From Hermatobates lingyangjiaoensis (Eukaryota; Arthropoda; Insecta; Hemiptera; Hermatobatidae), in contig JAPFBL010000068.1 of assembly GCA_026182355.1 (NCBI GenBank), positions 682,001 to 746,000 of the forward strand: a stretch of 64,000 nt of DNA, in the 5' to 3' direction. Each line of letters starts with the position of its first letter. The first letter of the stretch is position 1. Below the pieces are notes generated by a model. The model searched no databases and had not been told where the DNA came from. It saw only the letters and a list, made by a program, of their open reading frames with translations. Made by a program: the position numbers and the translations under genes. This document shows positions 1 through 64,000 of this stretch, piece after piece.

Positions 1-45
1 TTCTTTCAATCTAAGGAATAATGTTGAACAAATACAAATACAGAA

Positions 46-1712
46 AAATCTGGAGTGGCCTACACTCTACTTTACTATAAGTAACTTAATGTCAAATTTC
101 TTGAGTATATAAAACATAACGTCTCATTTAAGCATAACGTAAACATCTAAATGGGATATAATTATTAGCCTATCATTCCTGAGGTAGTACAGATAGTGAT
201 TGAAAGACATAACATTTTATAAGCATATTTTTGTACATCACAAATAATTTATTATTTGCAAATAATTTCATTAGTATAACTACAGCAGTAATAACATTTT
301 TCAAAAACTAAAGTGAACATTTCTTGAAACGATTTATTCTCCTACAAGAGAATGGCTTTCGTTCAAACAGCCAGTAGATTTCTTACATCGTTTACTTGAC
401 ATCCTTCTACGAGTACATTGAATATTAAAGTAAAATTTTTAAATTTAAAACAGGAAAATACCATTTTTTTCTCTGAAAAACATCTTTAACTGCAAAGAAA
501 ATGTTGTTTTAAGGTGATTTGTTAATTAAAGATGTACAATAATTACATTTATTAATCTCTAAACGAAAGATTCAGATTATGAATTATCATTTACATTTTT
601 GGTCTTTTATAGAATTATTATACTGGGAATTTTAATCTTTAAAATAATAATAATAATAAGCTTCTTAGTATTTAATAAGATCATTTTCCTTCCCCTTTGT
701 CAAATAACATATATACGAATTTTTTCTGAGTGAGTGTTATCATTTTCCTGCACAATATTATTCCTCTTACATCTCATATAATTCAATAAACAATTTAAAC
801 TGTTCCTTTATAAATATCAATTTTATTTCAGTGGATTTGCTCAAAAAATTTCTAAGTCAATGTAAACAATGTAAAAAATACAAAAAAATCGACAAGTATA
901 GCAGGTGATCTCTTAGTCTAGGGTAAACAAACAGTTTTTATATCGTTATTGCTCTTTCCCGTAATTAAAACTTCATGATTTTTTTTTATGAATTGCTAAT
1001 TTTTTGTTCCATTTTTGGTCAAATTTTCATTCTTTTTTAATGAGCCGTTTAGCGTCAAAAAAACATTTTCTGAAAACAGAAATCGTACTGTAACGCCCCA
1101 TTAGCGAATGTAATTTTGAAAAAAAACATCTCAACTCATTCTACACATAATGTTCTATTTATAGGCATAGTTTCATTCTTGTCCGACAAACAGTATGGCT
1201 TGTATTGCTCTCACAAGGTTTGAGATTGAATTATAAGTCAAAATTTGTACATTTTATTGAAAAAAAAAATATTTCCTGTTGTTTTAAAATTCTGAATATA
1301 TTTTTCGTTTGTTTCATTTGTAACCTCAAAGATAATGTCAAAATTTCAAAACTCTAGAGTTATCAGTTTAGGAGAAATAAATGTTTAAAAAAAAACGGTT
1401 TTTGGCAAAAAAAGTGACTTTCCCATCTTGCATAATTCTTTCCAAACAATAGGGATCTTCGTCTTTATGGGGCCTATTTTTGTGTAAAATATCTACTTGA
1501 TCCATCAAAGATTCTGGACCGTAGCGTGGTAACAAGCAATGCTAACACACGCACCCACCCACCCACGCACCCACCCACCCACCCACACACACACAGACAT
1601 CATCGTAAAAACGTCATAAAACGACTTCTGGGACCTCAAAACATGTAATTCCGTCAAAATCCCGAGATCGAATTTTTTCACGATCACTATACTTTACTTA
1701 TAGTAAAGTAAT
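46..1712. repeat. Left arm of a large inverted repeat
   Basis: This stretch returns in reverse complement at 4395-6352. The outer end (TCTGGAGTGGCCTACACTC, then CTTTACTATAAGTAA) matches the outer end of the right arm near 6320-6352. The inner end near 1685-1712 again carries the TTACTATAAGTAA word and matches the right arm's inner end near 4400-4430. Landmarks shared by both arms include a run about a frontier GTAGTACAGATAGTGATTG near 185 and a CACC/CACA-rich microsatellite near 1545-1600. The arm is about 1.7 kb and has no long ORF; the 60-codon frame over the microsatellite is not credible coding. Size and arrangement suggest a foldback-type DNA transposon or an inverted pair of repeats; the family is unknown. 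Confidence 0.75.
1545..1600. repeat. CCCA/CACA microsatellite
   Basis: Runs of CCCACCCACG give way to CACACACA. The counterpart in the right arm near 4514-4536 (TGTGTG then GGCGGGTGGG) is shorter, so the tract was inside the repeat unit before duplication and its length has since changed. Confidence 0.85.
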
Positions 1713-1734
1713 AATGTGCTCGTTATTTATCAAA

Positions 1735-1826
1735 TAGTATATATAATATAGTATATATAGTATAGTATATATAATATAGTAATATATAATATATATATAT
1801 ATATATTATATATATATATATATAGT
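1735..1826. repeat. (TA)-rich microsatellite
   Basis: TA dinucleotides interrupted by TAGTATA words. Directly visible; no coding role. Confidence 0.9.
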
Positions 1827-1926
1827 CATTCCATATATTTCCTTAAAGAAAACATGTAAAATAGTGTTTTATTTAAAGAGATTAAGTGAACCAATAAATG
1901 ACGCAATTGAAATGATGTTGCTTGAG

Positions 1927-1972
1927 TGACGTCATTACAAGTCATATTGTGAATCATGTGCACTGTGATTGG
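1927..1972. promoter_or_regulatory. CRE-like palindrome plus inverted CCAAT box
   Basis: A perfect TGACGTCA palindrome lies at 1927-1934 and ATTGG (inverted CCAAT) at 1968-1972, inside the spacer of the large inverted repeat. Both are classic eukaryotic promoter words, and their closeness is suggestive. No clear TATA box or downstream ORF follows, so the site may be chance. Confidence 0.25.
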
Positions 1973-2746
1973 GTCAGTTGAGAATACGACTCTGTAGTGT
2001 TCTAGTACATCCGCTATAATGAAATATTGTTCTCTGAAAAGAACAATATTCCTAAATATTTAAACAAATCGTAAGTACGACCATTTCTGCAACTATTTGT
2101 AGGTATATTTTTAACAATAAATTAGTTCAATAATAATAATAATAATAAATAAATAATTAGATGAAAATTTCTTAGTGATTATGTTTAACCAAATGGCTAC
2201 TTCAGTTATAGGTTAGCGTCCTTTCTTTAAAAGAAATTGTATTAAAATCAATAATACTTACCTATATTTATACACAATGTGACAAATTAATTGAAAATAC
2301 AGAATAATGTGTTCGTTATTTATCAAAATATCAAACAAATATCCTACCAGAAATAAATTATTGAAATAATTAGAATTTCATTTTAATTTATTAAAGTTTA
2401 ATGGAGTATATTACTTTCTAATATTATGTGTAACTCTTACAGTTTGAATTCAATAATAGTTATCATTGTTTTTATGATTATAGTTGTTTCATGTTTAATA
2501 CAATTAACTATTTCAATTCAGTTATTATTATTAATTTTGTTATACAATGTTATGACGTATCATTTAACGTTCATTTTACTAATTACTGGCATATTATTTT
2601 AATTAATAAATAAAAATCATTCTATATAATCATATAATGGAAAATTACGTTAACTAAAACTGATTAGAAAAAATATGAGAACATAATACAGGACAAAAAA
2701 CCATGGCTACAATAACCTTGTCTATAGAACAAGCTCAGCATTTTAC

Positions 2747-3437
2747 AACTTCCAATATTAATTTAACATCCATTTCTTTTACCAGTATTATAACTGTTTA
2801 CCAATTGAAATCATTATGAAGCAATGAAAAGAGTTGGGTAACTGTAAACTTACTTTTGGTTCATTCTTTGTTATCATATAGTTGTTAAATTCATTGAAAA
2901 TTTTTCATATTTTGAAACTGTAGTTTCTATATATAGTCATATTTATAATTTTGACATTATGAATTGTTTATTGTTAAAAATTATATCAACACTAAATGAT
3001 AGGTTGAGCACTTTAAATGTTCATTACTTGTTCAATCTGTTATAATGTCATATTTCTTCCTATTGGTAGATTAATTAAGTTATTTACTAATTTCATACTA
3101 ATTCCTCTTGTTAAAAACCTCAATAGTTCAATTCAACATTCATATATTGTAATTAATTTCAACTAATTTACTCTGTTCTTTTCTAACTTCCAATATAAAT
3201 TTAATATCCATTTGAATTTAACATTAATTTAATACTTGTATTATATTGTTCACCAATTGAAATCTTTATGTAGCAAAGAAAAGATTTGGGCAATTGTAAA
3301 CTTACTTTTGGTTCATTCTGCATTATCACATATGTTTTTTTCATACTTTGAAACTGTAGTTTCTATATATGATCAATCATATTAATAATTTTGATATTAT
3401 GAAATGTTTATTATTAAAAATTATATCAACACAATTA
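2747..3437. repeat. Direct duplication of about 250 bp
   Basis: 2747-2993 and 3186-3437 share an ordered series of words: ACTTCCAATAT, ACCAATTGAAATC, TGTAAACTTACTTTTGGTTC, GAAACTGTAGTTTCTATATA and AAAAATTATATCAACAC. Divergence is moderate with small indels, so it is an old segmental duplication inside the spacer. The roughly 190 bases between the copies show nothing recognisable. Confidence 0.8.
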
Positions 3438-3872
3438 TATAAAAACTATTTAAGTATCTATGAAATTAGTTTTTAAATGTGTTTAAACTAAATTTAATCC
3501 TATATCATGTTTATTAAAGAAGTAATTTGCCAAATTTCTCTAATTTCTAGACTTTTTAACACTTTATTTTGATTATTTGAGCATTTGTTTTAATGAAAAT
3601 AATGAATTTTTTAAAGGTAATTCAGCTAAAAGAAACTTTATTTATGGTAATAATTTCCTTTTAAAATTATTAAAATTGGATTTGTTTTATTTTAGTAATT
3701 ACCGAATAAACTTCAAGATGTTTAAAACATTTTTCTTAACTTACTTCAGTATATTTGTTTGTGATATATATTTTATATCAAAGAAATATATATCACAAAG
3801 AATAGATTAAGATATATGGTTGTGATTTTTGTTTTAGGATATTCATGTTTGTGATATATTTATAGATCACTG

Positions 3873-3990
3873 AGTTGTTACCAGTCTTCAGAGTGATTCA
3901 CATCTATTTTCCTGATGATGAAGCCATCAAAATATAGCAGTGAGTTTCTGTTTCATTTCAGTGTGTTCTTTTTAGTGAATATAGTTTACA
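3873..3990 (+). mobile_element. Penelope-like end with hammerhead-like motif, family 1
   Basis: This about 115-bp segment matches the reverse complement of 60196-60312 from AGTTGTTACCAGTCTTC to ATATAGTTTA, so it is one of a dispersed family. At 3912 it has CTGATGA, then a short stem II (GATG with CATC), then AAA and the ATAT palindrome, the layout of minimal Penelope hammerheads. It runs into TATATATA at 3991. The GAAA G is changed to A, so the copy is decayed. Nothing coding is attached. Confidence 0.55.
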
Positions 3991-4394
3991 TATATATATT
4001 AATAGTTGGATTTTTATTAAATGTCATTTTTCGTTTTGGTTCTTTTGTTGTTGGCTTTGAAAAAGGTTTAGTTTGAAAAGGAACTTGAAAGGATATGGGG
4101 AGAAACATACTTTATTTATTTAAATAAGAAATGAATACCAGATCTGTGTTTTTGTTTGAATACCACATTTAGTTGTGTTTAAGCAAAACTAAAGTTTGTT
4201 TACATATGAAAAGGATGAACATTCCATATCAGTTCCATTTAATTTTTCAATAAATATTAAATATGGCTCCTGACTTTACTTCACTATTCAATTTTGCCTT
4301 ACTGAAATTTGTGGTTGACAACTTTCTGCTGTAGAAGAATACATGAGGGTTTTCCTATTTTCTAATACAGGCTGTTAAATGTCGTTTTATTATC

Positions 4395-6352
4395 AATTTT
4401 TACTTTACTATAAATAAAGTATAGTGATTATGAAAAATTCGATCTTGAGGTTTTGACAGAATTATATGTTTTGAGGTCCCAGAGGTTGTTTTATGAAGTT
4501 TTCTCGATGATGTCTGTGTGTGTGTGGGCGGGTGGGTGAGTATGTTAGCATTGCTTATTACCATGCTACGATCCAGAATCTTTGATGGATCAAGTTGATA
4601 TTTTACACAAAAAAAGTGTAGATGATCCCTATTGTTTGGGAAGAATTATGCATGACGGGAAAGTCACTTTTTTTGCAAAAAACCTGTTTATAGACAACAT
4701 TTTTTCTCCTAAACTCCTAACTTTAGAGTTTTGAAATGTTGTCACTATCTTTGAGGTTACAAATGCAATAAAAGAAAAATATTCAAAATTTAAAAAAACT
4801 GCAAATATTTTTTTTAAATAAAATGTAAAAATTAGAACTTCAATTCAATCTCAAAGCTTAAGAGAGCTATACAAGCCATAACGTATGACCGATCAAAATC
4901 AAACAATACCTAAAAATAGATCATTGTATGGAGAATGAAATGAGATATTTGTTTTTAAAATTACATTCGCCAAAGGGGCATTAAAGTACGATTTCTGTTT
5001 TCAGAAAAGGTTTTTTTAACGTTAAACGGCACATTAAGAAACCATGACTTTTTATCAAAAACGGAACAAAAAATTAGTAATTTAGAAAAAAAATCATGAA
5101 AGTTCAATCATGGCAAAGTGCAATAAAGCTATAAAAACTGTTTGTTTATCCCATACTAATGGATCACCTGCTATACTTGTCGAATTTTTGATATTTTTTT
5201 ACATTGTTTACGTTGACTTAGAATTTTTTTGAGTGAATTGACCGAAATAATGTAATGTTTATGGATATAATGAAAATTTTGAAATGATTTAACGACTTAT
5301 ATGTGATATAAAAAGAATATAATTCTTATATGTAAAAATTCAACGACAATAGAGCATATTAAACATATAATTTCTGATTCTTTTCATGGTATGATGAGTT
5401 TGTCTAACAAAATGTTCTAATCGATCTGCATGTTGAACTTTTTCATCCTGTAAGAGACCTTCTATGTTTTCGACTAATATCCATTTTTTTCACTATTCTT
5501 GTCTAATAGTTCATACCATTATACTTAAAAATTTCAAGCTTCCAGCTTTTAAATTTAAAATTGTGCAGAAAAGTCGGCTTCGAACTTGATTTGAGAATAC
5601 AAAAGTCGCTATTTACCAACATATTTTTTCTCTATATACATTTACAGCAAAGTGTAGAGTACAGCACGTGAGAAAAAATAACATTCACTCAGAGTAAATT
5701 GGATTTTTATGATTTTTGACTAAGGGAAAGAAAAGTGAGTTTTTAAAAAACTCTAGCATGCCATAAAATTTCCAGTATAATAATTTGATAAAAGACTAAA
5801 AATGTAGAACATTATTTAGAATTAAAAAAATTTTTTTTTAATAATAAATGAAATTAACCTACATCTTAAATTAAAACTTATCTTAAAACGACATTTTTTC
5901 TTACATGTTTTTGACATTTCAGACAAAAACTTTGTAGTGCTTTTAATATACTTAAAATATTTTTAATTTTTAAATGGGAAAATTTGTCTTAAGTATTAAA
6001 TGTAGAAGGAGGTCAGATAAACTATGTAAGAGATCCACTGGCTATTGGAGCAAAAGCCATGCTTTCTTGTAGGAAATTATTTCGTATAAGCAAATTTTTA
6101 ATTTACTTTTTATAATGTTATAACTGCTGTAGTTATACTAATGATTGTATAACTGTTCATTGTGTGACATACAAAAAAAGACTTATCTATGGATAAGTGG
6201 ATCAATCACTATCTGTACTACTTCAGGAATGAAAGACTAATAAACAACTCCCTTTTAGACGATTATATTATGCTTAATGAGACATTATATACCCAAGAAG
6301 ATTGATATTAAGTTTACTTATAGTAAAGTTGAGTGTAGGCCACTCCAGATTG
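4395..6352. repeat. Right arm of the large inverted repeat
   Basis: Reverse-complement counterpart of 46-1712, longer by about 290 bp through indels. It starts inside TTTACTTTACTATAAATAAAG and ends at GTGTAGGCCACTCCAGATT. Shared landmarks include AAGTACGATTTCTGTTTTCAG near 4985, ATCACCTGCTATACTTGTCG near 5162 and the hyphen-like ends noted for the left arm. No ORF of note. A foldback DNA transposon is the simplest reading, but terminal target duplications cannot be defined. Confidence 0.75.
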
Positions 6353-7486
6353 TTTTACATTGTTTTCATTGACTTAGAATTTTTTTGGGTAAATCCACTG
6401 AGATAAAATTGATGTTGGAATAGATAATGAAAAAATTTAAATAATTTATTGATTTATATGAGATATAAGAAGACAAATATTTTGACATTTAAAAAAAAAA
6501 TCTGCAACAAATATAAATAAATTTCCTTTGTCTTCCATGATATGATGGATTTGTCTCATAAAATGTTTTAATAAATCTATATATTGCACTGATAAGCAAA
6601 AATTAATATCAGTTATAATTAGTGCTATCTTTGTGAATTGTAATGCCTTTCCATGCTATTGAAGGGTAACGAATGGAAATTTTTCCTCAAGAAGAGGAGT
6701 TATGTATGTTGAAAAATATCCAGTTTTTCACTATTCTAGTCTAATGGTTCATATTTATTATTTTAAAAAATTAGAAGCTCCAAACTATAAAAAATTTAAA
6801 TTATACTGAATAGCTGGCTTTGACTTTAATTTGACTATGTAAATTGGCTAATTACTAATACATTTTTTCTCAATAGACATTCATTGCAACCTTATAACAG
6901 AGTACAGAAGCCAGCAAAAGATATCACTCGCTCAGAAAAAAATTGTACATATGATTTTTTACAAAGGGGAAAGGAAATGATTTTATTAAATACCCAGTTT
7001 TATTAAATTCCCAGTATAATAATTCTGTAAAAGTCCAAAAATGTTAAACATAATTCAAAATTGAAATCTTTCCTTTGAAGATTAATAAGTGTAAGTCATA
7101 TCGTACATACATAATTATAAATTATTTTAAAACGACATTTCTTCTTCGATGTTTATTATGTTTTTCAGAGAAAAGAAGAGTATTTTCTTATTTTAAGTTT
7201 GAAAATTTGACTTAAATATTCAATGTAGAAGCAGGTCAAGTAAAGGATGGAAAAAATCGACTGGCTATTTGAAGAAAAGCCTTGTTCTCTTGTAGGTGAT
7301 TAGTTAGTATCAAGAAATTTTCACTTTGGCTTTCACTTTTGTAGTTATACTAATGAGATTATTTGCATCAGTGGTGTGATATAAAAAAATAAGCTTATAT
7401 ATTGATAAATCGATCAATCAGTCAATCAATCACCCAAGAAGATTGATATTAAGTTTACTTATAGTAAAATTGAGTGCAGGCCACTA
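6353..7486. repeat. Tandem partial copy of the right arm
   Basis: The outer 1.1 kb of the right arm is repeated in direct orientation immediately downstream. Examples are GACTTAGAATTTTTT (5214 and 6371), GATTTGTCTCATAAAATG near 6548 against 5400, and TGTAGAAGCAGGTCA near 7225 against 6000. It ends on the same terminal sequence near 7450-7486. It is more diverged than arm against arm looks by eye. No ORF. Confidence 0.75.
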
Positions 7487-7650
7487 CAGATTTTTTATTT
7501 ATTTTGCTTGATTTTTAATTAATATTTTAAACTCCAGATTTTATATTATATACCCAAGATGTTTGATATTAAGTTTACTTACAGTAAAATTGAGTGTAGG
7601 CCACTACAGATTTTTTATTTATTTTGCTTGATGTTTAATTAATATTTATG
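7487..7650. repeat. Short tandem fragments of the same element end
   Basis: Two units repeat CCACTACAGATTTTTTATTT and TTTGCTTGATNTTTAATTAA, each preceded by the terminal TTGATATTAAGTTTACTTA words. They are about 127 bp apart and form a small two-copy tandem array after the large inverted repeat. Confidence 0.75.
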
Positions 7651-7903
7651 TTATATAAAATTAGATCAAGACATCAGAAATTGATGGCTATAGATGACAT
7701 TATAGTAGTCCTTTTTTTAGTAAATAATATTATTGTATGATTTATTATATGATTTTGTCATATATGCAACTATTCGAGATCATAAACATTTTATCAAACA
7801 GTGCTAACATTATGAATATTCTTCAGTGAAACCACCATTAATGAAGTACAATTTTCTTTTGCGTAAAGTACAATAAATTACCTTTCTTGTGCTTCAGTAT
7901 AGT

Positions 7904-8500
7904 GGTGCTAAGAATTTGCATGTAAAAAGACACAAAGACAGACACAAAAGACACAAAGACAGACATAAAAGACACAAAGACAGACACAAAAGACACAAAG
8001 ACAGACACAAAAGACACAATAGACAGACACAAAAGACACAAAGACAGACACAAAAGACACAAAGACAGACACAAAAGACACAAATGACAGACACAAAAGA
8101 CACAAAGACAGACACAAAAGACACAAAGACAGACACAAAAGACACAAAGACAGACACAAAAGACACAAAGACAGACACAAAAGACACAAAGACAGACACA
8201 AAAGACACAAAGACAGACACAAAAGACACAAAGACAGACACAAAAGACACAAAGACAGACACAAAAGACACAAAGACAGACAAAAAGACACAAAGAAACA
8301 CAGAAAGACAGACAAAAAGACATCAAAGACAGACACAAAAGACACAAATGCAGACACAAGAGCAGACAAAACAACAAGACACAAAGACAGACACAAAGAC
8401 AGACACAAAAGACACAAAGACAGACACAAAAGACACAAAGACAGACACAAAAGACACAAAGACAGCACAAGAAAGGTGCTAAGAATTTGCATGTAAAAAG
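7904..8500. repeat. 21-bp minisatellite framed by a 26-bp direct repeat
   Basis: About 25 units of a 21-bp repeat (CACAAAAGACACAAAGACAGA) fill 7922-8474, with a few variant units near 8280-8400. Because 21 is divisible by three, several frames on both strands stay open for 135-231 codons; these are artefacts of the period, not genes. The array is bracketed by identical 26-bp copies at 7904-7929 and 8475-8500 beginning GGTGCTAAGAATTTGC. A 12-bp inverted pair lies just outside or overlapping (CCTTTCTTGTGC at 7881, GCACAAGAAAGG at 8465). Confidence 0.95.
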
Positions 8501-9620
8501 CATTAGGGTTTTTTTCAACAGTATATCTGTCAAAGAGATCCTTGCATCTTATTTAAAATTTTTGGGATACGTGCAACCCAATATATGGACAAAAAAAAAA
8601 AAAATCAATATACAGTCGTAGCTCGTATACTGGTGTAAGATTGTTTAACCGGTTTCACATTTTCACCTTCAGTTGTTCTTAAACATCCGAAACTGAGCGA
8701 ACGACTCGGACACAAGTAAACAAGTAGGACTACTTAGTCGTATCTTAATGAAACTGATACCAATCTCTGTGTTACTCATAATGCATAAAAAAATATCATA
8801 GAACTTTGAAAGTATATTTCCATCAACATATCACACTAATGTTTCTTCATTACTCAAACCTACATTACCAACAGTAATACTTGAGTAAAAAATCGTATTG
8901 TATATATTCTACAATTTTTCTTCTCCCTCTTTCTTTGTTCCAATTTATGTAATTTCCATCCTGTTGATAAACGTATTGTTTTATATCTAAATCCATTGTG
9001 AAGAGAATTGCGCAAATAAAGTCAAATGCAGAAATTTCTTCGGAATAAAAAAAAATTAATCATATTTCTTTTTTAATAAAAAAAAATCTTTGGATATAAG
9101 ATATTAAAAAAGCTTAACAAAACGTTTTCAAATAGAAAGGAAAATAGCTAAGGCCAAATTAAATCAATTAAAATAATGATTTTAATTAGGGTTGAATATT
9201 ATCTACATCAAAGATACCGGAGTTTATAATTGAAATGTATTCTTGTTTCTGAATTTATAAAATAAGTGACATTTAAAATTAATCCTCTTCTAATTATTAA
9301 ATGAAAGGTGAACACTGAAAGATACATCAGGTAGAGGACAACATTTATATTGATAACTATAATGGTAAATAAGTTGTTATTTGTGAAAATTTGTCAGCTT
9401 CATACCTGTTTCTTATTTAAGTAAATTAGATGAATAAATAGAAAACCTTTATCAATATAAAATGAATTGGTCTCAAAATAGATGGGTTAATAGAACTTTT
9501 ATTTCATCGTAAGTAATGTATGAGCATGAATGAACACTGATTCTAAAATGATGATAGAGGTACACGCCCGAGGTCCTTCTTATCATTTTTGACAGGCTGA
9601 TAACAGTGATAAGGATGTGA
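8501..9620. other. Non-coding AT-rich DNA
   Basis: I see no gene here. One possible relic is TACAGTCGTAGCTCGTATAC at 8611, which resembles a Tigger/pogo-type terminal inverted repeat after a TA, but no matching right end is visible. Confidence 0.5.
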
Positions 9621-9627
9621 AGCAAGG

Positions 9628-9866
9628 GTGGGTGGTAAGACGTACATAAAACAATTTATAAACTACACCGTAAAATAAACCTTAAAGGTGTTGGCAGATT
9701 TACTGTTCATAGTACTTTGGCAAAACAATAATTTTGTTTTTTAGTAAAAATGCAGCTTTGAATAAGTCTTTTAGTATACTTTATATCAGAAGAGTACTTT
9801 TTCCCTATTTTTATAGCCCATAAAGGATTTAAATTCTTTATATTCCTGTTCTCTTAATATGATAAT
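9628..9866. repeat. Dispersed repeat, copy A
   Basis: Matches 12632-12885 in direct orientation. Shared words are GGGTGGTA, TACATAAAACAATTT, ACAATAATTTTGTTTTTAG, ACTTTATATCAG and TTTTATAGCC. Family unknown; no ORF and no visible target duplication. The 500 bases after it show nothing else. Confidence 0.75.
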
Positions 9867-9999
9867 TTAAGATATGAGTTATAAGATTTTTCAAATATTA
9901 AGTTAGTTTTCTATCACGGTAGTATATATGCCATATTTGTATACATTGTCATTCTGAAATTGCTTCCAGCTTCATGTCTAGATATACATTTTAGTATTT

Positions 10000-10689
10000 T
10001 TTTATCCATTTTTTATCGATAATAAAATTTAAACATTCATTAGTAGTTTTAAATAATGGTTTATACAAATGGATTATACAAATAATAAACAAAACAAAGG
10101 TCTGTTTAACGAAGGTAACATAACAGAATAGAAGGCCATGAAAAATAAAACATGCATGCATATCCCGCAAATTCTATAAAAAAATAATCACTATTATTGT
10201 TCTACTTGCAATAGAAATTTTCAAAATTACGACACACTTCCAAGGAATATTTATCATGTATTATTATACATGTATTATTGTAAATAGGAAAGGGACCACT
10301 AACAAAGTTAAAACTTTATTTAATTGACAAATTATTCAACATAATTTCACGGTATCGTACAATTGGAAAAAGTTGGTGATGGGTATGTGCACCACCATGT
10401 TCGTCACATCTTTCATGGCATCATTATTTTGTATTCCAAAAATAATTACTTTAACTTGAATGTATACCAAAGTATTAATGGAGCATCAAATATTAATGAA
10501 ACACATTTTGTTTGCATCAGTCCCTTAAAACCTTTATTATTCTACGAACACATCACCCATCTTTCAACTATCTTGTCATTATGATGTTTGAAAATTAAAT
10601 CAAAGCTCTAACTATTGATGGATTTTTGTTGTAACTAACAGAATAATGTAGCATTACTTTACATATAATCATGTATTAGATTTCCTATA
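10000..10689. other. Non-coding AT-rich DNA
   Basis: A 73-codon frame at 10363-10584 on the + strand has an ordinary AT-rich composition and no motif, so I do not call it a gene. No repeat or splice-signal combination stands out. Confidence 0.4.
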
Positions 10690-11035
10690 ATCAGCCATAT
10701 TCCTGTAAATTACTGCAGGCTTATTTGTCGATGCTTGTAAAAAATAATGTTAGCCATATTAGTTGGTATATGTAAATCATATATTAAAAATGGTGCCAGC
10801 CATATTAGTTCATACATGGTAATTATATGAGAAAAATGATGATAGCTATGTTAGCATATATGTTGTTTATATTTGAAAAATGATGCCAGCCATATTAGTA
10901 GGTAGATGCAAATCATATTTTAAAAATGGTGATAGCCATATTACTTAATATATGTTAATCATGTGTGGAAAAGAATGCCAGCCATATTGGTTGATATCAC
11001 ATTAATCATAAATGTGATAAAATAATGCTGTTCGT
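10690..11035. repeat. Degenerate minisatellite, about 46-bp unit
   Basis: The word AGCCATATTA or a variant recurs at about 10692, 10750, 10797, 10844, 10887, 10933 and 10978, with AAAAATGGTGCC-type and GTAAATCATAT-type words between. Spacing is 43-58 bp. The copies are diverged, so the array is old. Confidence 0.85.
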
Positions 11036-12631
11036 GTTGGTTGTTACGTTTTCTTTGTAATGGATAAAATAATGAAAATTAACTAGAATCATTGTATTAA
11101 GTTAAGCATATTTATTATTTTTAATATGTTTAATTATAGCGAAGTCAAGTACTGGGTGGCGTAAATATTTCAAATTGTATGTAAAAAACATATGTCACTG
11201 GATTATGATAACCTTGCTGTTTTTTTTAGATCACTTATAGGTATGGTCATGTTTATAACATTTCTTTAAGTCTCGTATTTGAGATAAGAATACAGAAGCG
11301 CTCATTTCGAAATCAATTGAACTTTTTCTTGGCAAGATAGAATAGTAAATATAAAATGACATAAATACAGTAATATTGAATGATGTTTGATGGAAGTAAA
11401 TGCTGTTTTATAGGCAGTTAATTTAAAATGATACCCAGAGTATTAAGGGCTAGATAAAGTTGGTCGGTTTTAATTTGATATCAAGTCGTAAATATAATTG
11501 AGGAGGGTTGTTTGGCTGGTTTGGATTGAGCTCACGTAGAGCCCTAGTCAGGTATTTCCGTCAGGTTTCGCTGGATCAGCCGGTTGAAGCAAAAACTTGC
11601 AATACGTCTTGCCTCCTCTCGAATCCCTTATTAGATCACTATATATCAGAGACCCTCTTCATATGGTCTACCAACCGACCCCTTTTTTCTTATCTCACCC
11701 CTACTCTAGCTCTCAACTTTTTGTTATGTGACCTGAGAAACAACCCTTCAATATACTAGCCCTTCTAGCAAAACTATTCAATTTCCATACAATAACAGTG
11801 TTATTCAATTACCAATAACCAACGAAATATATTTTATTTTCTCACATATATATTGACAATCACTATGAAAATATGAAAAGCATAAAACTGAAAGCTACAC
11901 TGCAGAATCAAATTAAACACTCCGCTCGATATCTCAAACAGCAGTTTGTAATCAAGAGATAACTGTAAAAGAATATGTAATGATAGAAATGTTCTCAGAT
12001 AAACGAATAAACCATAATAAGATATCCATCTAGATATAGCGTGTATACAACAACTCACAGATTATATTCTCTTCTCATTTGTTCGCCCTCATTTATTTAT
12101 CATTTTCTGGCCAACACTTTTATCCCTTGTTTCTGTCTTTTATAGCTTTGAAAATAACACTCTTACCTTATTTTAACCCTATCTATTTAATCGTGTCTAA
12201 TGTTTTAAGGGTAATCAGTTCTTGTGGATTGCATTTCATTTATCACTTATGTATATATGTTTGTAAATTTTGGTGTCAGTTCTTTTTGTAATCAAATATT
12301 ATTAAAAAGACTTATCCATAATGTTTAGTGACGTGCTTCTATTTAAGTTTAACTATCTACCTGAGTGATGTTTTCGTTATTGCTTCTAAATTACATAACA
12401 TACTTCTTACTGTCAACATGTTTCAACTCTTTTCAGTGCTATCGTCGGGACGAGAATGATTCTCAAATGATTTTTTCATATGATAGTACTTTGTTATTTT
12501 ATCATCTAGAAACTATAAAATTTAATCGTTTTTATGACTTAATTGTGTAATATACTATTTATTATTGTCTAGAATAATTCAAATGTTTTGTAAACTCTAA
12601 AGTTTTGGCCTAACTGGATGAGAAGAAATAG
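11036..12631. other. Non-coding DNA with one GC-richer patch
   Basis: The patch 11500-11760 is less AT-rich and open for 83 codons on the + strand, but the peptide has no recognisable motif and the composition could equally be an old repeat. Other frames at 11834-12550 are AT-rich and hydrophobic by composition. I support no gene here. Confidence 0.4.
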
Positions 12632-12885
12632 TGGGTGGTAGGATGTACATAAAACAATTTCTAAACACGCTACAGGAAACACCATTAAATAAGCCTTAAA
12701 GATGTTGAAAGATTTACTGTTTTGGGTGTGAGGTAAAAAACAATAATTTTGTTTTTAGGAAAAATTGTAGCTTTAAGGAAGTCTTTCGCTGTACTTTATA
12801 TCAGCATAGTAATCATGTTTTCCTACTTTTATAGCCATTTCAAGAATTTAATTCTTTTATATTACGTGTTTTCTTAATATTAGTA
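12632..12885. repeat. Dispersed repeat, copy B
   Basis: Direct-orientation partner of 9628-9866, about 3 kb downstream. Similarity extends from GTGGGTGGTAGG to TTTTCTTAATATTAG with scattered substitutions and small indels. Confidence 0.75.
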
Positions 12886-14061
12886 TTCTTTGTTATAAAT
12901 TTCATCAACTTAAAATTAATTTAAGAGGAATGATAACTCCAAAGGGACAACTGTAATCACTTGTCGGCAGAAGTAGTTGGGTGAAATATATCACCTCATA
13001 AACAAAGAGATTCTAGCGCTAAAGTCTCACTGAATTATTAGGCATAATCACCAGACTACATTAAGAGTTGCATTCTACAGTCTTGCAGCAGACTGTTTTC
13101 AGTCCCACTCATGGGGATGATGTATTACAGCTTTTTTTCCCAGTTTGCATGTGAACTTATCTATGATCCCAAGCGCTTTTCAAGATCTTTGAGATAAGCA
13201 TGGCTTTAAATTATTTATATTAAAAAAAAATACTCAACTAAAGTAAGAAAATGCTCTTGAAATGAACAAGAATAATTGAAAAAAATACTAAGTAAAATTT
13301 ACATAAAGGGCTGATTAAAAGTAAAGTCATCTAACTTGAGGCAAAAGTCTCCATTTAAATGAGTAAAGTAATTTACTCATATAACGAAAATGACTTTTGT
13401 AAAAAATATTTCCTGTTTAAATGTTGATTGATCGTAAAAAATATTATTAAGTAAACAAAAGAAATAACAGACGATATTTCAATCTTATATCTGTTTTATC
13501 TTACCAAGTCGTTGAACATTGAAGCTATCACATTCCATATAGATCAGTCATTATTGTCGATTTCAACGATATTTGATGCTTTATTGCTAAAACACAGCTT
13601 CCTAAAACACATGAGATGATCATTGTGAAGTAGGAAAATAAAAGAATTGAGCATAAGTGTACGTCTTTGCCAGTTTAAGGATTGACTGACGAATCTTTCA
13701 GAGCTGGGTCACCATCTGTCCTCTCCACCAATTGCAATCGTTTGAATGGAAAAAGATGATGACTCGGAATCAACTGTATGCGTGGTATACACACAGACTA
13801 CCCAGTACCACACCCAGTCATGATGTTCGCCTCTATGGCGTATCTGTGAAAAGGAGGAACTCAAAGTCGTGTCCCGTTGCACATTTCTGGGACACTCACG
13901 TTTCGTAACATGAAATTTGTTACTGCTAAAACTACTAAATGGCAGCATTATTGGCGCTTCTACTTTAAGTTTTTACTCATGAGCAAGCAGTTCAGAAGTA
14001 GTCAAGGAGTTCAGAAATTCAGTTGGATAATAAACTGCTTCGTCATCACTAATCACTCTCT
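12886..14061. other. Non-coding DNA, one GC-richer stretch
   Basis: 13700-13950 is less AT-rich and open for 79 codons on the minus strand, without a motif I know. No splice signal pair convinces me. It could be an old repeat or exon relic. Confidence 0.35.
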
Positions 14062-14271
14062 TTACTGACTTTTAAGTTCTTTCCTCAGCTTGATATAGCG
14101 TAAAACTTGTTTGTTGATTTTTCCTGCTTGTTCATAGTAAGGGTTGAGAAGTGCTCGTTCACAAAGGCATTTATTCTGAATAGTTAGTACATCCTTGAAC
14201 TCTGGGAAACACCTTGTCAATAAGCTCAAATACGCAATATATTCAACTAACGCAAATGAAATTAAAATCAA
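14062..14271 (-). CDS. Candidate exon or coding relic, unknown product
   Basis: The minus-strand frame is open for 69 codons, and its second half (TIQNKCLCERALLNPYYEQA and on to a lysine- and arginine-rich end) has the mixed composition of real protein rather than AT-rich noise. A possible splice donor (GTAAAG) overlaps the end of the frame. I do not recognise a family, and no partner exon is evident. It could be a cellular exon or a fragment of a transposon protein. Confidence 0.25.
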   Translation of the reverse strand: MILISFALVEYIAYLSLLTRCFPEFKDVLTIQNKCLCERALLNPYYEQAGKINKQVLRYIKLRKELKSQ

Positions 14272-14761
14272 CTAACTATACCTACTTGCTACACCTGTCT
14301 ATTTTTGCTTCAGTTCTACGCTGAATTTCTAAACCACTCAGGGCATATATTTTAAGTTAGACACACACAAATCTAGTGTCAATGTTCAGCTTGATATGTT
14401 TTATGGTGCTTGAGTTTACTTGTGACAAAAGTTTGCGGACAAACCGACAAACTGTAGACAGAATTTTTCTAAGGGTCGATTCGGTTTCTCTAATGTATGA
14501 TACACAAAGAAAACTTGAAATGAATCAGTTCTACGCAATGTACAGATTAAAACTTTCTTTTATTTATCTAGATTTGTATTTTTTGAACTTTTGTTTTTTT
14601 TTATAGTAATCAAAGCAAACATTATAAAAATGTAGTTTGTAATTAGTATTTTTGGATTCCTAGAAGGTAATTGTAATTAATTTCATAATTAGACACATAA
14701 GTTAAAATTATTAAATTCGATAACTCTCTGCAATATTTTTAGTAATGGTATTAGAAATATT

Positions 14762-14870
14762 AGGGAATTTCAAAAATTACGTCTCCACACAAAAAAAACT
14801 TTAATATGAAACTAGCAACGCGTTTCTAACATGTTAGTTTTCATATTAATATTTTCTTTTGTGGTGACAC
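14762..14870. mobile_element. Truncated foldback element, GAAACGCG family
   Basis: Left half GGGAATTTCAAAAATTACG, CTCCACAC, AATATGAAACTAGCAACGCG faces right half GTTAGTTTTCATATTAATAT, TTTTGTGGTGAC. The same words form the longer foldback at 25337-25565. The hammerhead-like centre has been lost, leaving only the ACGCGTTT edge. Confidence 0.65.
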
Positions 14871-15182
14871 TGTAACAGATTGCAAAATTAATCTACTAGC
14901 AATATCGAATTTCATGCATTTACTTGTAATTTAGTAGATTTTTAAATCAGCCATAGTAAAATGCATACCAATAAAAGAGTTTAAGATTACGTGCTATATA
15001 TTAAAAAACAAACTAAGCAAGTAATGTTTAAAGATGTATAAATAATTTTGAAATGTCATAATTGCAATAGATAATGTTTATGATAAAGTAAAACTAAGAG
15101 TATCAGATGATGATACATCAGTGTGAGAGTGCATATCTTAGATAAGTGCTCATAATTATCATAGATAAACAGAAGGAATAGT

Positions 15183-15220
15183 TATATAAGCCGGTTGCAA
15201 CACAATGCAATAGTCGGACG
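15183..15220 (+). promoter_or_regulatory. Candidate core promoter (TATA box plus start region)
   Basis: TATATAAGCC at 15184 is followed about 25-30 bases later by AATAGTCGGACGC, a sensible initiator-to-TATA distance. The next 230 bases lack long ORFs and could be a 5' leader; an ATG at 15453 opens only 30 codons. A splice-flanked candidate exon lies downstream at 16540. The combination is suggestive only, since TATA words are common in such AT-rich DNA. Confidence 0.3.
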
Positions 15221-15699
15221 CTTGTTACAGTTTTTCACGAGAAGTATACAAGTATTTTTTTCTTTTCATATCGGAGCAAACTATATTTTAGTGTAATTGT
15301 GTTAGAAAATTATCATTGTTATATGGTAACGGAGTACAAGTGAAGAGTAAATGGAATTCTGAAAGTGAAGTTGTAATAAAATATAAAACTGTGAACTTCT
15401 AATTGTCAGAGTCAGCCCACCTATTGAAACAAGTAATATCTGTCCATACAAGATGTTTCTCCAGAAGGTGCTTCATTATACCGGCCATTTCAGTCTATGT
15501 ATTTTGTTTCTAATGGAAGATATACCGTATTATATTTATTCATAAATTCGTAAAATTTTTTATACATCTTTTTGGTCATTTAATTCTTATATGTACAGGT
15601 ACAAAAGTTATATGTGCCCCTCAGTACTGGCAATTCAATATAATTTCCGCTAATTGTATTAATAATACATTAGCTTTAAAAATGTTTATAAATTAAAGA

Positions 15700-16115
15700 A
15701 ATATTTTTGAAATTCAATAGATTTAAGTACAGTTTTGGTAATTATATAGATTTAAAAACGCATTAATGATCATACAGATTTAGGGAAAGCTGTAGTAATT
15801 ATATAAACTTAGGAATACTTCAATATTTCTTTATAATCAAGGATAACATTAATATTGATTTTAATTATTTTTTGTTGATTTTAGAACAGCTTTAGTATTC
15901 AATAAATTGAAAAGCAACTTTCGTAATTCAATAGACTGAAGTACATCTTCAGCAATTATATTTATTTAAGGATAAGATTAGTAATTCTATTGAATTAAGG
16001 ATGACCTTACTAATTCTATTCATTTAAGGATAACTTTTTAAGTCTACTACTTTATTAAAGATAACTTTGATAGTTATATAGATTTATTTGTAGTTCTATA
16101 AAATTAAAAACCTTT
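15700..16115. repeat. Degenerate minisatellite, about 35-40-bp unit
   Basis: Words such as AATTCTATNNATTTAAGGAT and ATAACNTTAGTAATT recur about ten times with many changes. Clearest between 15900 and 16080. Old tandem array without coding capacity. Confidence 0.75.
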
Positions 16116-16539
16116 TAATTGTTTTCGTTACACATTTATTATAATAAACCAACCATATTGCCATAAACAGGCAATAACGGTGAATAATATTTACCATAAT
16201 CTAATAACTATAACTAAACTTGTCAAATTATAAGCTATAAACAACCACAGAAACTCGCAAATTCATTGTTTAAAATATAACTGTAATGGGTTGTTTGGGT
16301 TTTATCCTGAGGTTAACCGCAGAGATGGTAAACGTTTAGAGTTAAAGAGAAATATTTCCTCATTGGATTTCATTAAACATTTCGAGTGCATTAATCTAAA
16401 AAATGCATTTAAACTGTAATTATGCCATGCTTAAATTAATGACAATATAAATAGTTCCTATTGTGTTTATATTATATTTATTGTATGTATATTCAATTCT
16501 TTTTATATTATTCTCTTTCAACGAATTCGAATTTTTCAG

Positions 16540-16600
16540 TTGGCATGGAATAATGGAAAACTAGGAAATGGTTATTTAAGACGATCAGTGAAGGCAGAAG
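16540..16600 (+). CDS. Candidate 61-nt internal exon, unknown gene
   Basis: A long pyrimidine tract (16490-16530) ends in TTTTTCAG directly before 16540, and the segment ends AAG at 16600 followed by GTAAGT, a consensus donor. Only one of the three frames is open; it reads LAWNNGKLGNGYLRRSVKAE (20 residues). The other two frames hit stops. This is the best splice-site pair I found in the window. I do not recognise the protein and find no neighbouring exon with certainty. A candidate promoter lies 1.35 kb upstream on the same strand. It may be an internal exon of a gene whose other exons lie outside or are too short to see. Confidence 0.4.
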
Positions 16601-17300
16601 GTAAGTTATATTGAATACAAGTCTTCAATTATCTCGGTTACAAGTTACTGAATAGTAAAAGAGATAGAAAGGGTGAAACTTGATGTAGGGCAGCTGTAAA
16701 GGGCCAAAGGGCGAGGGTGAAGTCGAGGGATGTCTGATGCCCCTTGCACAGAGTTCCTCTTTGATGTGCAGGCGAGGAAAGCGCGTCGGTTGATTTCAGA
16801 GCTCTCTTTCTCTATACCTTGACAAAACTCTTCCTTTATATTGCAGTTCGAACTTAAATTGCTTTAACTTCTGACTCCATTTAAAATTACATACCAGTAC
16901 ACTGAATAAACATATGAAGCGCTACAACATCGTCTCGGTATTTCATTTTCGCCTTGCCATGATTTCAAATAAAGTCCTTTTACTTTTATAACATTTATTT
17001 TTTTCTACCGAAGGAAAATTTTTCAGCTGAATTTGGATTAATTAGTTCAACATGTAAAGCATAAGTAAAGCATTATCAGCATTGTAACAGTTATTGTTGT
17101 CCTATCCAAATTACATAATATATTTCAGCAAGAAGCAGCAAACCAGTATTCATAACAAACATTGATATCATTATTGGCATTAGGGTATGAATTAACAAAA
17201 AACTTCGTATTTTGATTTCTAAACTGTTGAAATGAAGGTCTAATAACCTTCTTTGACTAACTGCTGCCTAAATCTACATACACCTAAACATTTTTCATGT
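16601..17300. other. Non-coding DNA with a GC-richer block
   Basis: 16680-16830 is distinctly richer in G and C than its surroundings but has no long frame or recognised repeat. It may be an old element. The rest is AT-rich. Confidence 0.35.
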
Positions 17301-17304
17301 TGGG

Positions 17305-17425
17305 ATATATAGATAATACAAAGTCTCCAAGCATAAGAAGTGGAAATATAGTTCTTTTATGTAGAGACTTTGTATTATCCACATAACCTAGTATGAGTAA
17401 ATACCACAAAATAATGCATTGCACA
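17305..17425 (+). mobile_element. Foldback element end, GTGGAGACTTTGTA family
   Basis: ATGTAGAGACTTTGTATTAT, AGTATGAGTAAATACCA and ATTGCACAACTAA match 37195-37268 in the same orientation. Upstream, GATAATACAAAGTCTCC (17311-17327) is the inverted copy of part of it, so the two ends fold back on each other. The hammerhead-like core is missing here, unlike at 37153. Confidence 0.65.
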
Positions 17426-17429
17426 ACTA

Positions 17430-18767
17430 AAAGTTTTTTCATATTACTATTCGTACTTTGTATTTATTTTGATATTTTATATACACGGATATTTCAATTT
17501 TTGTAACTAAACGAATATGTTTCACTATTTGATGTACTTTAATTTTTTGTAGGAATAGATTTATTAGATTGTAGGATTCGTTAATTACATTCCTAAATTA
17601 ATTTTCAAATTTTAATTTTTAATTTATAGTAATTGCTTCATAAAGAAGGTAAATGCAGTATGTTTGGATAAAAATGTCGATATCTTTCAACGGAAATACA
17701 TTTGCGGTCTCCTGGGTTCAATGACATGGGTTTCGAAAATTCGTTTGTCCAATAAATACATCCGCTCACTATAGTGCACGTCGTAACTAGTAGTTCCAGA
17801 CCAGAGGTCTTTACTGCTTGATTGTTGTGTTACTCTAACTTGGGTAGTAAGTAATTCATGTTAGTTATAAAGTTCGTCAGCACAGTAATTCCGTCATATT
17901 CATGTTGTCTCATTGTTCATTGTTTTCTATAGTTTGAATTGTTTTTAATTATGAGTTCAAAAAAAAAGTCAGTAGGTGATGTAATTGTTCAGTGAGTTTG
18001 AGGAAGGTTGGTAGACGGATTGAGAGCCTGTACAAGGATGTTTGGATGAGTAGTTATTTAATTTTCTTCATTAGTAGTAAGTCGAGTGATGCAATTATCT
18101 ATGTATTCCATTTTCAAATCGTGGTGAATATTCACATTGATCTATTGATATCCAGAACGATCTGGGTACAAGCCTTCTTCGTCGGTACTGCTCTAAACCA
18201 CACAGATCGTCCATAAGTTATACCTAAACAAATGACGCCCTTATAATTAGTGTGTTTGTTTTGTACAGGTATCTTTAAGACATGAATATATATAATTACC
18301 ACATTTTGTATTTGAGTCACTGTTATCCCTGAGTTGAAACAGTGAGCTTGGCATTATTGCATTATTGTTCATCAACTTTTTTTTTACAATTTACTGGAAA
18401 GTATTGGTTCTATTTATTATTTATAAAACACAATCCACATAGATATCATTCGCAGTCAATCATCTTTTATAATAACGACTATAGTAAAGTGGTACGTAAC
18501 TGTTGAATGCATATTGATTTTTATTAAAAGTTAATTTTTTTTTGAAGAGCTCACAATAAGTTGATAGGATATTAAACGAAGACCAGTAAAATACAGATAG
18601 AAATACTAAACTTGATTAAATTGATGAAACTGATGGATAAGCCTAACATATGTTTTGTTTAAGTTATTAATAATACGTTAATTAATCTGATTCTACATTT
18701 CAACCAGCACTTCTGGTGAGTAATGTTGAAAGCTTTTCTTCTTTCCATATGCTTCATTTATTTAAAT
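17430..18767. other. Non-coding AT-rich DNA
   Basis: Frames of 60-75 codons near 17992-18320 on both strands have no recognisable motif. No repeat stands out. Confidence 0.35.
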
Positions 18768-19497
18768 CAGGTATCCCCAAACTTTTCATCACGTCAACTC
18801 TTTCAAAATATTATTCTTCTTACTGACCTCTATAAAAACAAAATATACTTTTTTTCCATATTAATACCGTCAAAAAATTAGATGATCTGCATTGGAATTC
18901 AATCAAAGAAGTTTAGTTTCCCACGTATAATGAAATTCCTGAATGACTACGATGCAGATAAAATTATAGATTTATAGCAGTTTTTCTAGGACTGTGATAT
19001 TCTGTTTGTCATAGTGCCTCAAGTATACACAAATATCTTTTAAAATGCAGAATTTTTTCAAGATGATATTGTTAAAAATGTTCTACAGAATAACACAAAA
19101 CATTCTCACATAGCTCTTTTACTAAAATGGATGATATTAATGAGATGAAAGTCCTTGGTGTGCAGCAATACGAGTGTTGTGATATGGGGTTTGAATTCAG
19201 AGAGTTTTTGATATAAATCACCACTTTTTTCACGTTTAGTCTGATCCTCTGTTCTTTCAGAAATTCGTTTACATGCGAATAACTACCTTCGTTCATGTAC
19301 TTACTACTTCTCGATACCCTTTCAATGTTTGTTTTCTTTTCAATTCTTTCGTGTATTTATGCTTTGAAAACTCAACTATTAGCACTTGACTTTTATTGAC
19401 TCATTTTTCGCCTCTGTGAACTTATCGGTCTCTAGTGTTTTCATCATTTGCTCTCATCACCCCCTGGGGTAGGTTTTTACCCCTTTGAAGACTTCTG
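18768..19497. mobile_element. hAT-type non-autonomous DNA transposon
   Basis: The left end CAGGTATCCCCAAACTTTTC matches the well-known hAT terminal type (CAG, then TCCCCAAAC). The right end read inward is CAGAAGTCTTCAAAGGGGT. The element is flanked by ATTTAAAT (18760-18767) and ATTTAGAT (19498-19505), a 7 of 8 match to the 8-bp duplication hAT transposases make. The 730-bp interior has one 74-codon minus frame without the hAT dimerisation motif, so I read it as a deleted, non-autonomous or decayed copy. Confidence 0.6.
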
Positions 19498-19505
19498 ATT
19501 TAGAT

Positions 19506-20990
19506 AATTATTGCTTAATATATTCTGGAGTGTATGAATTTATTTATTACTTAATTCATTACAGTAACATTTATTATATTTATATTTGATCAGTTATTAT
19601 TTCAATTAATATTCTCTGTTTTAGAAAACACTGTTTAACTTGTCAAATAGTTACCTTCGAAATGAAATAAATGGAAATTGTGTGTTATCTCGCAGAAGAT
19701 TTTTGTTGAGAAAGAGCTGTTTTCGCAGCAATTTTTTCAGGTGAATATTTCTGCTTTGCAGAGTCCACAGCAACTATATAACGGCGATAATTTGATTTTT
19801 TTTTTTTATCCTGTAACCTTGGCAAATGAAAGCATTTATACTCTTTTCAGGACAGGCTGTTCTCTGCTCTCAGAGTTGTTGCTTTTCTTTAGTTATATTT
19901 TAAAATACGATAGTATATAAAGTATTAAAATGGTTCAAAAGTTTTAAATAAGTTTAAAAGTTGTCACTGACAGAAAAGTTATTCATTGCTTTATGGTCAA
20001 CACTGTAGTTTACTGGAACTCAATAAAAACGAAACGCTCATTTTTCCTCTAAGGTTTTTGAAAAGAAAGTTGACTCGAATGTTATATAAAAAAATCATTC
20101 TACTCCGAGAAGATCAAAGCCCTGCTTGCAAATCATTTGAGATTGCCAGTCCAACTCGAAACCAATTTATACGTTTTCCCCTTTCCATTTTCACTGTAAT
20201 ATCAGTTTTTGCAGCAGAATATCAAGTATTCAAGGTAATAAACCAACCTGTAAAACATTTCAAACTTGCCTAAAGCAAGAAAACATTAATGACTTTTGCT
20301 TTTTTTTTCTTTACCAAAGAAATATTTAATCAAATTGTCATTTTGAAAAGTGACTATGTTTAAAAAAATATCTAGGGTTATCTGTATACAATACAATACA
20401 ATTTTATTGGATGTAATCATTATTCAGAATAATGAAAAATTAATCTAATTTATTAATATCAATGTTTTAATCAAAACTAACTAATTTTATAACATGAAAC
20501 CAACAACGGTGCTTTTCTTTTATTTTAACCGAATATTTTCATGTTCACATATTTTTAAAATCATAAAGAAAATGCTTTCATATATGGAGCATCATACCAT
20601 CAACAGAAACAAAAGAAAAATATGGAGTAGTTTTCACTCACTACTGTTTTACATCACAATATTTTACTGATTATGATAACTGTGTAATTTTCATATTTGT
20701 TTAAAACAGTTCATGAACTTAGTGAGAGAGTTTTTCTCAATGACTGTTATTTACTAAACAAAAGAAACATGAACGTTGGGATCATAGTAGATTATACGAC
20801 TTACGTATTAAAGTTGTTTTTCAGATATTGAGATAAGCCGATTTTAGTAATTTGATAAGCAGTATGAACTCTCGAGACATGTTCCGTTTCTTAGTTTAGT
20901 TACAAATAGCAATTACAGAATTTGATTCCAAGTAGTTCGGATATTTCAAACTGGGGACAATTATACATGTAAATATTTAAAACAAAACTA
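19506..20990. other. Non-coding AT-rich DNA
   Basis: Frames at 19678-19920 and 19986-20273 (+) have no recognised motif; the second (95 codons) has a fairly mixed composition but no splice or start context. TGGAGTAGTTTTCACTCACT at 20625 loosely resembles the outer end of the large inverted repeat at the window start. Confidence 0.35.
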
Positions 20991-21012
20991 GTGTATATAT
21001 ATGTATATATAT

Positions 21013-21157
21013 ACACTTTAACACATAGAAAAGAACACAGAAAGACACTACAGAACTCACTTCGATATTTCGACATCCGTCGTCATCGGGAAGAAGTGCG
21101 AAGTACTCGCGTTGAGAAGCAAACTGCTACTGTGTTCTTTTCTATGTGTTAAAGTGT
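21013..21157 (-). mobile_element. Foldback Penelope-like element with hammerhead-like motif, family 2
   Basis: A 28-bp perfect inverted pair (21013-21040 and 21130-21157, ACACTTTAACACATAG at the left) encloses one hammerhead-like motif on the minus strand at 21061-21095: CCGATGA (for CTGATGA), stem II GAC with GTC, GAAA, ATAT palindrome and C. CTTC before and GAAG after can form stem I. (TA)n lies on both sides (20994-21012 and 21187-21200). It has the same layout as other small Penelope-like foldbacks in this window. Confidence 0.7.
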
Positions 21158-21200
21158 TTATTGTCCACACGGACCTTTCATTTTATGTATATATATATTG

Positions 21201-23457
21201 GACTATAAAATAGCTCTAAATATTCGTTTTGGGTTAGTTAATTGGCGAAACATGTAAGGGAATCAATCTGGAAGGCAGGAGGTTGGAGATTTAGTTTAAT
21301 ATACACATCAAATACTAACTCTTGTAGGTTATACTAACTGCCATTAAATTTGTTTTTACTTTACTGTAAATATAATTATTATAGTTAACTGCACTATAGC
21401 TTCTTCCTTTGTAAAACGTGATGATATCTGTCAGATAAATAATCTTTTTGTAAATACAATTAGTATGTTATCACCGCAGATAAATAAGTTAAATTATTAT
21501 AAACCATTTTTAATTCGTTAATTTTCTTCTTCACTCGAGCTATTTCGGTACAACTGTGTTTGTCTATTAGCGTTATCTTATTGTTCTATATATTTATTAT
21601 TCTGTAACATATTCAAATACTACTTGTCGATTAAATATTTGACTTATTTCGAGAGGAAAAGAATTTTTATAATGTAAAATGGTTTATAATAATTTTAATT
21701 TAAATTGTCATTTGTTTAGATATTTGCTCCCGAACAAATATCTCAAAAATATCATAATACACGTAGATAAGGTTTGCATTATAACCTGTTTGTTTACATT
21801 TAGACTTTAATTGGTAATGACGGCCGCAGGAAGGTTATTCCTTATGACCAACTTCTATTTCCGCATTCTTTGTTCAATTGGAAACGTCCAGGTACCGGAA
21901 ATTGTATTATTTTTTCAGATTGATATTAAAGGCAATTATTGTAATTTAATATGAGTTTTGTTATTAACTTTAACAAAGCTTTAGTTATTAGCAATAGTTT
22001 ATCACTAAGTTTTTTTATCTAGTTGGTTTAACTTGCTTTACGCATTAAAGAACCTTATGTGTTAAATAATAACTTATTAACTTAAAGTAATCATGATGAT
22101 GTTACGAATAATGATGATAATATTTGAACCATAATTCAAATCTTTCAGCTAAAGTATAGTTAAAGTCTTATGTATTTGTTTGTATAAACACAATTCTTAA
22201 CATAATAAATCTTAACATAACAAAATGAAAAATGTCGGTAGAATTTAACATTTAGCACTAAACTACACAATGCTTCTTCATAAAGAAATTATATTTAATC
22301 AAAATATTCTTATTCAAACTTTCAAGTGACAATTTTGTTTACTGATAAAATTTTAATTAAACATTTAAAACTGTGTGAGTCTTCAAAATGAAATTATTGA
22401 ATGAAATGTAATGTCATATGGTTGAGCCTTTTCAATTAACTGGCTCCTAATTGAAATGATTTGTGGCTTTAAAATACGTTTCATCATATTTAACAGATAA
22501 TTAAAGTTAAGACTTCTTTCAACATTTCTTGTTGTATTGTTGGATATAAAATATTCATTTTACTATTAGTTTAATCTAATCTATGTGTACATTTTAATAC
22601 AATGTGTGTAATTTACAATCATTGTTAGATTATATCTTTTTTGCGTAATCTTAATATAATTCTGTATTAATTTTCTTTATTTGAAAAAAACTTAAGTGTA
22701 ACGGAACTATAGAAAATTAAAATGGTTTTCGTTAAATGTAATTTATTAGAGTTGGAATTAAATTGTTGCCGGGTAGATCAGCTAGTAGTTTATAATTTTG
22801 TTCACTCTTTTGGTTATTCCGGAGAAATAAAATATTGCATTATGTCAGTAGTGAGTGTTGAAAAATTTCGTCAATAGTGAAAGCTGTAGTGAGTGTAAGA
22901 CAGATTTATCTGTTGAATCCTTGTGTTTCAGCAGTTGTAAGGTGCCTCGTGTGTTCAAGTATTTCATTGAGTTTGTATTTTCTTTTGGTTATATAGCATG
23001 AATTCATTGATACGGAGAACATAAAGAAAATCAGTTCGTCTATGTCTCTAACTTCACATTATAAAGAAGTTAGTTATGTTATAAACAAAATCTGAGGTGG
23101 TTTACATTCAACTTTACGCTGATTTAAAAAATAATCAGAAACTAATTTCATTAATTAATATCTGCGATGTAGTTACTATATTTTGCCAGTTTCGATGAAA
23201 ATTTAATTGGAATATTTTTATATAATTGCAGTGGAACGTTTGCTTTGTAATGAAGATTTATTTTTTCAATAATGAAATAAAACAAAGAACATTACTGTTA
23301 ATGTAAATCATTCCATTTATTAAATAATAAATAAAATGGTTAATAATATAATTTTAGAAGGAACTATTAGTCATAATTGAGCTTCGTAATAATCATGCAA
23401 TATTATAATTTCTGAAAAAAATTGCGTAACTTATGAAATTACTTAATTAATATTATC
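21201..23457. other. Non-coding AT-rich DNA
   Basis: No gene or clear mobile element seen over 2.2 kb. CTGAGGTGGTTTACATTCAA at 23092 loosely resembles the outer end of the large inverted repeat. The rest is AT-rich with no ORF above 60 codons. Confidence 0.45.
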
Positions 23458-24000
23458 ATCATCATCCTTGGCGCTACAGCTCTCTTAGAGCCTGGGCCTG
23501 CACCAAAGCCCGCCTCCATCTTTGACGGTCCTGGGCTAAAGTCTCCACCTCCTAACTGCCATTCCTCTCAGGCATCCCTTCACACCATCCATCCATCTCA
23601 ACCTGGTCCTCTTAATCGTCTACCTCCGGGGTTCCCTCTGTAGACTTTCTTGCCTACTCTATTTTCCGTCATCCTTTTGCACATGTCCCAACCGTCTAAG
23701 CCTTGCTCGACGTATCTCCCCCACTCTGTTCAATCTCCCAAAAAGTTCAGCCAGTTCTCTATTGGCTGAACCCCGTGTGGGGTTGCCGGTCGCCCATCAG
23801 GCGCTTCTCAGGTGGTGGATAGGGGAAAGTCCAGCAGATATGGCGAGTACCGGGGAAATACAATACCCGGGGCACCAAATACCAGCACCTGCTGCCTTGC
23901 AGGAAGGTATTGGCGTGCCAAAGGCTAAAGGAAGGGCACCCCGAAAGAAAAGTCCCTGACCTTCCAGGTTCGGGGTTGAGCATGGAGCCAATGACCCCAC
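23458..24000 (-). pseudogene. LINE (RTE/CR1-like) C-terminal remnant joined to a 5'-like segment
   Basis: Read on the minus strand, 23760-23460 encodes the typical C-terminal tail of arthropod non-LTR retrotransposon polyproteins. A first piece reads RARLRRLGHVQK, a frame change follows, then RMTENRVGKKVYRGNP and GGRRLRG, and finally LAQDRQRWRRALVQAQALRE. It ends in a (CAT)n/(ATG)n run at 23458. Stops and at least two frameshifts make it dead. The more GC-rich block 23765-24000 looks like the 5' part of such an element, so the middle with the reverse transcriptase appears to be deleted. Frames of 65-75 codons over the GC-rich block are by-products. Confidence 0.75.
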
Positions 24001-25330
24001 CTCTTAAAACTAACAGTTACAACAACTAATTAATATTAACTTAACTTTAATTGACTTTGCTTGATAAGCTGCATGCGTTTGTTTGTTATAAAACTCATCC
24101 TATGGTTTTTAGAGCATATATCCACATTCTTACAGTGCATGGGACAGGCTAGTTGAAAATGTATATTTCACACGTGTATTTGTAAGACATTTACGTGTGC
24201 CTTATGTAATGCCTTCATCGACACAGTTCATTATACCAGTTTGCATTTGTTACTTTAATCCTCATTTTAACAGAACTTACACTCTGTGTACTCTACCAAT
24301 AAACAAAATAACTAATAAATAATAAATAAACCTATGAACGAACTCTTTTAGAAGTCTTTTAGATTTTGTCTATGATCAAAACTGTAAGAGTCTCAAAAAA
24401 TAATATGAACAAAAACTGACAGCATGTTATTCAAATTAATTTGCCGATTGCATATTGTATTCTCTACTGTGACCTCAACCATATCCTTAAAATCTTAATT
24501 AATTCCTGTAGAATTGCCATTCGTCATTTTTTTACAATTTGAAGTTTGCCTGGCGATGATGCATATATTCCTAACGAGTATTTATATTAATTTTTGTTCC
24601 ATTAAGATCTAATATTGTTTTTTATGTTTTGATTTAATTCGATAGGTGGAATTAAAAACGAAGTTAATTGATAAGTATAAGTGTGAATAATTATTTTTCC
24701 TAATTATTTATTAATATAAACTATAATAATATAACTATAGTATTTAATAAAAGAAGCCTTTTATTTATTAGTATGAACTATATTCTCTTTTAATTGATAG
24801 TTCTAAAACATTCTGATAGTCTTCAATAAAACTAAATAAATAACATAACACATATGCCAGCATTTTAAAGAGAAAAAAAACGGTCAAATTACTTTTTGTT
24901 ATTATTTTCGTGGCTCCGTGGAGGGAAGAGCAGGTTGCTTGTTGAATGATATTAATGAAAGCACTAAATGTAATGAAAGTAATTAGGCATGTCACGTGAT
25001 GAATAGGGCCAGCTAAGGCTTAGTTAGTTAATTGCCTGACCAATTTCTTATAGTTATAATTAGAAAGGGATTATAAATTCATAATAATGTAAAAACAAAT
25101 AATATTAATTATTAATTCATTTAATTTTGAATTTTTCAAAATAATTGTTATATTTTAAATTATATGAGGGCAACTGTGTAATTTGTAGTATATATATATC
25201 TATATGAACATGAATTATTCCATTTTATGATTCATATACATAGATTATTACACTAATTATTAAATGATTGTTTATAATATATTTTTTACTTCATTACTTC
25301 TGCAATCTCTTATATGCAGTGTGGTATTTG
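24001..25330. other. Non-coding AT-rich DNA
   Basis: No gene, repeat family or foldback seen. A short TATATATATC tract lies at 25190. Confidence 0.45.
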
Positions 25331-25336
25331 CACTTA

Positions 25337-25565
25337 TTGGGGGATTTCAAAAATTTTTCTCCACACAAAAAAAGTTGATATGAAAACTAATAACGCGTTT
25401 CGAACACTTACTTTTCTTCTTCTGGTTTGTTGTTCTTCTTCAGTGTATTCTTGAAGAAAGTGCAGATGTAAACTTAAAGAAGAACACTAAAGTGTTTGAA
25501 ACGCATTGTTAGTTTTCATATTAAACTTTTTTTTGTTATTGATACGTAATTTTTGAAATCCCCAA
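25337..25565. mobile_element. Foldback Penelope-like element, GAAACGCG family
   Basis: The ends TTGGGGGATTTCAAAAAT (left) and ATTTTTGAAATCCCCAA (right) and the inner GATATGAAAACTAATAACGC / GTTAGTTTTCATATTAA form an inverted repeat. The right arm holds, on +, a decayed hammerhead-like motif at 25473-25507: CTTAAAGA, stem II GAACACT with AGTGTTT, GAAA, then ACGCAT for the ACGCGT palindrome. The left arm has the minus-strand counterpart at 25391-25445 (CTGAAGA, GTGTTC, GAAACGCG) with an insertion of about 20 bases in stem II. Confidence 0.7.
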
Positions 25566-25994
25566 TTTAAATTTTCAACCTTCCATTCTAAAATTGTAAT
25601 AAAACCAAAGTAAACAAACTGGTTTAAAAACCTAGACTTAGTTAATAATAACTAATAATTAAGAATTGATAATATTCTTTTTAGTGATATATTGCGCCGT
25701 AGTAATTGAAAATTCATGAAATTTATATCATACAATAATCAAATAACAATAGTTATATGTTTTAATATGATTAAACAAAAAAACTGGAAAACTTACTAAC
25801 TTTTCTGTGATGAAAATAATTTCACAGAATGGGCTATGTAACTGGCTGATTAATACCGCTACATAGTGCGAATTGTACAGAGTTGGGAAATTGCGGATAC
25901 ATACCAACTTACACTTATCCACCCAGATATCGTTCTAAATTACCAAAAATAAAATAGTGAACATAAAACTGTGTTTATTAGTTAAAATATTGCA

Positions 25995-26165
25995 ATGGAT
26001 TTATTTCATGGTCATTACTGTTATCTTCAGGTGAAAAACATAGAACATCTGTCCCCACGAGGAGATGTGATTCGACTGAAGGGCAAGCAACAGCTGGAAG
26101 GAGTTAGAATAAAAATGGTGACAGCTGAAATGTTAGCACCAAGAAAAGCATTGCTTGGCATTGGG
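25995..26165 (+). CDS. Candidate exon, unknown product
   Basis: A T-rich tract ends in TTATCTTCAG at 26030, a fair splice acceptor. The frame then reads KNIEHLSPRGDVIRLKGK and on through EGVRIKMVTAEMLAPRKA, unlike AT-rich noise, before a G-run at 26162-26175 with GTGGGG, a possible donor. The frame stays open to 26240 and the minus strand is open too (128 codons). I do not recognise the domain. It could be a genuine internal exon or part of an old transposon protein. Confidence 0.35.
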
Positions 26166-26659
26166 GGTGGGGGGTGGCAAGAGAAAAGGGAAACAAGGGG
26201 GTGGATAATAATTAATAAATCCTTGTTGTATACCCCATAAACTTCTTGATAAGTGTTGCCGGCTTCAATGTTATAAAAAGTTGTCCAAACTTTACAATTC
26301 CCATCTATCTCAAGGTTTAAATCTCCCCTTTCAAGTGCCTTTTCTTTATTGCCAGAATATTTTAAAGGCGTTTTATTTTCACATCGACCACATACATTCT
26401 TGTGAGTTTTCATTCAATAATTTCCCAGATCAGTCAACACTCTTATAATTCCTTCTCATTCTGCGAATTGTCTTGTACATATGACTAAAATTAGTCAGAT
26501 ATTGGTAAGTCTTTCAGACAAAACTTTCATTGCCAACTTTTAATCCAGATATAATTCTTTTTCTGTAGGCTCTCAAAATAGAACTGTTAACAAATTATGA
26601 TATTGCAAAACAATAAATGCTTACATCCAGCCCTATGACAAAAGTTAATATTAAAAATC

Positions 26660-26825
26660 TTCTTAAAGAAAGGTTATTATAAAAGACGTCACACGCAGTG
26701 TTCTTCTTCAGGTTACAATTGCAGTTGAAGGGATTGAGGAATAACTGATGTATTTGAGTATATTTAGTCTCAACCACTCAACTATTGACACATTCTGAAG
26801 AGTACTACGTGTTCCAAACGGTTTT
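26660..26825. mobile_element. Decayed foldback element with two hammerhead-like motifs
   Basis: The minus motif at 26683-26711 reads CTGAAGA, AGAACACTGCGTGT, GACGTC. The plus motif at 26795-26821 reads CTGAAGA, GTACTACGTGTTC, CAAACGG. Both are damaged versions of the CTGAAGAAGAACAC type seen at 25337 and 43603. They diverge from a shared centre containing TCAACT words, as in the intact foldbacks. The GAAA core is altered in both. Confidence 0.45.
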
Positions 26826-28330
26826 TTTTTTTACATAAAAACGTCTTGATTGAGGAGAATTTCGCTATTTTTTTTTCTCCCAAAATGAGTAAATACTTCA
26901 AAGTAACAGCATGTAAAAATAAGAGTACATTGGAATGAACACCATGAAAGAATATTATTTCTTCATTAGAGGATTGATAAATAGGTGAAAAATAATTTTA
27001 AATATATTCATGTCATACTGAAACACAATGAGGTAAAAAGTAATAATTTTTTTACAAACACCCGAATCGGTTACAAATAAATTATAAAAAGAAACTATGT
27101 AACCAAAGACTCTTGGGAAATCAGCTGAACACAACTGAATATATATAATTCAAATTGGCCATATCCCTTCTGGGATTAATGGTGGTTTGATCGTTTTTAA
27201 TATATAAAATGTCTAGTGCTGCTTCTTTCCATATGTTCTATATCTACAATAACTGTACTGTTAAAATGAAATTTATATTTTTATACCTACCCCTTATACA
27301 GACGACATTCTGTTTATTTACAAAAACTGTATCAATTTATAACAGATTCATTTTGATGACTGCAAAATCAAAAAAAAAAAAACATCACTCTAAATGTGGT
27401 CCAAACTATCAACACAGTAACAGGAAATAAAGCAGGAATAAGTTTTTATTTAAATGGAAAAAAAGTGATGAACATGTTTGATGATAAAGCAAGTTAGACA
27501 GCCATGACGTCTAGATTCAACCATGCGACCAATAAAATTGAGATTCTTGCGATAAAAATAAGCGGAAAAAATTGACATATTTTTGGGATTTTTCTCAAAT
27601 AGTAGGTATGTTCTTAAGATATAAGATTCCAATTGGAAGGAAATAGTATAGGAAAACTATTTATTAATATTTACCAGTCTGTATGGGCAAACAAAAACGT
27701 TGTAGCGATGAAATTTAATCTCTGCAATTTGTCCTTGAACCAGAATTCTTATTGTTGTATGTTACTACATAGCTGTTAAGCAAATTAGGGTGATAGGTGC
27801 AAAACATTTCCTTTTTTATTTATTAATATGAAAGTAATTTTCATAACGAGTATTACAAATCAGATGAACTGGTGTGTCATGAATTTTAAATTAGGCTTCT
27901 TTATATGAAAGAAATGCCATTTATGAGAATAAGAATCACATGAAATAGATAACTCTATGACAAACACATAATCTTGAAATCTTTTCTATATGTCTTTTTA
28001 AACTTTCACTGTCTTCATTTTAACAGTCATAATCCTTCTCATTTAAAGAAAGTTATACTAAAATCCCTTTCCATACGCCTTCATTAAGTTTTTGTAATTT
28101 AAATGTTATTAATGCCTATAATGGCCTTATAAAAACGGAAATTTCCTTATCTTTACTATATCACTAGTTGTATTGAAAGTATGTACATATTATTAAATGT
28201 CCTATTCAGGGTTGTAATAATTTATTTCCCACAAACTTATTTCACTGGATTACTTGTCTGTATCCTGCATGTTTCCACTGTAAGTTTCTTCCGAATTATG
28301 GTTTAAAAAAATACGGACAAGTACTAATGT
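26826..28330. other. Non-coding AT-rich DNA
   Basis: No gene seen. Frames at 27209-27632 are AT-rich without motifs. Confidence 0.4.
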
Positions 28331-28372
28331 AACACTCCAATATCTCGACCTCAGTCGTCATCAGGAGAAGAT
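28331..28372 (-). mobile_element. Solitary hammerhead-like motif, family 2 type
   Basis: On the minus strand: CTGATGA (28358-28364), stem II GAC TGAG GTC with a four-base loop, GAGA in place of GAAA, the ATAT palindrome and T. The flanking CTTCTC and GGAGTG words resemble those of 21061-21095. The surrounding sequence is too decayed to set element ends. Confidence 0.55.
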
Positions 28373-29649
28373 TAGCGAACTCAACTGAAAAGCAATGATT
28401 GTAAGCCTTTTGAACATCACATTATTGCCACATTGCTGCAAATTAGGTCATTTATTTCTTTTTTTTTTGTAATTCAATAGTCAGGAGATTTTCACCACAG
28501 AATGCTGAAACCTATGCTAACAACTAAACAATATAACATTATGTATATGTGATTTGTCTTGTTCATCATTATGATAGTCATCCAACTAGTTTGGACGTAC
28601 TGAATTTTCAAGTTTCACTTGAAGGATGCACTTAGTGTCAAACTGGTCGGATGAGTACTACAGTGATTCACGAGATATAATGAATACAGCAGCATTGACA
28701 AAGGGCCTTATACAGTGCTATACCATTTACTAACCTTTGAAATACTTATAGCACGCTTGTCTTTAGTTTAACAATAAGTTTGAATAAGACGTTTGTAAAA
28801 TAAAGTGATCTATCTCATAGAACTGTTTCTCAATCTGCGGGTCGAATAAGACCAATCAAGTGCATCCATTTGAATTAACAACACATTCAACTGTTATCAA
28901 GATAACGACTTTTTTAATAAATATAAGACAAATTTTCTCATTTTCATTATTCTTCACTCTTTTACGTAAGCTGTATGAACTATTTAAATATAAGTTCGTA
29001 TATGAATTTGTTTTTTAGAAAATAATACATCCGCGTAAAAATATAGATATTCTCAAGTGAATATTTGGTGACAAATTTTTTTATTGATTATATTCAGCTT
29101 TGTTAAGATAATATCTCATAAATTATTGTTGTTTTTGTAAATATTATTAAAAAAAATATTTATGGTAAAGGTGATAATAACTAGAGTGGGATTGAAACAT
29201 AGGATTGAATGCTGATGAGGTGAACAAGGCATTTGATTGATGCATTCTTAAAAAGTTAGTCTTGGCATTATATATGTGTGTGAAGTAGACTGGATAAGAA
29301 AGTTGGAGCCTCTTCTAACTCAGCCTTCCACTCCTCTCCTTCAGTCAGACATCTCTTCCTACTTTCAACCACTAAAAACCCTTCTTAATCATTCCCCACC
29401 TCGATGGCTCTCTGCCAAATATTACTTACTTATATACCACTCTAGCTTTACTCTGCGTAATAAATGAATTTATTTAAGTTACATCTTTTCTTTAATTGTG
29501 AATGTGTAGATTAATAGGTGTTGACAAATTAATGTAAAGCACCACATTTACGCACGCCTAGTATAAGTAACTGTTAATTTCGGTTCTGAAGACTCTTCAT
29601 GATTAATGAAAAGCATTAACTGCAGCACATCTATTTATTTATTTTTATG
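28373..29649. other. Non-coding DNA
   Basis: A 63-codon frame at 29276-29467 sits in a C- and T-rich stretch that resembles the C/T-rich leader of the 38.1 kb element. No confident gene. Confidence 0.35.
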
Positions 29650-30003
29650 AGGGTTAGGTTAGTCCAGTGTCAACTTGCTGGCCTCTAGACTAGAAGGTAC
29701 GGGGTTCAATATCCACTCTGGCCCTCTATTTATTGGCGCGAGAGATAATCCTCCATTTATTGACGCGAGAGATGAATAAACTGAGCACGTTTCACGTTTT
29801 CCTTCAGGGAGGACGTTAAGCTATCGGCCCCGAGCCTGTACGATATCAAGTGCTCCTTAAAGATCCTTTCTCTAAATACTCTTGAAATGGTGAAATGTAG
29901 GACTCCCAATGTGGAATGAAACTTCTTTGAAAGGTATCACAAAGGGCTAATGTTTGTCCTATTGTTCCCTTGTAGAACTGCCACTACAGCCTAACCCAAC
30001 CTA
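29650..30003 (+). mobile_element. tRNA-derived SINE (Meta-SINE-like)
   Basis: The head is tRNA-like: a pol III A-box region (TGTCAACTTGCTGG) and a B box GGTTCAATATCC about 45 bases on. A body follows with GGACGTTAAGC, CCGAGCCTGTACGATATC, TGCTCCTTAAAGATCC and AGGACTCCCAATGT. The same order occurs in reverse at 56110-56334. A 28-30-bp piece (CCTCYATTTATTGRCGCGAG) is duplicated in tandem inside this copy. I believe the conserved GACGTTAAGC block is the Meta-domain of MetaSINEs, a superfamily known from chelicerates, molluscs and others; that is from memory of the family. Not a functional tRNA gene: the cloverleaf does not close. Confidence 0.75.
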
Positions 30004-31825
30004 TTTACTATGAGTATAATCTGAAATGCGTATTGATCTCACATGGGATGAGGATTGAACTGGTAGTGCAATCTATGTTGATTGTATTGAATATTTCAAA
30101 TAAAATATTGTCTGTGTCCCATTGTTTCTTATATTATTTCAATTCAATAATGATCGATTTCAATCAAAGATATACTTTTGGGAGTGATCATGGACTATGA
30201 AACTGAGTACAGGACTGTACGTCCCTATTAGCCAACATCACCGATAAAAGCAATCAATTACCTCATAATAATACATTCTAATCGTCAGTACGTTACCTAA
30301 TGGGACGTAAATACCTAGGAGCTATCAATGTTACCAATAACCAATATCTTATATTAATACTAATAATCATGAATTGCTAGAAACGTAAAGTAAGGAACAT
30401 TTGAGACTTAGTTTTATTGAACAGTTCAAGACCTTCTAAAGTATCTAGATAGTAATATTGGTATATTAGTTATAGCTGACTACAAAGTTCTTTTTTTCAA
30501 TGAAGATCTGATAAAATTATTACCCTAAAGACCCAAAGGTGTAAGAAAAATGCATTATTTTCCTTACTCTTCGGTTTCAAGGAGAATATTGTCACGTGAG
30601 TCTAGAGGTAGCGACTTTTTCGTTAGTAAAAAAAGACCATTTTGCATCTTGAACTTATTTATTGATTTCTCATGAAGTAGATTATAAATGTTGTTTTCTG
30701 TCCTAAACACTAAACACTAATGTTGGTGTAAACACTCAACAATTGTTGACTGGTGCAATACGGAAAATTCCTACTCTAATGGAACTTGAGAAAGGCAAAA
30801 TTAAGATTCTTTATGTTGACTAAACTAGGTAATGTAGATCACCTTGAAGTAAGTTAAGAGTTAATTAAAAATAACCATCTCTTTCTGACGTCGACAAGCC
30901 TGAAGCCGAATCCTAACAGTGTGCCTCCCTCAACTAACTACACTATTTCAAGAAAAATATATTTACTTCTTATTAATGAATTATTAAATCATTAAAACTT
31001 TTATTTGAAGAAAAAACTTTTGAAAGTCCATAATTAATAAACTGTTGGTTATTTAAGAAGGTTGTAAGTTAAGAAGTACTACAACTTTATTTTACTTAAT
31101 AATTTAAACATTGCTTGAATGTTATCCCATCCATAAACAAAGTTACAATATAAACTTTTCTTTGTTTCAGAGTTAAATATTTTTTAATTTTCTCACAGCT
31201 TCAGGCTGTTTCATTTATTAACAAGTTCTCTTTTACATACATTACAAAGCGTTAAAATTAATTCTGAGCTGGAAAAACATAATCAGGAGTGGTCTGCACT
31301 CACTTTTGTTATTTGTTAACCAATTAGCTGATTTCTAAACAATAAAAACAAACGAAACGTTAATTTGTTAAGAAAATAATCTCTTCTCCTATTACATGTA
31401 TAAGTAAAGTTTTGATACATTATGCTTAAGTGGCTTTTTTACATTATAATTTCTTATTACATAACTTAATGAAATGAGTTTCTTGTATAATTAAAATCGA
31501 AACATATAAAACGCTTTGTTGAATATATTATTAATTTCTTTATTTGAAAAAGGATTTAATATGTTTACGATATTTAAAAATATAAAAAAATTAACCGTAT
31601 AAAGTTATAGAACCAATAAAATAATTATACTAAACTGTAAAATTTCTGAATGACAAAATGCAATTATTTATTGCTAATTAAAAATATCAGTTTATAGAAC
31701 ATTTGAAAAATTTAAAACTGGATTAGAAAAACTGTAAAATGTAGTCATTATGAAATCCTGAATTCTTGTTTGTATAGATAACGTAATATAATTGTAATCA
31801 CATTAGTAAATGATATGTATTTCTT
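30004..31825. other. Non-coding AT-rich DNA
   Basis: No gene or foldback seen. CAGGAGTGGTCTGCACTCAC at 31284 resembles the outer end of the large inverted repeat at the window start and may be a third dispersed end. Confidence 0.4.
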
Positions 31826-31997
31826 AATAAACATGATAATCGGTTTCCGTGTCGGGTATTGCCAGGAAATAGGATGTGGTTTTTTAGTGGGTCGGGACCC
31901 CCAACCCTTCATACCCTAAGCAAGACGTCTTGCTAAGGGATCTGATGAACAGATTTTTCCACATCCTACGACGAAAGAAAAAAATAAACATGATAAT
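31826..31997 (+). mobile_element. Short retro-insertion with perfect 15-bp target duplication
   Basis: AATAAACATGATAAT occurs at 31826-31840 and again at 31983-31997. The 142 bases between (31841-31982) are much more GC-rich than the host and end in GAAAGAAAAA, a poly-A-like tail. A 15-bp duplication plus an A-rich 3' end is the mark of LINE-driven target-primed insertion, so this is a SINE or a 5'-truncated LINE end. Inside, GGATGTGG and CCACATCC face each other. No pol III boxes are clear, which favours a LINE 3' end. Confidence 0.7.
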
Positions 31998-33434
31998 TTA
32001 TCAATAGGTTTTGAAATTTTTCATCTTCAAGTAGACCTGATCACGATATTCCGACTTGTGTTTGTATGACTTCGAAACAAGTTCCTATGTACATGGTACC
32101 TGCGTTTTATTTCTTATTATTTGTATAAATATATAATATGTTATACAGTATGGATTAAAAATAAATTAGTAATATAATTATTATTTTTTTATTTATTTAT
32201 TATTATATTAAAACTTGCTTAGAGGGGTAAAAAGTAATAGTGATAAAAAGCAAATAAAACAGTGGAGAAAACACCATATAGATTATTCTAGTAACTTGAA
32301 ATTAGTCTTGGCAGTTGTCATGCTGTGCAGATCTCGGGGCCAACATCTTCTTAGCCTTCTAATAGGGTTTATAGGAATCTGGTGGGATGATAATTGCTGA
32401 ATTAAAGTGTTTAGTGGGTAAAGTATATTATTAATAGGAAATTAATACACTTTTAGTTATTATTTACTTATTTTTTTCTTTTACTAGTTAACTAATCCTT
32501 GTTATTCCGTCTTGTTTATTCATTTGTATTATTGGTTTAAATGAAATATCTGTCGGGTAACAACCAAACTAATATTTATATGCACTATATTATACTTGTA
32601 TAAATTATAAATGTCAACTAGTATGATATTGCTGGAAACACATTTTCTCACTAGATCACCCAAATTAAATAACATTCTGTATAGTTAGCATTTTGACTGG
32701 TTGCCATAAGGTGTTTATACCCTCTTTAGACTGGTTTACTCCATAGTGAATTGGTTGAATCAGATTGAGCTGCAGACTGGATATGTTGAGCCACACCACA
32801 AACAGACACGAAGTCTATAACTATAGGTCTTATAGGAAAAGGAGATATTCATTATGAGCCTTATTAGGGAAATTATCTTGACTGACTCCCAAACAACTTC
32901 ATGACAGTAATACCTTCATCGGAAATCATCAATAATCAATTTAATTAATCCAATTAGTTTAATGGAGTGAAGATAACATATTAAAATGTTTAATACATTT
33001 ACCCGATGAGGGAAAACCGAACATTCTTTTTATTTCTGTTTGGAAATAAATATAATTTTAAGATAACTAATTAAGGGTAGTTATAAATGAAAATAGAAAG
33101 TCTCTTATGATAAGATGATACTTGTAGTATTGCAGTTTAAACTTTTAAAGCTAAAAATATTTAACTGGGCTATTAGAGTTCTTTAAAACAAAATTATAAG
33201 ATTTTCAAATGAAATGAATAAAGGATTTTGAATTCAGTGAGAGAAAAATGATGGTTTGAAAGGGAAGGTTGATTTATACTTGACTGCTCCAGTGAAGAGA
33301 ACGTTTTTGTCCAGGGGGTTGGGGGGTTGCTCCAGTGAAGAGGACATTTTTTTTGGGGGGCTGCAAAAGCTGAGTTGGATTTACATTCTGATGAGCACAA
33401 AGGACTCTTAAGGGTATTTCTATCGACCAGCACG
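31998..33434. other. Non-coding AT-rich DNA
   Basis: Frames at 32215-32400 and 33194-33451 show no motif. GCTCCAGTGAAGAG repeats at 33286 and 33330 as a small local duplication. Confidence 0.4.
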
Positions 33435-33642
33435 ATGGGCTGAGTATCCATTTGGCCGAGCCAGTCGGCGGAGAAGTGGGAGGAGGGGGGCGTCAGCGAA
33501 CCGGATGGGCAAGTTAAAACCTTGCCCTTTAAGAGAAGTGGAGCCTAAGTGATAACCGGCCACGCACCTAGGGCCATATAGCAAGGCCCTAAAACTACCT
33601 TCGCCCTTCCAACTCGGTCCTTCTAAATGGACCTCAGCCCAT
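33435..33642. mobile_element. GC-rich MITE-like element with terminal inverted repeats
   Basis: The ends ATGGGCTGAGTATCCATTT (33435) and AAATGGACCTCAGCCCAT (to 33642) are inverted copies with one indel and one or two changes. The 208-bp element is far more GC-rich than its flanks. No ORF. It is a small non-autonomous DNA element of unknown superfamily; a 2-bp AT duplication is possible. Confidence 0.5.
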
Positions 33643-35334
33643 TTCTTATTGCATTTAAATTACATAAATCCACTTAAATCTCACCTTTTTAGTCACTGAT
33701 GGACATTGAAAGTAATAAATTTCCGTTGAAGGTGACATCTAGTGACCTACCGTATAAAATAATTTTTAAAACGGATCCAGGACACTTACAAAATCAAAAA
33801 AAAAGTTAAAAAAGAAATTAAATATGTTCTATAAATTATGTATACATTCTGTTTACATATCATAATAAAGTAAATAAAAAATTTGAAAGCTTTTAGTTCA
33901 AATACTAAAACATTGAGAACGTAATATAGAAAGTTATCAGCAAGATATATTTCAATATTACGACATCTAGATAAGAAGTGGTAATGAGTTTTATTTCGTG
34001 AGAATCTTCAGTATGTTTTTAGCTCTCCTTTCAAAAAGATGAAGATTCAACTATAGTTGTGGCCATTTTATGAACCTTGGTTGGATGGCCACATTGAAAC
34101 TCCAGGGTTGACTTTCTTGATGTATTAGATATTATAAACACCGTTTTTTTTATTTTCGCCGTGTATTGGAAGCTTTAATGTATTTTTTTTACTTGTGGAA
34201 ATTCCGCTATTTTTCTGAAGCATATACTTCATGCTTATGCCAAGTGTTTATAAAATCAAGGCAAAAAAAAAAATGCCTGGTTAAGAGCGGAATTTCTAAA
34301 TTTCTCCGATACCATTTTCGGAGATATACCATAACAACTTTCAAAACATTTTGATTTGTCTATCTGTTATTGACTAGTACATGAGTGGCTTATACTAATT
34401 CTTGATGAAATATACTCCAATTACTCTAGTAAATGAATGCATTAGTTTCTTACGTATCCATTGACTGTCTGGATTCCATTTGAGTCTAAGTATCAATAGT
34501 TTTGAAGAACTTATTTCTTTCTTCATTTCCTTTTTTTGAAGTAAGCAAACAGAAACTTTAAAGTAATTTAAAAATTGGAACTGCTAAATTTATTGGTACA
34601 TTTTGTTTTTTGTAGAATTGATGTAATTTTTAAGTGCAAGTTTTCAAGAGGGACTTATGAAGTGTTAAATGGTTGTCTATTTTGTGTTTTAAATTTATAA
34701 AACTCCAAGTTTGTTTGGTTGAGATATCTGTGTGCGTATGTGTGTATTGTGTATTTTGGGTAAGCATGTGTCTATAAGTTTGTGAACATGCTTTCGGTCA
34801 CACCGTTTGATGGATCATTTGGGATATTTGGGATATCAAGGGATAAGGGATATTTGTAGGTTAATATACCCACAAATATCCTTTGCATTGTTATAAATGT
34901 ACAGTTATTGCAATAATTCATAATGGGAAGTTAACTTCATTGCCAAAGAGTACGGCAGTACCTGCTCAGCAGTCGAGTGACATTTGATTAGAACACTTCT
35001 TTACCTTACTAAGAACGATTTCAGAATATTGAATTGAATTTTGTTCTTACATTGTTATGTTGTTTTTATTAATAACATGCTACAATTGATTGAGGAACTT
35101 TATTAACTCAAAAGATTTTTTAATTTTTTAAAAAAGAATAGTGCAATTTCTTTCAACAATTTGAACTTTTAATTGAAATTTAAAAACTCGTTGATCACTA
35201 GACTTGCCAGCCTGCTTTATAGATAATTATAAAATTAAGCAAACAAAGAAAAAAAGAGATGTGTATTCATGATTTCAGATAGCTGCAAGAATGAGGTACT
35301 ATGTTGAGTGATAGTAGGAGCTTTTAGTTGTCAT
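33643..35334. other. Non-coding AT-rich DNA
   Basis: No gene. A small palindrome of GGGATATTTGTAGG / CCCACAAATATCC type lies at 34842-34880. Confidence 0.4.
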
Positions 35335-35650
35335 TCAATGCTTGGACACCGAATCTGGTCAAAAGTCTGTGAAACGTCAAGGAATGCTGTAAGACAATAT
35401 TGGCCTCGTTCTATAGCAAAGAAAATGACTGTGATAAACCTATGGCACTATATTATGTTTGAGTAGTGGCACGAAAAACCAAACTGGTGTTAGGGGATAA
35501 TATTCTGGTAGTGTAGGATAGGAAGAATTCGTTTTACGATTCCTTTCTCTAACATTTCTCCTAGTATTGGTAGCAGGATGATGGCTTTGTATGAAGCAGG
35601 CAGATGGGAAAGTTTTTAGGTTTCAACGACGTGCAGATATGGAAAAGTAT
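35335..35650 (-). pseudogene. Jockey-like LINE reverse transcriptase fragment
   Basis: On the minus strand from 35640 down, three frames in turn give PASYKAIILLPILGEMLEKG (the SYRPISLLPxLGKxLEK block), then HQFGFS (the HQFGFR block), then IERGQYCLTAFLDVSQTFDQ (RT motif A, F-LDVSxAFD, with the key aspartates at FLDV and TFD). The order and spacing match palm blocks of Jockey-clade reverse transcriptases. At least two frameshifts and stops separate the pieces, and the fragment ends at a stop just after motif A. It is a dead remnant of about 100 codons with no endonuclease or motif C. Confidence 0.85.
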
Positions 35651-36345
35651 TCACGCCATTGGTAAGTAAGTAGTAGTAACTGAAATATGTCTTATTGACA
35701 CAGTGTTCAACATTGCAATCCTGAGTCAAAAACAACATTTCCCAATATTTAATTAATAATTTATTTGCCATTTTGATCAATAATTTTGTAACCATGATAA
35801 TGAATATTCTAGATATGACAACGAAGATTGATTTAACTAAGTTAATAGATTTGTAGAGTTTCCAAGCCGTGTAATCAGAGCTGCCACAACGTGACCTCCA
35901 AAATAATATCCAAAGAAGGAATCAGCAATACAGTAGTAGTGTGGGCGAAATAATAATTCAACAATAAATTAGACCGTGATATTAATGCCCTTAGCTAGTT
36001 TGTGGCTTCACTGTTAATTGGGTTTACCGAAATATTACAAATATTTGTTCTCTCTCTCTATAAAATTTATCTGTCTGTATCTCTTACTTTCCTTCTTCCT
36101 CCCTAAAACTGTTATAGAATCACACATGCAACCATGCTAACTTTAGAAATGAGGCAAAAACAACTACGTGAAGGAAAGAATTTCATGATTTAATGTATGA
36201 GGTATTTAATGTATGTAATAACATATTAAGGTTAATTCATATGAAATATACATCATCATATTAACATATTATATTCAATATGATAACTAGACCAAGTGGA
36301 TCAACTAACCGTTACCCGAGTTACATGCCTTCTCTGTCAAATTCA

Positions 36346-36349
<4 letters not shown>
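35651..36349. other. Non-coding AT-rich DNA
   Basis: No gene or repeat family seen; a short CT run lies at 36050-36060. Confidence 0.4.

Positions 36350-36399
<50 letters not shown>
36350..36399. repeat. (TA)n microsatellite
   Basis: About 25 uninterrupted TA units. It borders the foldback element that starts AACAAGATTTTGCAATAAA. Confidence 0.95.
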
Positions 36400-36400
<1 letters not shown>

Positions 36401-36630
36401 CAAGATTTTGCAATAAAAGAGTGAAACAACGATCATCGTTCAAGCCACAATAAGAAATGAGAGAAAAGAATAAGATTTCTCAACCGTACCAAGCGGTCTT
36501 TGTCAAAGTCAAATCTCAATGTGTTGGGATTGTTGGGATTTGACTCTGACGAAGACCGCTTGTTACGCTAAAATGATCTTAGTCTTTTTTCACATTTCTT
36601 ATTGTGGCTTGGACGTTGATATACCCTCTC
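36400..36630. mobile_element. Foldback Penelope-like element, family A copy 1
   Basis: Arms 36441-36515 and 36538-36612 are imperfect inverted copies. Each arm has a hammerhead-like motif: minus 36479-36507 (decayed) and plus 36546-36585 (CTGACGA, AGACCG, CTTGTTA loop, CGCT, AAAATGATC). It starts directly at the (TA)n tract with AACAAGATTTTGCAATAAA, the terminal word shared with copies at 40060 and 54298. Confidence 0.75.
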
Positions 36631-37019
36631 TCTCTCTCTCAAATAAAAAAAAAGTATCTCTCATTCATTGTGGAAATCTGTCTTAGTGGATACGAATTTT
36701 CACCACGCTAAAGTTAATTGTCTAAAATAGTAATATTTATTTTAACAACAGAAACTAAGATGATAGGGAATAGTATAGTCGTTCTTACTTAAGGTACAAA
36801 AATAAAGGTGACATATTATTATTAGTTTTCCTTTAGTAGCATAATTATTTGATGAGTTATTGAAGGGTACAAGTAGTAAAAGAATTAAATTAAAAGTAGA
36901 ATTAACAAGGGATGGTTGGGTATCGAAGTAAGAAAAGTTTTTCGGAATGAAAGGAAGACTGAAGCTTTGGGTAAAACGTTGTTACTTTAGCGGTCAATGA
37001 ATTAGTGAGGCGTGTGGTA

Positions 37020-37268
37020 TATCAGAACTGAGTAGTAAACCAGATGATACTCATACGTAGTTGATAACTACGCGTATCAAACACTTCGTGCTCATCGTCT
37101 GGTAAACTTCCAATGGAAGGAGTGGAGGACAGACAACCTTCGAACGTTGACTCTGAAGATAAACACGAAATGTTTGAATAAAAAACACTTCTTTTGTGTG
37201 GAGACTTTGTAATATCTATTTACCCCAGTATGAGAAAATACCATATTATTACGGATTGCACAACTAAT
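37020..37268 (+). mobile_element. Penelope-like end with hammerhead-like motif, GTGGAGACTTTGTA family
   Basis: At 37153: CTGAAGA, stem II AAACA with TGTTT around a five-base loop, then GAAT. It is followed by TTTGTGTGGAGACTTTGTAA and ATTGCACAACTAA, shared with 17340-17410. The upstream GATGATACTC and GAGCACGATG-like words suggest a decayed left arm. The core after stem II is damaged. Confidence 0.55.
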
Positions 37269-38280
37269 CAGTTACAGATGATATTATATATATTATTAAG
37301 ATATAAAGTCCTCGTGCCTTGTAAATGATACTTTTTCGTCATCAATAATTTAGTCATAGTAGTTGTATTGAATATAACGAGTTTTTTAGCACCACAGATT
37401 ATTAGGTATATTATTAAAGTGAATTTGTGATATAAACAAGCTTGTAATGCCTTATAAATTCAACATAAAGCAACATTTATAGATATGTGACCGTTTATCG
37501 AAGCTTATGTTAAACGTCGATAAAAGTTGGTTGGCATAAGGAGAACAAGGGCAAGGTGTCTAAGCCTGTATCAGATGTAAGAAGCAGTCAGAGTGGGTTA
37601 TCTGAAGTAGCTATAAATGGCATCTCAGGGAAGTCCATATGACGGGTCTGCAGAAATAAAAGCGGCCATTAGACCGCGCTCCCTTGATCAGAATTCTAGC
37701 CCTGCTCTGCCCCGTCACGTGCCAATTTGAATTTCACATCCACCCCTCACAGAGCCAAATAAAACTCCCTAGTCAATGGTATTCTAATTTGACCAATCCC
37801 TAACTTTTTTAAAGCTTTTTTTTTCAACTTTTTTTTTGAATACAGAAAGCAATACAAATTTTTTAGAATTAATTTCTTACTTAACTTATCCGTATTTTCT
37901 TAACTTATAAATACAGCACAACTTTATTTAACCAAGTACTAAAATCAATATTAAACATAACATTTTTTAATATTTATTTAATTTTACTTTTTATTATAAA
38001 GTAATTCTCTATATATATACTCGTATAGTGTTACTATAGGTAATATACACGATTGTTTTACTTATAGAGTGGTTCTATGGACTTATCTCATGGAATAATA
38101 GTATTACTATCCTTTTTCACTCAGTTCTCTCTTTATTTCTCCCTCTCTCTCTTACAGCTGATCCCTGATTCCACCCCTAATGTAACTCTACACTTTTCTC
38201 TCCTGCGTGGCAGATCTATCCTTCAACTCAACCTCTCATTAATTGATCGTAATTATTTTTCTTAGTTCTTGTTTGTTTTA
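37269..38280. other. Non-coding DNA
   Basis: 37600-37760 is GC-richer without a motif. 38100-38260 is pyrimidine-rich with a 62-codon frame; it may be the inner part of the Penelope-like copy that ends at about 38640, but I see no reverse-transcriptase or endonuclease motif. Confidence 0.35.
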
Positions 38281-38640
38281 AAAATATTTGTACAATTTTA
38301 TATGGACTTGTACGTATCTAAGTAATTCATTTTTTATATGCATATTTTCATTTATTATATTAAGTTATTTGTTATTTGTATAATTATTTTATTATAATTT
38401 CATTGTTTTATTGGTTTATTATTATGACTATTGTGCTATTATTATTACTAATTTTTTTTTGTTTTTCTTGTCAACTTACCATCCTGTAGGTGGAAACACT
38501 GACAGAGTGCTTCTGAAAAGGAGATTGTTTTATGGTTTAGTTTGGTTCCTAATGACGATGGGTGTCGAAATATCGCAGTTTTTTTTCTCCTTTGTGTTAT
38601 TTCTTTGTAAATTTATTTAATTTATTTACACTACCAAGTA
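38281..38640 (+). mobile_element. Penelope-like 3' end with hammerhead-like motif, family 2 type
   Basis: A T-rich stretch leads to CTAATGA at 38549, stem II GATGGGTGTC region, GAAA at 38567, ATAT palindrome, C, then GCAGTTTTTTTTCTCC. The order CTNATGAC, stem, GAAATATCG is the same as at 21061 and 28331. The element end is unclear, about 38640. Confidence 0.55.
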
Positions 38641-39210
38641 AACTCATTAAAGTGTGCGTTGATGAACTATGTATTGAAAACGGAGAAGCATTACATATTT
38701 TATACTTTTTCTTATCAATATCACATTAGTATTAAAAATTATATGTGAAAAACAAAAAGAATACGTATTACCATGTCATGATATGAACATTATAAGGGGT
38801 GAAATAACAATAAAAAATTATTGTTATACAATAATTTAATTTAATTTTTTACAATTTAATTATAATAATTTAATGTAATACATTAAATGTTACTGGTATA
38901 GGAAGAGCTCTTACACACTACTGTTCCCAGGCTATTAACTAAAAAATTGAATTGAGCTCAAAACTTAATTAAAAAAAAATACGATTGAAGATAGAGAAAA
39001 TAAGAAATGATTAAAAATGTAATTACAGAAAAATAACTATTTAATAATTTAATTGAACAATACATTTCAATATTTCAGTTAACTACTTGGTTACTATAGA
39101 ACAAATATGACATGCAAGTGTATGATTGATATCAAATAAAATATATAATTCAGATAAAATATAATGTCATATGATATTTAATATCCTATCACATTATTAA
39201 GTGTGATATT

Positions 39211-39770
39211 AAATATATTAATATAGGCTTATCTAAATCGTAATAATTTAGGTTTTTTTTAGTACACTTTTCGATGGCTGTTAGATTTTGCCAGCATTTA
39301 AAATTTTTTCAAACGGAAATTATATGAAGTGACTCTAGTCTTATATAATAATGATAAATATAATAAAGATAATAAATCAATTATAAAATTAATCATATAT
39401 ATATATATATATATATACAATGAAGAGGAAAGACTGTTTATGAAGTTTATCATGATGTAGTTAACCATAAAGTTAGGGATTATGATACGGTTGATAACAC
39501 TGAATGACATGCCATCAATGACAGGCCAAATTTTGATTTTACCAAACAAGAATTTTGATGAAGCCAGATCTAAGAGACATGATGGAAAAAAAGATAGATG
39601 TTTCAAATGTTCATTATTAAAAGCGCTCTGTCGTCCTTTAACTAAAGGTGTGATATTAAATATAACAACAAATTATATTTAATATATATCATAAACTATT
39701 ATAGGCGTAATGTTAAATATATTCACTTAGGCTTATGTAAATCATAGTCATTTAGGCTTTTCAGTTAATT
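39211..39770. repeat. Direct repeat pair of about 58 bp
   Basis: GATATTAAATATATTAATAT with AGGCTTATCTAAATC and ATTTAGG (39211-39258) returns at 39708-39765 as GTTAAATATATTCACT, AGGCTTATGTAAATC, ATTTAGG. Between them are a TA tract (39396-39418) and frames without motifs. Confidence 0.65.
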
Positions 39771-40057
39771 AGTTTTGAATGTCTGTGCTGTTAGTGCCAT
39801 ATTGTTTGGTACAAATTGGTTTCGTGATTGTGTCATTCTTGAATACAGCGTTTTGTTTACACTGAATAGTTTGTGTTAACATTTTCATTCCGACACTCAT
39901 TCATTTTAAACATCTAATTTAAAAGTTTATTGTTTCAAAATTTTACACTTGAAGAAATTTTCTTACATATCACAAAATATTTACATTCGTAATATATGTT
40001 TTATTGTTTTCTTTTTTTGATATATGTAAAATTGATGATTGTTATGTGATAATTATA

Positions 40058-40262
40058 CATAACAAGATTTTACATCAACACGTGAAATAACAATCAATGA
40101 TCAGACACAATATCAAAAGAGAAAAAAGATTAAGATCTTTCAAACGTAACAAGCGGTCTTCGTCAGTTGGGTTTTTGACTCTGACGAAGACTGCTTGTTA
40201 CGGTTGAAATATCTTAGTCTTTTTTCCCTTTTAATATTGTGGTTTAATCATTGATATCTATA
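40058..40262. mobile_element. Foldback Penelope-like element, family A copy 2
   Basis: Starts AACAAGATTTTACATCAACA at 40060. The arms carry the hammerhead-like motif on minus (40131-40167) and plus (40181-40217: CTGACGA, AGACTGCTTGTTACGGTT, GAAATATCTT). The two motifs are separated by only about 13 bases, so it is a compact divergent pair. It ends near ATTGATATCTATACACATAT. Confidence 0.8.
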
Positions 40263-40904
40263 CACATATAAATCCAGTTAGAATACTATACTCTTGGTTG
40301 TGTGTGGGACTAAATTCTAGTAGAGATCTACTGAATATTGTTGAAAGTAGCACTAATGCTACAGGTTTGGCATCTCTGCTCCTGCTTAAGCAAGCATATC
40401 AGCTTTTTTTTTTAATGAGCCTCGTGTGACTTAGGTCCCATTGTATTACTATTTTAATCATAGTATTGGTCATCTATGACATCTATGAGTCTATTGAAAA
40501 CTCACAGTTTTTGGTGCAGTTAGTGTACGTGCTACCATAATGTGAACTACCCGTGAGTCCACGAGAAAACAAAACATTATGCACTCTCTTTCTGAGTGAC
40601 TTAATTCTTCCATCAAATATCCTTCTTGGCATTCCTACCTTCATGGACCTCTCATAATTATTGCTATGAGGAAGTTCTCTAGCCTCCTACTTGACCAGAA
40701 CCATCTTTGGTTATATGCAGATAAAGCTCTCGGTTTATATACAGATCATACCATTGAAATCCGGATTCGGAAGATCAAGTGATTTTAAACCATTTAATAG
40801 CCATTGATGTATGGGAACTTTTCTTGACTGAATCAATTTGTTAAGTCTCTGTTTCATCTCTAAAGTACGTCCCAGTACCGTCCGAGTACCGTCCGAACGA
40901 AAGT

Positions 40905-41108
40905 TCGTAACCACAATAAGAAATGGGAAAACAAGACTAAGATCTTTCAACCGTAACAAGCGGTCTTCGTCAGAGTCAAAAACCCAAACTCAGTTGGGTT
41001 TTTGACTCTGACGAAGACCGCTTGTTACGGTTGAAAGATCTTAGTCTTGTTTTCCCATTTCTTATTGTGGTTTGATCATTGATTGTTATTTCACGTGTTT
41101 ATGTGAAA

Positions 41109-41112
<4 letters not shown>
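40905..41112. mobile_element. Foldback Penelope-like element, family A copy 3, perfect inverted repeat
   Basis: 40909-40987 and 40994-41072 are exact inverted copies of 79 bp around a 6-base loop. Each arm holds the intact motif: minus 40941-40973, plus 41008-41040. It reads CTGACGA, stem II ACCG CTTGTTA CGGT, GAAA, then the AGATCT palindrome followed by U, with GACT before and AGTC after as a 4-bp stem I. To the right, TGATCATTGATTGTTATTTC and CACGTGTTTATGT lead into (TA)n at 41113. The left end is truncated at 40905. Confidence 0.9.

Positions 41113-41149
<37 letters not shown>
41113..41149. repeat. (TA)n microsatellite
   Basis: About 18 TA units directly at the end of the preceding foldback element. 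Confidence 0.95.
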
Positions 41150-41151
<2 letters not shown>

Positions 41152-42519
41152 GTTATATACAATCATAATTTATAGTGTTGTTATTATTATAGATAAATTT
41201 TTTACTTTTAGCACCGCATTATTTTCATTTTACCGTATGAATATTTGTATGTACGCATTTTATCATGTTTTATTTATTAAAGTAAGACTTTTATGTTGTA
41301 ATTTTTTGTGTTTATCTTACTACTCTTATTAACAGAATAGTCTAATATTTGTCATTAAATTTAATCTAACTATGTGAATTAAAAATAACTCACATTAAGA
41401 AATATAAATAGTTTCTTTATTAATTTAACTGTGGTTTATGCCGTTTCAAACTCTGTCGGTAGTCAACAAAACAAATTGACAACACATCTGACGAAAGGAC
41501 TCTATCGCCTCTAGTTAACTACACATGAAATACCTCTTTTCCCTTTCATTCTATATAATTTATTATTCACTAAAGCTATCAAGTTATTTTTGATATATAT
41601 TAGTTTTGCCTAATATGTATAGTAGACATGGAGTACATATTAAATTTGGGGTTTATTTAAAATTTTTTTGTTTCGTTTTTTTGATAGCACTCAGGAAGAT
41701 TAGAAGGGTAGTGGTTGTAACAATTTCTAAACAAATAGTAGCAGTTAGGAGGGTGGAAGAGACCACGTAACAGCAGCAAGAGTCGAGCAGGGGAGCGGTG
41801 AGATTTAATTACCAGATAGACGATACTAGGGGGGGAGTTACGTGAACTGGGACTGTCTTGAATTAACTGATCACGCGAAAGGTTACATTGTCTTCTGCTA
41901 GATCTGACTGCCACGCCGCTCCTTTGCATTCCTAATCACTGGCAACAGGCGTCTTGCCCATTTAGGTAAAAACCCACCTAGCTCCAGTCAATTAAGTCTT
42001 TTATTATACCCATTACTAACTGGTTAATTATATCACTGTGTCCAATGAAATTTTAAAGTGAATTTACATACATTTAAACCTTTTTTTATTCAACTCATAC
42101 ACATATAGAATTTTGCAGTTTCTGTGCTATTGCAGTTAGAAGTTTACCGCAGTTTCCATTTAAGTAATTTATGGCCCACCTAAGTTTCATTGACCCACAT
42201 TATTTTATTGAAACTACATAGTGAGCCCGAAATTGTATCTATTCTGAAAGTAAGAACAATAACATACGCAGATTTTCAACCTGGAATATATAAAAGTCTT
42301 ACACAGAAGAACCTCGTATCTTCAGCACTAATGCCATACAGGTTTGGATTCCTGGAAAACTGACAGAATGTTTTATGACTATTTCCACATACAAAACTTA
42401 AATAGAAATGAGATCCTAACACCTTGGTTACCTTGAGGGCTTCTGAAGAGGAACTTATCAGTTTTCTTGGTTCTAGAATAACTCCCGAACTCAATCTCAA
42501 ACGTTAGATCATTTTTTAC
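41150..42519. other. Non-coding DNA
   Basis: 41690-41950 is GC-richer and open for 90 codons on the minus strand, without a known motif; it may be a relic of a repeat or exon. No splice pair found. 42276-42500 (minus, 74 codons) is similar. Confidence 0.3.
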
Positions 42520-42930
42520 TTCACTCTTTGTTTAATTCTTATTCATTTATATTACTTAATATGTTGTATTTAGTTTTTTTTATTTATATTTTTCGTTCAT
42601 TATTATTCTTTTCCTTCTTTTCCGCTCCCCATTTTATTTTATTTCATATATTATTTGTTATATTAATAGTATTCAGTTTTTTCCTGAGTTACTTTATTTT
42701 TTGTCCCTTCCACACCCTGCCCCACTTTTACTATGACTACTACAAAGAGTTTCTCTAGAGCGGCTTTGCTTTTCAAGGGAGTCACATCTCCTCGTTTGAG
42801 GACAATGATTCGTCAAAATATCAAAGTGGTTTTTTATAATGTTTTCGAAGTGCTCTCTTTTTGAGTTTGGTTTATTAAGTCCTAAGGAACCGAGTCTATT
42901 TTATATTCAATGCTTATATATATATATATC
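42520..42930 (+). mobile_element. Penelope-like end with decayed hammerhead-like motif
   Basis: A T-rich leader is followed at 42795 by TTTGAGGA, stem II GAC with GTC around AATGATTC, then AAAATATC, a decayed form of CTGATGAC, GTC, GAAATATC. The sequence ends in TATATATATATATATC at 42917. The same T-rich leader plus motif plus (TA)n order is seen at 38281 and 52761. Confidence 0.5.
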
Positions 42931-43306
42931 AATGATCAAACCATAATATGAAAATGGGAAGACAAGACTAAGATCTTTCAATCATAACAAGTGGCCTTCG
43001 TCAGAGTCAAAAACCCAACTGAAACATTAGATGCAGGACACTTCTAATGAGGGTTGAGAAGAGCGGAGGGAATAGTGGTATTTTAAAAGGGTGAAAGCAC
43101 AGGAAAGGACTAATGTCCAGAAAGGGATGTTTGGAGAAACAAAAGAGTACAGAAAGAAAGAGCAAACAACTATCTGCTAGCTGTCAACCCTCTTAGAAGA
43201 GGCTTCAACCTTGTTATAGTTGAAAAATCTTAATCTTGTTTTCCCATTTTCATATTGTGGTTTGATCATTGATTGTTATTTCACGTGTTTATGTCAAATC
43301 TTTTTA
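42931..43306. mobile_element. Foldback Penelope-like element, family A copy 4
   Basis: The left arm (minus motif 42972-43004) and the right arm (43203-43300, with GTTGAAAAATCTTAATCTTG and TTTGATCATTGATTGTTATT) match copy 3. About 190 bases of unrelated sequence sit between the arms (from 43021, GAAACATTAGATGCAGGACA, to 43195). The element is flanked by TA tracts on both sides (42917 and 43302). The right motif is decayed. Confidence 0.75.
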
Positions 43307-43520
43307 TATATATATTGATAAAAGTATCGAGCGTGGAATAGGAACAAAACTAAAGTTTATCGAAATCAGAAAAGTGACTAATATCTTTCAACCAACTGAT
43401 ATTGTTTCAACCAAGACATTACCATCTCTTTTATTTTGGAAATTTTTTTATTTCTTACTGTAGTTTAGACGTTAATTCTTATTTCATGTGTTTATTGTGA
43501 AATCTTCTTGTTATGTATAA
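43307..43520 (+). mobile_element. Family A remnant
   Basis: Only the outer arm words survive: ATATCTTTCAACCAA, ATTTCTTACTGTAGTTT, ATTTCATGTGTTTATTGTG and AAATCTTCTTGTTATGTATA. It abuts the previous copy, so two copies sit side by side at one TA-rich site. Confidence 0.5.
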
Positions 43521-43602
43521 TCCTCCGAGTTTGTGTTAGAATGTGTGAGTGTTTTTAATTCTAACGTAGTGCAATCACTTATTATGTGGTATTTACTCAT
43601 CA

Positions 43603-43860
43603 TAGGGTAAAAAGCTAATGAAATGGTCTCCACATATAAAAATGTAATGGTATAAACAACGCGTTTCGAACACGTAGTGTTCTTCCTCAGGCATTGATTC
43701 AGGGTGAGTGTCTGTGGTACAACTGGTACCACAATAGCAGTTGTACCACAGACACTCACTCTTAGTTAATGCCTGAGGAAGAACAGTATGTGTTCGAAAC
43801 GCGTTGTTTATACCATTAAATTTTTATATGTGGAGACCATTTCATTAGCTTTTTACCCTA
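43603..43860. mobile_element. Foldback Penelope-like element, GAAACGCG family, near-complete
   Basis: Arms 43603-43725 and 43738-43860 are both 123 bp with about seven differences, around a 12-base loop. Motifs: minus 43659-43691 and plus 43772-43807. Each has CTGAGGA, stem II of the GAACA / TGTTC type, GAAA, then the self-complementary ACGCGT followed by U. The outer ends TAGGGTAAAAAGCTAATG are sharp. This is the best-defined copy of the family also seen at 14762 and 25337. Confidence 0.85.
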
Positions 43861-44900
43861 CAGTGAGTGTTTTTGTTTCCGTGTGTGCACATGTGTGAAT
43901 TTGGTTGCATTCATTTGAAATAAACTGGTGGTATCTGTCACCAATAGGAAAAGCATTTGGAATGTTAGCAAAGAACTAAAAAAAATAACGTGAAATATAT
44001 CAGTTATATTCATTTATCGCATATATATGTTTGTAAGTAAGGGTTAGTTGTTTTAATTTTCAATTGAGTAATGAATATAATTATGTGTTAAACACGTCTG
44101 TTTTAATTAATTTTAATGGAAATTAAATGCAGATTGAAAATGGAATATTAATGAAAACAAATAAAAAAGGGAGCGGATATTAATCTGTTTCGACCCTGTT
44201 TTAAATGAAATATTTTAACACCTGAATTACACTTGAAATAAAAAATTCAAAAGTTAGGTCTTATTAAAAAAAGAACTAACTCCCTTTAGTAGATCTTTTT
44301 TTATATTTATTTTAATAAGCCATTTATAGAACACATCCAATTAGGTTCCTTAATTAGTAGACGAAAGTCGATCGTCTAAACTTTGATTACAGTACATTCC
44401 AGTTAATTGGAGAATAACTTGGTTCCTTTTCAAATTCGCTGCGTTTTCGATAAAAAGGGCCAATAGCAAGAACAAGAAAACTTAATTGGAAGGGAAAGAG
44501 GGTAAAGTCAACCACTGCTGCAGTCAGATAATGATCAATATAATATCAAAGGGTCACTTAGACGGCAAAAATATCGGAAGGAGCATTCCTCAATAATCAC
44601 ATTTATCAATTTCTTTTTATAATATCTCCCACTTTCTTTTTTAATTTCGTGTAAAATAAGCCTTAAGAGTCTGATTTATTTAAAGTGTAAGTTTTGAGAT
44701 TCTGCAATCTGTAAATATAGCTGAAATGCTCATTCTTCAATGAACTTATTCTGATGATCTAGTAGTCATTGTAATTCAGAAAATGACGCTATTATATTAC
44801 ATCAAATTACGTTGGATATTGTCTTTATAGCATCATCGAATCTGTGCGACTTCTTCATCAAGGAAAAATGATTATTGTTTCCGTTGTCCTTGATGTTTAC
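43861..44900. other. Non-coding AT-rich DNA
   Basis: No gene or clear repeat. Confidence 0.4.
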
Positions 44901-44997
44901 CTTATCATCAGTCCATCGTTCTTTTTTTAATGGATTTATCCAAATATAGTGTTCACTATCATACTTTAACTCTTTACAGATGTGAGTAATAGAAATG
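44901..44997 (-). CDS. Candidate 97-nt exon, unknown product
   Basis: On the minus strand, CCCTCACCAG precedes 44997 and the segment ends GATAAG at 44901, followed by GTAAAC, so both splice signals are present, though the pyrimidine tract is weak. The open frame reads ISITHICKELKYDSEHYIWI and continues NPLKKERWTDDK, a plausible soluble-protein composition. The frame also stays open past the donor (to 44802), so the exon ends are not certain. I recognise no family. Confidence 0.3.
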
Positions 44998-45376
44998 CTG
45001 GTGAGGGTTTTTTCAGACAATTTTTAAATATCTAGGCAATTGGATTGTAGAGAAGTTAATTCCATTTTTCTTGCCCATCAGTGAAGTAAACTGTAAGAAC
45101 TAGAAGAGGTAGTGTTTGTAGATACTCAGGCAGCTTTGACGTCACCACATGACAGTGAGTCGCGTGAAGTCGTAGAATGCTTTGCTCCAATAGAAACTTG
45201 ATTACAGATGGTTGGATTATTGCTATTCAGTGGGTTTCCAGTCATTGAGGTATAATGGCTAATCAAAAGGCCTATCAGTCAGTAAAGTGGGGAACACAAA
45301 TGGAGCAATTACCTAGGTCCTTGGAATATATTGCAATTCTCATACTCTAACTAGAAGTACCTATTTAGCATGTTTC

Positions 45377-45595
45377 AGATTGGCTATAGGTGATGGTTTT
45401 CTCAGTGAGCACCACCATCTAATAGATATTTCTGACCGTCCAAATTTTGTCTCATTCGGATATACTACAATAGATGGAGTACATCTTCAAAACTGCGAAT
45501 TCCTTAAGAAATTTAATGTAGACACAGTAGACGACTTATCAAAGACTAGTGTGATGAAAAATATTGATAAATATATAGTCAGAAAATTGTATTAA
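45377..45595 (+). CDS. Candidate terminal exon or ORF, unknown product
   Basis: The 71-codon frame begins just after a CATGTTTCAG (possible acceptor ending at 45370) and ends TAA at 45595. The peptide (IDISDRPNFVSFGYTTIDGV, then HLQNCEFLKKFNVDTVDDLS) has high complexity and few AT-bias residues, unlike chance frames nearby. No signal peptide or known motif. There is no polypyrimidine tract, so the acceptor is weak. It may be a last exon, a processed pseudogene piece or a transposon protein fragment. Confidence 0.3.
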   Translation, partial: RLAIGDGFLSEHHHLIDISDRPNFVSFGYTTIDGVHLQNCEFLKKFNVDTVDDLSKTSVMKNIDKYIVRKLY

Positions 45596-45599
45596 GGGG

Positions 45600-46790
45600 C
45601 TTATTTTTTATTCAAAATATCTTACTTCAACTAAATATCTAACTATTCTTAATTTTTGATCATGGCCCTTTATGGGAGATAGTGTTTTCTAGTAAGAATT
45701 TTATATTAAATCTTTATAATGAATCGGGTATTCTTCTTAATGGCATTTCAGTCATGTCTACTTATTAAATGTCTGGCCTTTAAAGCGGACTTTTTTTTAT
45801 TCATGTCCTTTTATGGAGGAAGATGTTATATTTCGGTATACAGTCATCCGCTATGGAACTTCACTTGTGAGTTACCTTAGAGATATTGTTTGCCTGTTTC
45901 TCTAACGGAGAGTTGACATATTCCGGTGTTCAAAGATCTACTACACCGCCCTGTTAAATGGCAGAATCGTAAAGCAAAACATTATGGTATCAGAAGTGTG
46001 TCTCTTTCTGTACAGTGATTTCCATCATGGAACGTTGATACAGTATAGATTTACGGTATAAACATGTTTATACGTGTTTTGTTCCTTTGTGGTATCTATT
46101 TTTAATCATTGGAGTCTTCTGTAAAAGGTTCACTTCATAATATAAATATGAAGTACAACTGAAACAAAGATGGTTTCTAAATTTCCGATATTAAGTGTTT
46201 TTGAAAGAAAATAGTCTCGTTTATATCAACAAAGGTTACCAAAGAGTGGTAGTAAATTATTGATAGAGTCACAAAGGTTTGTGAGTTGTCACAAAGTTGA
46301 GAATCAGCCCTCCTAAAGGTGAGTCAGTTATTGATGGCCCTCTCCTAGCAAATCATTCCTCTCTATACTTCAACCTCAAACCGCAATTAATTGATACATA
46401 TCTTTTACATTCCTCGATTTCATAAATTTGTCAAATAAACTTATAGATTTGAACAAGTTTATCTTCTTTTATACAATACAAAAACCTAAATGTACAATGC
46501 CTTTTTAAACATAGTTTATACATTAAATTCTTCAGTTAGACAATTTTTTTCGTGATTTTTCATTAAAACTTTACATCCATGAACTGTCTAAACTATTTAA
46601 CGTTATGAAAAAACAAGGGTCATTGCCCATTTTCGAACCTGTAATCTTTTACTAAAGGATACATGATACTTGTTAGCATGTGTCTAAACCTTAAGAAAGA
46701 TAAAATCTATAATTAGTACATTTGAAGATAACTAAAGTTTAAATTTAGTTGATAACTAGTTTCATAAACGCTATGGTATCCTGATGAACT
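45600..46790. other. Non-coding AT-rich DNA
   Basis: No gene or repeat family recognised. Confidence 0.4.
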
Positions 46791-46803
46791 GTGTTTTGCT
46801 TCA

Positions 46804-47005
46804 GCAAGATAAATACATCATCGGACACCATCCAACAAAAAACAAACGACACAAACAACAATTATAGTACCCAGTTGTTGTTTGTGTCATTTGTTTTTTG
46901 TTGGATGGTGTCCGATGATGTATTTATCTTGCTTTACTTATGTCGTTTTAATAAATTGTTTTTTAGCCTTGAAAATGCCAAACAACTTTTAGCGAAACGT
47001 CGGCT
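46804..47005 (+). mobile_element. Foldback element with adjacent hammerhead-like motif, GAAACGTC family
   Basis: 46804-46861 and 46875-46932 are 58-bp inverted copies with one difference and a 13-base loop. Downstream at 46967-47001 the plus strand reads AGCCTTGAAAATG, a loop, TTTTAGC, GAAACGTCGG. This is the CCTTGA...GAAACGTC type, in which ACGT is the short palindrome and C the cleavage base. The related motif at 58534-58570 (minus) shares AGCCTTGATAATG and ATCGG. Confidence 0.6.
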
Positions 47006-47099
47006 GATGATCAGGAGTTGTATGTTTTATGACCAAAATCCTCAATAACCCCTTATGTGAATTTGAAATATCAGTGGTCGAGAAACTATATCAATATAT

Positions 47100-47103
<4 letters not shown>

Positions 47104-47150
<47 letters not shown>
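47104..47150. repeat. (TA)n microsatellite
   Basis: About 23 TA units; the isoleucine-tyrosine runs in overlapping frames come from it. Confidence 0.95.
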
Positions 47151-47151
<1 letters not shown>

Positions 47152-47339
47152 CATTAATCAATACTTCATCTAATTTATAAAGTTCTAGGCTATTATTCAT
47201 TAATTCCCCATAAAAGTTATTTATGATTGAACTTCCGAGAATATTTCTTCTTCTTTCCGAAGACACAAATACTAATTCACCTGCTTCATCCCAATTAATT
47301 ATATGATTAATGTATAATTAATATGATTAATATATGCAT

Positions 47340-47425
47340 GAACAAAGGTCTCTTTTCGTCTTCTCTAAGCAAAGGTCGAAATATTGAAATGAGTTTTATT
47401 ATTTTATCTCTGTGTCCTTTTTTTT
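47340..47425 (+). mobile_element. Penelope-like remnant, family 2 type
   Basis: CTTCTCTAAGCAAAGG then TCGAAATATTGAAATGAG and TTTTATCTCTGTGTCC resemble the downstream half of the family 2 hammerhead region (GAAATATCGAAGTGAG, TTTCTGTGTTC). The CTGATGA half is lost. Confidence 0.4.
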
Positions 47426-47444
47426 TAATCCTTACAAATGTATA

Positions 47445-47830
47445 CAGGGTTGGGCAAGGTTGTCACTCGATAGTAAATTGAAACCATTTTATTTCAAGAG
47501 GTATTTATTTTTAACAACTAAATGAACAAGAATAACTGATTAAAACATGTAAATATGAAACATGTTTAAAATTGTTTAAACTTATATCATTTTTACCTAT
47601 TTAGATTTGAAAAATTATTAAAATTATTTAAATTGTCGCCCCTCTTGAGAGACACATGTTTCCATTCCAGTCAATACAGAGGTACAGATTTTACAACACA
47701 GTACCTTATTAGCATTAAGTGGTTTGAACTGAGATATTTTAGAAGCTTGCTTCTGTGCCAGAGTCCTTGGTTTTCCTCTAATAACATTAACTTTCATCAT
47801 TCCCCAAGTACCACCTCTAACCACTTTTAA
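47445..47830 (-). pseudogene. hAT-like remnant with a BED/CGGBP1-like zinc finger
   Basis: CAGGGTTGGGCAAGG at 47445 looks like a hAT terminal repeat. The minus frame from 47824 to 47624 reads VNVIRGKPRTLAQKQASKIS, then NKVLCCKICTSVLTG, where CKIC gives a CxxC pair in the setting of the BED-type finger at the N-terminus of hAT transposases and CGGBP1-like proteins. The following histidines are not in frame, and only about 180 bp separate the frame's end from the terminal repeat. It is therefore an internally deleted element, or a decayed N-terminal piece. No right-hand terminal repeat found. Confidence 0.4.
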
Positions 47831-48121
47831 CTCACATATTCAACCAATAAACATTCATATTTGAAATGAATTAAAAAACTGAATATTTAGTGTTCATGAA
47901 CGTTTCATTTTAGTGTCAGATGATTTATAAACTAAAAAATATAAACTAAATTCAAAAAAAGAAAACACATAAAAGAGATCACAAAAGCTTACTATTACAC
48001 TGTGACTGTATCGTAATGAGGTAGTTAATGTGAGTCACTCCGAAGAAAAGCGAGGACTGAAGTCTGTCTCATTCACGAGCCAACCTACAGAGGAGAGGGG
48101 AGATAAGGATAAATAGAATAA

Positions 48122-48345
48122 ATAATGATAAAACCACAATAAGAAAATAACAATAATGGGAAAACAAGAATAAGATCTTTCAACCGTAACAAGCGGTCTT
48201 CGTCAGAGTCAAAAACCCAACTGAACACTAGATGCAGAAAACATCTGGTGAGGAGTTGTGAAGATCTTAGTCTTGTTTTCTCATTTCTTATTGTGGTTTG
48301 ATAATTGATTGTTATTTCACGTGTTTATGTCAAATCTTTTTATAT
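48122..48345. mobile_element. Foldback Penelope-like element, family A copy 5
   Basis: The left arm has AACCACAATAAGAAAAT and an intact minus motif at 48174-48206 (CTGACGA, AGACCGCTTGTTACGGTT, GAAAGATC). The right arm has kept GATCTTAGTCTTGTTTTC and TATTGTGGTTTG, then ATTGATTGTTATTTCACGTG, but lost the CTGACGA half. The text between (CCAACTGAACACTAGATGCA) matches the start of the inner insert of copy 4 at 43016. It ends at TATATAATGATATATA. Confidence 0.75.
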
Positions 48346-49170
48346 AATGATATATATAAATGCTACCATCTAGCACGTCTTTTATATTTTGGGATTCACA
48401 TTGTCATATGAGAGTTAAGCCATTCGAGCTTAGAAAATACCTCTATTACTCCTAGAGCACGGCTACCCTTGAACTGAACTAATTCTAATGACTCGCACCT
48501 GTTGCTTTGAGATCAGTGACAAGTGAACTAGGTCTCAAGGCAGTGTGGCAGAGTGTCTCAGTTACCTTGGAATTTGAACTAGAACCGTCTGAAGGTAAAC
48601 ACCACATGATACACAGTCCCAGAAGCCCCTGAAGTACAATAGTATTTAGTGTGCATTCTGATGATATACCAAACCCTCCCATATTCTTAAAAAAGAGCTC
48701 TATTATTATCTTTCCCATAGCCATAGTACGACAAATAACGCTCCCTTTTGCCTCATTTAGAGGTAACTCCTCTTAATATTAATACACTCTTGGTTTAGCC
48801 AGTGACGCTTGGCAATTCAATCATCTTCCTCACAAAATGAGGGAGTCCTCATCTATTGGCCACCACCTAGTGCAATACAATATGGTTGTACCGAGATATG
48901 CTTTCTGTTTTTATATTTCGCCAAATGAAGTATGTCTATACAAACAATGCCCCCAATTTTGTAAATTAGCCTTCCAGTTATCATTTGCTGATCAGAATAT
49001 TTTCTATTGGTCTAATTAGCTATCTCTATTTCATACAGTGTATAGGTCTAGCTAATATTAGATTTGTGGAATCATATACCTTAATACAAGAGAAATCACC
49101 AACTGCTAGCTGGTCCTTAACTATCTAATAAAATTATTCTTATTTTAAAAAAAACTAATTCATTAAATTA
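48346..49170. other. Non-coding DNA
   Basis: GC-richer than average, with 60-80-codon frames at 48485-48724 (minus) and 48837-49019 (plus). No motif recognised; possibly more LINE-derived material given the LINE pieces that follow. Confidence 0.3.
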
Positions 49171-49330
49171 TATGTTGCAGGGAAGGCTGGAAGATCACGG
49201 GAACCTAATTTATATAGGGTATCCAGATCCAAGTGGATATCTGCTACACCCACGTCGAGTGGCTAGGTCGAACACAGGAGCCTATTGGGGGATGCTGAGC
49301 AGTAGCCAGCGACCAACTGAGTGTCTACAC
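49171..49330 (+). mobile_element. LINE 5'-region repeat, copy 1
   Basis: Matches 50026-50196 (TATGTTGCAGG, AGGGTATCCAGATCCAAGTG, ACCCACGYCGAGTGGCTA, GGGGATGCTGAGCAGTAGCC). Such a block standing upstream of LINE coding remnants on the same strand suggests repeated 5'-UTR units of an R1/Jockey-like element. Confidence 0.6.
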
Positions 49331-49663
49331 TGACAGGTCGATTCAGTAGGTTCTCTGACCTGGTGTAACACCGGTAATCCAAAGATGGCTCGGCTAAGGT
49401 ATGGTATAAATGTTTTTATCAACATACAATTCCTGAAACACTGAAAACAAACCGTTCTCAGTGAGAACAGTTCCACGCATTTGTACATGCCCTTTTAATT
49501 TGATTTCATCCTCTTTGAGTTTGTTATTGTTTTGTTTCTTTTTTCATAAATTGTGTGAAACAAGCAGTTACCTTCACTGGAGTTACCTTCAAAGTGGAGA
49601 GTGATTGCTAAAGCATTGTTACTTTTGTCAGGCGGCTAACAGGTCAGGACCCAACGTTTAAGG

Positions 49664-49762
49664 ATGGTCGCTGCCAGACCTGCACAGACTATTCTGCCTA
49701 CAGCACCAGAGTTCAAAAAGAAAAAGAAAATCTCTCCTGCATGTCGGGAGGAAGCAGTGTAA
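49664..49762 (+). pseudogene. Possible LINE ORF1 start, broken
   Basis: An ATG at 49664 opens 32 codons: MVAARPAQTILPTAPEFK, then a lysine run and SPACREEAV before a stop at 49760-49762. A basic, proline- and alanine-rich N-terminus is usual for LINE ORF1 (gag-like) proteins. Open stretches in other frames continue to about 49900 (YLHHKPFSGATQC), which suggests frameshifts. Its place between the two 5'-region repeats and upstream of the RT fossil at 50740 supports a LINE origin. No CCHC knuckle is seen. Confidence 0.35.
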
Positions 49763-50025
49763 TGGTGAATAAGGGAGATATTCCCTTTTTTCTTTCTCAC
49801 ACTAAAGTACAAAAGGGAAGAAGGAATATAATGAAAGCCAGAGACGGCTACCTGCACCACAAACCCTTCTCTGGTGCAACCCAGTGCTGAATAAGGTATT
49901 TGGTGCAGGAAGTCTACTTTTAATCTTGTAACGTTAAGCTTAAGTACGTAAGGTTAAGACCAAGGTAAAATATTAGGTATCTCAAAAAACTTATGGGTAA
50001 CATAATTAATGCTATAGTTCATGGA

Positions 50026-50196
50026 TATATGTTGCAGGACAAGCTGGAAGAGATGACGGAAACCTCATCTATGTAGGGTATCCAGATCCAAGTGACTATC
50101 TACTACTATACCCACGCCGAGTGGCTACGTCGAAGACAGGTTGCAATATTTGAGCCTATCAGGGGAATGCTGAGCAGTAGCCAACGACCAACTAAG
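50026..50196 (+). mobile_element. LINE 5'-region repeat, copy 2
   Basis: Second copy of 49171-49330, about 855 bp downstream in the same orientation, with a 15-base extra piece near 50130. Together they look like two 5' units of one LINE family or two nested insertions. Confidence 0.6.
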
Positions 50197-50739
50197 TCCT
50201 TAACATTCTTAATTGTTTTAATTTCAGAGAATTAGTTGCGGTGTCTCTTAAGGTTCCAATGGAGGGAGGAGGATATTTCAAGACGGTGTTGCCTCTGTAT
50301 ATCTTTCTGGGAAATAAACCTCCTAGGAGACTGTTATAGAAAGAATAGTATACAATATATAGTTGGCTGCAAAGTCATGTCCATCCCAATGGTGTGGGGA
50401 AGTTTCTACATCAACAAAACAGGTGAAAAATTTTATTAAATTTGTATGAGTAATAATTGAGATAGAATAAATAAGGATAACAAACCCTTCTCTGTAATCA
50501 AGTTGAAACAGCAGGTTTTACATAAACTCTTTGTAATTCCCACCTTGTAGACATGGATTAAAATTCGTATATGTCATGTGAGTCCTATCTATCTGAGCAC
50601 AGACATAAATTTCACTGTAAATACTAAATTAATCTTTAAGGACTCCTTTAGGAAACTAAAATCAGTTTTGATGCTATATTTAGAATTCTTAGAGTTTGAA
50701 GTGAATGTTTTAAATAAAGTTACACTCCCTCACTGAGTA

Positions 50740-51245
50740 TAATAAAGTGTTAAGAAGGGTAAAGAGGAAATCGTAAAAAGCTTTTTGAGAAGACAGAAAC
50801 AGTCTTAATAAAGTCTGACTGTTACGAAGAGAAAATTCTACCATATTGGTTTACTAGGTAAAGAGAATGAAGGTTTCACCGATAATAAGGATAAGACAAT
50901 AAAATTGTTAATGGAGGTAAACTTTTCTAGCTTCTTCATTCTCAAGAGAAATAAAGGTATGATAACCATTATATCCTTCGTATAAATCATTGAAGAAAAC
51001 TGAAATAATGCTCACAGAGGTGTGCAAATATCTTGGAGTATCTTTAGATGAATGATGAAGTAGGAAAATACATGTAATAAATACATTAGCTAAAGCAAAA
51101 AAAGTACAGGTCTGCTGTAAGAGATTCTTTGACAGGACTTCACTTGAAATCTACGCATTAGCTCCAGACGGCTGTCGCCAGACCAATAGTATCTTACGTA
51201 TTATTAATGTGATATCGAAAAGTATATGAAAGTGCCATTCAACCT
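50740..51245 (+). pseudogene. R1/Jockey-like LINE reverse transcriptase fossil
   Basis: In plus-strand order: KVLRRVKRKS (pre-RT linker), then TIKLLMEVNF (the AIxxLMExHFP block before the palm), then after a jump EVCKYLGVSLDE (the KYLGVxLD block after the palm), then VINTLAKAKKVQ with CCKRFFDRT, then in another frame LQTAVARPIVSYVLL (the thumb xRPIVSY block). These are in the right order for an R1/Jockey-type RT, but the palm itself with motifs A to D is missing between about 50960 and 51010. There are several stops and at least one frameshift. A dead, internally deleted copy on the same strand as the 5'-region repeats upstream. Confidence 0.8.
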
Positions 51246-51249
51246 TTTT

Positions 51250-52679
51250 ACAAAAAGAAAAAAAAACAAACTCTATCATTATAAAAATTACACTCAAGGG
51301 ATATAATTAACCCTAATTATTTCTGATAATAGCGTGAATCTTTATTAGTTTTATTCTTTGTTATTTTTTTTATATTGTCATTTTATAAATATAGCATTAT
51401 ATATTTGCTTTTATTTTACTAAGAAAGTTAAAGTTAGTTCGCATAAATCCATAGTATTATATATATTCTTGAAATTTTTTAATTGTTATTATGCTTGTAT
51501 TAACTATATTAAATGATTACCACATACCAAATACATTTCAAATATAATCAACCGTATTAGCGTTGATATGGTTGATTGATAACTATAACTAATGACTAAT
51601 AACTAAAACTAATTGATAACTTCTGATTAAATCACCTCCCCTTTTCAAACTATTTAATTACTTGATTAACTGTATATTTAAAACAGTGTTTCACTTAACA
51701 GTTATCGTAACTTATCTCATTTTTCTCACGTCGTCCAACTATAACTTCGTAATAAGTAGCTAAAAGGTGGTGGTGAAATTATAATTTAGTGCTTAGTTAA
51801 ATTTCTGGTTAATAATTTAAGAATACGTTTACAATTGAATACTAATTAGGTAATTGAGTACAATTCAGTATAGTTCAAACATTGAATCCTTTTTTTTTTA
51901 AATAAAAGATAATGCCGTTATATTTTATGCTCTGTGGAATTAAAATGTTATCATTGTGATTATGGAAAGGGAATTATTGAGGTAGTGTTATAAAAACAAC
52001 TGCTGTATGCTGTAGGAAGGAAGTTTGAGTTGTGTTATATTTAAATTAGACTGAAATACCTCTATGTTGAAATCGTTTTTGTCAATCCAGTGATAATGTC
52101 GAGCAACTTTTAAATGACACTTGTCACGAATGCCATGAAAGCTTGTCGCAGTTATATTAACCAACCGTGTTGAGGCAATGTCAACAAAAAAAAAAAGGCA
52201 ACATGAAAACAATAAAGGGACTCTCTTTAAATAATTCACAAATAAAGTTATTTTTAATTAACCATAGCATCAGTACCTAATCTATAGCTCAACTTTTACC
52301 GTGTCATTTGCAGCGAGTATTGGCTATTGACATCGCGAGTATTTATCGTTTGACGTAAACTTTTTTGTTTGTTTGTTTGATTAATCAACTATAAGCTGAT
52401 CAAAGCTATCATTAGCAGCCAAAAAATTATTTATGCATCTGTGTGTGTATGAAGAGAAGATTGTGTTGTTATGATATGTGTTGATTATGTTCAATTTTTT
52501 TGACTAATGGTACGTAAAGCTTCAGTACGTAAACAGTTTTTCAGAACAACACTTGTTCAGTTTGTATATCTGTAGGTACGAGTACTGTATACGTGAATAT
52601 ATATAGATTGTTAAATAACGTCCCATATTTGGATTGTAATTATTTTGTTTTTTTGAAAAATTTTTCAAAAACCGATAAA
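51250..52679. other. Non-coding AT-rich DNA
   Basis: An 83-codon minus frame at 51988-52239 has no motif. No repeat family recognised. Confidence 0.4.
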
Positions 52680-52701
52680 AGAAAATATGGGGCGATATTT
52701 A

Positions 52702-52704
<3 letters not shown>
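52680..52704 (+). mobile_element. Short Penelope-like end fragment
   Basis: AAATATGGGGCGATATTTAA matches AAATATGGCGCAATATTTAA in the foldback at 59752-60146 and likewise stands at a TA tract. Probably the last bases of another copy. Confidence 0.45.

Positions 52705-52755
<51 letters not shown>
52705..52755. repeat. (TA)n microsatellite
   Basis: About 25 TA units between two Penelope-like fragments. Confidence 0.95.
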
Positions 52756-52757
<2 letters not shown>

Positions 52758-53455
52758 TTCAGAGTGACCTATAGGTACACAGTAAATAGAAGAACACACA
52801 GTCTCTAATTTTTGGTTTAACCGTCATCAGGTGAGAGGAGATACGGACACCAAGTATTCTTCCAAAAGCGACGGTTGGAGACCGTAAAAGTAAAGAATTT
52901 TAAAGAGATGAACTTGTTTAAAGGGTTAGAGATATTTTTTTTTCTTTTTTATATTGTTTTCTTTTACTTTTCAAATATTATTTTGTGTATATTTTTTATT
53001 GTTTATTATTATTATTTTTTATTTTATTTATCCAATTTCATTTTGCATTTCTTTCTTATTTTGTTATGGCTACCTTTCAAAGTAGTTTTAACTTAACCTT
53101 TCATTTTATTATTTATATAACTTAGTTTTTATTTTTTTATTAATTTTAACATATAATTTATTTTAATACTTTTCATTATACTCGTATTTTGTAATATATA
53201 GAGTTCCTCATTCTCTTAGTAGTTATTTATTTTCACAGTGCCATATTAACTAACTATTTTATTCTTCAGTTTTTTACGTTCTTAGTTTATTTTTCTTACT
53301 TCACTTGATCAGGGCACGCGTGTAAAAACACTGTTGATCTGCAACCGTCGCTATCTCTTCTCTCCTGATGACAGTTAAACCGAAAATTAGAGGCTTTAAG
53401 TGTTTTTCTATTGACTGTGTGTACCTATATCTACCCTGAAACATATATGTATATA
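52756..53455. mobile_element. Penelope-like foldback, AATT family
   Basis: The left arm (52756-52880) and right arm (53310-53455) are inverted relatives: AGGTACACAGTAAATAGAAG faces CTATTGACTGTGTGTACCTA. Motifs: minus 52806-52830 (CTGATGAC, GGTTAAACC, AAAAATTAGAG) and plus 53365-53391 (CTGATGAC, AGTTAAACC, GAAAATTAGAG). After GAA comes the AATT palindrome and A; CTC before and GAG after can form stem I. The 430-bp T-rich middle (52920-53280) has no RT or endonuclease motif. (TA)n stands at the left, TATATGTATATAATG at the right. Confidence 0.75.
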
Positions 53456-54289
53456 ATGTATGTGGAATAAAAGCTAAAATATATTTGTGGGTTTTTTAAG
53501 TTTAAATCAAACTTCTTAACATAATCTTTCAGTTATTTAAAACATTTTTGATAGACCTAAAATATAAAAATCAATATCAATCAACAGCCATACTGACATC
53601 AATGATGCAAAGCTACAGTGTATAAAATAATACTACAAATATAAGAGTTAAAAAGTTTACAGAATTACGAAATGTTGAAGTTGAAAAAGAATGAGCTATT
53701 ACATTAGAGATTTTAAATAAATAATTATTTAATGAAAACTTTAACAGAACTGTCAGCATAAAGGAGAATGCTTGACTAAAATATTAATTCAAAATTTTTT
53801 AATGTTTTTTCACTAAAACATTACAAACCAATTTTTACTAAGTTATATAAAATTACTCTGACTGATACAAGTAATCAAAGTTTTATTAACTAAAACACCT
53901 GGACAAATAGTATTCAATTAGTAATAACACTTCTATAGTCCAGGGATGACTGATTCTTCTTAACACAGCATTTTCAATTCTTTTTTTCTATCTTCATGAT
54001 GTTCATTAATTCATTTATTTATTAAAAAATAAATAGAAAATTAAATTAGATGAATAAAATATGAAATAATAAGAACAAATATACACAACATACAATTTAA
54101 AAAGTGAAAGAAAATAATATAAGAAAGAAACGATAAAAATAAATAAATAAATTTCTTTATCATACTATCTATTTTGTGTAGATAAATTATGGCCTTAATA
54201 CGTACATGTGCTGCAGATGGAGAGACATTGCTGATAAACATTATATTTCTGTTATAATCAATAGTCGATACCTTAAACAGATTTATAAA
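53456..54289. other. Non-coding AT-rich DNA
   Basis: No gene or repeat family seen. Confidence 0.45.
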
Positions 54290-54545
54290 TACATATGAAA
54301 CAAGATTTCACAATAAACATGTGAAATAAAAATCAACTTAAAACCACAGTAAGAAATGAGAAAAAAGGTCTGTTTTTTCAGATCTTTTTTGTCAGAGTCA
54401 AATGTCGATTTCAACTGAAATCTATCAGTTGAAGTCTGCTTGCTACGTTTGAAAGATGTTAGTCTTTTTTCTCTTTTCTTTCTTTGGTTTGAACGTTGAT
54501 AAATTCATATTTATGTAGTTTACGTGTAACGCTGACAAAAAACTG
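54290..54545. mobile_element. Foldback Penelope-like element, family A copy 6, decayed
   Basis: Starts AACAAGATTTCACAATAAAC and has AAACCACAGTAAGAAATGAG (left) and TTTCTTTCTTTGGTTTGAACGT (right) as arms. The motifs survive only in part: TTTTGTCAGAGTC on the left, TGAAGTCTGCTTGCTACGTT and GAAAGATGTTAGTC on the right. The most diverged of the family A copies. Confidence 0.65.
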
Positions 54546-55842
54546 TTTGTTTTGGTTGAATGACTTAGTTTTATCCATGAGTTTCTTATCATTTCTTATC
54601 ATTGACTTTCATTAATAATCAAGATGTTCACAGTTGGTTTCTTCATAAAACATCATCGTAAAGCTTGGGTTTTAGAATTGAATATGATATCAAGCTAGTC
54701 TGATGTTTTTGTTTTAGAACTGTGAATCAGTTCGGTAAGAATACCAATATTATGTGGCATTAGTGAATTGACTACTAATTACATGCCAGAAATCTCAATT
54801 AATGAAAAGAATAAAAAGATCATATGGGAATAATATGACCAATATACAATAATATGCTGTGAAAAGGAATACCATAGCAGGCAGAGAAAGTAAGCAAGGT
54901 CTGTATGAACTATCGCGTAGTTGTTTTTAACACTGGGATAGTGTTGATAGTGCAAAAGATGTAGGTCAACGGTGTGGAGGAGTGTGACCAGCGAAGGTAG
55001 CCGACACGGAGGAACTTAGAAAAACATTAAACTGAAACGCTGAGTATGTGTAGACACTTGCTTAGTTAACACTATCATTCCATAAATTTCAATAATGTTT
55101 GATGATTCAATACGTGGATTGTGTTCAGTACCGAATTATTACAATCTCTATTAAAAAGTAATTCGCTATTGTAATACTCGTACGTAGTTACATGGTGTGA
55201 GGAAGTGATTTGAGTGTTCCCCACAGTTTCCTCAGAAAACGTTATTTGAGCGAGCGTTATGAGCACCATAAGTTAAATTAATACTTTTGACAGAAATAAG
55301 TCAGGTAAAGCAAGAAAAAAAGAGACGGGGGTGGGAGATATAAACAAGACATGTGCAAAGTGCACATAAAGTAAAAATCAACCTTACGGATTATTTGGGT
55401 AAAATCATCCTCTCTTAAACTAAGAAAGGAATTCTTCATATGAGCGAATCCCGATTGAATATTCTTACATGACTGGTTGCCCTATTCAAGCTTAGAAGTT
55501 ATGTAGCGTAAGTATTGTCTATTACCTTATAGGCATATCATTAGCCATATTTCAGTTCAATACTGAATTTTATAATAAAATATCTTAGGGACTTTTATAA
55601 GTACCTAAGTTATTTTAATTAAATAAATAAATTATTATTAAATATTTAATAAATATAAAAGTAAATAAATTAATATCTCGTAAAATCACGTGGTCGACCA
55701 ACTACTTCCTTTAGCATTCGTGATTACTATTGCTTTCATGTTAGTTATACCCTGCGTTGTTATATTAGCTAAATAACTTAGTTATACCATACTTTTTTCT
55801 TTGACCTGCTTACTAACTATATCCTTCATATTAGTTATAGCA
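54546..55842. other. Non-coding DNA
   Basis: No gene. A weak tandem echo of CTTCATGTTAGTTATACC occurs at 55735, 55790 and 55825 and again near 56420, beyond the next two elements. Confidence 0.4.
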
Positions 55843-55935
55843 GTGATGGCTATTTTTGAGTTCGACGAGTCAAACATTTTGAAAAAGCGAAACATATTTT
55901 TAAGGGCGTGTCACACAAAAAAGTAAAGAATAAAA
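55841..55935. mobile_element. hAT-like element end
   Basis: CAGTGATGGCTATTTTTGAG, then TCGACGAGTCAAACATTTTG, AAAAAGCGAAACATA and GGGCGTGTCACAC resemble the ends of hAT-type elements that begin CAGTGATGGCTAACCTTTT. No matching right end is visible; the SINE at 56110-56334 may have interrupted it. Confidence 0.4.
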
Positions 55936-56109
55936 AAATAGTATTATTTAAAATTACGAAGGCAATGATTTACATTTAGGGACATATTTAATTAATTTTA
56001 CATATTTCATTGATTTCTTTTTATTTATTGTTTCATCCGATCCTCTAGCGGGTGATAACGTCAGCCGTTTACCGGATTTTGGTGTGATCGGTGATTCTAC
56101 AGATTGTAC

Positions 56110-56334
56110 ATTGGGACTCCTACATTTTAACTCTAGTGCATTTCGAGTAGGGTTCTTTAAGGAGTACCTGACATCGTACAGGCCCGGGACCGACGGCTTA
56201 AGGTCCTCTCCGAGGGACGACATACTCAGATTTACTCACCTCCCGCGTGAATAAATCGAGGACCAGGTGGGGATTGAACCCCGGACTACCATCTCAGAGG
56301 CGAGTACGTTAATCACTGAGCCAACCTGGCCCTC
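56110..56334 (-). mobile_element. tRNA-derived SINE (Meta-SINE-like), better preserved
   Basis: On the minus strand: a tRNA-like head GGCCAGGTTGGCTCAGTGAT (A box), B box GGGGTTCAATCCCCA, then the body: GGGAGGTGAGTAAATCTGAG, GGACCTTAAGCCGTCGGTCC, CGGGCCTGTACGATGTC, TACTCCTTAAAGAACCC and AGGAGTCCCAATGT. The order matches the SINE at 29650 on the other strand. The minus frame of 89 codons over 55954-56223 runs through the SINE body and is not a gene. The head is close to a real tRNA, but the anticodon arm does not fold well enough to call one. Confidence 0.8.
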
Positions 56335-58531
56335 TTATTTCATTGATACTTTTCATAAAAAATATCATAAAAACATAACATAACTTTTACATCATGCATA
56401 ACTTTGGTGTGCATGATAACTGTTGCCTTCGTGTTATTATACTATGCGTGTAAATTATTTCCTTTTACCTTCGTGTAACTATTTCCTTCACGCCATGTAT
56501 TATTTCATATTATTAATATAATACACGTAAGTGTTTATATAATACATATTTATTATTTATCTAATTTGATCGTTTTATCGTTTAATTCGCCATGTCAAGT
56601 ATGTCTAGTCAACTCTTCATTTTTATAATCTGTTTAAATAAAATATTCTGTTAGTGATTAATTTATTCATTTATTAAAATGTCTGTTTTTTCTACGTTTA
56701 TGTAGTTCTAGCTTTTCTTATTAAGTTTTCTTATTTATTCTTTATAATTAAATACATTTTGTTCCTTTTCACATGTTTAATTACATGATTGGCATAATTT
56801 GAATTTCTGAAATTATTGAAACAGTATTATAGAGTTACTTAAATCTATGTTTAAAATTCATCCCGTTGTTTTATACATGTGTTTAAAATTCTGAAATTTT
56901 ATTTTATTCTCTGGTTTCATCAAATTATGCAGCCTTATATTTCATTGTTTGAATGATTTGAAACTTATTCAAACTCATCGTTTGAACTTGAAAACTATCA
57001 TTAAATTACATTGACTTGGTAATGTCCCAAAATGTTGGCTAACAACCCCTACAAATCACATGTATGAGACATAAACTCATTCTGAAGTTTTCAAAGCATT
57101 ATAATGGTACATGTGTTAATGACGTCATGATTATTCAAAATAGAATTGTAGTGGGTCTGTTTATCTACATTATACTTAAGTTTTATAAAACCAGCTCATA
57201 TGTATTATTGTTAAAAGTTTTTTTTTTAACACACTGTTATTTCGGTGTTCTAACGATTTTGAACTCGAACAAAATCAGAGTTTAAACAGAGATGTTGAGA
57301 AAATTCCCCGCACCCTTGGAATTGGAATATAATTTTCAAACTCGAACAGTAATCCAAACTTTTAGTAGATTATTCATATAGATTAGTAGATTATTCAAAA
57401 TACATTTTCATATATACAACCTACAATATTTAAAAAATATAACATCTTTATATGATCTGACCAAAGGGCTTATCCCATTCCCATTATGTATTTCTTATGG
57501 AAAACCAAATGTATTCTAGATTTGGATTTCGACGAAAATTCTCAAACGAATTATGTGCAGAACCAAGGTATATCTTTATTTGTTTTTTTTTTAAATTTTG
57601 GTTATAAGCCTTCTTTTCTCTTGTTTATGGCTATTGGTTTTGTTTTATTATTATTTTGTTTACCAGGATGAAGTAGGGCTAGGCTGCTAGTTTAGTCTAT
57701 TACTGAACACAAGATATCGGCCTTTATGTATAAGGTAGCGTAAACTGATTTATGCTGGATGTCATGTTAGCTCTTGTATATATTATCTATAGAAGACAAA
57801 GGCGATTTGAAGTGATATCCGCTCTGCGAGAATGGTCAGGATTTCGGAAATTAGTTTGTCTCCTCAGAGGGTGATGTATTGCAAGGATGTCCTCTTATTA
57901 CAGATGCCAGCTATCCATTATGTATCACTTGATTCTCTCCAGTCTATTCCTTCTGCTAACTATCTACTGCACTAGCGCTTAGCAAAATATCTTATTATAT
58001 AAAAGGGTGTGTATCACATCAATTACAATGGCAAAAAGTAAAGCAGCAAACTATTAAACACTCGGAAAATATCATACTTAGAAATTATCCAGTTAAGAAA
58101 TGTATTATTACGAAAAAGTTACGTTTATTGCACGCAGTTTTAATATTTCAAATTGGAATGCCAGAGGTTTAAAGAAATATGCTTGTTGAGAGAGGTGAAA
58201 GTATGTTGCTCTTTATGAAGACGGTTATTTACCTAAAACATGTTATGTTCATTTTTAATATTACTCTTACAATATAGTGATCTCATGAAATATTCATAAG
58301 GCAATAATGTTTAATATTAAATTTTAAGTTTGTAAAATGTAACTCCCAGGATGTGGTTACAAATGGAAGGCTTACTGTCATAAAGAATTAAGAAATACCA
58401 TCCCCATACACAATAAGATATGTTCAAGGGTACAGCGTACAGATTAGCATGCTCGTTTGCTATTAAGGGCAGTAAAAAGTAATAATACTCTACAACAACT
58501 AAGGTTGTCTAGTCAAAAAACTTAACTCTGC
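56335..58531. other. Non-coding AT-rich DNA
   Basis: No gene or clear repeat. A 48-nt splice-flanked segment at 57520-57567 is noted separately. Confidence 0.4.
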
Positions 58532-58572
58532 CTTCCGATGTTTTGAAAATTCATATTTTCATTATCAAGGCT
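58532..58572 (-). mobile_element. Solitary hammerhead-like motif, GAAACGTC family
   Basis: On the minus strand: AGCCTTGATAATG, stem II GAAAAT with ATTTTC, then AAAACATCGG where the intact form would be GAAACGTCGG. It matches the plus motif at 46967-47001. The core G is changed, so the copy is likely dead. Confidence 0.5.
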
Positions 58573-59751
58573 ACAAAGAAATGCATAATTCATAATTAGA
58601 AACTAAAAAAATGTAGGGATTAAAGCAAAAAAAAAAGATAATTAAACGTACCTTACATCATAGGTAGAAGTTTTAAACGGTTGGTTTTAACTGACTCAGG
58701 CTATGATCTGAGGAGGTGATATAGTTGTATGGGAAATAACAAATAAATAGTAAAAAACATTTTAAGGCACAAAAATTCTGAATTCAAATAACATAATGAA
58801 TGAAATAAACGAGGGTAAAAAGAACAAAAAAATAATAGGTAACAATACGTGGACGCATAGAAGCATGGATAACATGAAAGATATCAGATTTGTTTGGTAA
58901 AATTATGGTGCATAACACTCAGTCCTTACTTTATTTTTTTAACATATAATATAAAATCATTAGATTCTTAATAAATCCGGCAATTGCTGCAGATAATCCA
59001 TTAGCCTGCGTTGAGTTTTCAGTTTTTATAGCTGTAATAACATAATTGATGATCCAGAATTTAAGACATCATTTTGCAACTCGAATATTTATGCTGCATG
59101 TGTTGGTCTTAAATCCTTGCTTCTCTATTATTAAAATAGCCAACATGCAGTTGGTATAGATTTTTAGAACAATGTAAGTAAGTCTTGGGTTGTGAAATTA
59201 TTGAAGGCTACTGCATCCAATGCTCCACTTATATTAGCGCCACAATTATTTTGTTGAACCTTCATAAATGGATCTCTTTATTGACATATGAGCTCACAGT
59301 ATTCATTCTTTGAAGTAAATCTGAACGGCCGTTCACTTAGTAGATTGTTCCTACACAGTTGAACAACACACTGTTCACAAATAATTTTTCCGGGCCTTTC
59401 CCCTCACAGGTAACAAATTGATCGTTCGAAATTTATGATCTGTATTGTCTTTTCCTTGTTCTTATAATAATATATTTTATGTCAGATTTCCTACAGGTTA
59501 CATTAGGTTTTACACTATGAATGCTGCCATTTCATTCTGAAGTCCCTATGGTATCTTCGCTCTGCGATTCCAACTGCTGTCTCTGATGTGTCTGTCCACA
59601 TCATAGCATTGATAGTGTAAAACCAATAACGTTCATCTGTTTTGTATGCCCTTGCAAATTGATTTTGATAAAATATGGTGTATGTATTTCCTTGTCTTTC
59701 AACTTCTTGAATTTACAATTCAAGTAATATAGGACTGTTCCCTATATATAT
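58573..59751. other. Non-coding DNA
   Basis: No gene. 59310-59650 is slightly GC-richer without a motif. Confidence 0.4.
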
Positions 59752-60146
59752 ATGCAGGTTCAATAAAATATTACGCCATATTTACGACTAATTAGTTCCC
59801 TTGTATACTTTTCAAGGGACCAGAATAATCTTCTTGCGTCTTAGTTTAAATTGTACAGAACATCTCCAATGGTTCTATTGTCTTTAAATGTTCTATTTCA
59901 ACTAATTTGACTATTGTCACTACTAGTACTGACTATTACTAGTACCACTATCACTACTATCGACATGTTTTGACTGCTCGTCAGTCATCTTCTGAATAAT
60001 GAAAAGAACCAGAAGATGACTGAGGAGCAGTCGAAACATGTCGATAGTAGTAGTAGTAATAGTAGAAGATTATTCCAGTCCCTTGAAAAGTACACAAGGA
60101 AACTAATTAATCGTAAATATGGCGCAATATTTAATCGAACCTGCAT
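59752..60146. mobile_element. Foldback Penelope-like element, ACATGT family
   Basis: Outer ends ATGCAGGTTCAATAAAATAT (59752) and AATATTTAATCGAACCTGCAT (to 60146) and the inner arms 59953-59993 / 60011-60051 are inverted copies. The left half has an extra piece of about 120 bp (59830-59950). On plus, 60011-60041 reads AGAAGATGACTGAGGAGCAG then TCGAAACATGTCG: GACTG and CAGTC pair, then GAA, the ACATGT palindrome and C. The CTGANGA word is displaced into the loop, so the catalytic reading is less sure than in other families. TATATATATA precedes the element. Confidence 0.65.
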
Positions 60147-60195
60147 AAATGAAGGACTGCTTTCTAAATATACCACTAATGTTTATTTGTATGTA

Positions 60196-60312
60196 TAAAC
60201 TATATTCGCAAAATGAAAACACAGAAATGAAACAGAAACTCATTACTATACTTCAATGGCTTCGACATCAGGAAGATGGATGTGAATGAGTGCGAAGACT
60301 GGCAACAACTCT
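60196..60312 (-). mobile_element. Penelope-like end, family 1, minus copy
   Basis: Reverse complement of the family 1 copy at 3873-3990. The motif at 60249-60272 (minus) is CTGATGTCGAAGCCATTGAA then GTATAG: CTGATGA has lost its last A and GAAATAT has become GAAGTAT. It abuts the ACATGT-family foldback, so two families share a site. Confidence 0.55.
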
Positions 60313-61102
60313 ATACATATATACATCGTAATGCAGATGTTGGTTTGGTTTTAGGGAAATATTGCCTAATAGAAGGTCAGCTCTAAGCTTTAAAGTCCAT
60401 ACGTGCTTCAAGACACAAATTTTGTTCCTCCTAAACTGGTAACTATTAGATTGTTCTAATTTTTCAATTGTTAAACTTTGATATTAGAATGAGCAGAACA
60501 TAATTCAGAATTTAATGAAAGGAAAAGTCAGCTTGCCTAAACAATTGGAAAGATAAAATATAAAATTATACTAAGCAAAGTGTTTAACTGATAAGGATGA
60601 TATAACGCAGGATTTTTTATAAATATGGGTTGCATAGTTTATCAGTCAAATTGTCACAAGAAAGAAGGTTTTATTGTATTTTTTTGAATTCAGAAAATAT
60701 TTTTCTCACTGAACTATTGAGATAAAATTTTAGGATTTTGTATATGTCATCTACACAAAAATGGTATATAATGAAAAATACATCCAGGATTTGTGACTGT
60801 TGAAAGGTACTACTCTAAAACTCTAAAATAGTCAAACTTAGAATAATTCTAATAAGTAATACATATTTGGTAAAATTAATTTTTCCTTATAATTTTCTTT
60901 GTTATTTATCACAGCGCCATATGGTTTATAATTATTTTTTTTGTTACATTTCTCCACTTATTCTTAATGTATAAGATAAATTATTGTTCTTTTTACAATT
61001 TCTCTGTAACTGGACACTTGAGTTCCAACCCTGATGGTCTCTAACTGTTATGTTCGGTTTACTTATTTGTGTTCCGAATATATTTGTGCAGTTGTGTTCT
61101 GA

Positions 61103-61163
<61 letters not shown>

Positions 61164-62456
61164 GTAGTTTGTGTAGATTCTATACAGAGATGAGATCATT
61201 TAGTATTTTTTAAAATTATTGTCTTTCTGCGATGTATTTTGCTGCATGCAATAGAAATGCTACAATGCCACAATAGAAATGCCAAATTAATCATGGGTTG
61301 TTTGACATATTTGAACATTGAATTATTAAATATTTTTCACCAATTAATATGTACGTTTATTTTGTTTGAAACAACTGCTTACTAATGGAGTAGTATAAAT
61401 GGGAGGAAGTGTGGTAAGGCGATAGTACATGTCTGTCTATGCTTGATAATCTGTCATTGTCAGGGATTGGCTTCAAGTGGCTATTAGTAATTGACCTGTT
61501 TTGATTTGTCATGTAACTCAACTGTTCGTATATACCCAATTCAAGCTTACCAGGTGATGTTTGCTTACGTGGGTCATTTAACCTCACCACAAGACCAACT
61601 GTATCAACAGGATGAGGAAATTAACAGTTCCGTGCATTAATTAGCTGTTATCATTGCCTTCTTTATCAAATTATTGAATTATTTCCATATTTTTCAATAA
61701 TTACTCATTTTTAATAACCATTTATCTATTATGCAAAGGCACCAAGAACAAATTTCCTAGAACATAGTCCAGGCAGTAACATAATCTAACAATCGAAACT
61801 ATATATTAAGGAACTAACTATAACTATATTATAAGAAAAATTACATGCTTACGATCTGGTAGGTAGATCCTCAAGTAAAAAAAATAATATAAAAATTACA
61901 TACGACGAAATACATATACACTCTAAAAACAGAAAAAAACACGACAGAAACCAAACACTAGACTCATTTTCAATAATTCGACTTTTCAACGGTGACCTCA
62001 GGAAAGGAATTAATACGATAAGAAGATGTAAACCAACCGTGTCGAATACCAATGCGTGCAGGATGGTCACAACTTTAAACGAAAATTTAACTATTTGCCT
62101 GAAATAGCAAAAGAAGAGGAAACTGAGAATGATATAATAATAAAATAAAAATATAGGGCTTTTGATAAAGAATAATATTTAATTCAATAGAAAAGTATTA
62201 AATTATTGCAGCGCTTTTACGTAGTTCAGATTGTCTAACGTCGTTTCTCCTAAAGTCGCTTGGTTATGATTTGCCTGCCAGTGAAATATTGCTCATTTAA
62301 TCCCCTTGTCGTACTTCTCCTGACGGCGAACTGCTGATTAAAATGTCGAATAGACTGTGTTTTGTTCATATCGAGCGTCATTTTATCATTTATTTAAGAA
62401 TATAACATCTTCTTCAGGATCATACTAGAACTGACGAGCCTCTTGAACATGAACAC
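60313..62456. other. Non-coding AT-rich DNA with a (TA)n tract
   Basis: (TA)n at 61104-61161 (about 29 units). No foldback borders it. A decayed motif candidate stands at 62320 (CTGACGG, then AAAATGTCG). No gene; frames at 61357-62070 have no motif. Confidence 0.45.
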
Positions 62457-62458
62457 TA

Positions 62459-62876
62459 CACTCGACCCTCGAATTACCGGATTAAAAGAGACGGAGGCAG
62501 GTCCGGAAACAGAAAAAGTTCGGTAAGTGGTAGCCTAATGGTGGATAGGGTAGGCTTATGAGTAGGGGGACTGGACTATTATCTGCCTCACCTTGCCTTA
62601 AATAGCCATGACAATCATCAAATACGGGTGAATACAGTCAGTAGATGTTCGTTATGCATTCGAATACGTAATAATAATAATGTTTATGTATATTAAAGGT
62701 ATAGTTTGCACAAGGTAACGTAATTGTGGAAGCCTCTACTACTAGGTCATAATATGCCTTCATTGTGAATTACCAATTTATGTGAAGTACGATAATTTAT
62801 GCAATTCGAAAGAAAAAAAAGTACCGAAAATTGAAAATACGGTTTCTTGAAGAAGTACGGAAACTCGAGGGTCGAG
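62459..62876. mobile_element. Tigger/pogo-like MITE
   Basis: The left end CACTCGACCCTCGAATTACC and the right end read inward CTCGACCCTCGAGTTTCCG are terminal inverted repeats (18 of 21 bases match from CTCGACC). TA dinucleotides flank both sides (62457-62458 and 62877-62878), as expected of Tc1/mariner-superfamily insertion. CGACCCTCG followed by ACCGG-type words is typical of Tigger-like ends. The 418-bp element has no transposase frame. Confidence 0.65.
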
Positions 62877-62879
62877 TAC

Positions 62880-63814
62880 TAGTTCTAGTGGAAAGATTCT
62901 AAATTTCTTACTCTTCTTGAATAAGCTGACCTGTTTACATATACACAAGGCTATATTTTATTTATAAATTGTCTCTTTTAGTTTAGGTGATGAAATGATT
63001 TCTGAAATGTGAAATATAACTTGAATTAAGCCGGTGAGTTTGATTGACTTTGAACGTTGTGGAGGAATTGTTTGTTTATTTGCCACAATGAAATGAAGAC
63101 AGTAGTTGACAAAGGAGTTAGGCCGCTTGGAAAGGTGACTGGCAGACAATGGTGACTTACAAAGCTGTTAGCTGCTATATTTGGGACAATCCCTTTCAAT
63201 AATGACTTTCATCCATTCCTTTCAACCACAACCACTTGTTTAATTCTTAATTAACATTTGTTGTTAATATAAAGTGAAACATAATTTACATTTCCTTTCT
63301 TTGGAAAACTTTGTTCAAGATTTTATCTTCAGCTATAATTGAAACTTGTTTCACTTGAAAAGAAAATTTAAAGTTGTGAAAGAGAAAGAGCTCTATTTGC
63401 AGACTAATGTCTGCAGCATTGAAGCATACACATTTTTCCTTATCGCATATTATGCCAACGCTGATACCGATTTCCCCACATTCTTGATAATCTGAGAAAG
63501 TTATAACTTTATACTTAGCCATCTCATAATATGAGCATCACGTCGTATAAATTGCATATTTTTGATTATAACAAATACCCCATCTATTTAGTTTTGCTTG
63601 TAGTCACTTCTCGTTTTCCATTTATACATTTTACTTTACTTTTTCTCCTTTTTGTTCCCCTTAATTTCATTAAAATTTTCCCACATCAAACACAGGGAGT
63701 AGTTTTAAATGTAACAATCTTCCTAAATTAAAAAAAAGACACTATAAAATAGGAAAGACAATCCAAACTGGACTACTTGTCGATGTGTCTACAACGTTAT
63801 TGACCGCCTATTCT
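62880..63814. other. Non-coding AT-rich DNA
   Basis: Frames at 62958-63731 have no motif; no gene supported. Confidence 0.4.
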
Positions 63815-64000
63815 CTTTTCTCCTGAAGTTGGATTGCCCGAAAATTTATGTTTATAAGTGTGTTTCTTACTATCGGTGTTATGTTCTTCGATTTTGAACT
63901 CGTGTATATATATATACGTTTCACAGTAAACAACAGAGACAGAACAAAGAAACGAACACACTTACTGTCTCTAATTTTCGGTTGAACAGTCATCACGAGA
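63815..64000. mobile_element. Two Penelope-like ends facing a (TA)n site, cut by the window edge
   Basis: The plus motif at 63823-63850 (CTGAAGTT, GGATTGCCC, GAAAATTTA) and the minus motif at 63971-63996 (GTGATGAC, TGTTCAACC, GAAAATTAGAG) are the AATT family seen at 52756-53455. Here the downstream ends face each other across TATATATATATACG (63904-63917), the opposite of the divergent foldbacks. The second copy runs off the end of the window. Confidence 0.6.

Follow-up and report, generated by a model that had tools for sequence, protein, structure and literature searches.

The window, a 64-kb stretch of DNA from Hermatobates lingyangjiaoensis, contains a series of small foldback elements, many of which bear hammerhead-like motifs. 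In the family F1, which encodes nothing, the arms stand head to head, one arm is tailed, and the ends are TA-rich. The F1 copy at 40909..41112 has 79-nt arms that are 100% complementary, with motifs at 40945-40973 (-) and 41008-41036 (+), and its tailed right arm is followed by (TA)n. A neighboring copy (40064..40255) likewise has two motifs, at 40138-40166 (-) and 40181-40209 (+), with one arm tailed and the other not. In the copy at 36413..36620 the left arm is tailed (a weak match) and the right arm is without a tail, the motif lying at 36462-36517 (-). Further copies are found at 42928..43302, with a 187-nt spacer and a motif at 42960-43015 (-); at 48109..48338, with a motif at 48178-48206 (-); and at 54302..54500, a degraded foldback that is the only scored copy tailed on both arms, the second tail being weak.

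A second family, F2, is represented by a palindrome at 43595..43868 with 134-nt arms (92% complementary), motifs at 43664-43690 (-) and 43773-43799 (+), and ACGCGT after GAA. A hairpin at 59931..60067 has motif matches at 59952-60005 (-) and 60010-60036 (+), with the core CAGAAGA, an extra T, and the palindrome ACATGT. A single motif with a long loop lies on the minus strand at 25398..25443 (CTGAAGA, A, GAACA..TGTTC, GAAA, and CGCGT), and a further match to the covariance model described below lies on the same strand at 58525..58579 (E=1.5e-6). Finally, a truncated Penelope-type copy occupies 46803..47097 on the plus strand. It is 98% identical over 133 nt to an L038-type 3' end, its motif at 46958-47013 (a model match) is of the U3-A8 version, its tailed right end lies at (TA)n 47094-47150, and its inverted left arm (46803-46861/46875-46933) stops before the motif. 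Strong-looking matches to microRNA families (MIR831, MIR7127, and others) were rejected as long hairpins scoring below the curated cut-offs.

Abundance and spacing of the motif

An earlier note on this DNA had described a recurring order of CTGANGA, stem II, and GAAA. An exact descriptor of that order (CTGANGA, 0-2 nt, a stem of at least 4 bp, GAAA) matched the window eight times, on both strands, compared to a mean of 0.44 and a maximum of 2 in 100 dinucleotide shuffles. The order is thus strongly enriched, but it is not canonical, as one base intervenes before stem II. When up to one mismatch was allowed, 12 matches were obtained, nine with one extra base (+1) before stem II, one with none (+0), and two with two (+2); the corresponding means of 60 shuffles were 2.15 (maximum 5), 2.43, and 2.03. 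In the type I hammerhead consensus, helix II follows A9 directly. The spacing here is different: a single additional nucleotide separates CTGANGA from stem II in nearly all motif copies, and in 58 of 60 CTGANGA matches.

The +1 spacing was seen in all 36 exact matches from another 20 samples, each of 10 kb, taken from this 910-Mb genome, where about 0.8 matches were expected with all spacings pooled (200 kb sampled). Genome-wide, the +1 pattern occurred 35,110 times and its control, the pattern read backwards, 40 times; the +0 pattern occurred 587 times and its control 33 times. The motif is a feature of the whole genome and is not peculiar to the window.

A covariance model was trained on 20 representatives of motif families in this genome, including three window copies, and matched the window 29 times at E<=1, 23 times at E<=0.1, and 16 times at E<0.01; because of this training, the counts measure recall and are not independent proof. 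The figure of about 25 copies given earlier agrees with the 23 to 29 matches, albeit by way of a model that is not independent. The interval 36400-54545 holds 13 of the 23 matches at E<=0.1 and 10 of the 16 at E<0.01. The very high local load that had been proposed is not borne out by the comparison with arbitrary samples: the density at E<0.01 is 0.25 per kb in the window (16 in 64 kb) and 0.315 per kb in the samples (63 in 200 kb), and the load is genome-wide. When the bit threshold of the samples (about 20.8) was applied, 13 model matches remained in the window. Within the 18.1-kb interval itself, the 10 matches amount to 0.55 per kb, nominally about 1.7-fold the mean density of the samples.

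Fit to the hammerhead fold

In 363,492 bases of fetched sequence, the CUGANGA...GAA core with C3-G8 was found 53 times with 15 different stem II sequences, while the mean of five shuffles was 0.4. Other combinations at positions 3 and 8 in the same bases were U3-A8 (38), A3-A8 (3), C3-A8 (3), C3-U8 (2), C3-C8 (1), U3-G8 (1), and U3-U8 (1). This table, which covers the fetched 363 kb, is a fairer test of covariation than a count on representatives partly picked by core and stem. The U3-A8 class is nearly one lineage, since 36 of its 38 matches lie in loci fetched via the GIY-YIG search; the remaining two lie in the window and L001-L020, and one of them is probably due to chance. The core of one autonomous element, L051, has A3 opposite G8.

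The palindrome said to follow the core is borne out: among distinct sequences, it follows GAA in 31 of 40 from one core class and in 17 of 20 from the other, compared to 14% of 6172 GAAA sites. The next base (N17) is C or U in 44 of 48 distinct sequences (background 59%) and G in three of the 48 (background 12%), small numbers in the latter case and, in both, from sequences related by descent. Positions 1.1 and 2.1 are paired in 40 of the 48. The palindrome of 4-6 nt takes the place of helix III and could form no more than one or two pairs, or else a dimer.

RNAfold recovered stems I and II in F1 40995-41062 together with three additional core pairs (z -1.30; 19 of 200 shuffles were equal or better), and recovered both stems in the L038 motif (z -2.57; equalled by 1 of 200 shuffles). 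The hammerhead fold was absent from the RNAfold structures of F2 and of 59990-60060. In a covariance search, which the earlier note had named as a check, the Rfam hammerhead models matched nothing in the window, either at the gathering score or at E<=10, and nothing in eight further loci at E<=10. Literature searches with motif sequence strings and with C3-G8 or G8A found no relevant report.

Autonomous elements and the one-tail rule

The genome contains at least 142 GIY-YIG matches (among the best 150 candidates scored), many of them in head-to-head pairs. Its SLX1 gene has a best match of 53%, and the best matches from named species, mostly Hymenoptera, reach 44-46%. Penelope-like elements are defined by a reverse transcriptase (RT) and a GIY-YIG domain in one ORF (PMC11167929), and the elements are called Penelope-like here on that ground, such an ORF being present in L033. 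In its frame, GIY-YIG scored above the Pfam cut-off, and RVT_1 reached 28.4 bits, just below its cut-off of 29.6 bits. The frame has 765 homologues; among the 120 listed, all carry PF26215, most carry PF00078 and PF28514, and none bears the name Penelope. In L051, GIY-YIG lies in a 276-aa frame, and a 629-aa frame without a Pfam match shows YVDD by eye. The +1 motif is located near the 3' end of the RT/GIY-YIG elements, one lineage having U3-A8 instead of C3-G8, and the L051 motif being recognized by eye only.

A tail of about 31 nt was present on exactly one arm in 14 of 14 scored Penelope-type palindromes; the window copy at 46803-47097 does not fit. For F1, 27 pairs were examined, of which two were unclassifiable, and 14 unpaired arms were left out; exactly one arm was tailed in 24 of the 25 classifiable pairs, the exception having tails on both. 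Pooled, the score is 38 of 39 palindromes, with the window's Penelope copy not counted. The rule was scored for F1 and Penelope copies only.

The inner junctions differ among nine two-armed copies of the L033 family, which means that each end pair was formed afresh. On the other hand, four F1 copies (L009, L010, L016, and window 40064) have the inner junction q19/q1 (4-nt overlap) in common, and some may therefore spread as ready-made palindromes that inherit the end pair. The flanks are TA-rich in most copies; shared flanking stretches of 9-13 nt were seen by eye in L001, L002, and L004, and TA repeats make most others ambiguous. When F1 arms were compared with five stretches of L033, L034, L038, and L051, no convincing similarity was found (best E 0.015), and no helper for F1 emerged among them.

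Discussion

The main foldbacks are probably non-autonomous insertions made by Penelope-like machinery (RT plus GIY-YIG nuclease), and appear to carry a variant of the hammerhead. This reading is supported by the motif with its +1 base and palindromes, by the one-tail rule, and by the presence of RT/GIY-YIG elements in the genome. Against it stand the window's Penelope copy, the inner junction common to four F1 copies, cores that break the 3-8 pair, the weak fold score of F1, the lack of a hammerhead fold in F2 and 59990-60060, and the lack of an Rfam match. The earlier proposal of non-autonomous Penelope-derived ends finds support in the anatomy and motif of F1, in those autonomous elements, and in the truncated window copy, but F1 has no sequence in common with the autonomous 3' ends compared; the anatomy was scored in F1 and Penelope copies, and an origin of most of the inverted repeats in this way may or may not follow.

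In the proposed mechanism, both strands of AT-rich or (TA)n DNA would be cut by the enzyme, which would then reverse transcribe the element RNA from either side, starting at a proximal internal site in one case and at a distal one in the other (bilateral priming). Every insertion would thus consist of two inverted arms, head to head, of which just one bears a tail of about 30 nt. F1 would be mobilised in trans by such machinery. In every full arm, a minimal hammerhead-like fold of type I would lie roughly 45-100 nt ahead of the arm's end; it would comprise stem I, core, and stem II, a palindrome standing in for stem III and the +1 base lying between A9 and stem II. The motif is probably a weak, protein-assisted, or dimer-type ribozyme that would cleave read-through transcripts. 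Against this, elements with a mutated ribozyme were still able to insert, and RNA ends at the cut site were not seen (PMC11167929).

The motif might instead be a binding or priming structure for a Penelope-type RT, in which the hammerhead-like shape was kept and cleavage lost. The anole element studied there inserts with a mutated ribozyme, no reads begin or end at its cut site (PMC11167929), and the inserted copies here contain an uncut motif. Features linked to catalysis are kept, however (GAAA, C or U after the palindrome, and the 1.1-2.1 pair), and positions 3 and 8 fall into two matched classes; we regard this alternative as possible but somewhat doubtful. It is unlikely that F1 and the other foldbacks are MITEs of DNA transposons, moved by a transposase and bearing the hammerhead-like string incidentally. 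Long, near-perfect inverted arms and TA-rich flanks would also suit Tc1/mariner-type foldbacks, as would the recurrence of some F1 inner junctions and the lack of sequence shared with the autonomous Penelope ends compared. Unlike terminal inverted repeats, though, the two ends show the same inequality in all but one of the classifiable F1 copies, RT/GIY-YIG copies obey the same rule, and the stem II sequences with which the motif occurs are unrelated.

Still less probable is an origin as retrozymes. These too are non-autonomous elements; they carry canonical type I hammerheads and spread in the form of small circular RNAs. The foldbacks resemble them in being non-coding and abundant and in their short palindromic helix III; in axolotl HHR_Amex1, helix III consists of one base pair closed by a palindromic tetraloop, and that genome has 126,247 motifs (PMC7229834). 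Yet retrozymes are direct tandem repeats with canonical motifs, and for the typical type I motifs of newt and axolotl no extra core base is mentioned in the passages on them (PMC7229834), whereas inverted pairs and a +1 core are found here, and the motif was seen by eye in none of the window's listed tandem-repeat consensus units. Chance in AT-rich sequence is refuted by the excess in the window (8 vs. 0.44), the samples (36 vs. about 0.8), and the genome (35,110 vs. 40), even though the pattern first noted was loose, with short specified parts.

To return to the Penelope-type reading, Cervera and de la Pena reportedly described in 2014 minimal hammerhead motifs in the pLTRs of Penelope-like elements, which occur in animal genomes in massive numbers. 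In 2001, De la Pena and Flores reportedly described a viroid hammerhead with an extra residue between A9 and helix II that is compatible with cleavage; it is reported as an exception among hammerheads, whereas +1 is the rule in this retroelement-borne population. From the pLTR hammerheads, the families examined here may be set apart by the +1 base after A9 and, in one autonomous lineage, by U3-A8, features that may already have been described. In common with Penelope-like elements (PMC11167929, PMC6155905), they have a motif that lies near the start of reverse transcription and lacks a true helix III, and an RT and GIY-YIG in one ORF. The one-arm tail is also part of published Penelope anatomy: work on bdelloid rotifer elements describes inverted pLTRs, target duplications of 8-10 bp, head-to-head arrangement as the most frequent, a 31-bp tail at one inverted pLTR, and the transfer of unrelated sequence in trans (PMC3846280). 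The tail is called optional there, and few copies are described, whereas exactly one tail marks nearly every palindrome scored here.

The whole +1 population escapes the Rfam models used, so hammerheads in animal genomes may be undercounted wherever the count relies on those models. With its U3-A8 lineage, the large natural +1 set could serve as a test of the active-site model that needs no mutagenesis, and the one-tail rule offers a countable genomic prediction for Penelope integration, the later steps of which are yet to be validated (PMC11167929).

We suggest, with considerable reserve, that these hammerheads might form a distinct class with an obligatory residue between A9 and helix II, U3-A8 for C3-G8 in the autonomous lineage, an L051 structure that holds both a translation start and the cut, and reverse transcription begun at two RNA positions, one per DNA strand. 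If so, cleavage in L051 would part the start codon from its frame, a switch from messenger to template. A general use of the extra U as a start codon was rejected, as it fails in the L033 lineage, where a stop follows after 10-12 codons (by eye). In L051 the extra residue supplies the U to an in-frame AUG (A9-U-G), which is not the sole in-frame AUG, and the expected cut lies 23 nt further on.

A hammerhead-like motif with one extra base

The window was scanned with an exact descriptor: CTGANGA, a spacer of 0-2 bases, a stem of 4 bp or longer, and GAAA. Eight matches turned up, distributed over both strands; in 100 dinucleotide shuffles the mean was 0.44 and the maximum 2. The string that the earlier note had read as the hammerhead order of CTGANGA, stem II and GAAA is thus real, but the order is not canonical, as one extra base precedes the stem. 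When one mismatch was allowed and spacings were separated, the excess over 60 shuffles of the window was confined to the class with one extra base (9 matches vs 2.15 expected); no extra base gave 1 vs 2.43, and two gave 2 vs 2.03. In a canonical hammerhead, stem II directly follows A9, the last core base. Rfam hammerhead models, proposed in that note as a check, returned no match in the window, whether at the curated score or with E ≤ 10, nor any in eight other loci of the same genome, likely because the extra base sets stem II off from A9. The canonical hammerhead label is not supported for this motif. An extra base of this kind was reportedly described in a viroid hammerhead by De la Pena and Flores in 2001, and no claim is made that either this base or the U3-A8 core described below is unpublished.

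In 363,492 bases, 58 of 60 CTGANGA matches had one extra base (A in 43, T in 10, C in 5). After identical sequences were collapsed, a 4- or 6-nt palindrome starting with the final A of GAAA was present in 31 of 40 sequences with C3-G8 (the bases at core positions 3 and 8) and in 17 of 20 with U3-A8, compared with 14% of 6172 background GAAA sites. Among these 48 distinct sequences, the base following the palindrome was C or U in 44 (background 59%) and G in 3 (background 12%), and the core-flanking bases on the stem I side were paired in 40. Stems I and II were included in the minimum-energy folds of the window's main foldback family, F1 (z -1.30; 19 of 200 shuffles scored as well; three more pairs within the core), and of L038, a locus reached through the GIY-YIG search (z -2.57; 1 of 200), and were absent from those of the palindrome F2 (43595-43868) and of 59990-60060. 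As helix III, the palindrome would allow only a single base pair or pairing between two molecules, as described for amphibian hammerheads (PMC7229834).

Genome-wide abundance

The assembly holding the window comprises 910 Mb in 1629 contigs. Twenty arbitrary 10-kb samples, taken from contigs C1-C20, contained 36 exact-descriptor matches (~180 per Mb). Every one had a single extra base, and the classes with zero, two or three were empty; shuffles of the samples gave 0.15-0.30 matches per spacing class. Assembly-wide, the pattern CTGANGANG-N(4-24)-CGAAACG occurred 35,110 times vs 40 for a backward-read control, and its counterpart lacking the extra base 587 times (control 33), the two lists overlapping in at least one place.

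A covariance model built from 20 family representatives, partly copies from 36400-54545, gave 16 matches in the window at E<0.01 (10 inside that interval), 23 at E ≤ 0.1 (13 inside), and 63 in the 200 kb of samples at E<0.01. The very high local load proposed earlier was not borne out: density at E<0.01 was 0.25 per kb in the window vs 0.315 in the samples, and the motif load is genome-wide. There may be a modest local excess within 36400-54545, where the partly self-trained model gave 0.55 matches per kb (10 over 18.1 kb).

Penelope-type elements and a second core

The Pfam GIY-YIG profile had at least 142 matches in the genome (scoring covered the best 150 of 9198 candidates), many arranged as head-to-head pairs. 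A frame at one such locus, L033, exceeded the GIY-YIG cut-off and fell slightly under that of RT (RVT_1). It had 765 homologues; among the 120 listed, all carried PF26215, most PF00078 and PF28514, and none the name Penelope. Penelope-like elements are defined by RT and GIY-YIG within one ORF (PMC11167929). Two of the GIY-YIG matches, L021 (C1092) and L027 (C1502), fall on contigs rich in long frames, which give the impression of being bacterial, from a symbiont or contaminant.

Copies with an identity of 93% or more to L033 occupied 16 loci, nine with both outer ends inside the 3.2-kb locus and differing inner junctions; of the remainder, one had a second arm lacking its end and the others were single-armed. 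Arm ends fell on either of two points ~31 nt apart. All 14 palindromes for which both ends were scored, a second subfamily included, had an extension on exactly one arm (L016, L025, L029, L034, L035, L036, L039, L042, L044, L045, L049, L050, and the pairs L023/L031 and L024/L026). This scoring omits one-armed loci, L040, whose two arms abut end to end and were taken as separate insertions, and the Penelope-type copy of the window, which deviates from the rule in that its left arm ends short of the motif. The earlier inference of Penelope origin was right in kind: the genome holds RT/GIY-YIG elements with the one-extra-base motif and this one-tail anatomy. At L039, L040 and L045, a Penelope-type insertion and an F1 or another Penelope-type insertion abut at the same TA-rich spot, as if element ends recreated targets.

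In RT/GIY-YIG copies, TTGANAA replaces CTGANGA; the extra base is kept and is mostly T, and stem I is AGCC/GGCU, with GAAACGTC. Positions 3 and 8 are base-paired in an active hammerhead. In a 16-cell table of these bases (one extra base, stem of at least 5), the matched classes dominated, C-G with 53 and U-A with 38; A-A and C-A had 3 each, C-U 2, C-C, U-G and U-U 1 each, and the remaining cells 0, against means of at most 1 per cell in 5 shuffles. In an anole element, C3G and G8C single mutants were inactive, and partial activity returned in the double mutant (PMC11167929). The U3-A8 pattern occurred 5,796 times genome-wide (control 107), only matched classes being counted at this scale. Of the 38 U-A matches in the table, 36 came from L021-L051, the GIY-YIG-derived loci, and essentially from one lineage, with only 2, one probably by chance, in 264 kb chosen without GIY-YIG. 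A single ancestral exchange would explain these copies.

A second GIY-YIG lineage has its head-to-head centre at L051 (C354:129301-132600), with a direct repeat of the tail of the Penelope terminal repeat (pLTR) and an inverted copy. By eye, this pLTR reads GTTGCGA-ATGAAGA-T-GGACCAGATCC-GAAAGCGCT-C; the descriptor search did not report it because its stem II has only 3 bp. A3 is opposite G8, and the motif may therefore be inactive. A9, the extra U and the first stem II base form an AUG, from which the frame reads MDQIRKRS, the expected cut lying 23 nt past its A. The inverted copy has an 850-aa open frame, divided over two frames in the plus copy; with another in-frame AUG six bases upstream, within the core, the AUG at A9 is a candidate start only. 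The corresponding AUG of the L033 lineage has a stop 10-12 codons further on, and thus the arrangement is not general.

The F1 foldback family

The window and the 20 samples contained 68 F1 arms, of which 14 stood alone and the others formed 27 palindromic pairs. In 24 of the 25 pairs that were classifiable, one end was long and the other short, the sole exception being a degraded copy at 54302-54500. Flanks were mostly TA-rich, with target duplications of 9-13 nt in samples L001, L002 and L004 (by eye). Compared with five stretches of autonomous elements, F1 arms had no convincing similarity (best E 0.015). Four copies have one inner junction in common and may have spread as ready palindromes. 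For bdelloid rotifer Penelope elements, head-to-head pairs have been ascribed to self-priming on an antisense template (PMC3846280). In anole Poseidon, the tail is the stretch separating two RT start sites. There the protein acts on both strands, cutting and extending each, with start sites alike between strands in vitro (PMC11167929); beyond this, nearly every palindrome scored in the present genome uses each of two sites once.

Other repeats in the window

A 21-bp minisatellite at 7925-8470 (AAAAGACACAAAGACAGACAC, ~22 copies) has several open frames on either strand. The window has just three start-to-stop ORFs of 150 aa or more, and all lie within this repeat. An element at 52764-53440, with inverted arms ~600 nt apart (by eye), adjoins (TA)n at 52705-52755 and contains CTGATGA-C-GGTT..AACC, a copy to which the covariance model gives no match; related motifs in samples L010, L017 and L020 have CTGAAGA and mostly C as the extra base. 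At 49192-50197, stretches of 56 and 36 nt recur ~860-875 nt apart with 86% and 92% identity.
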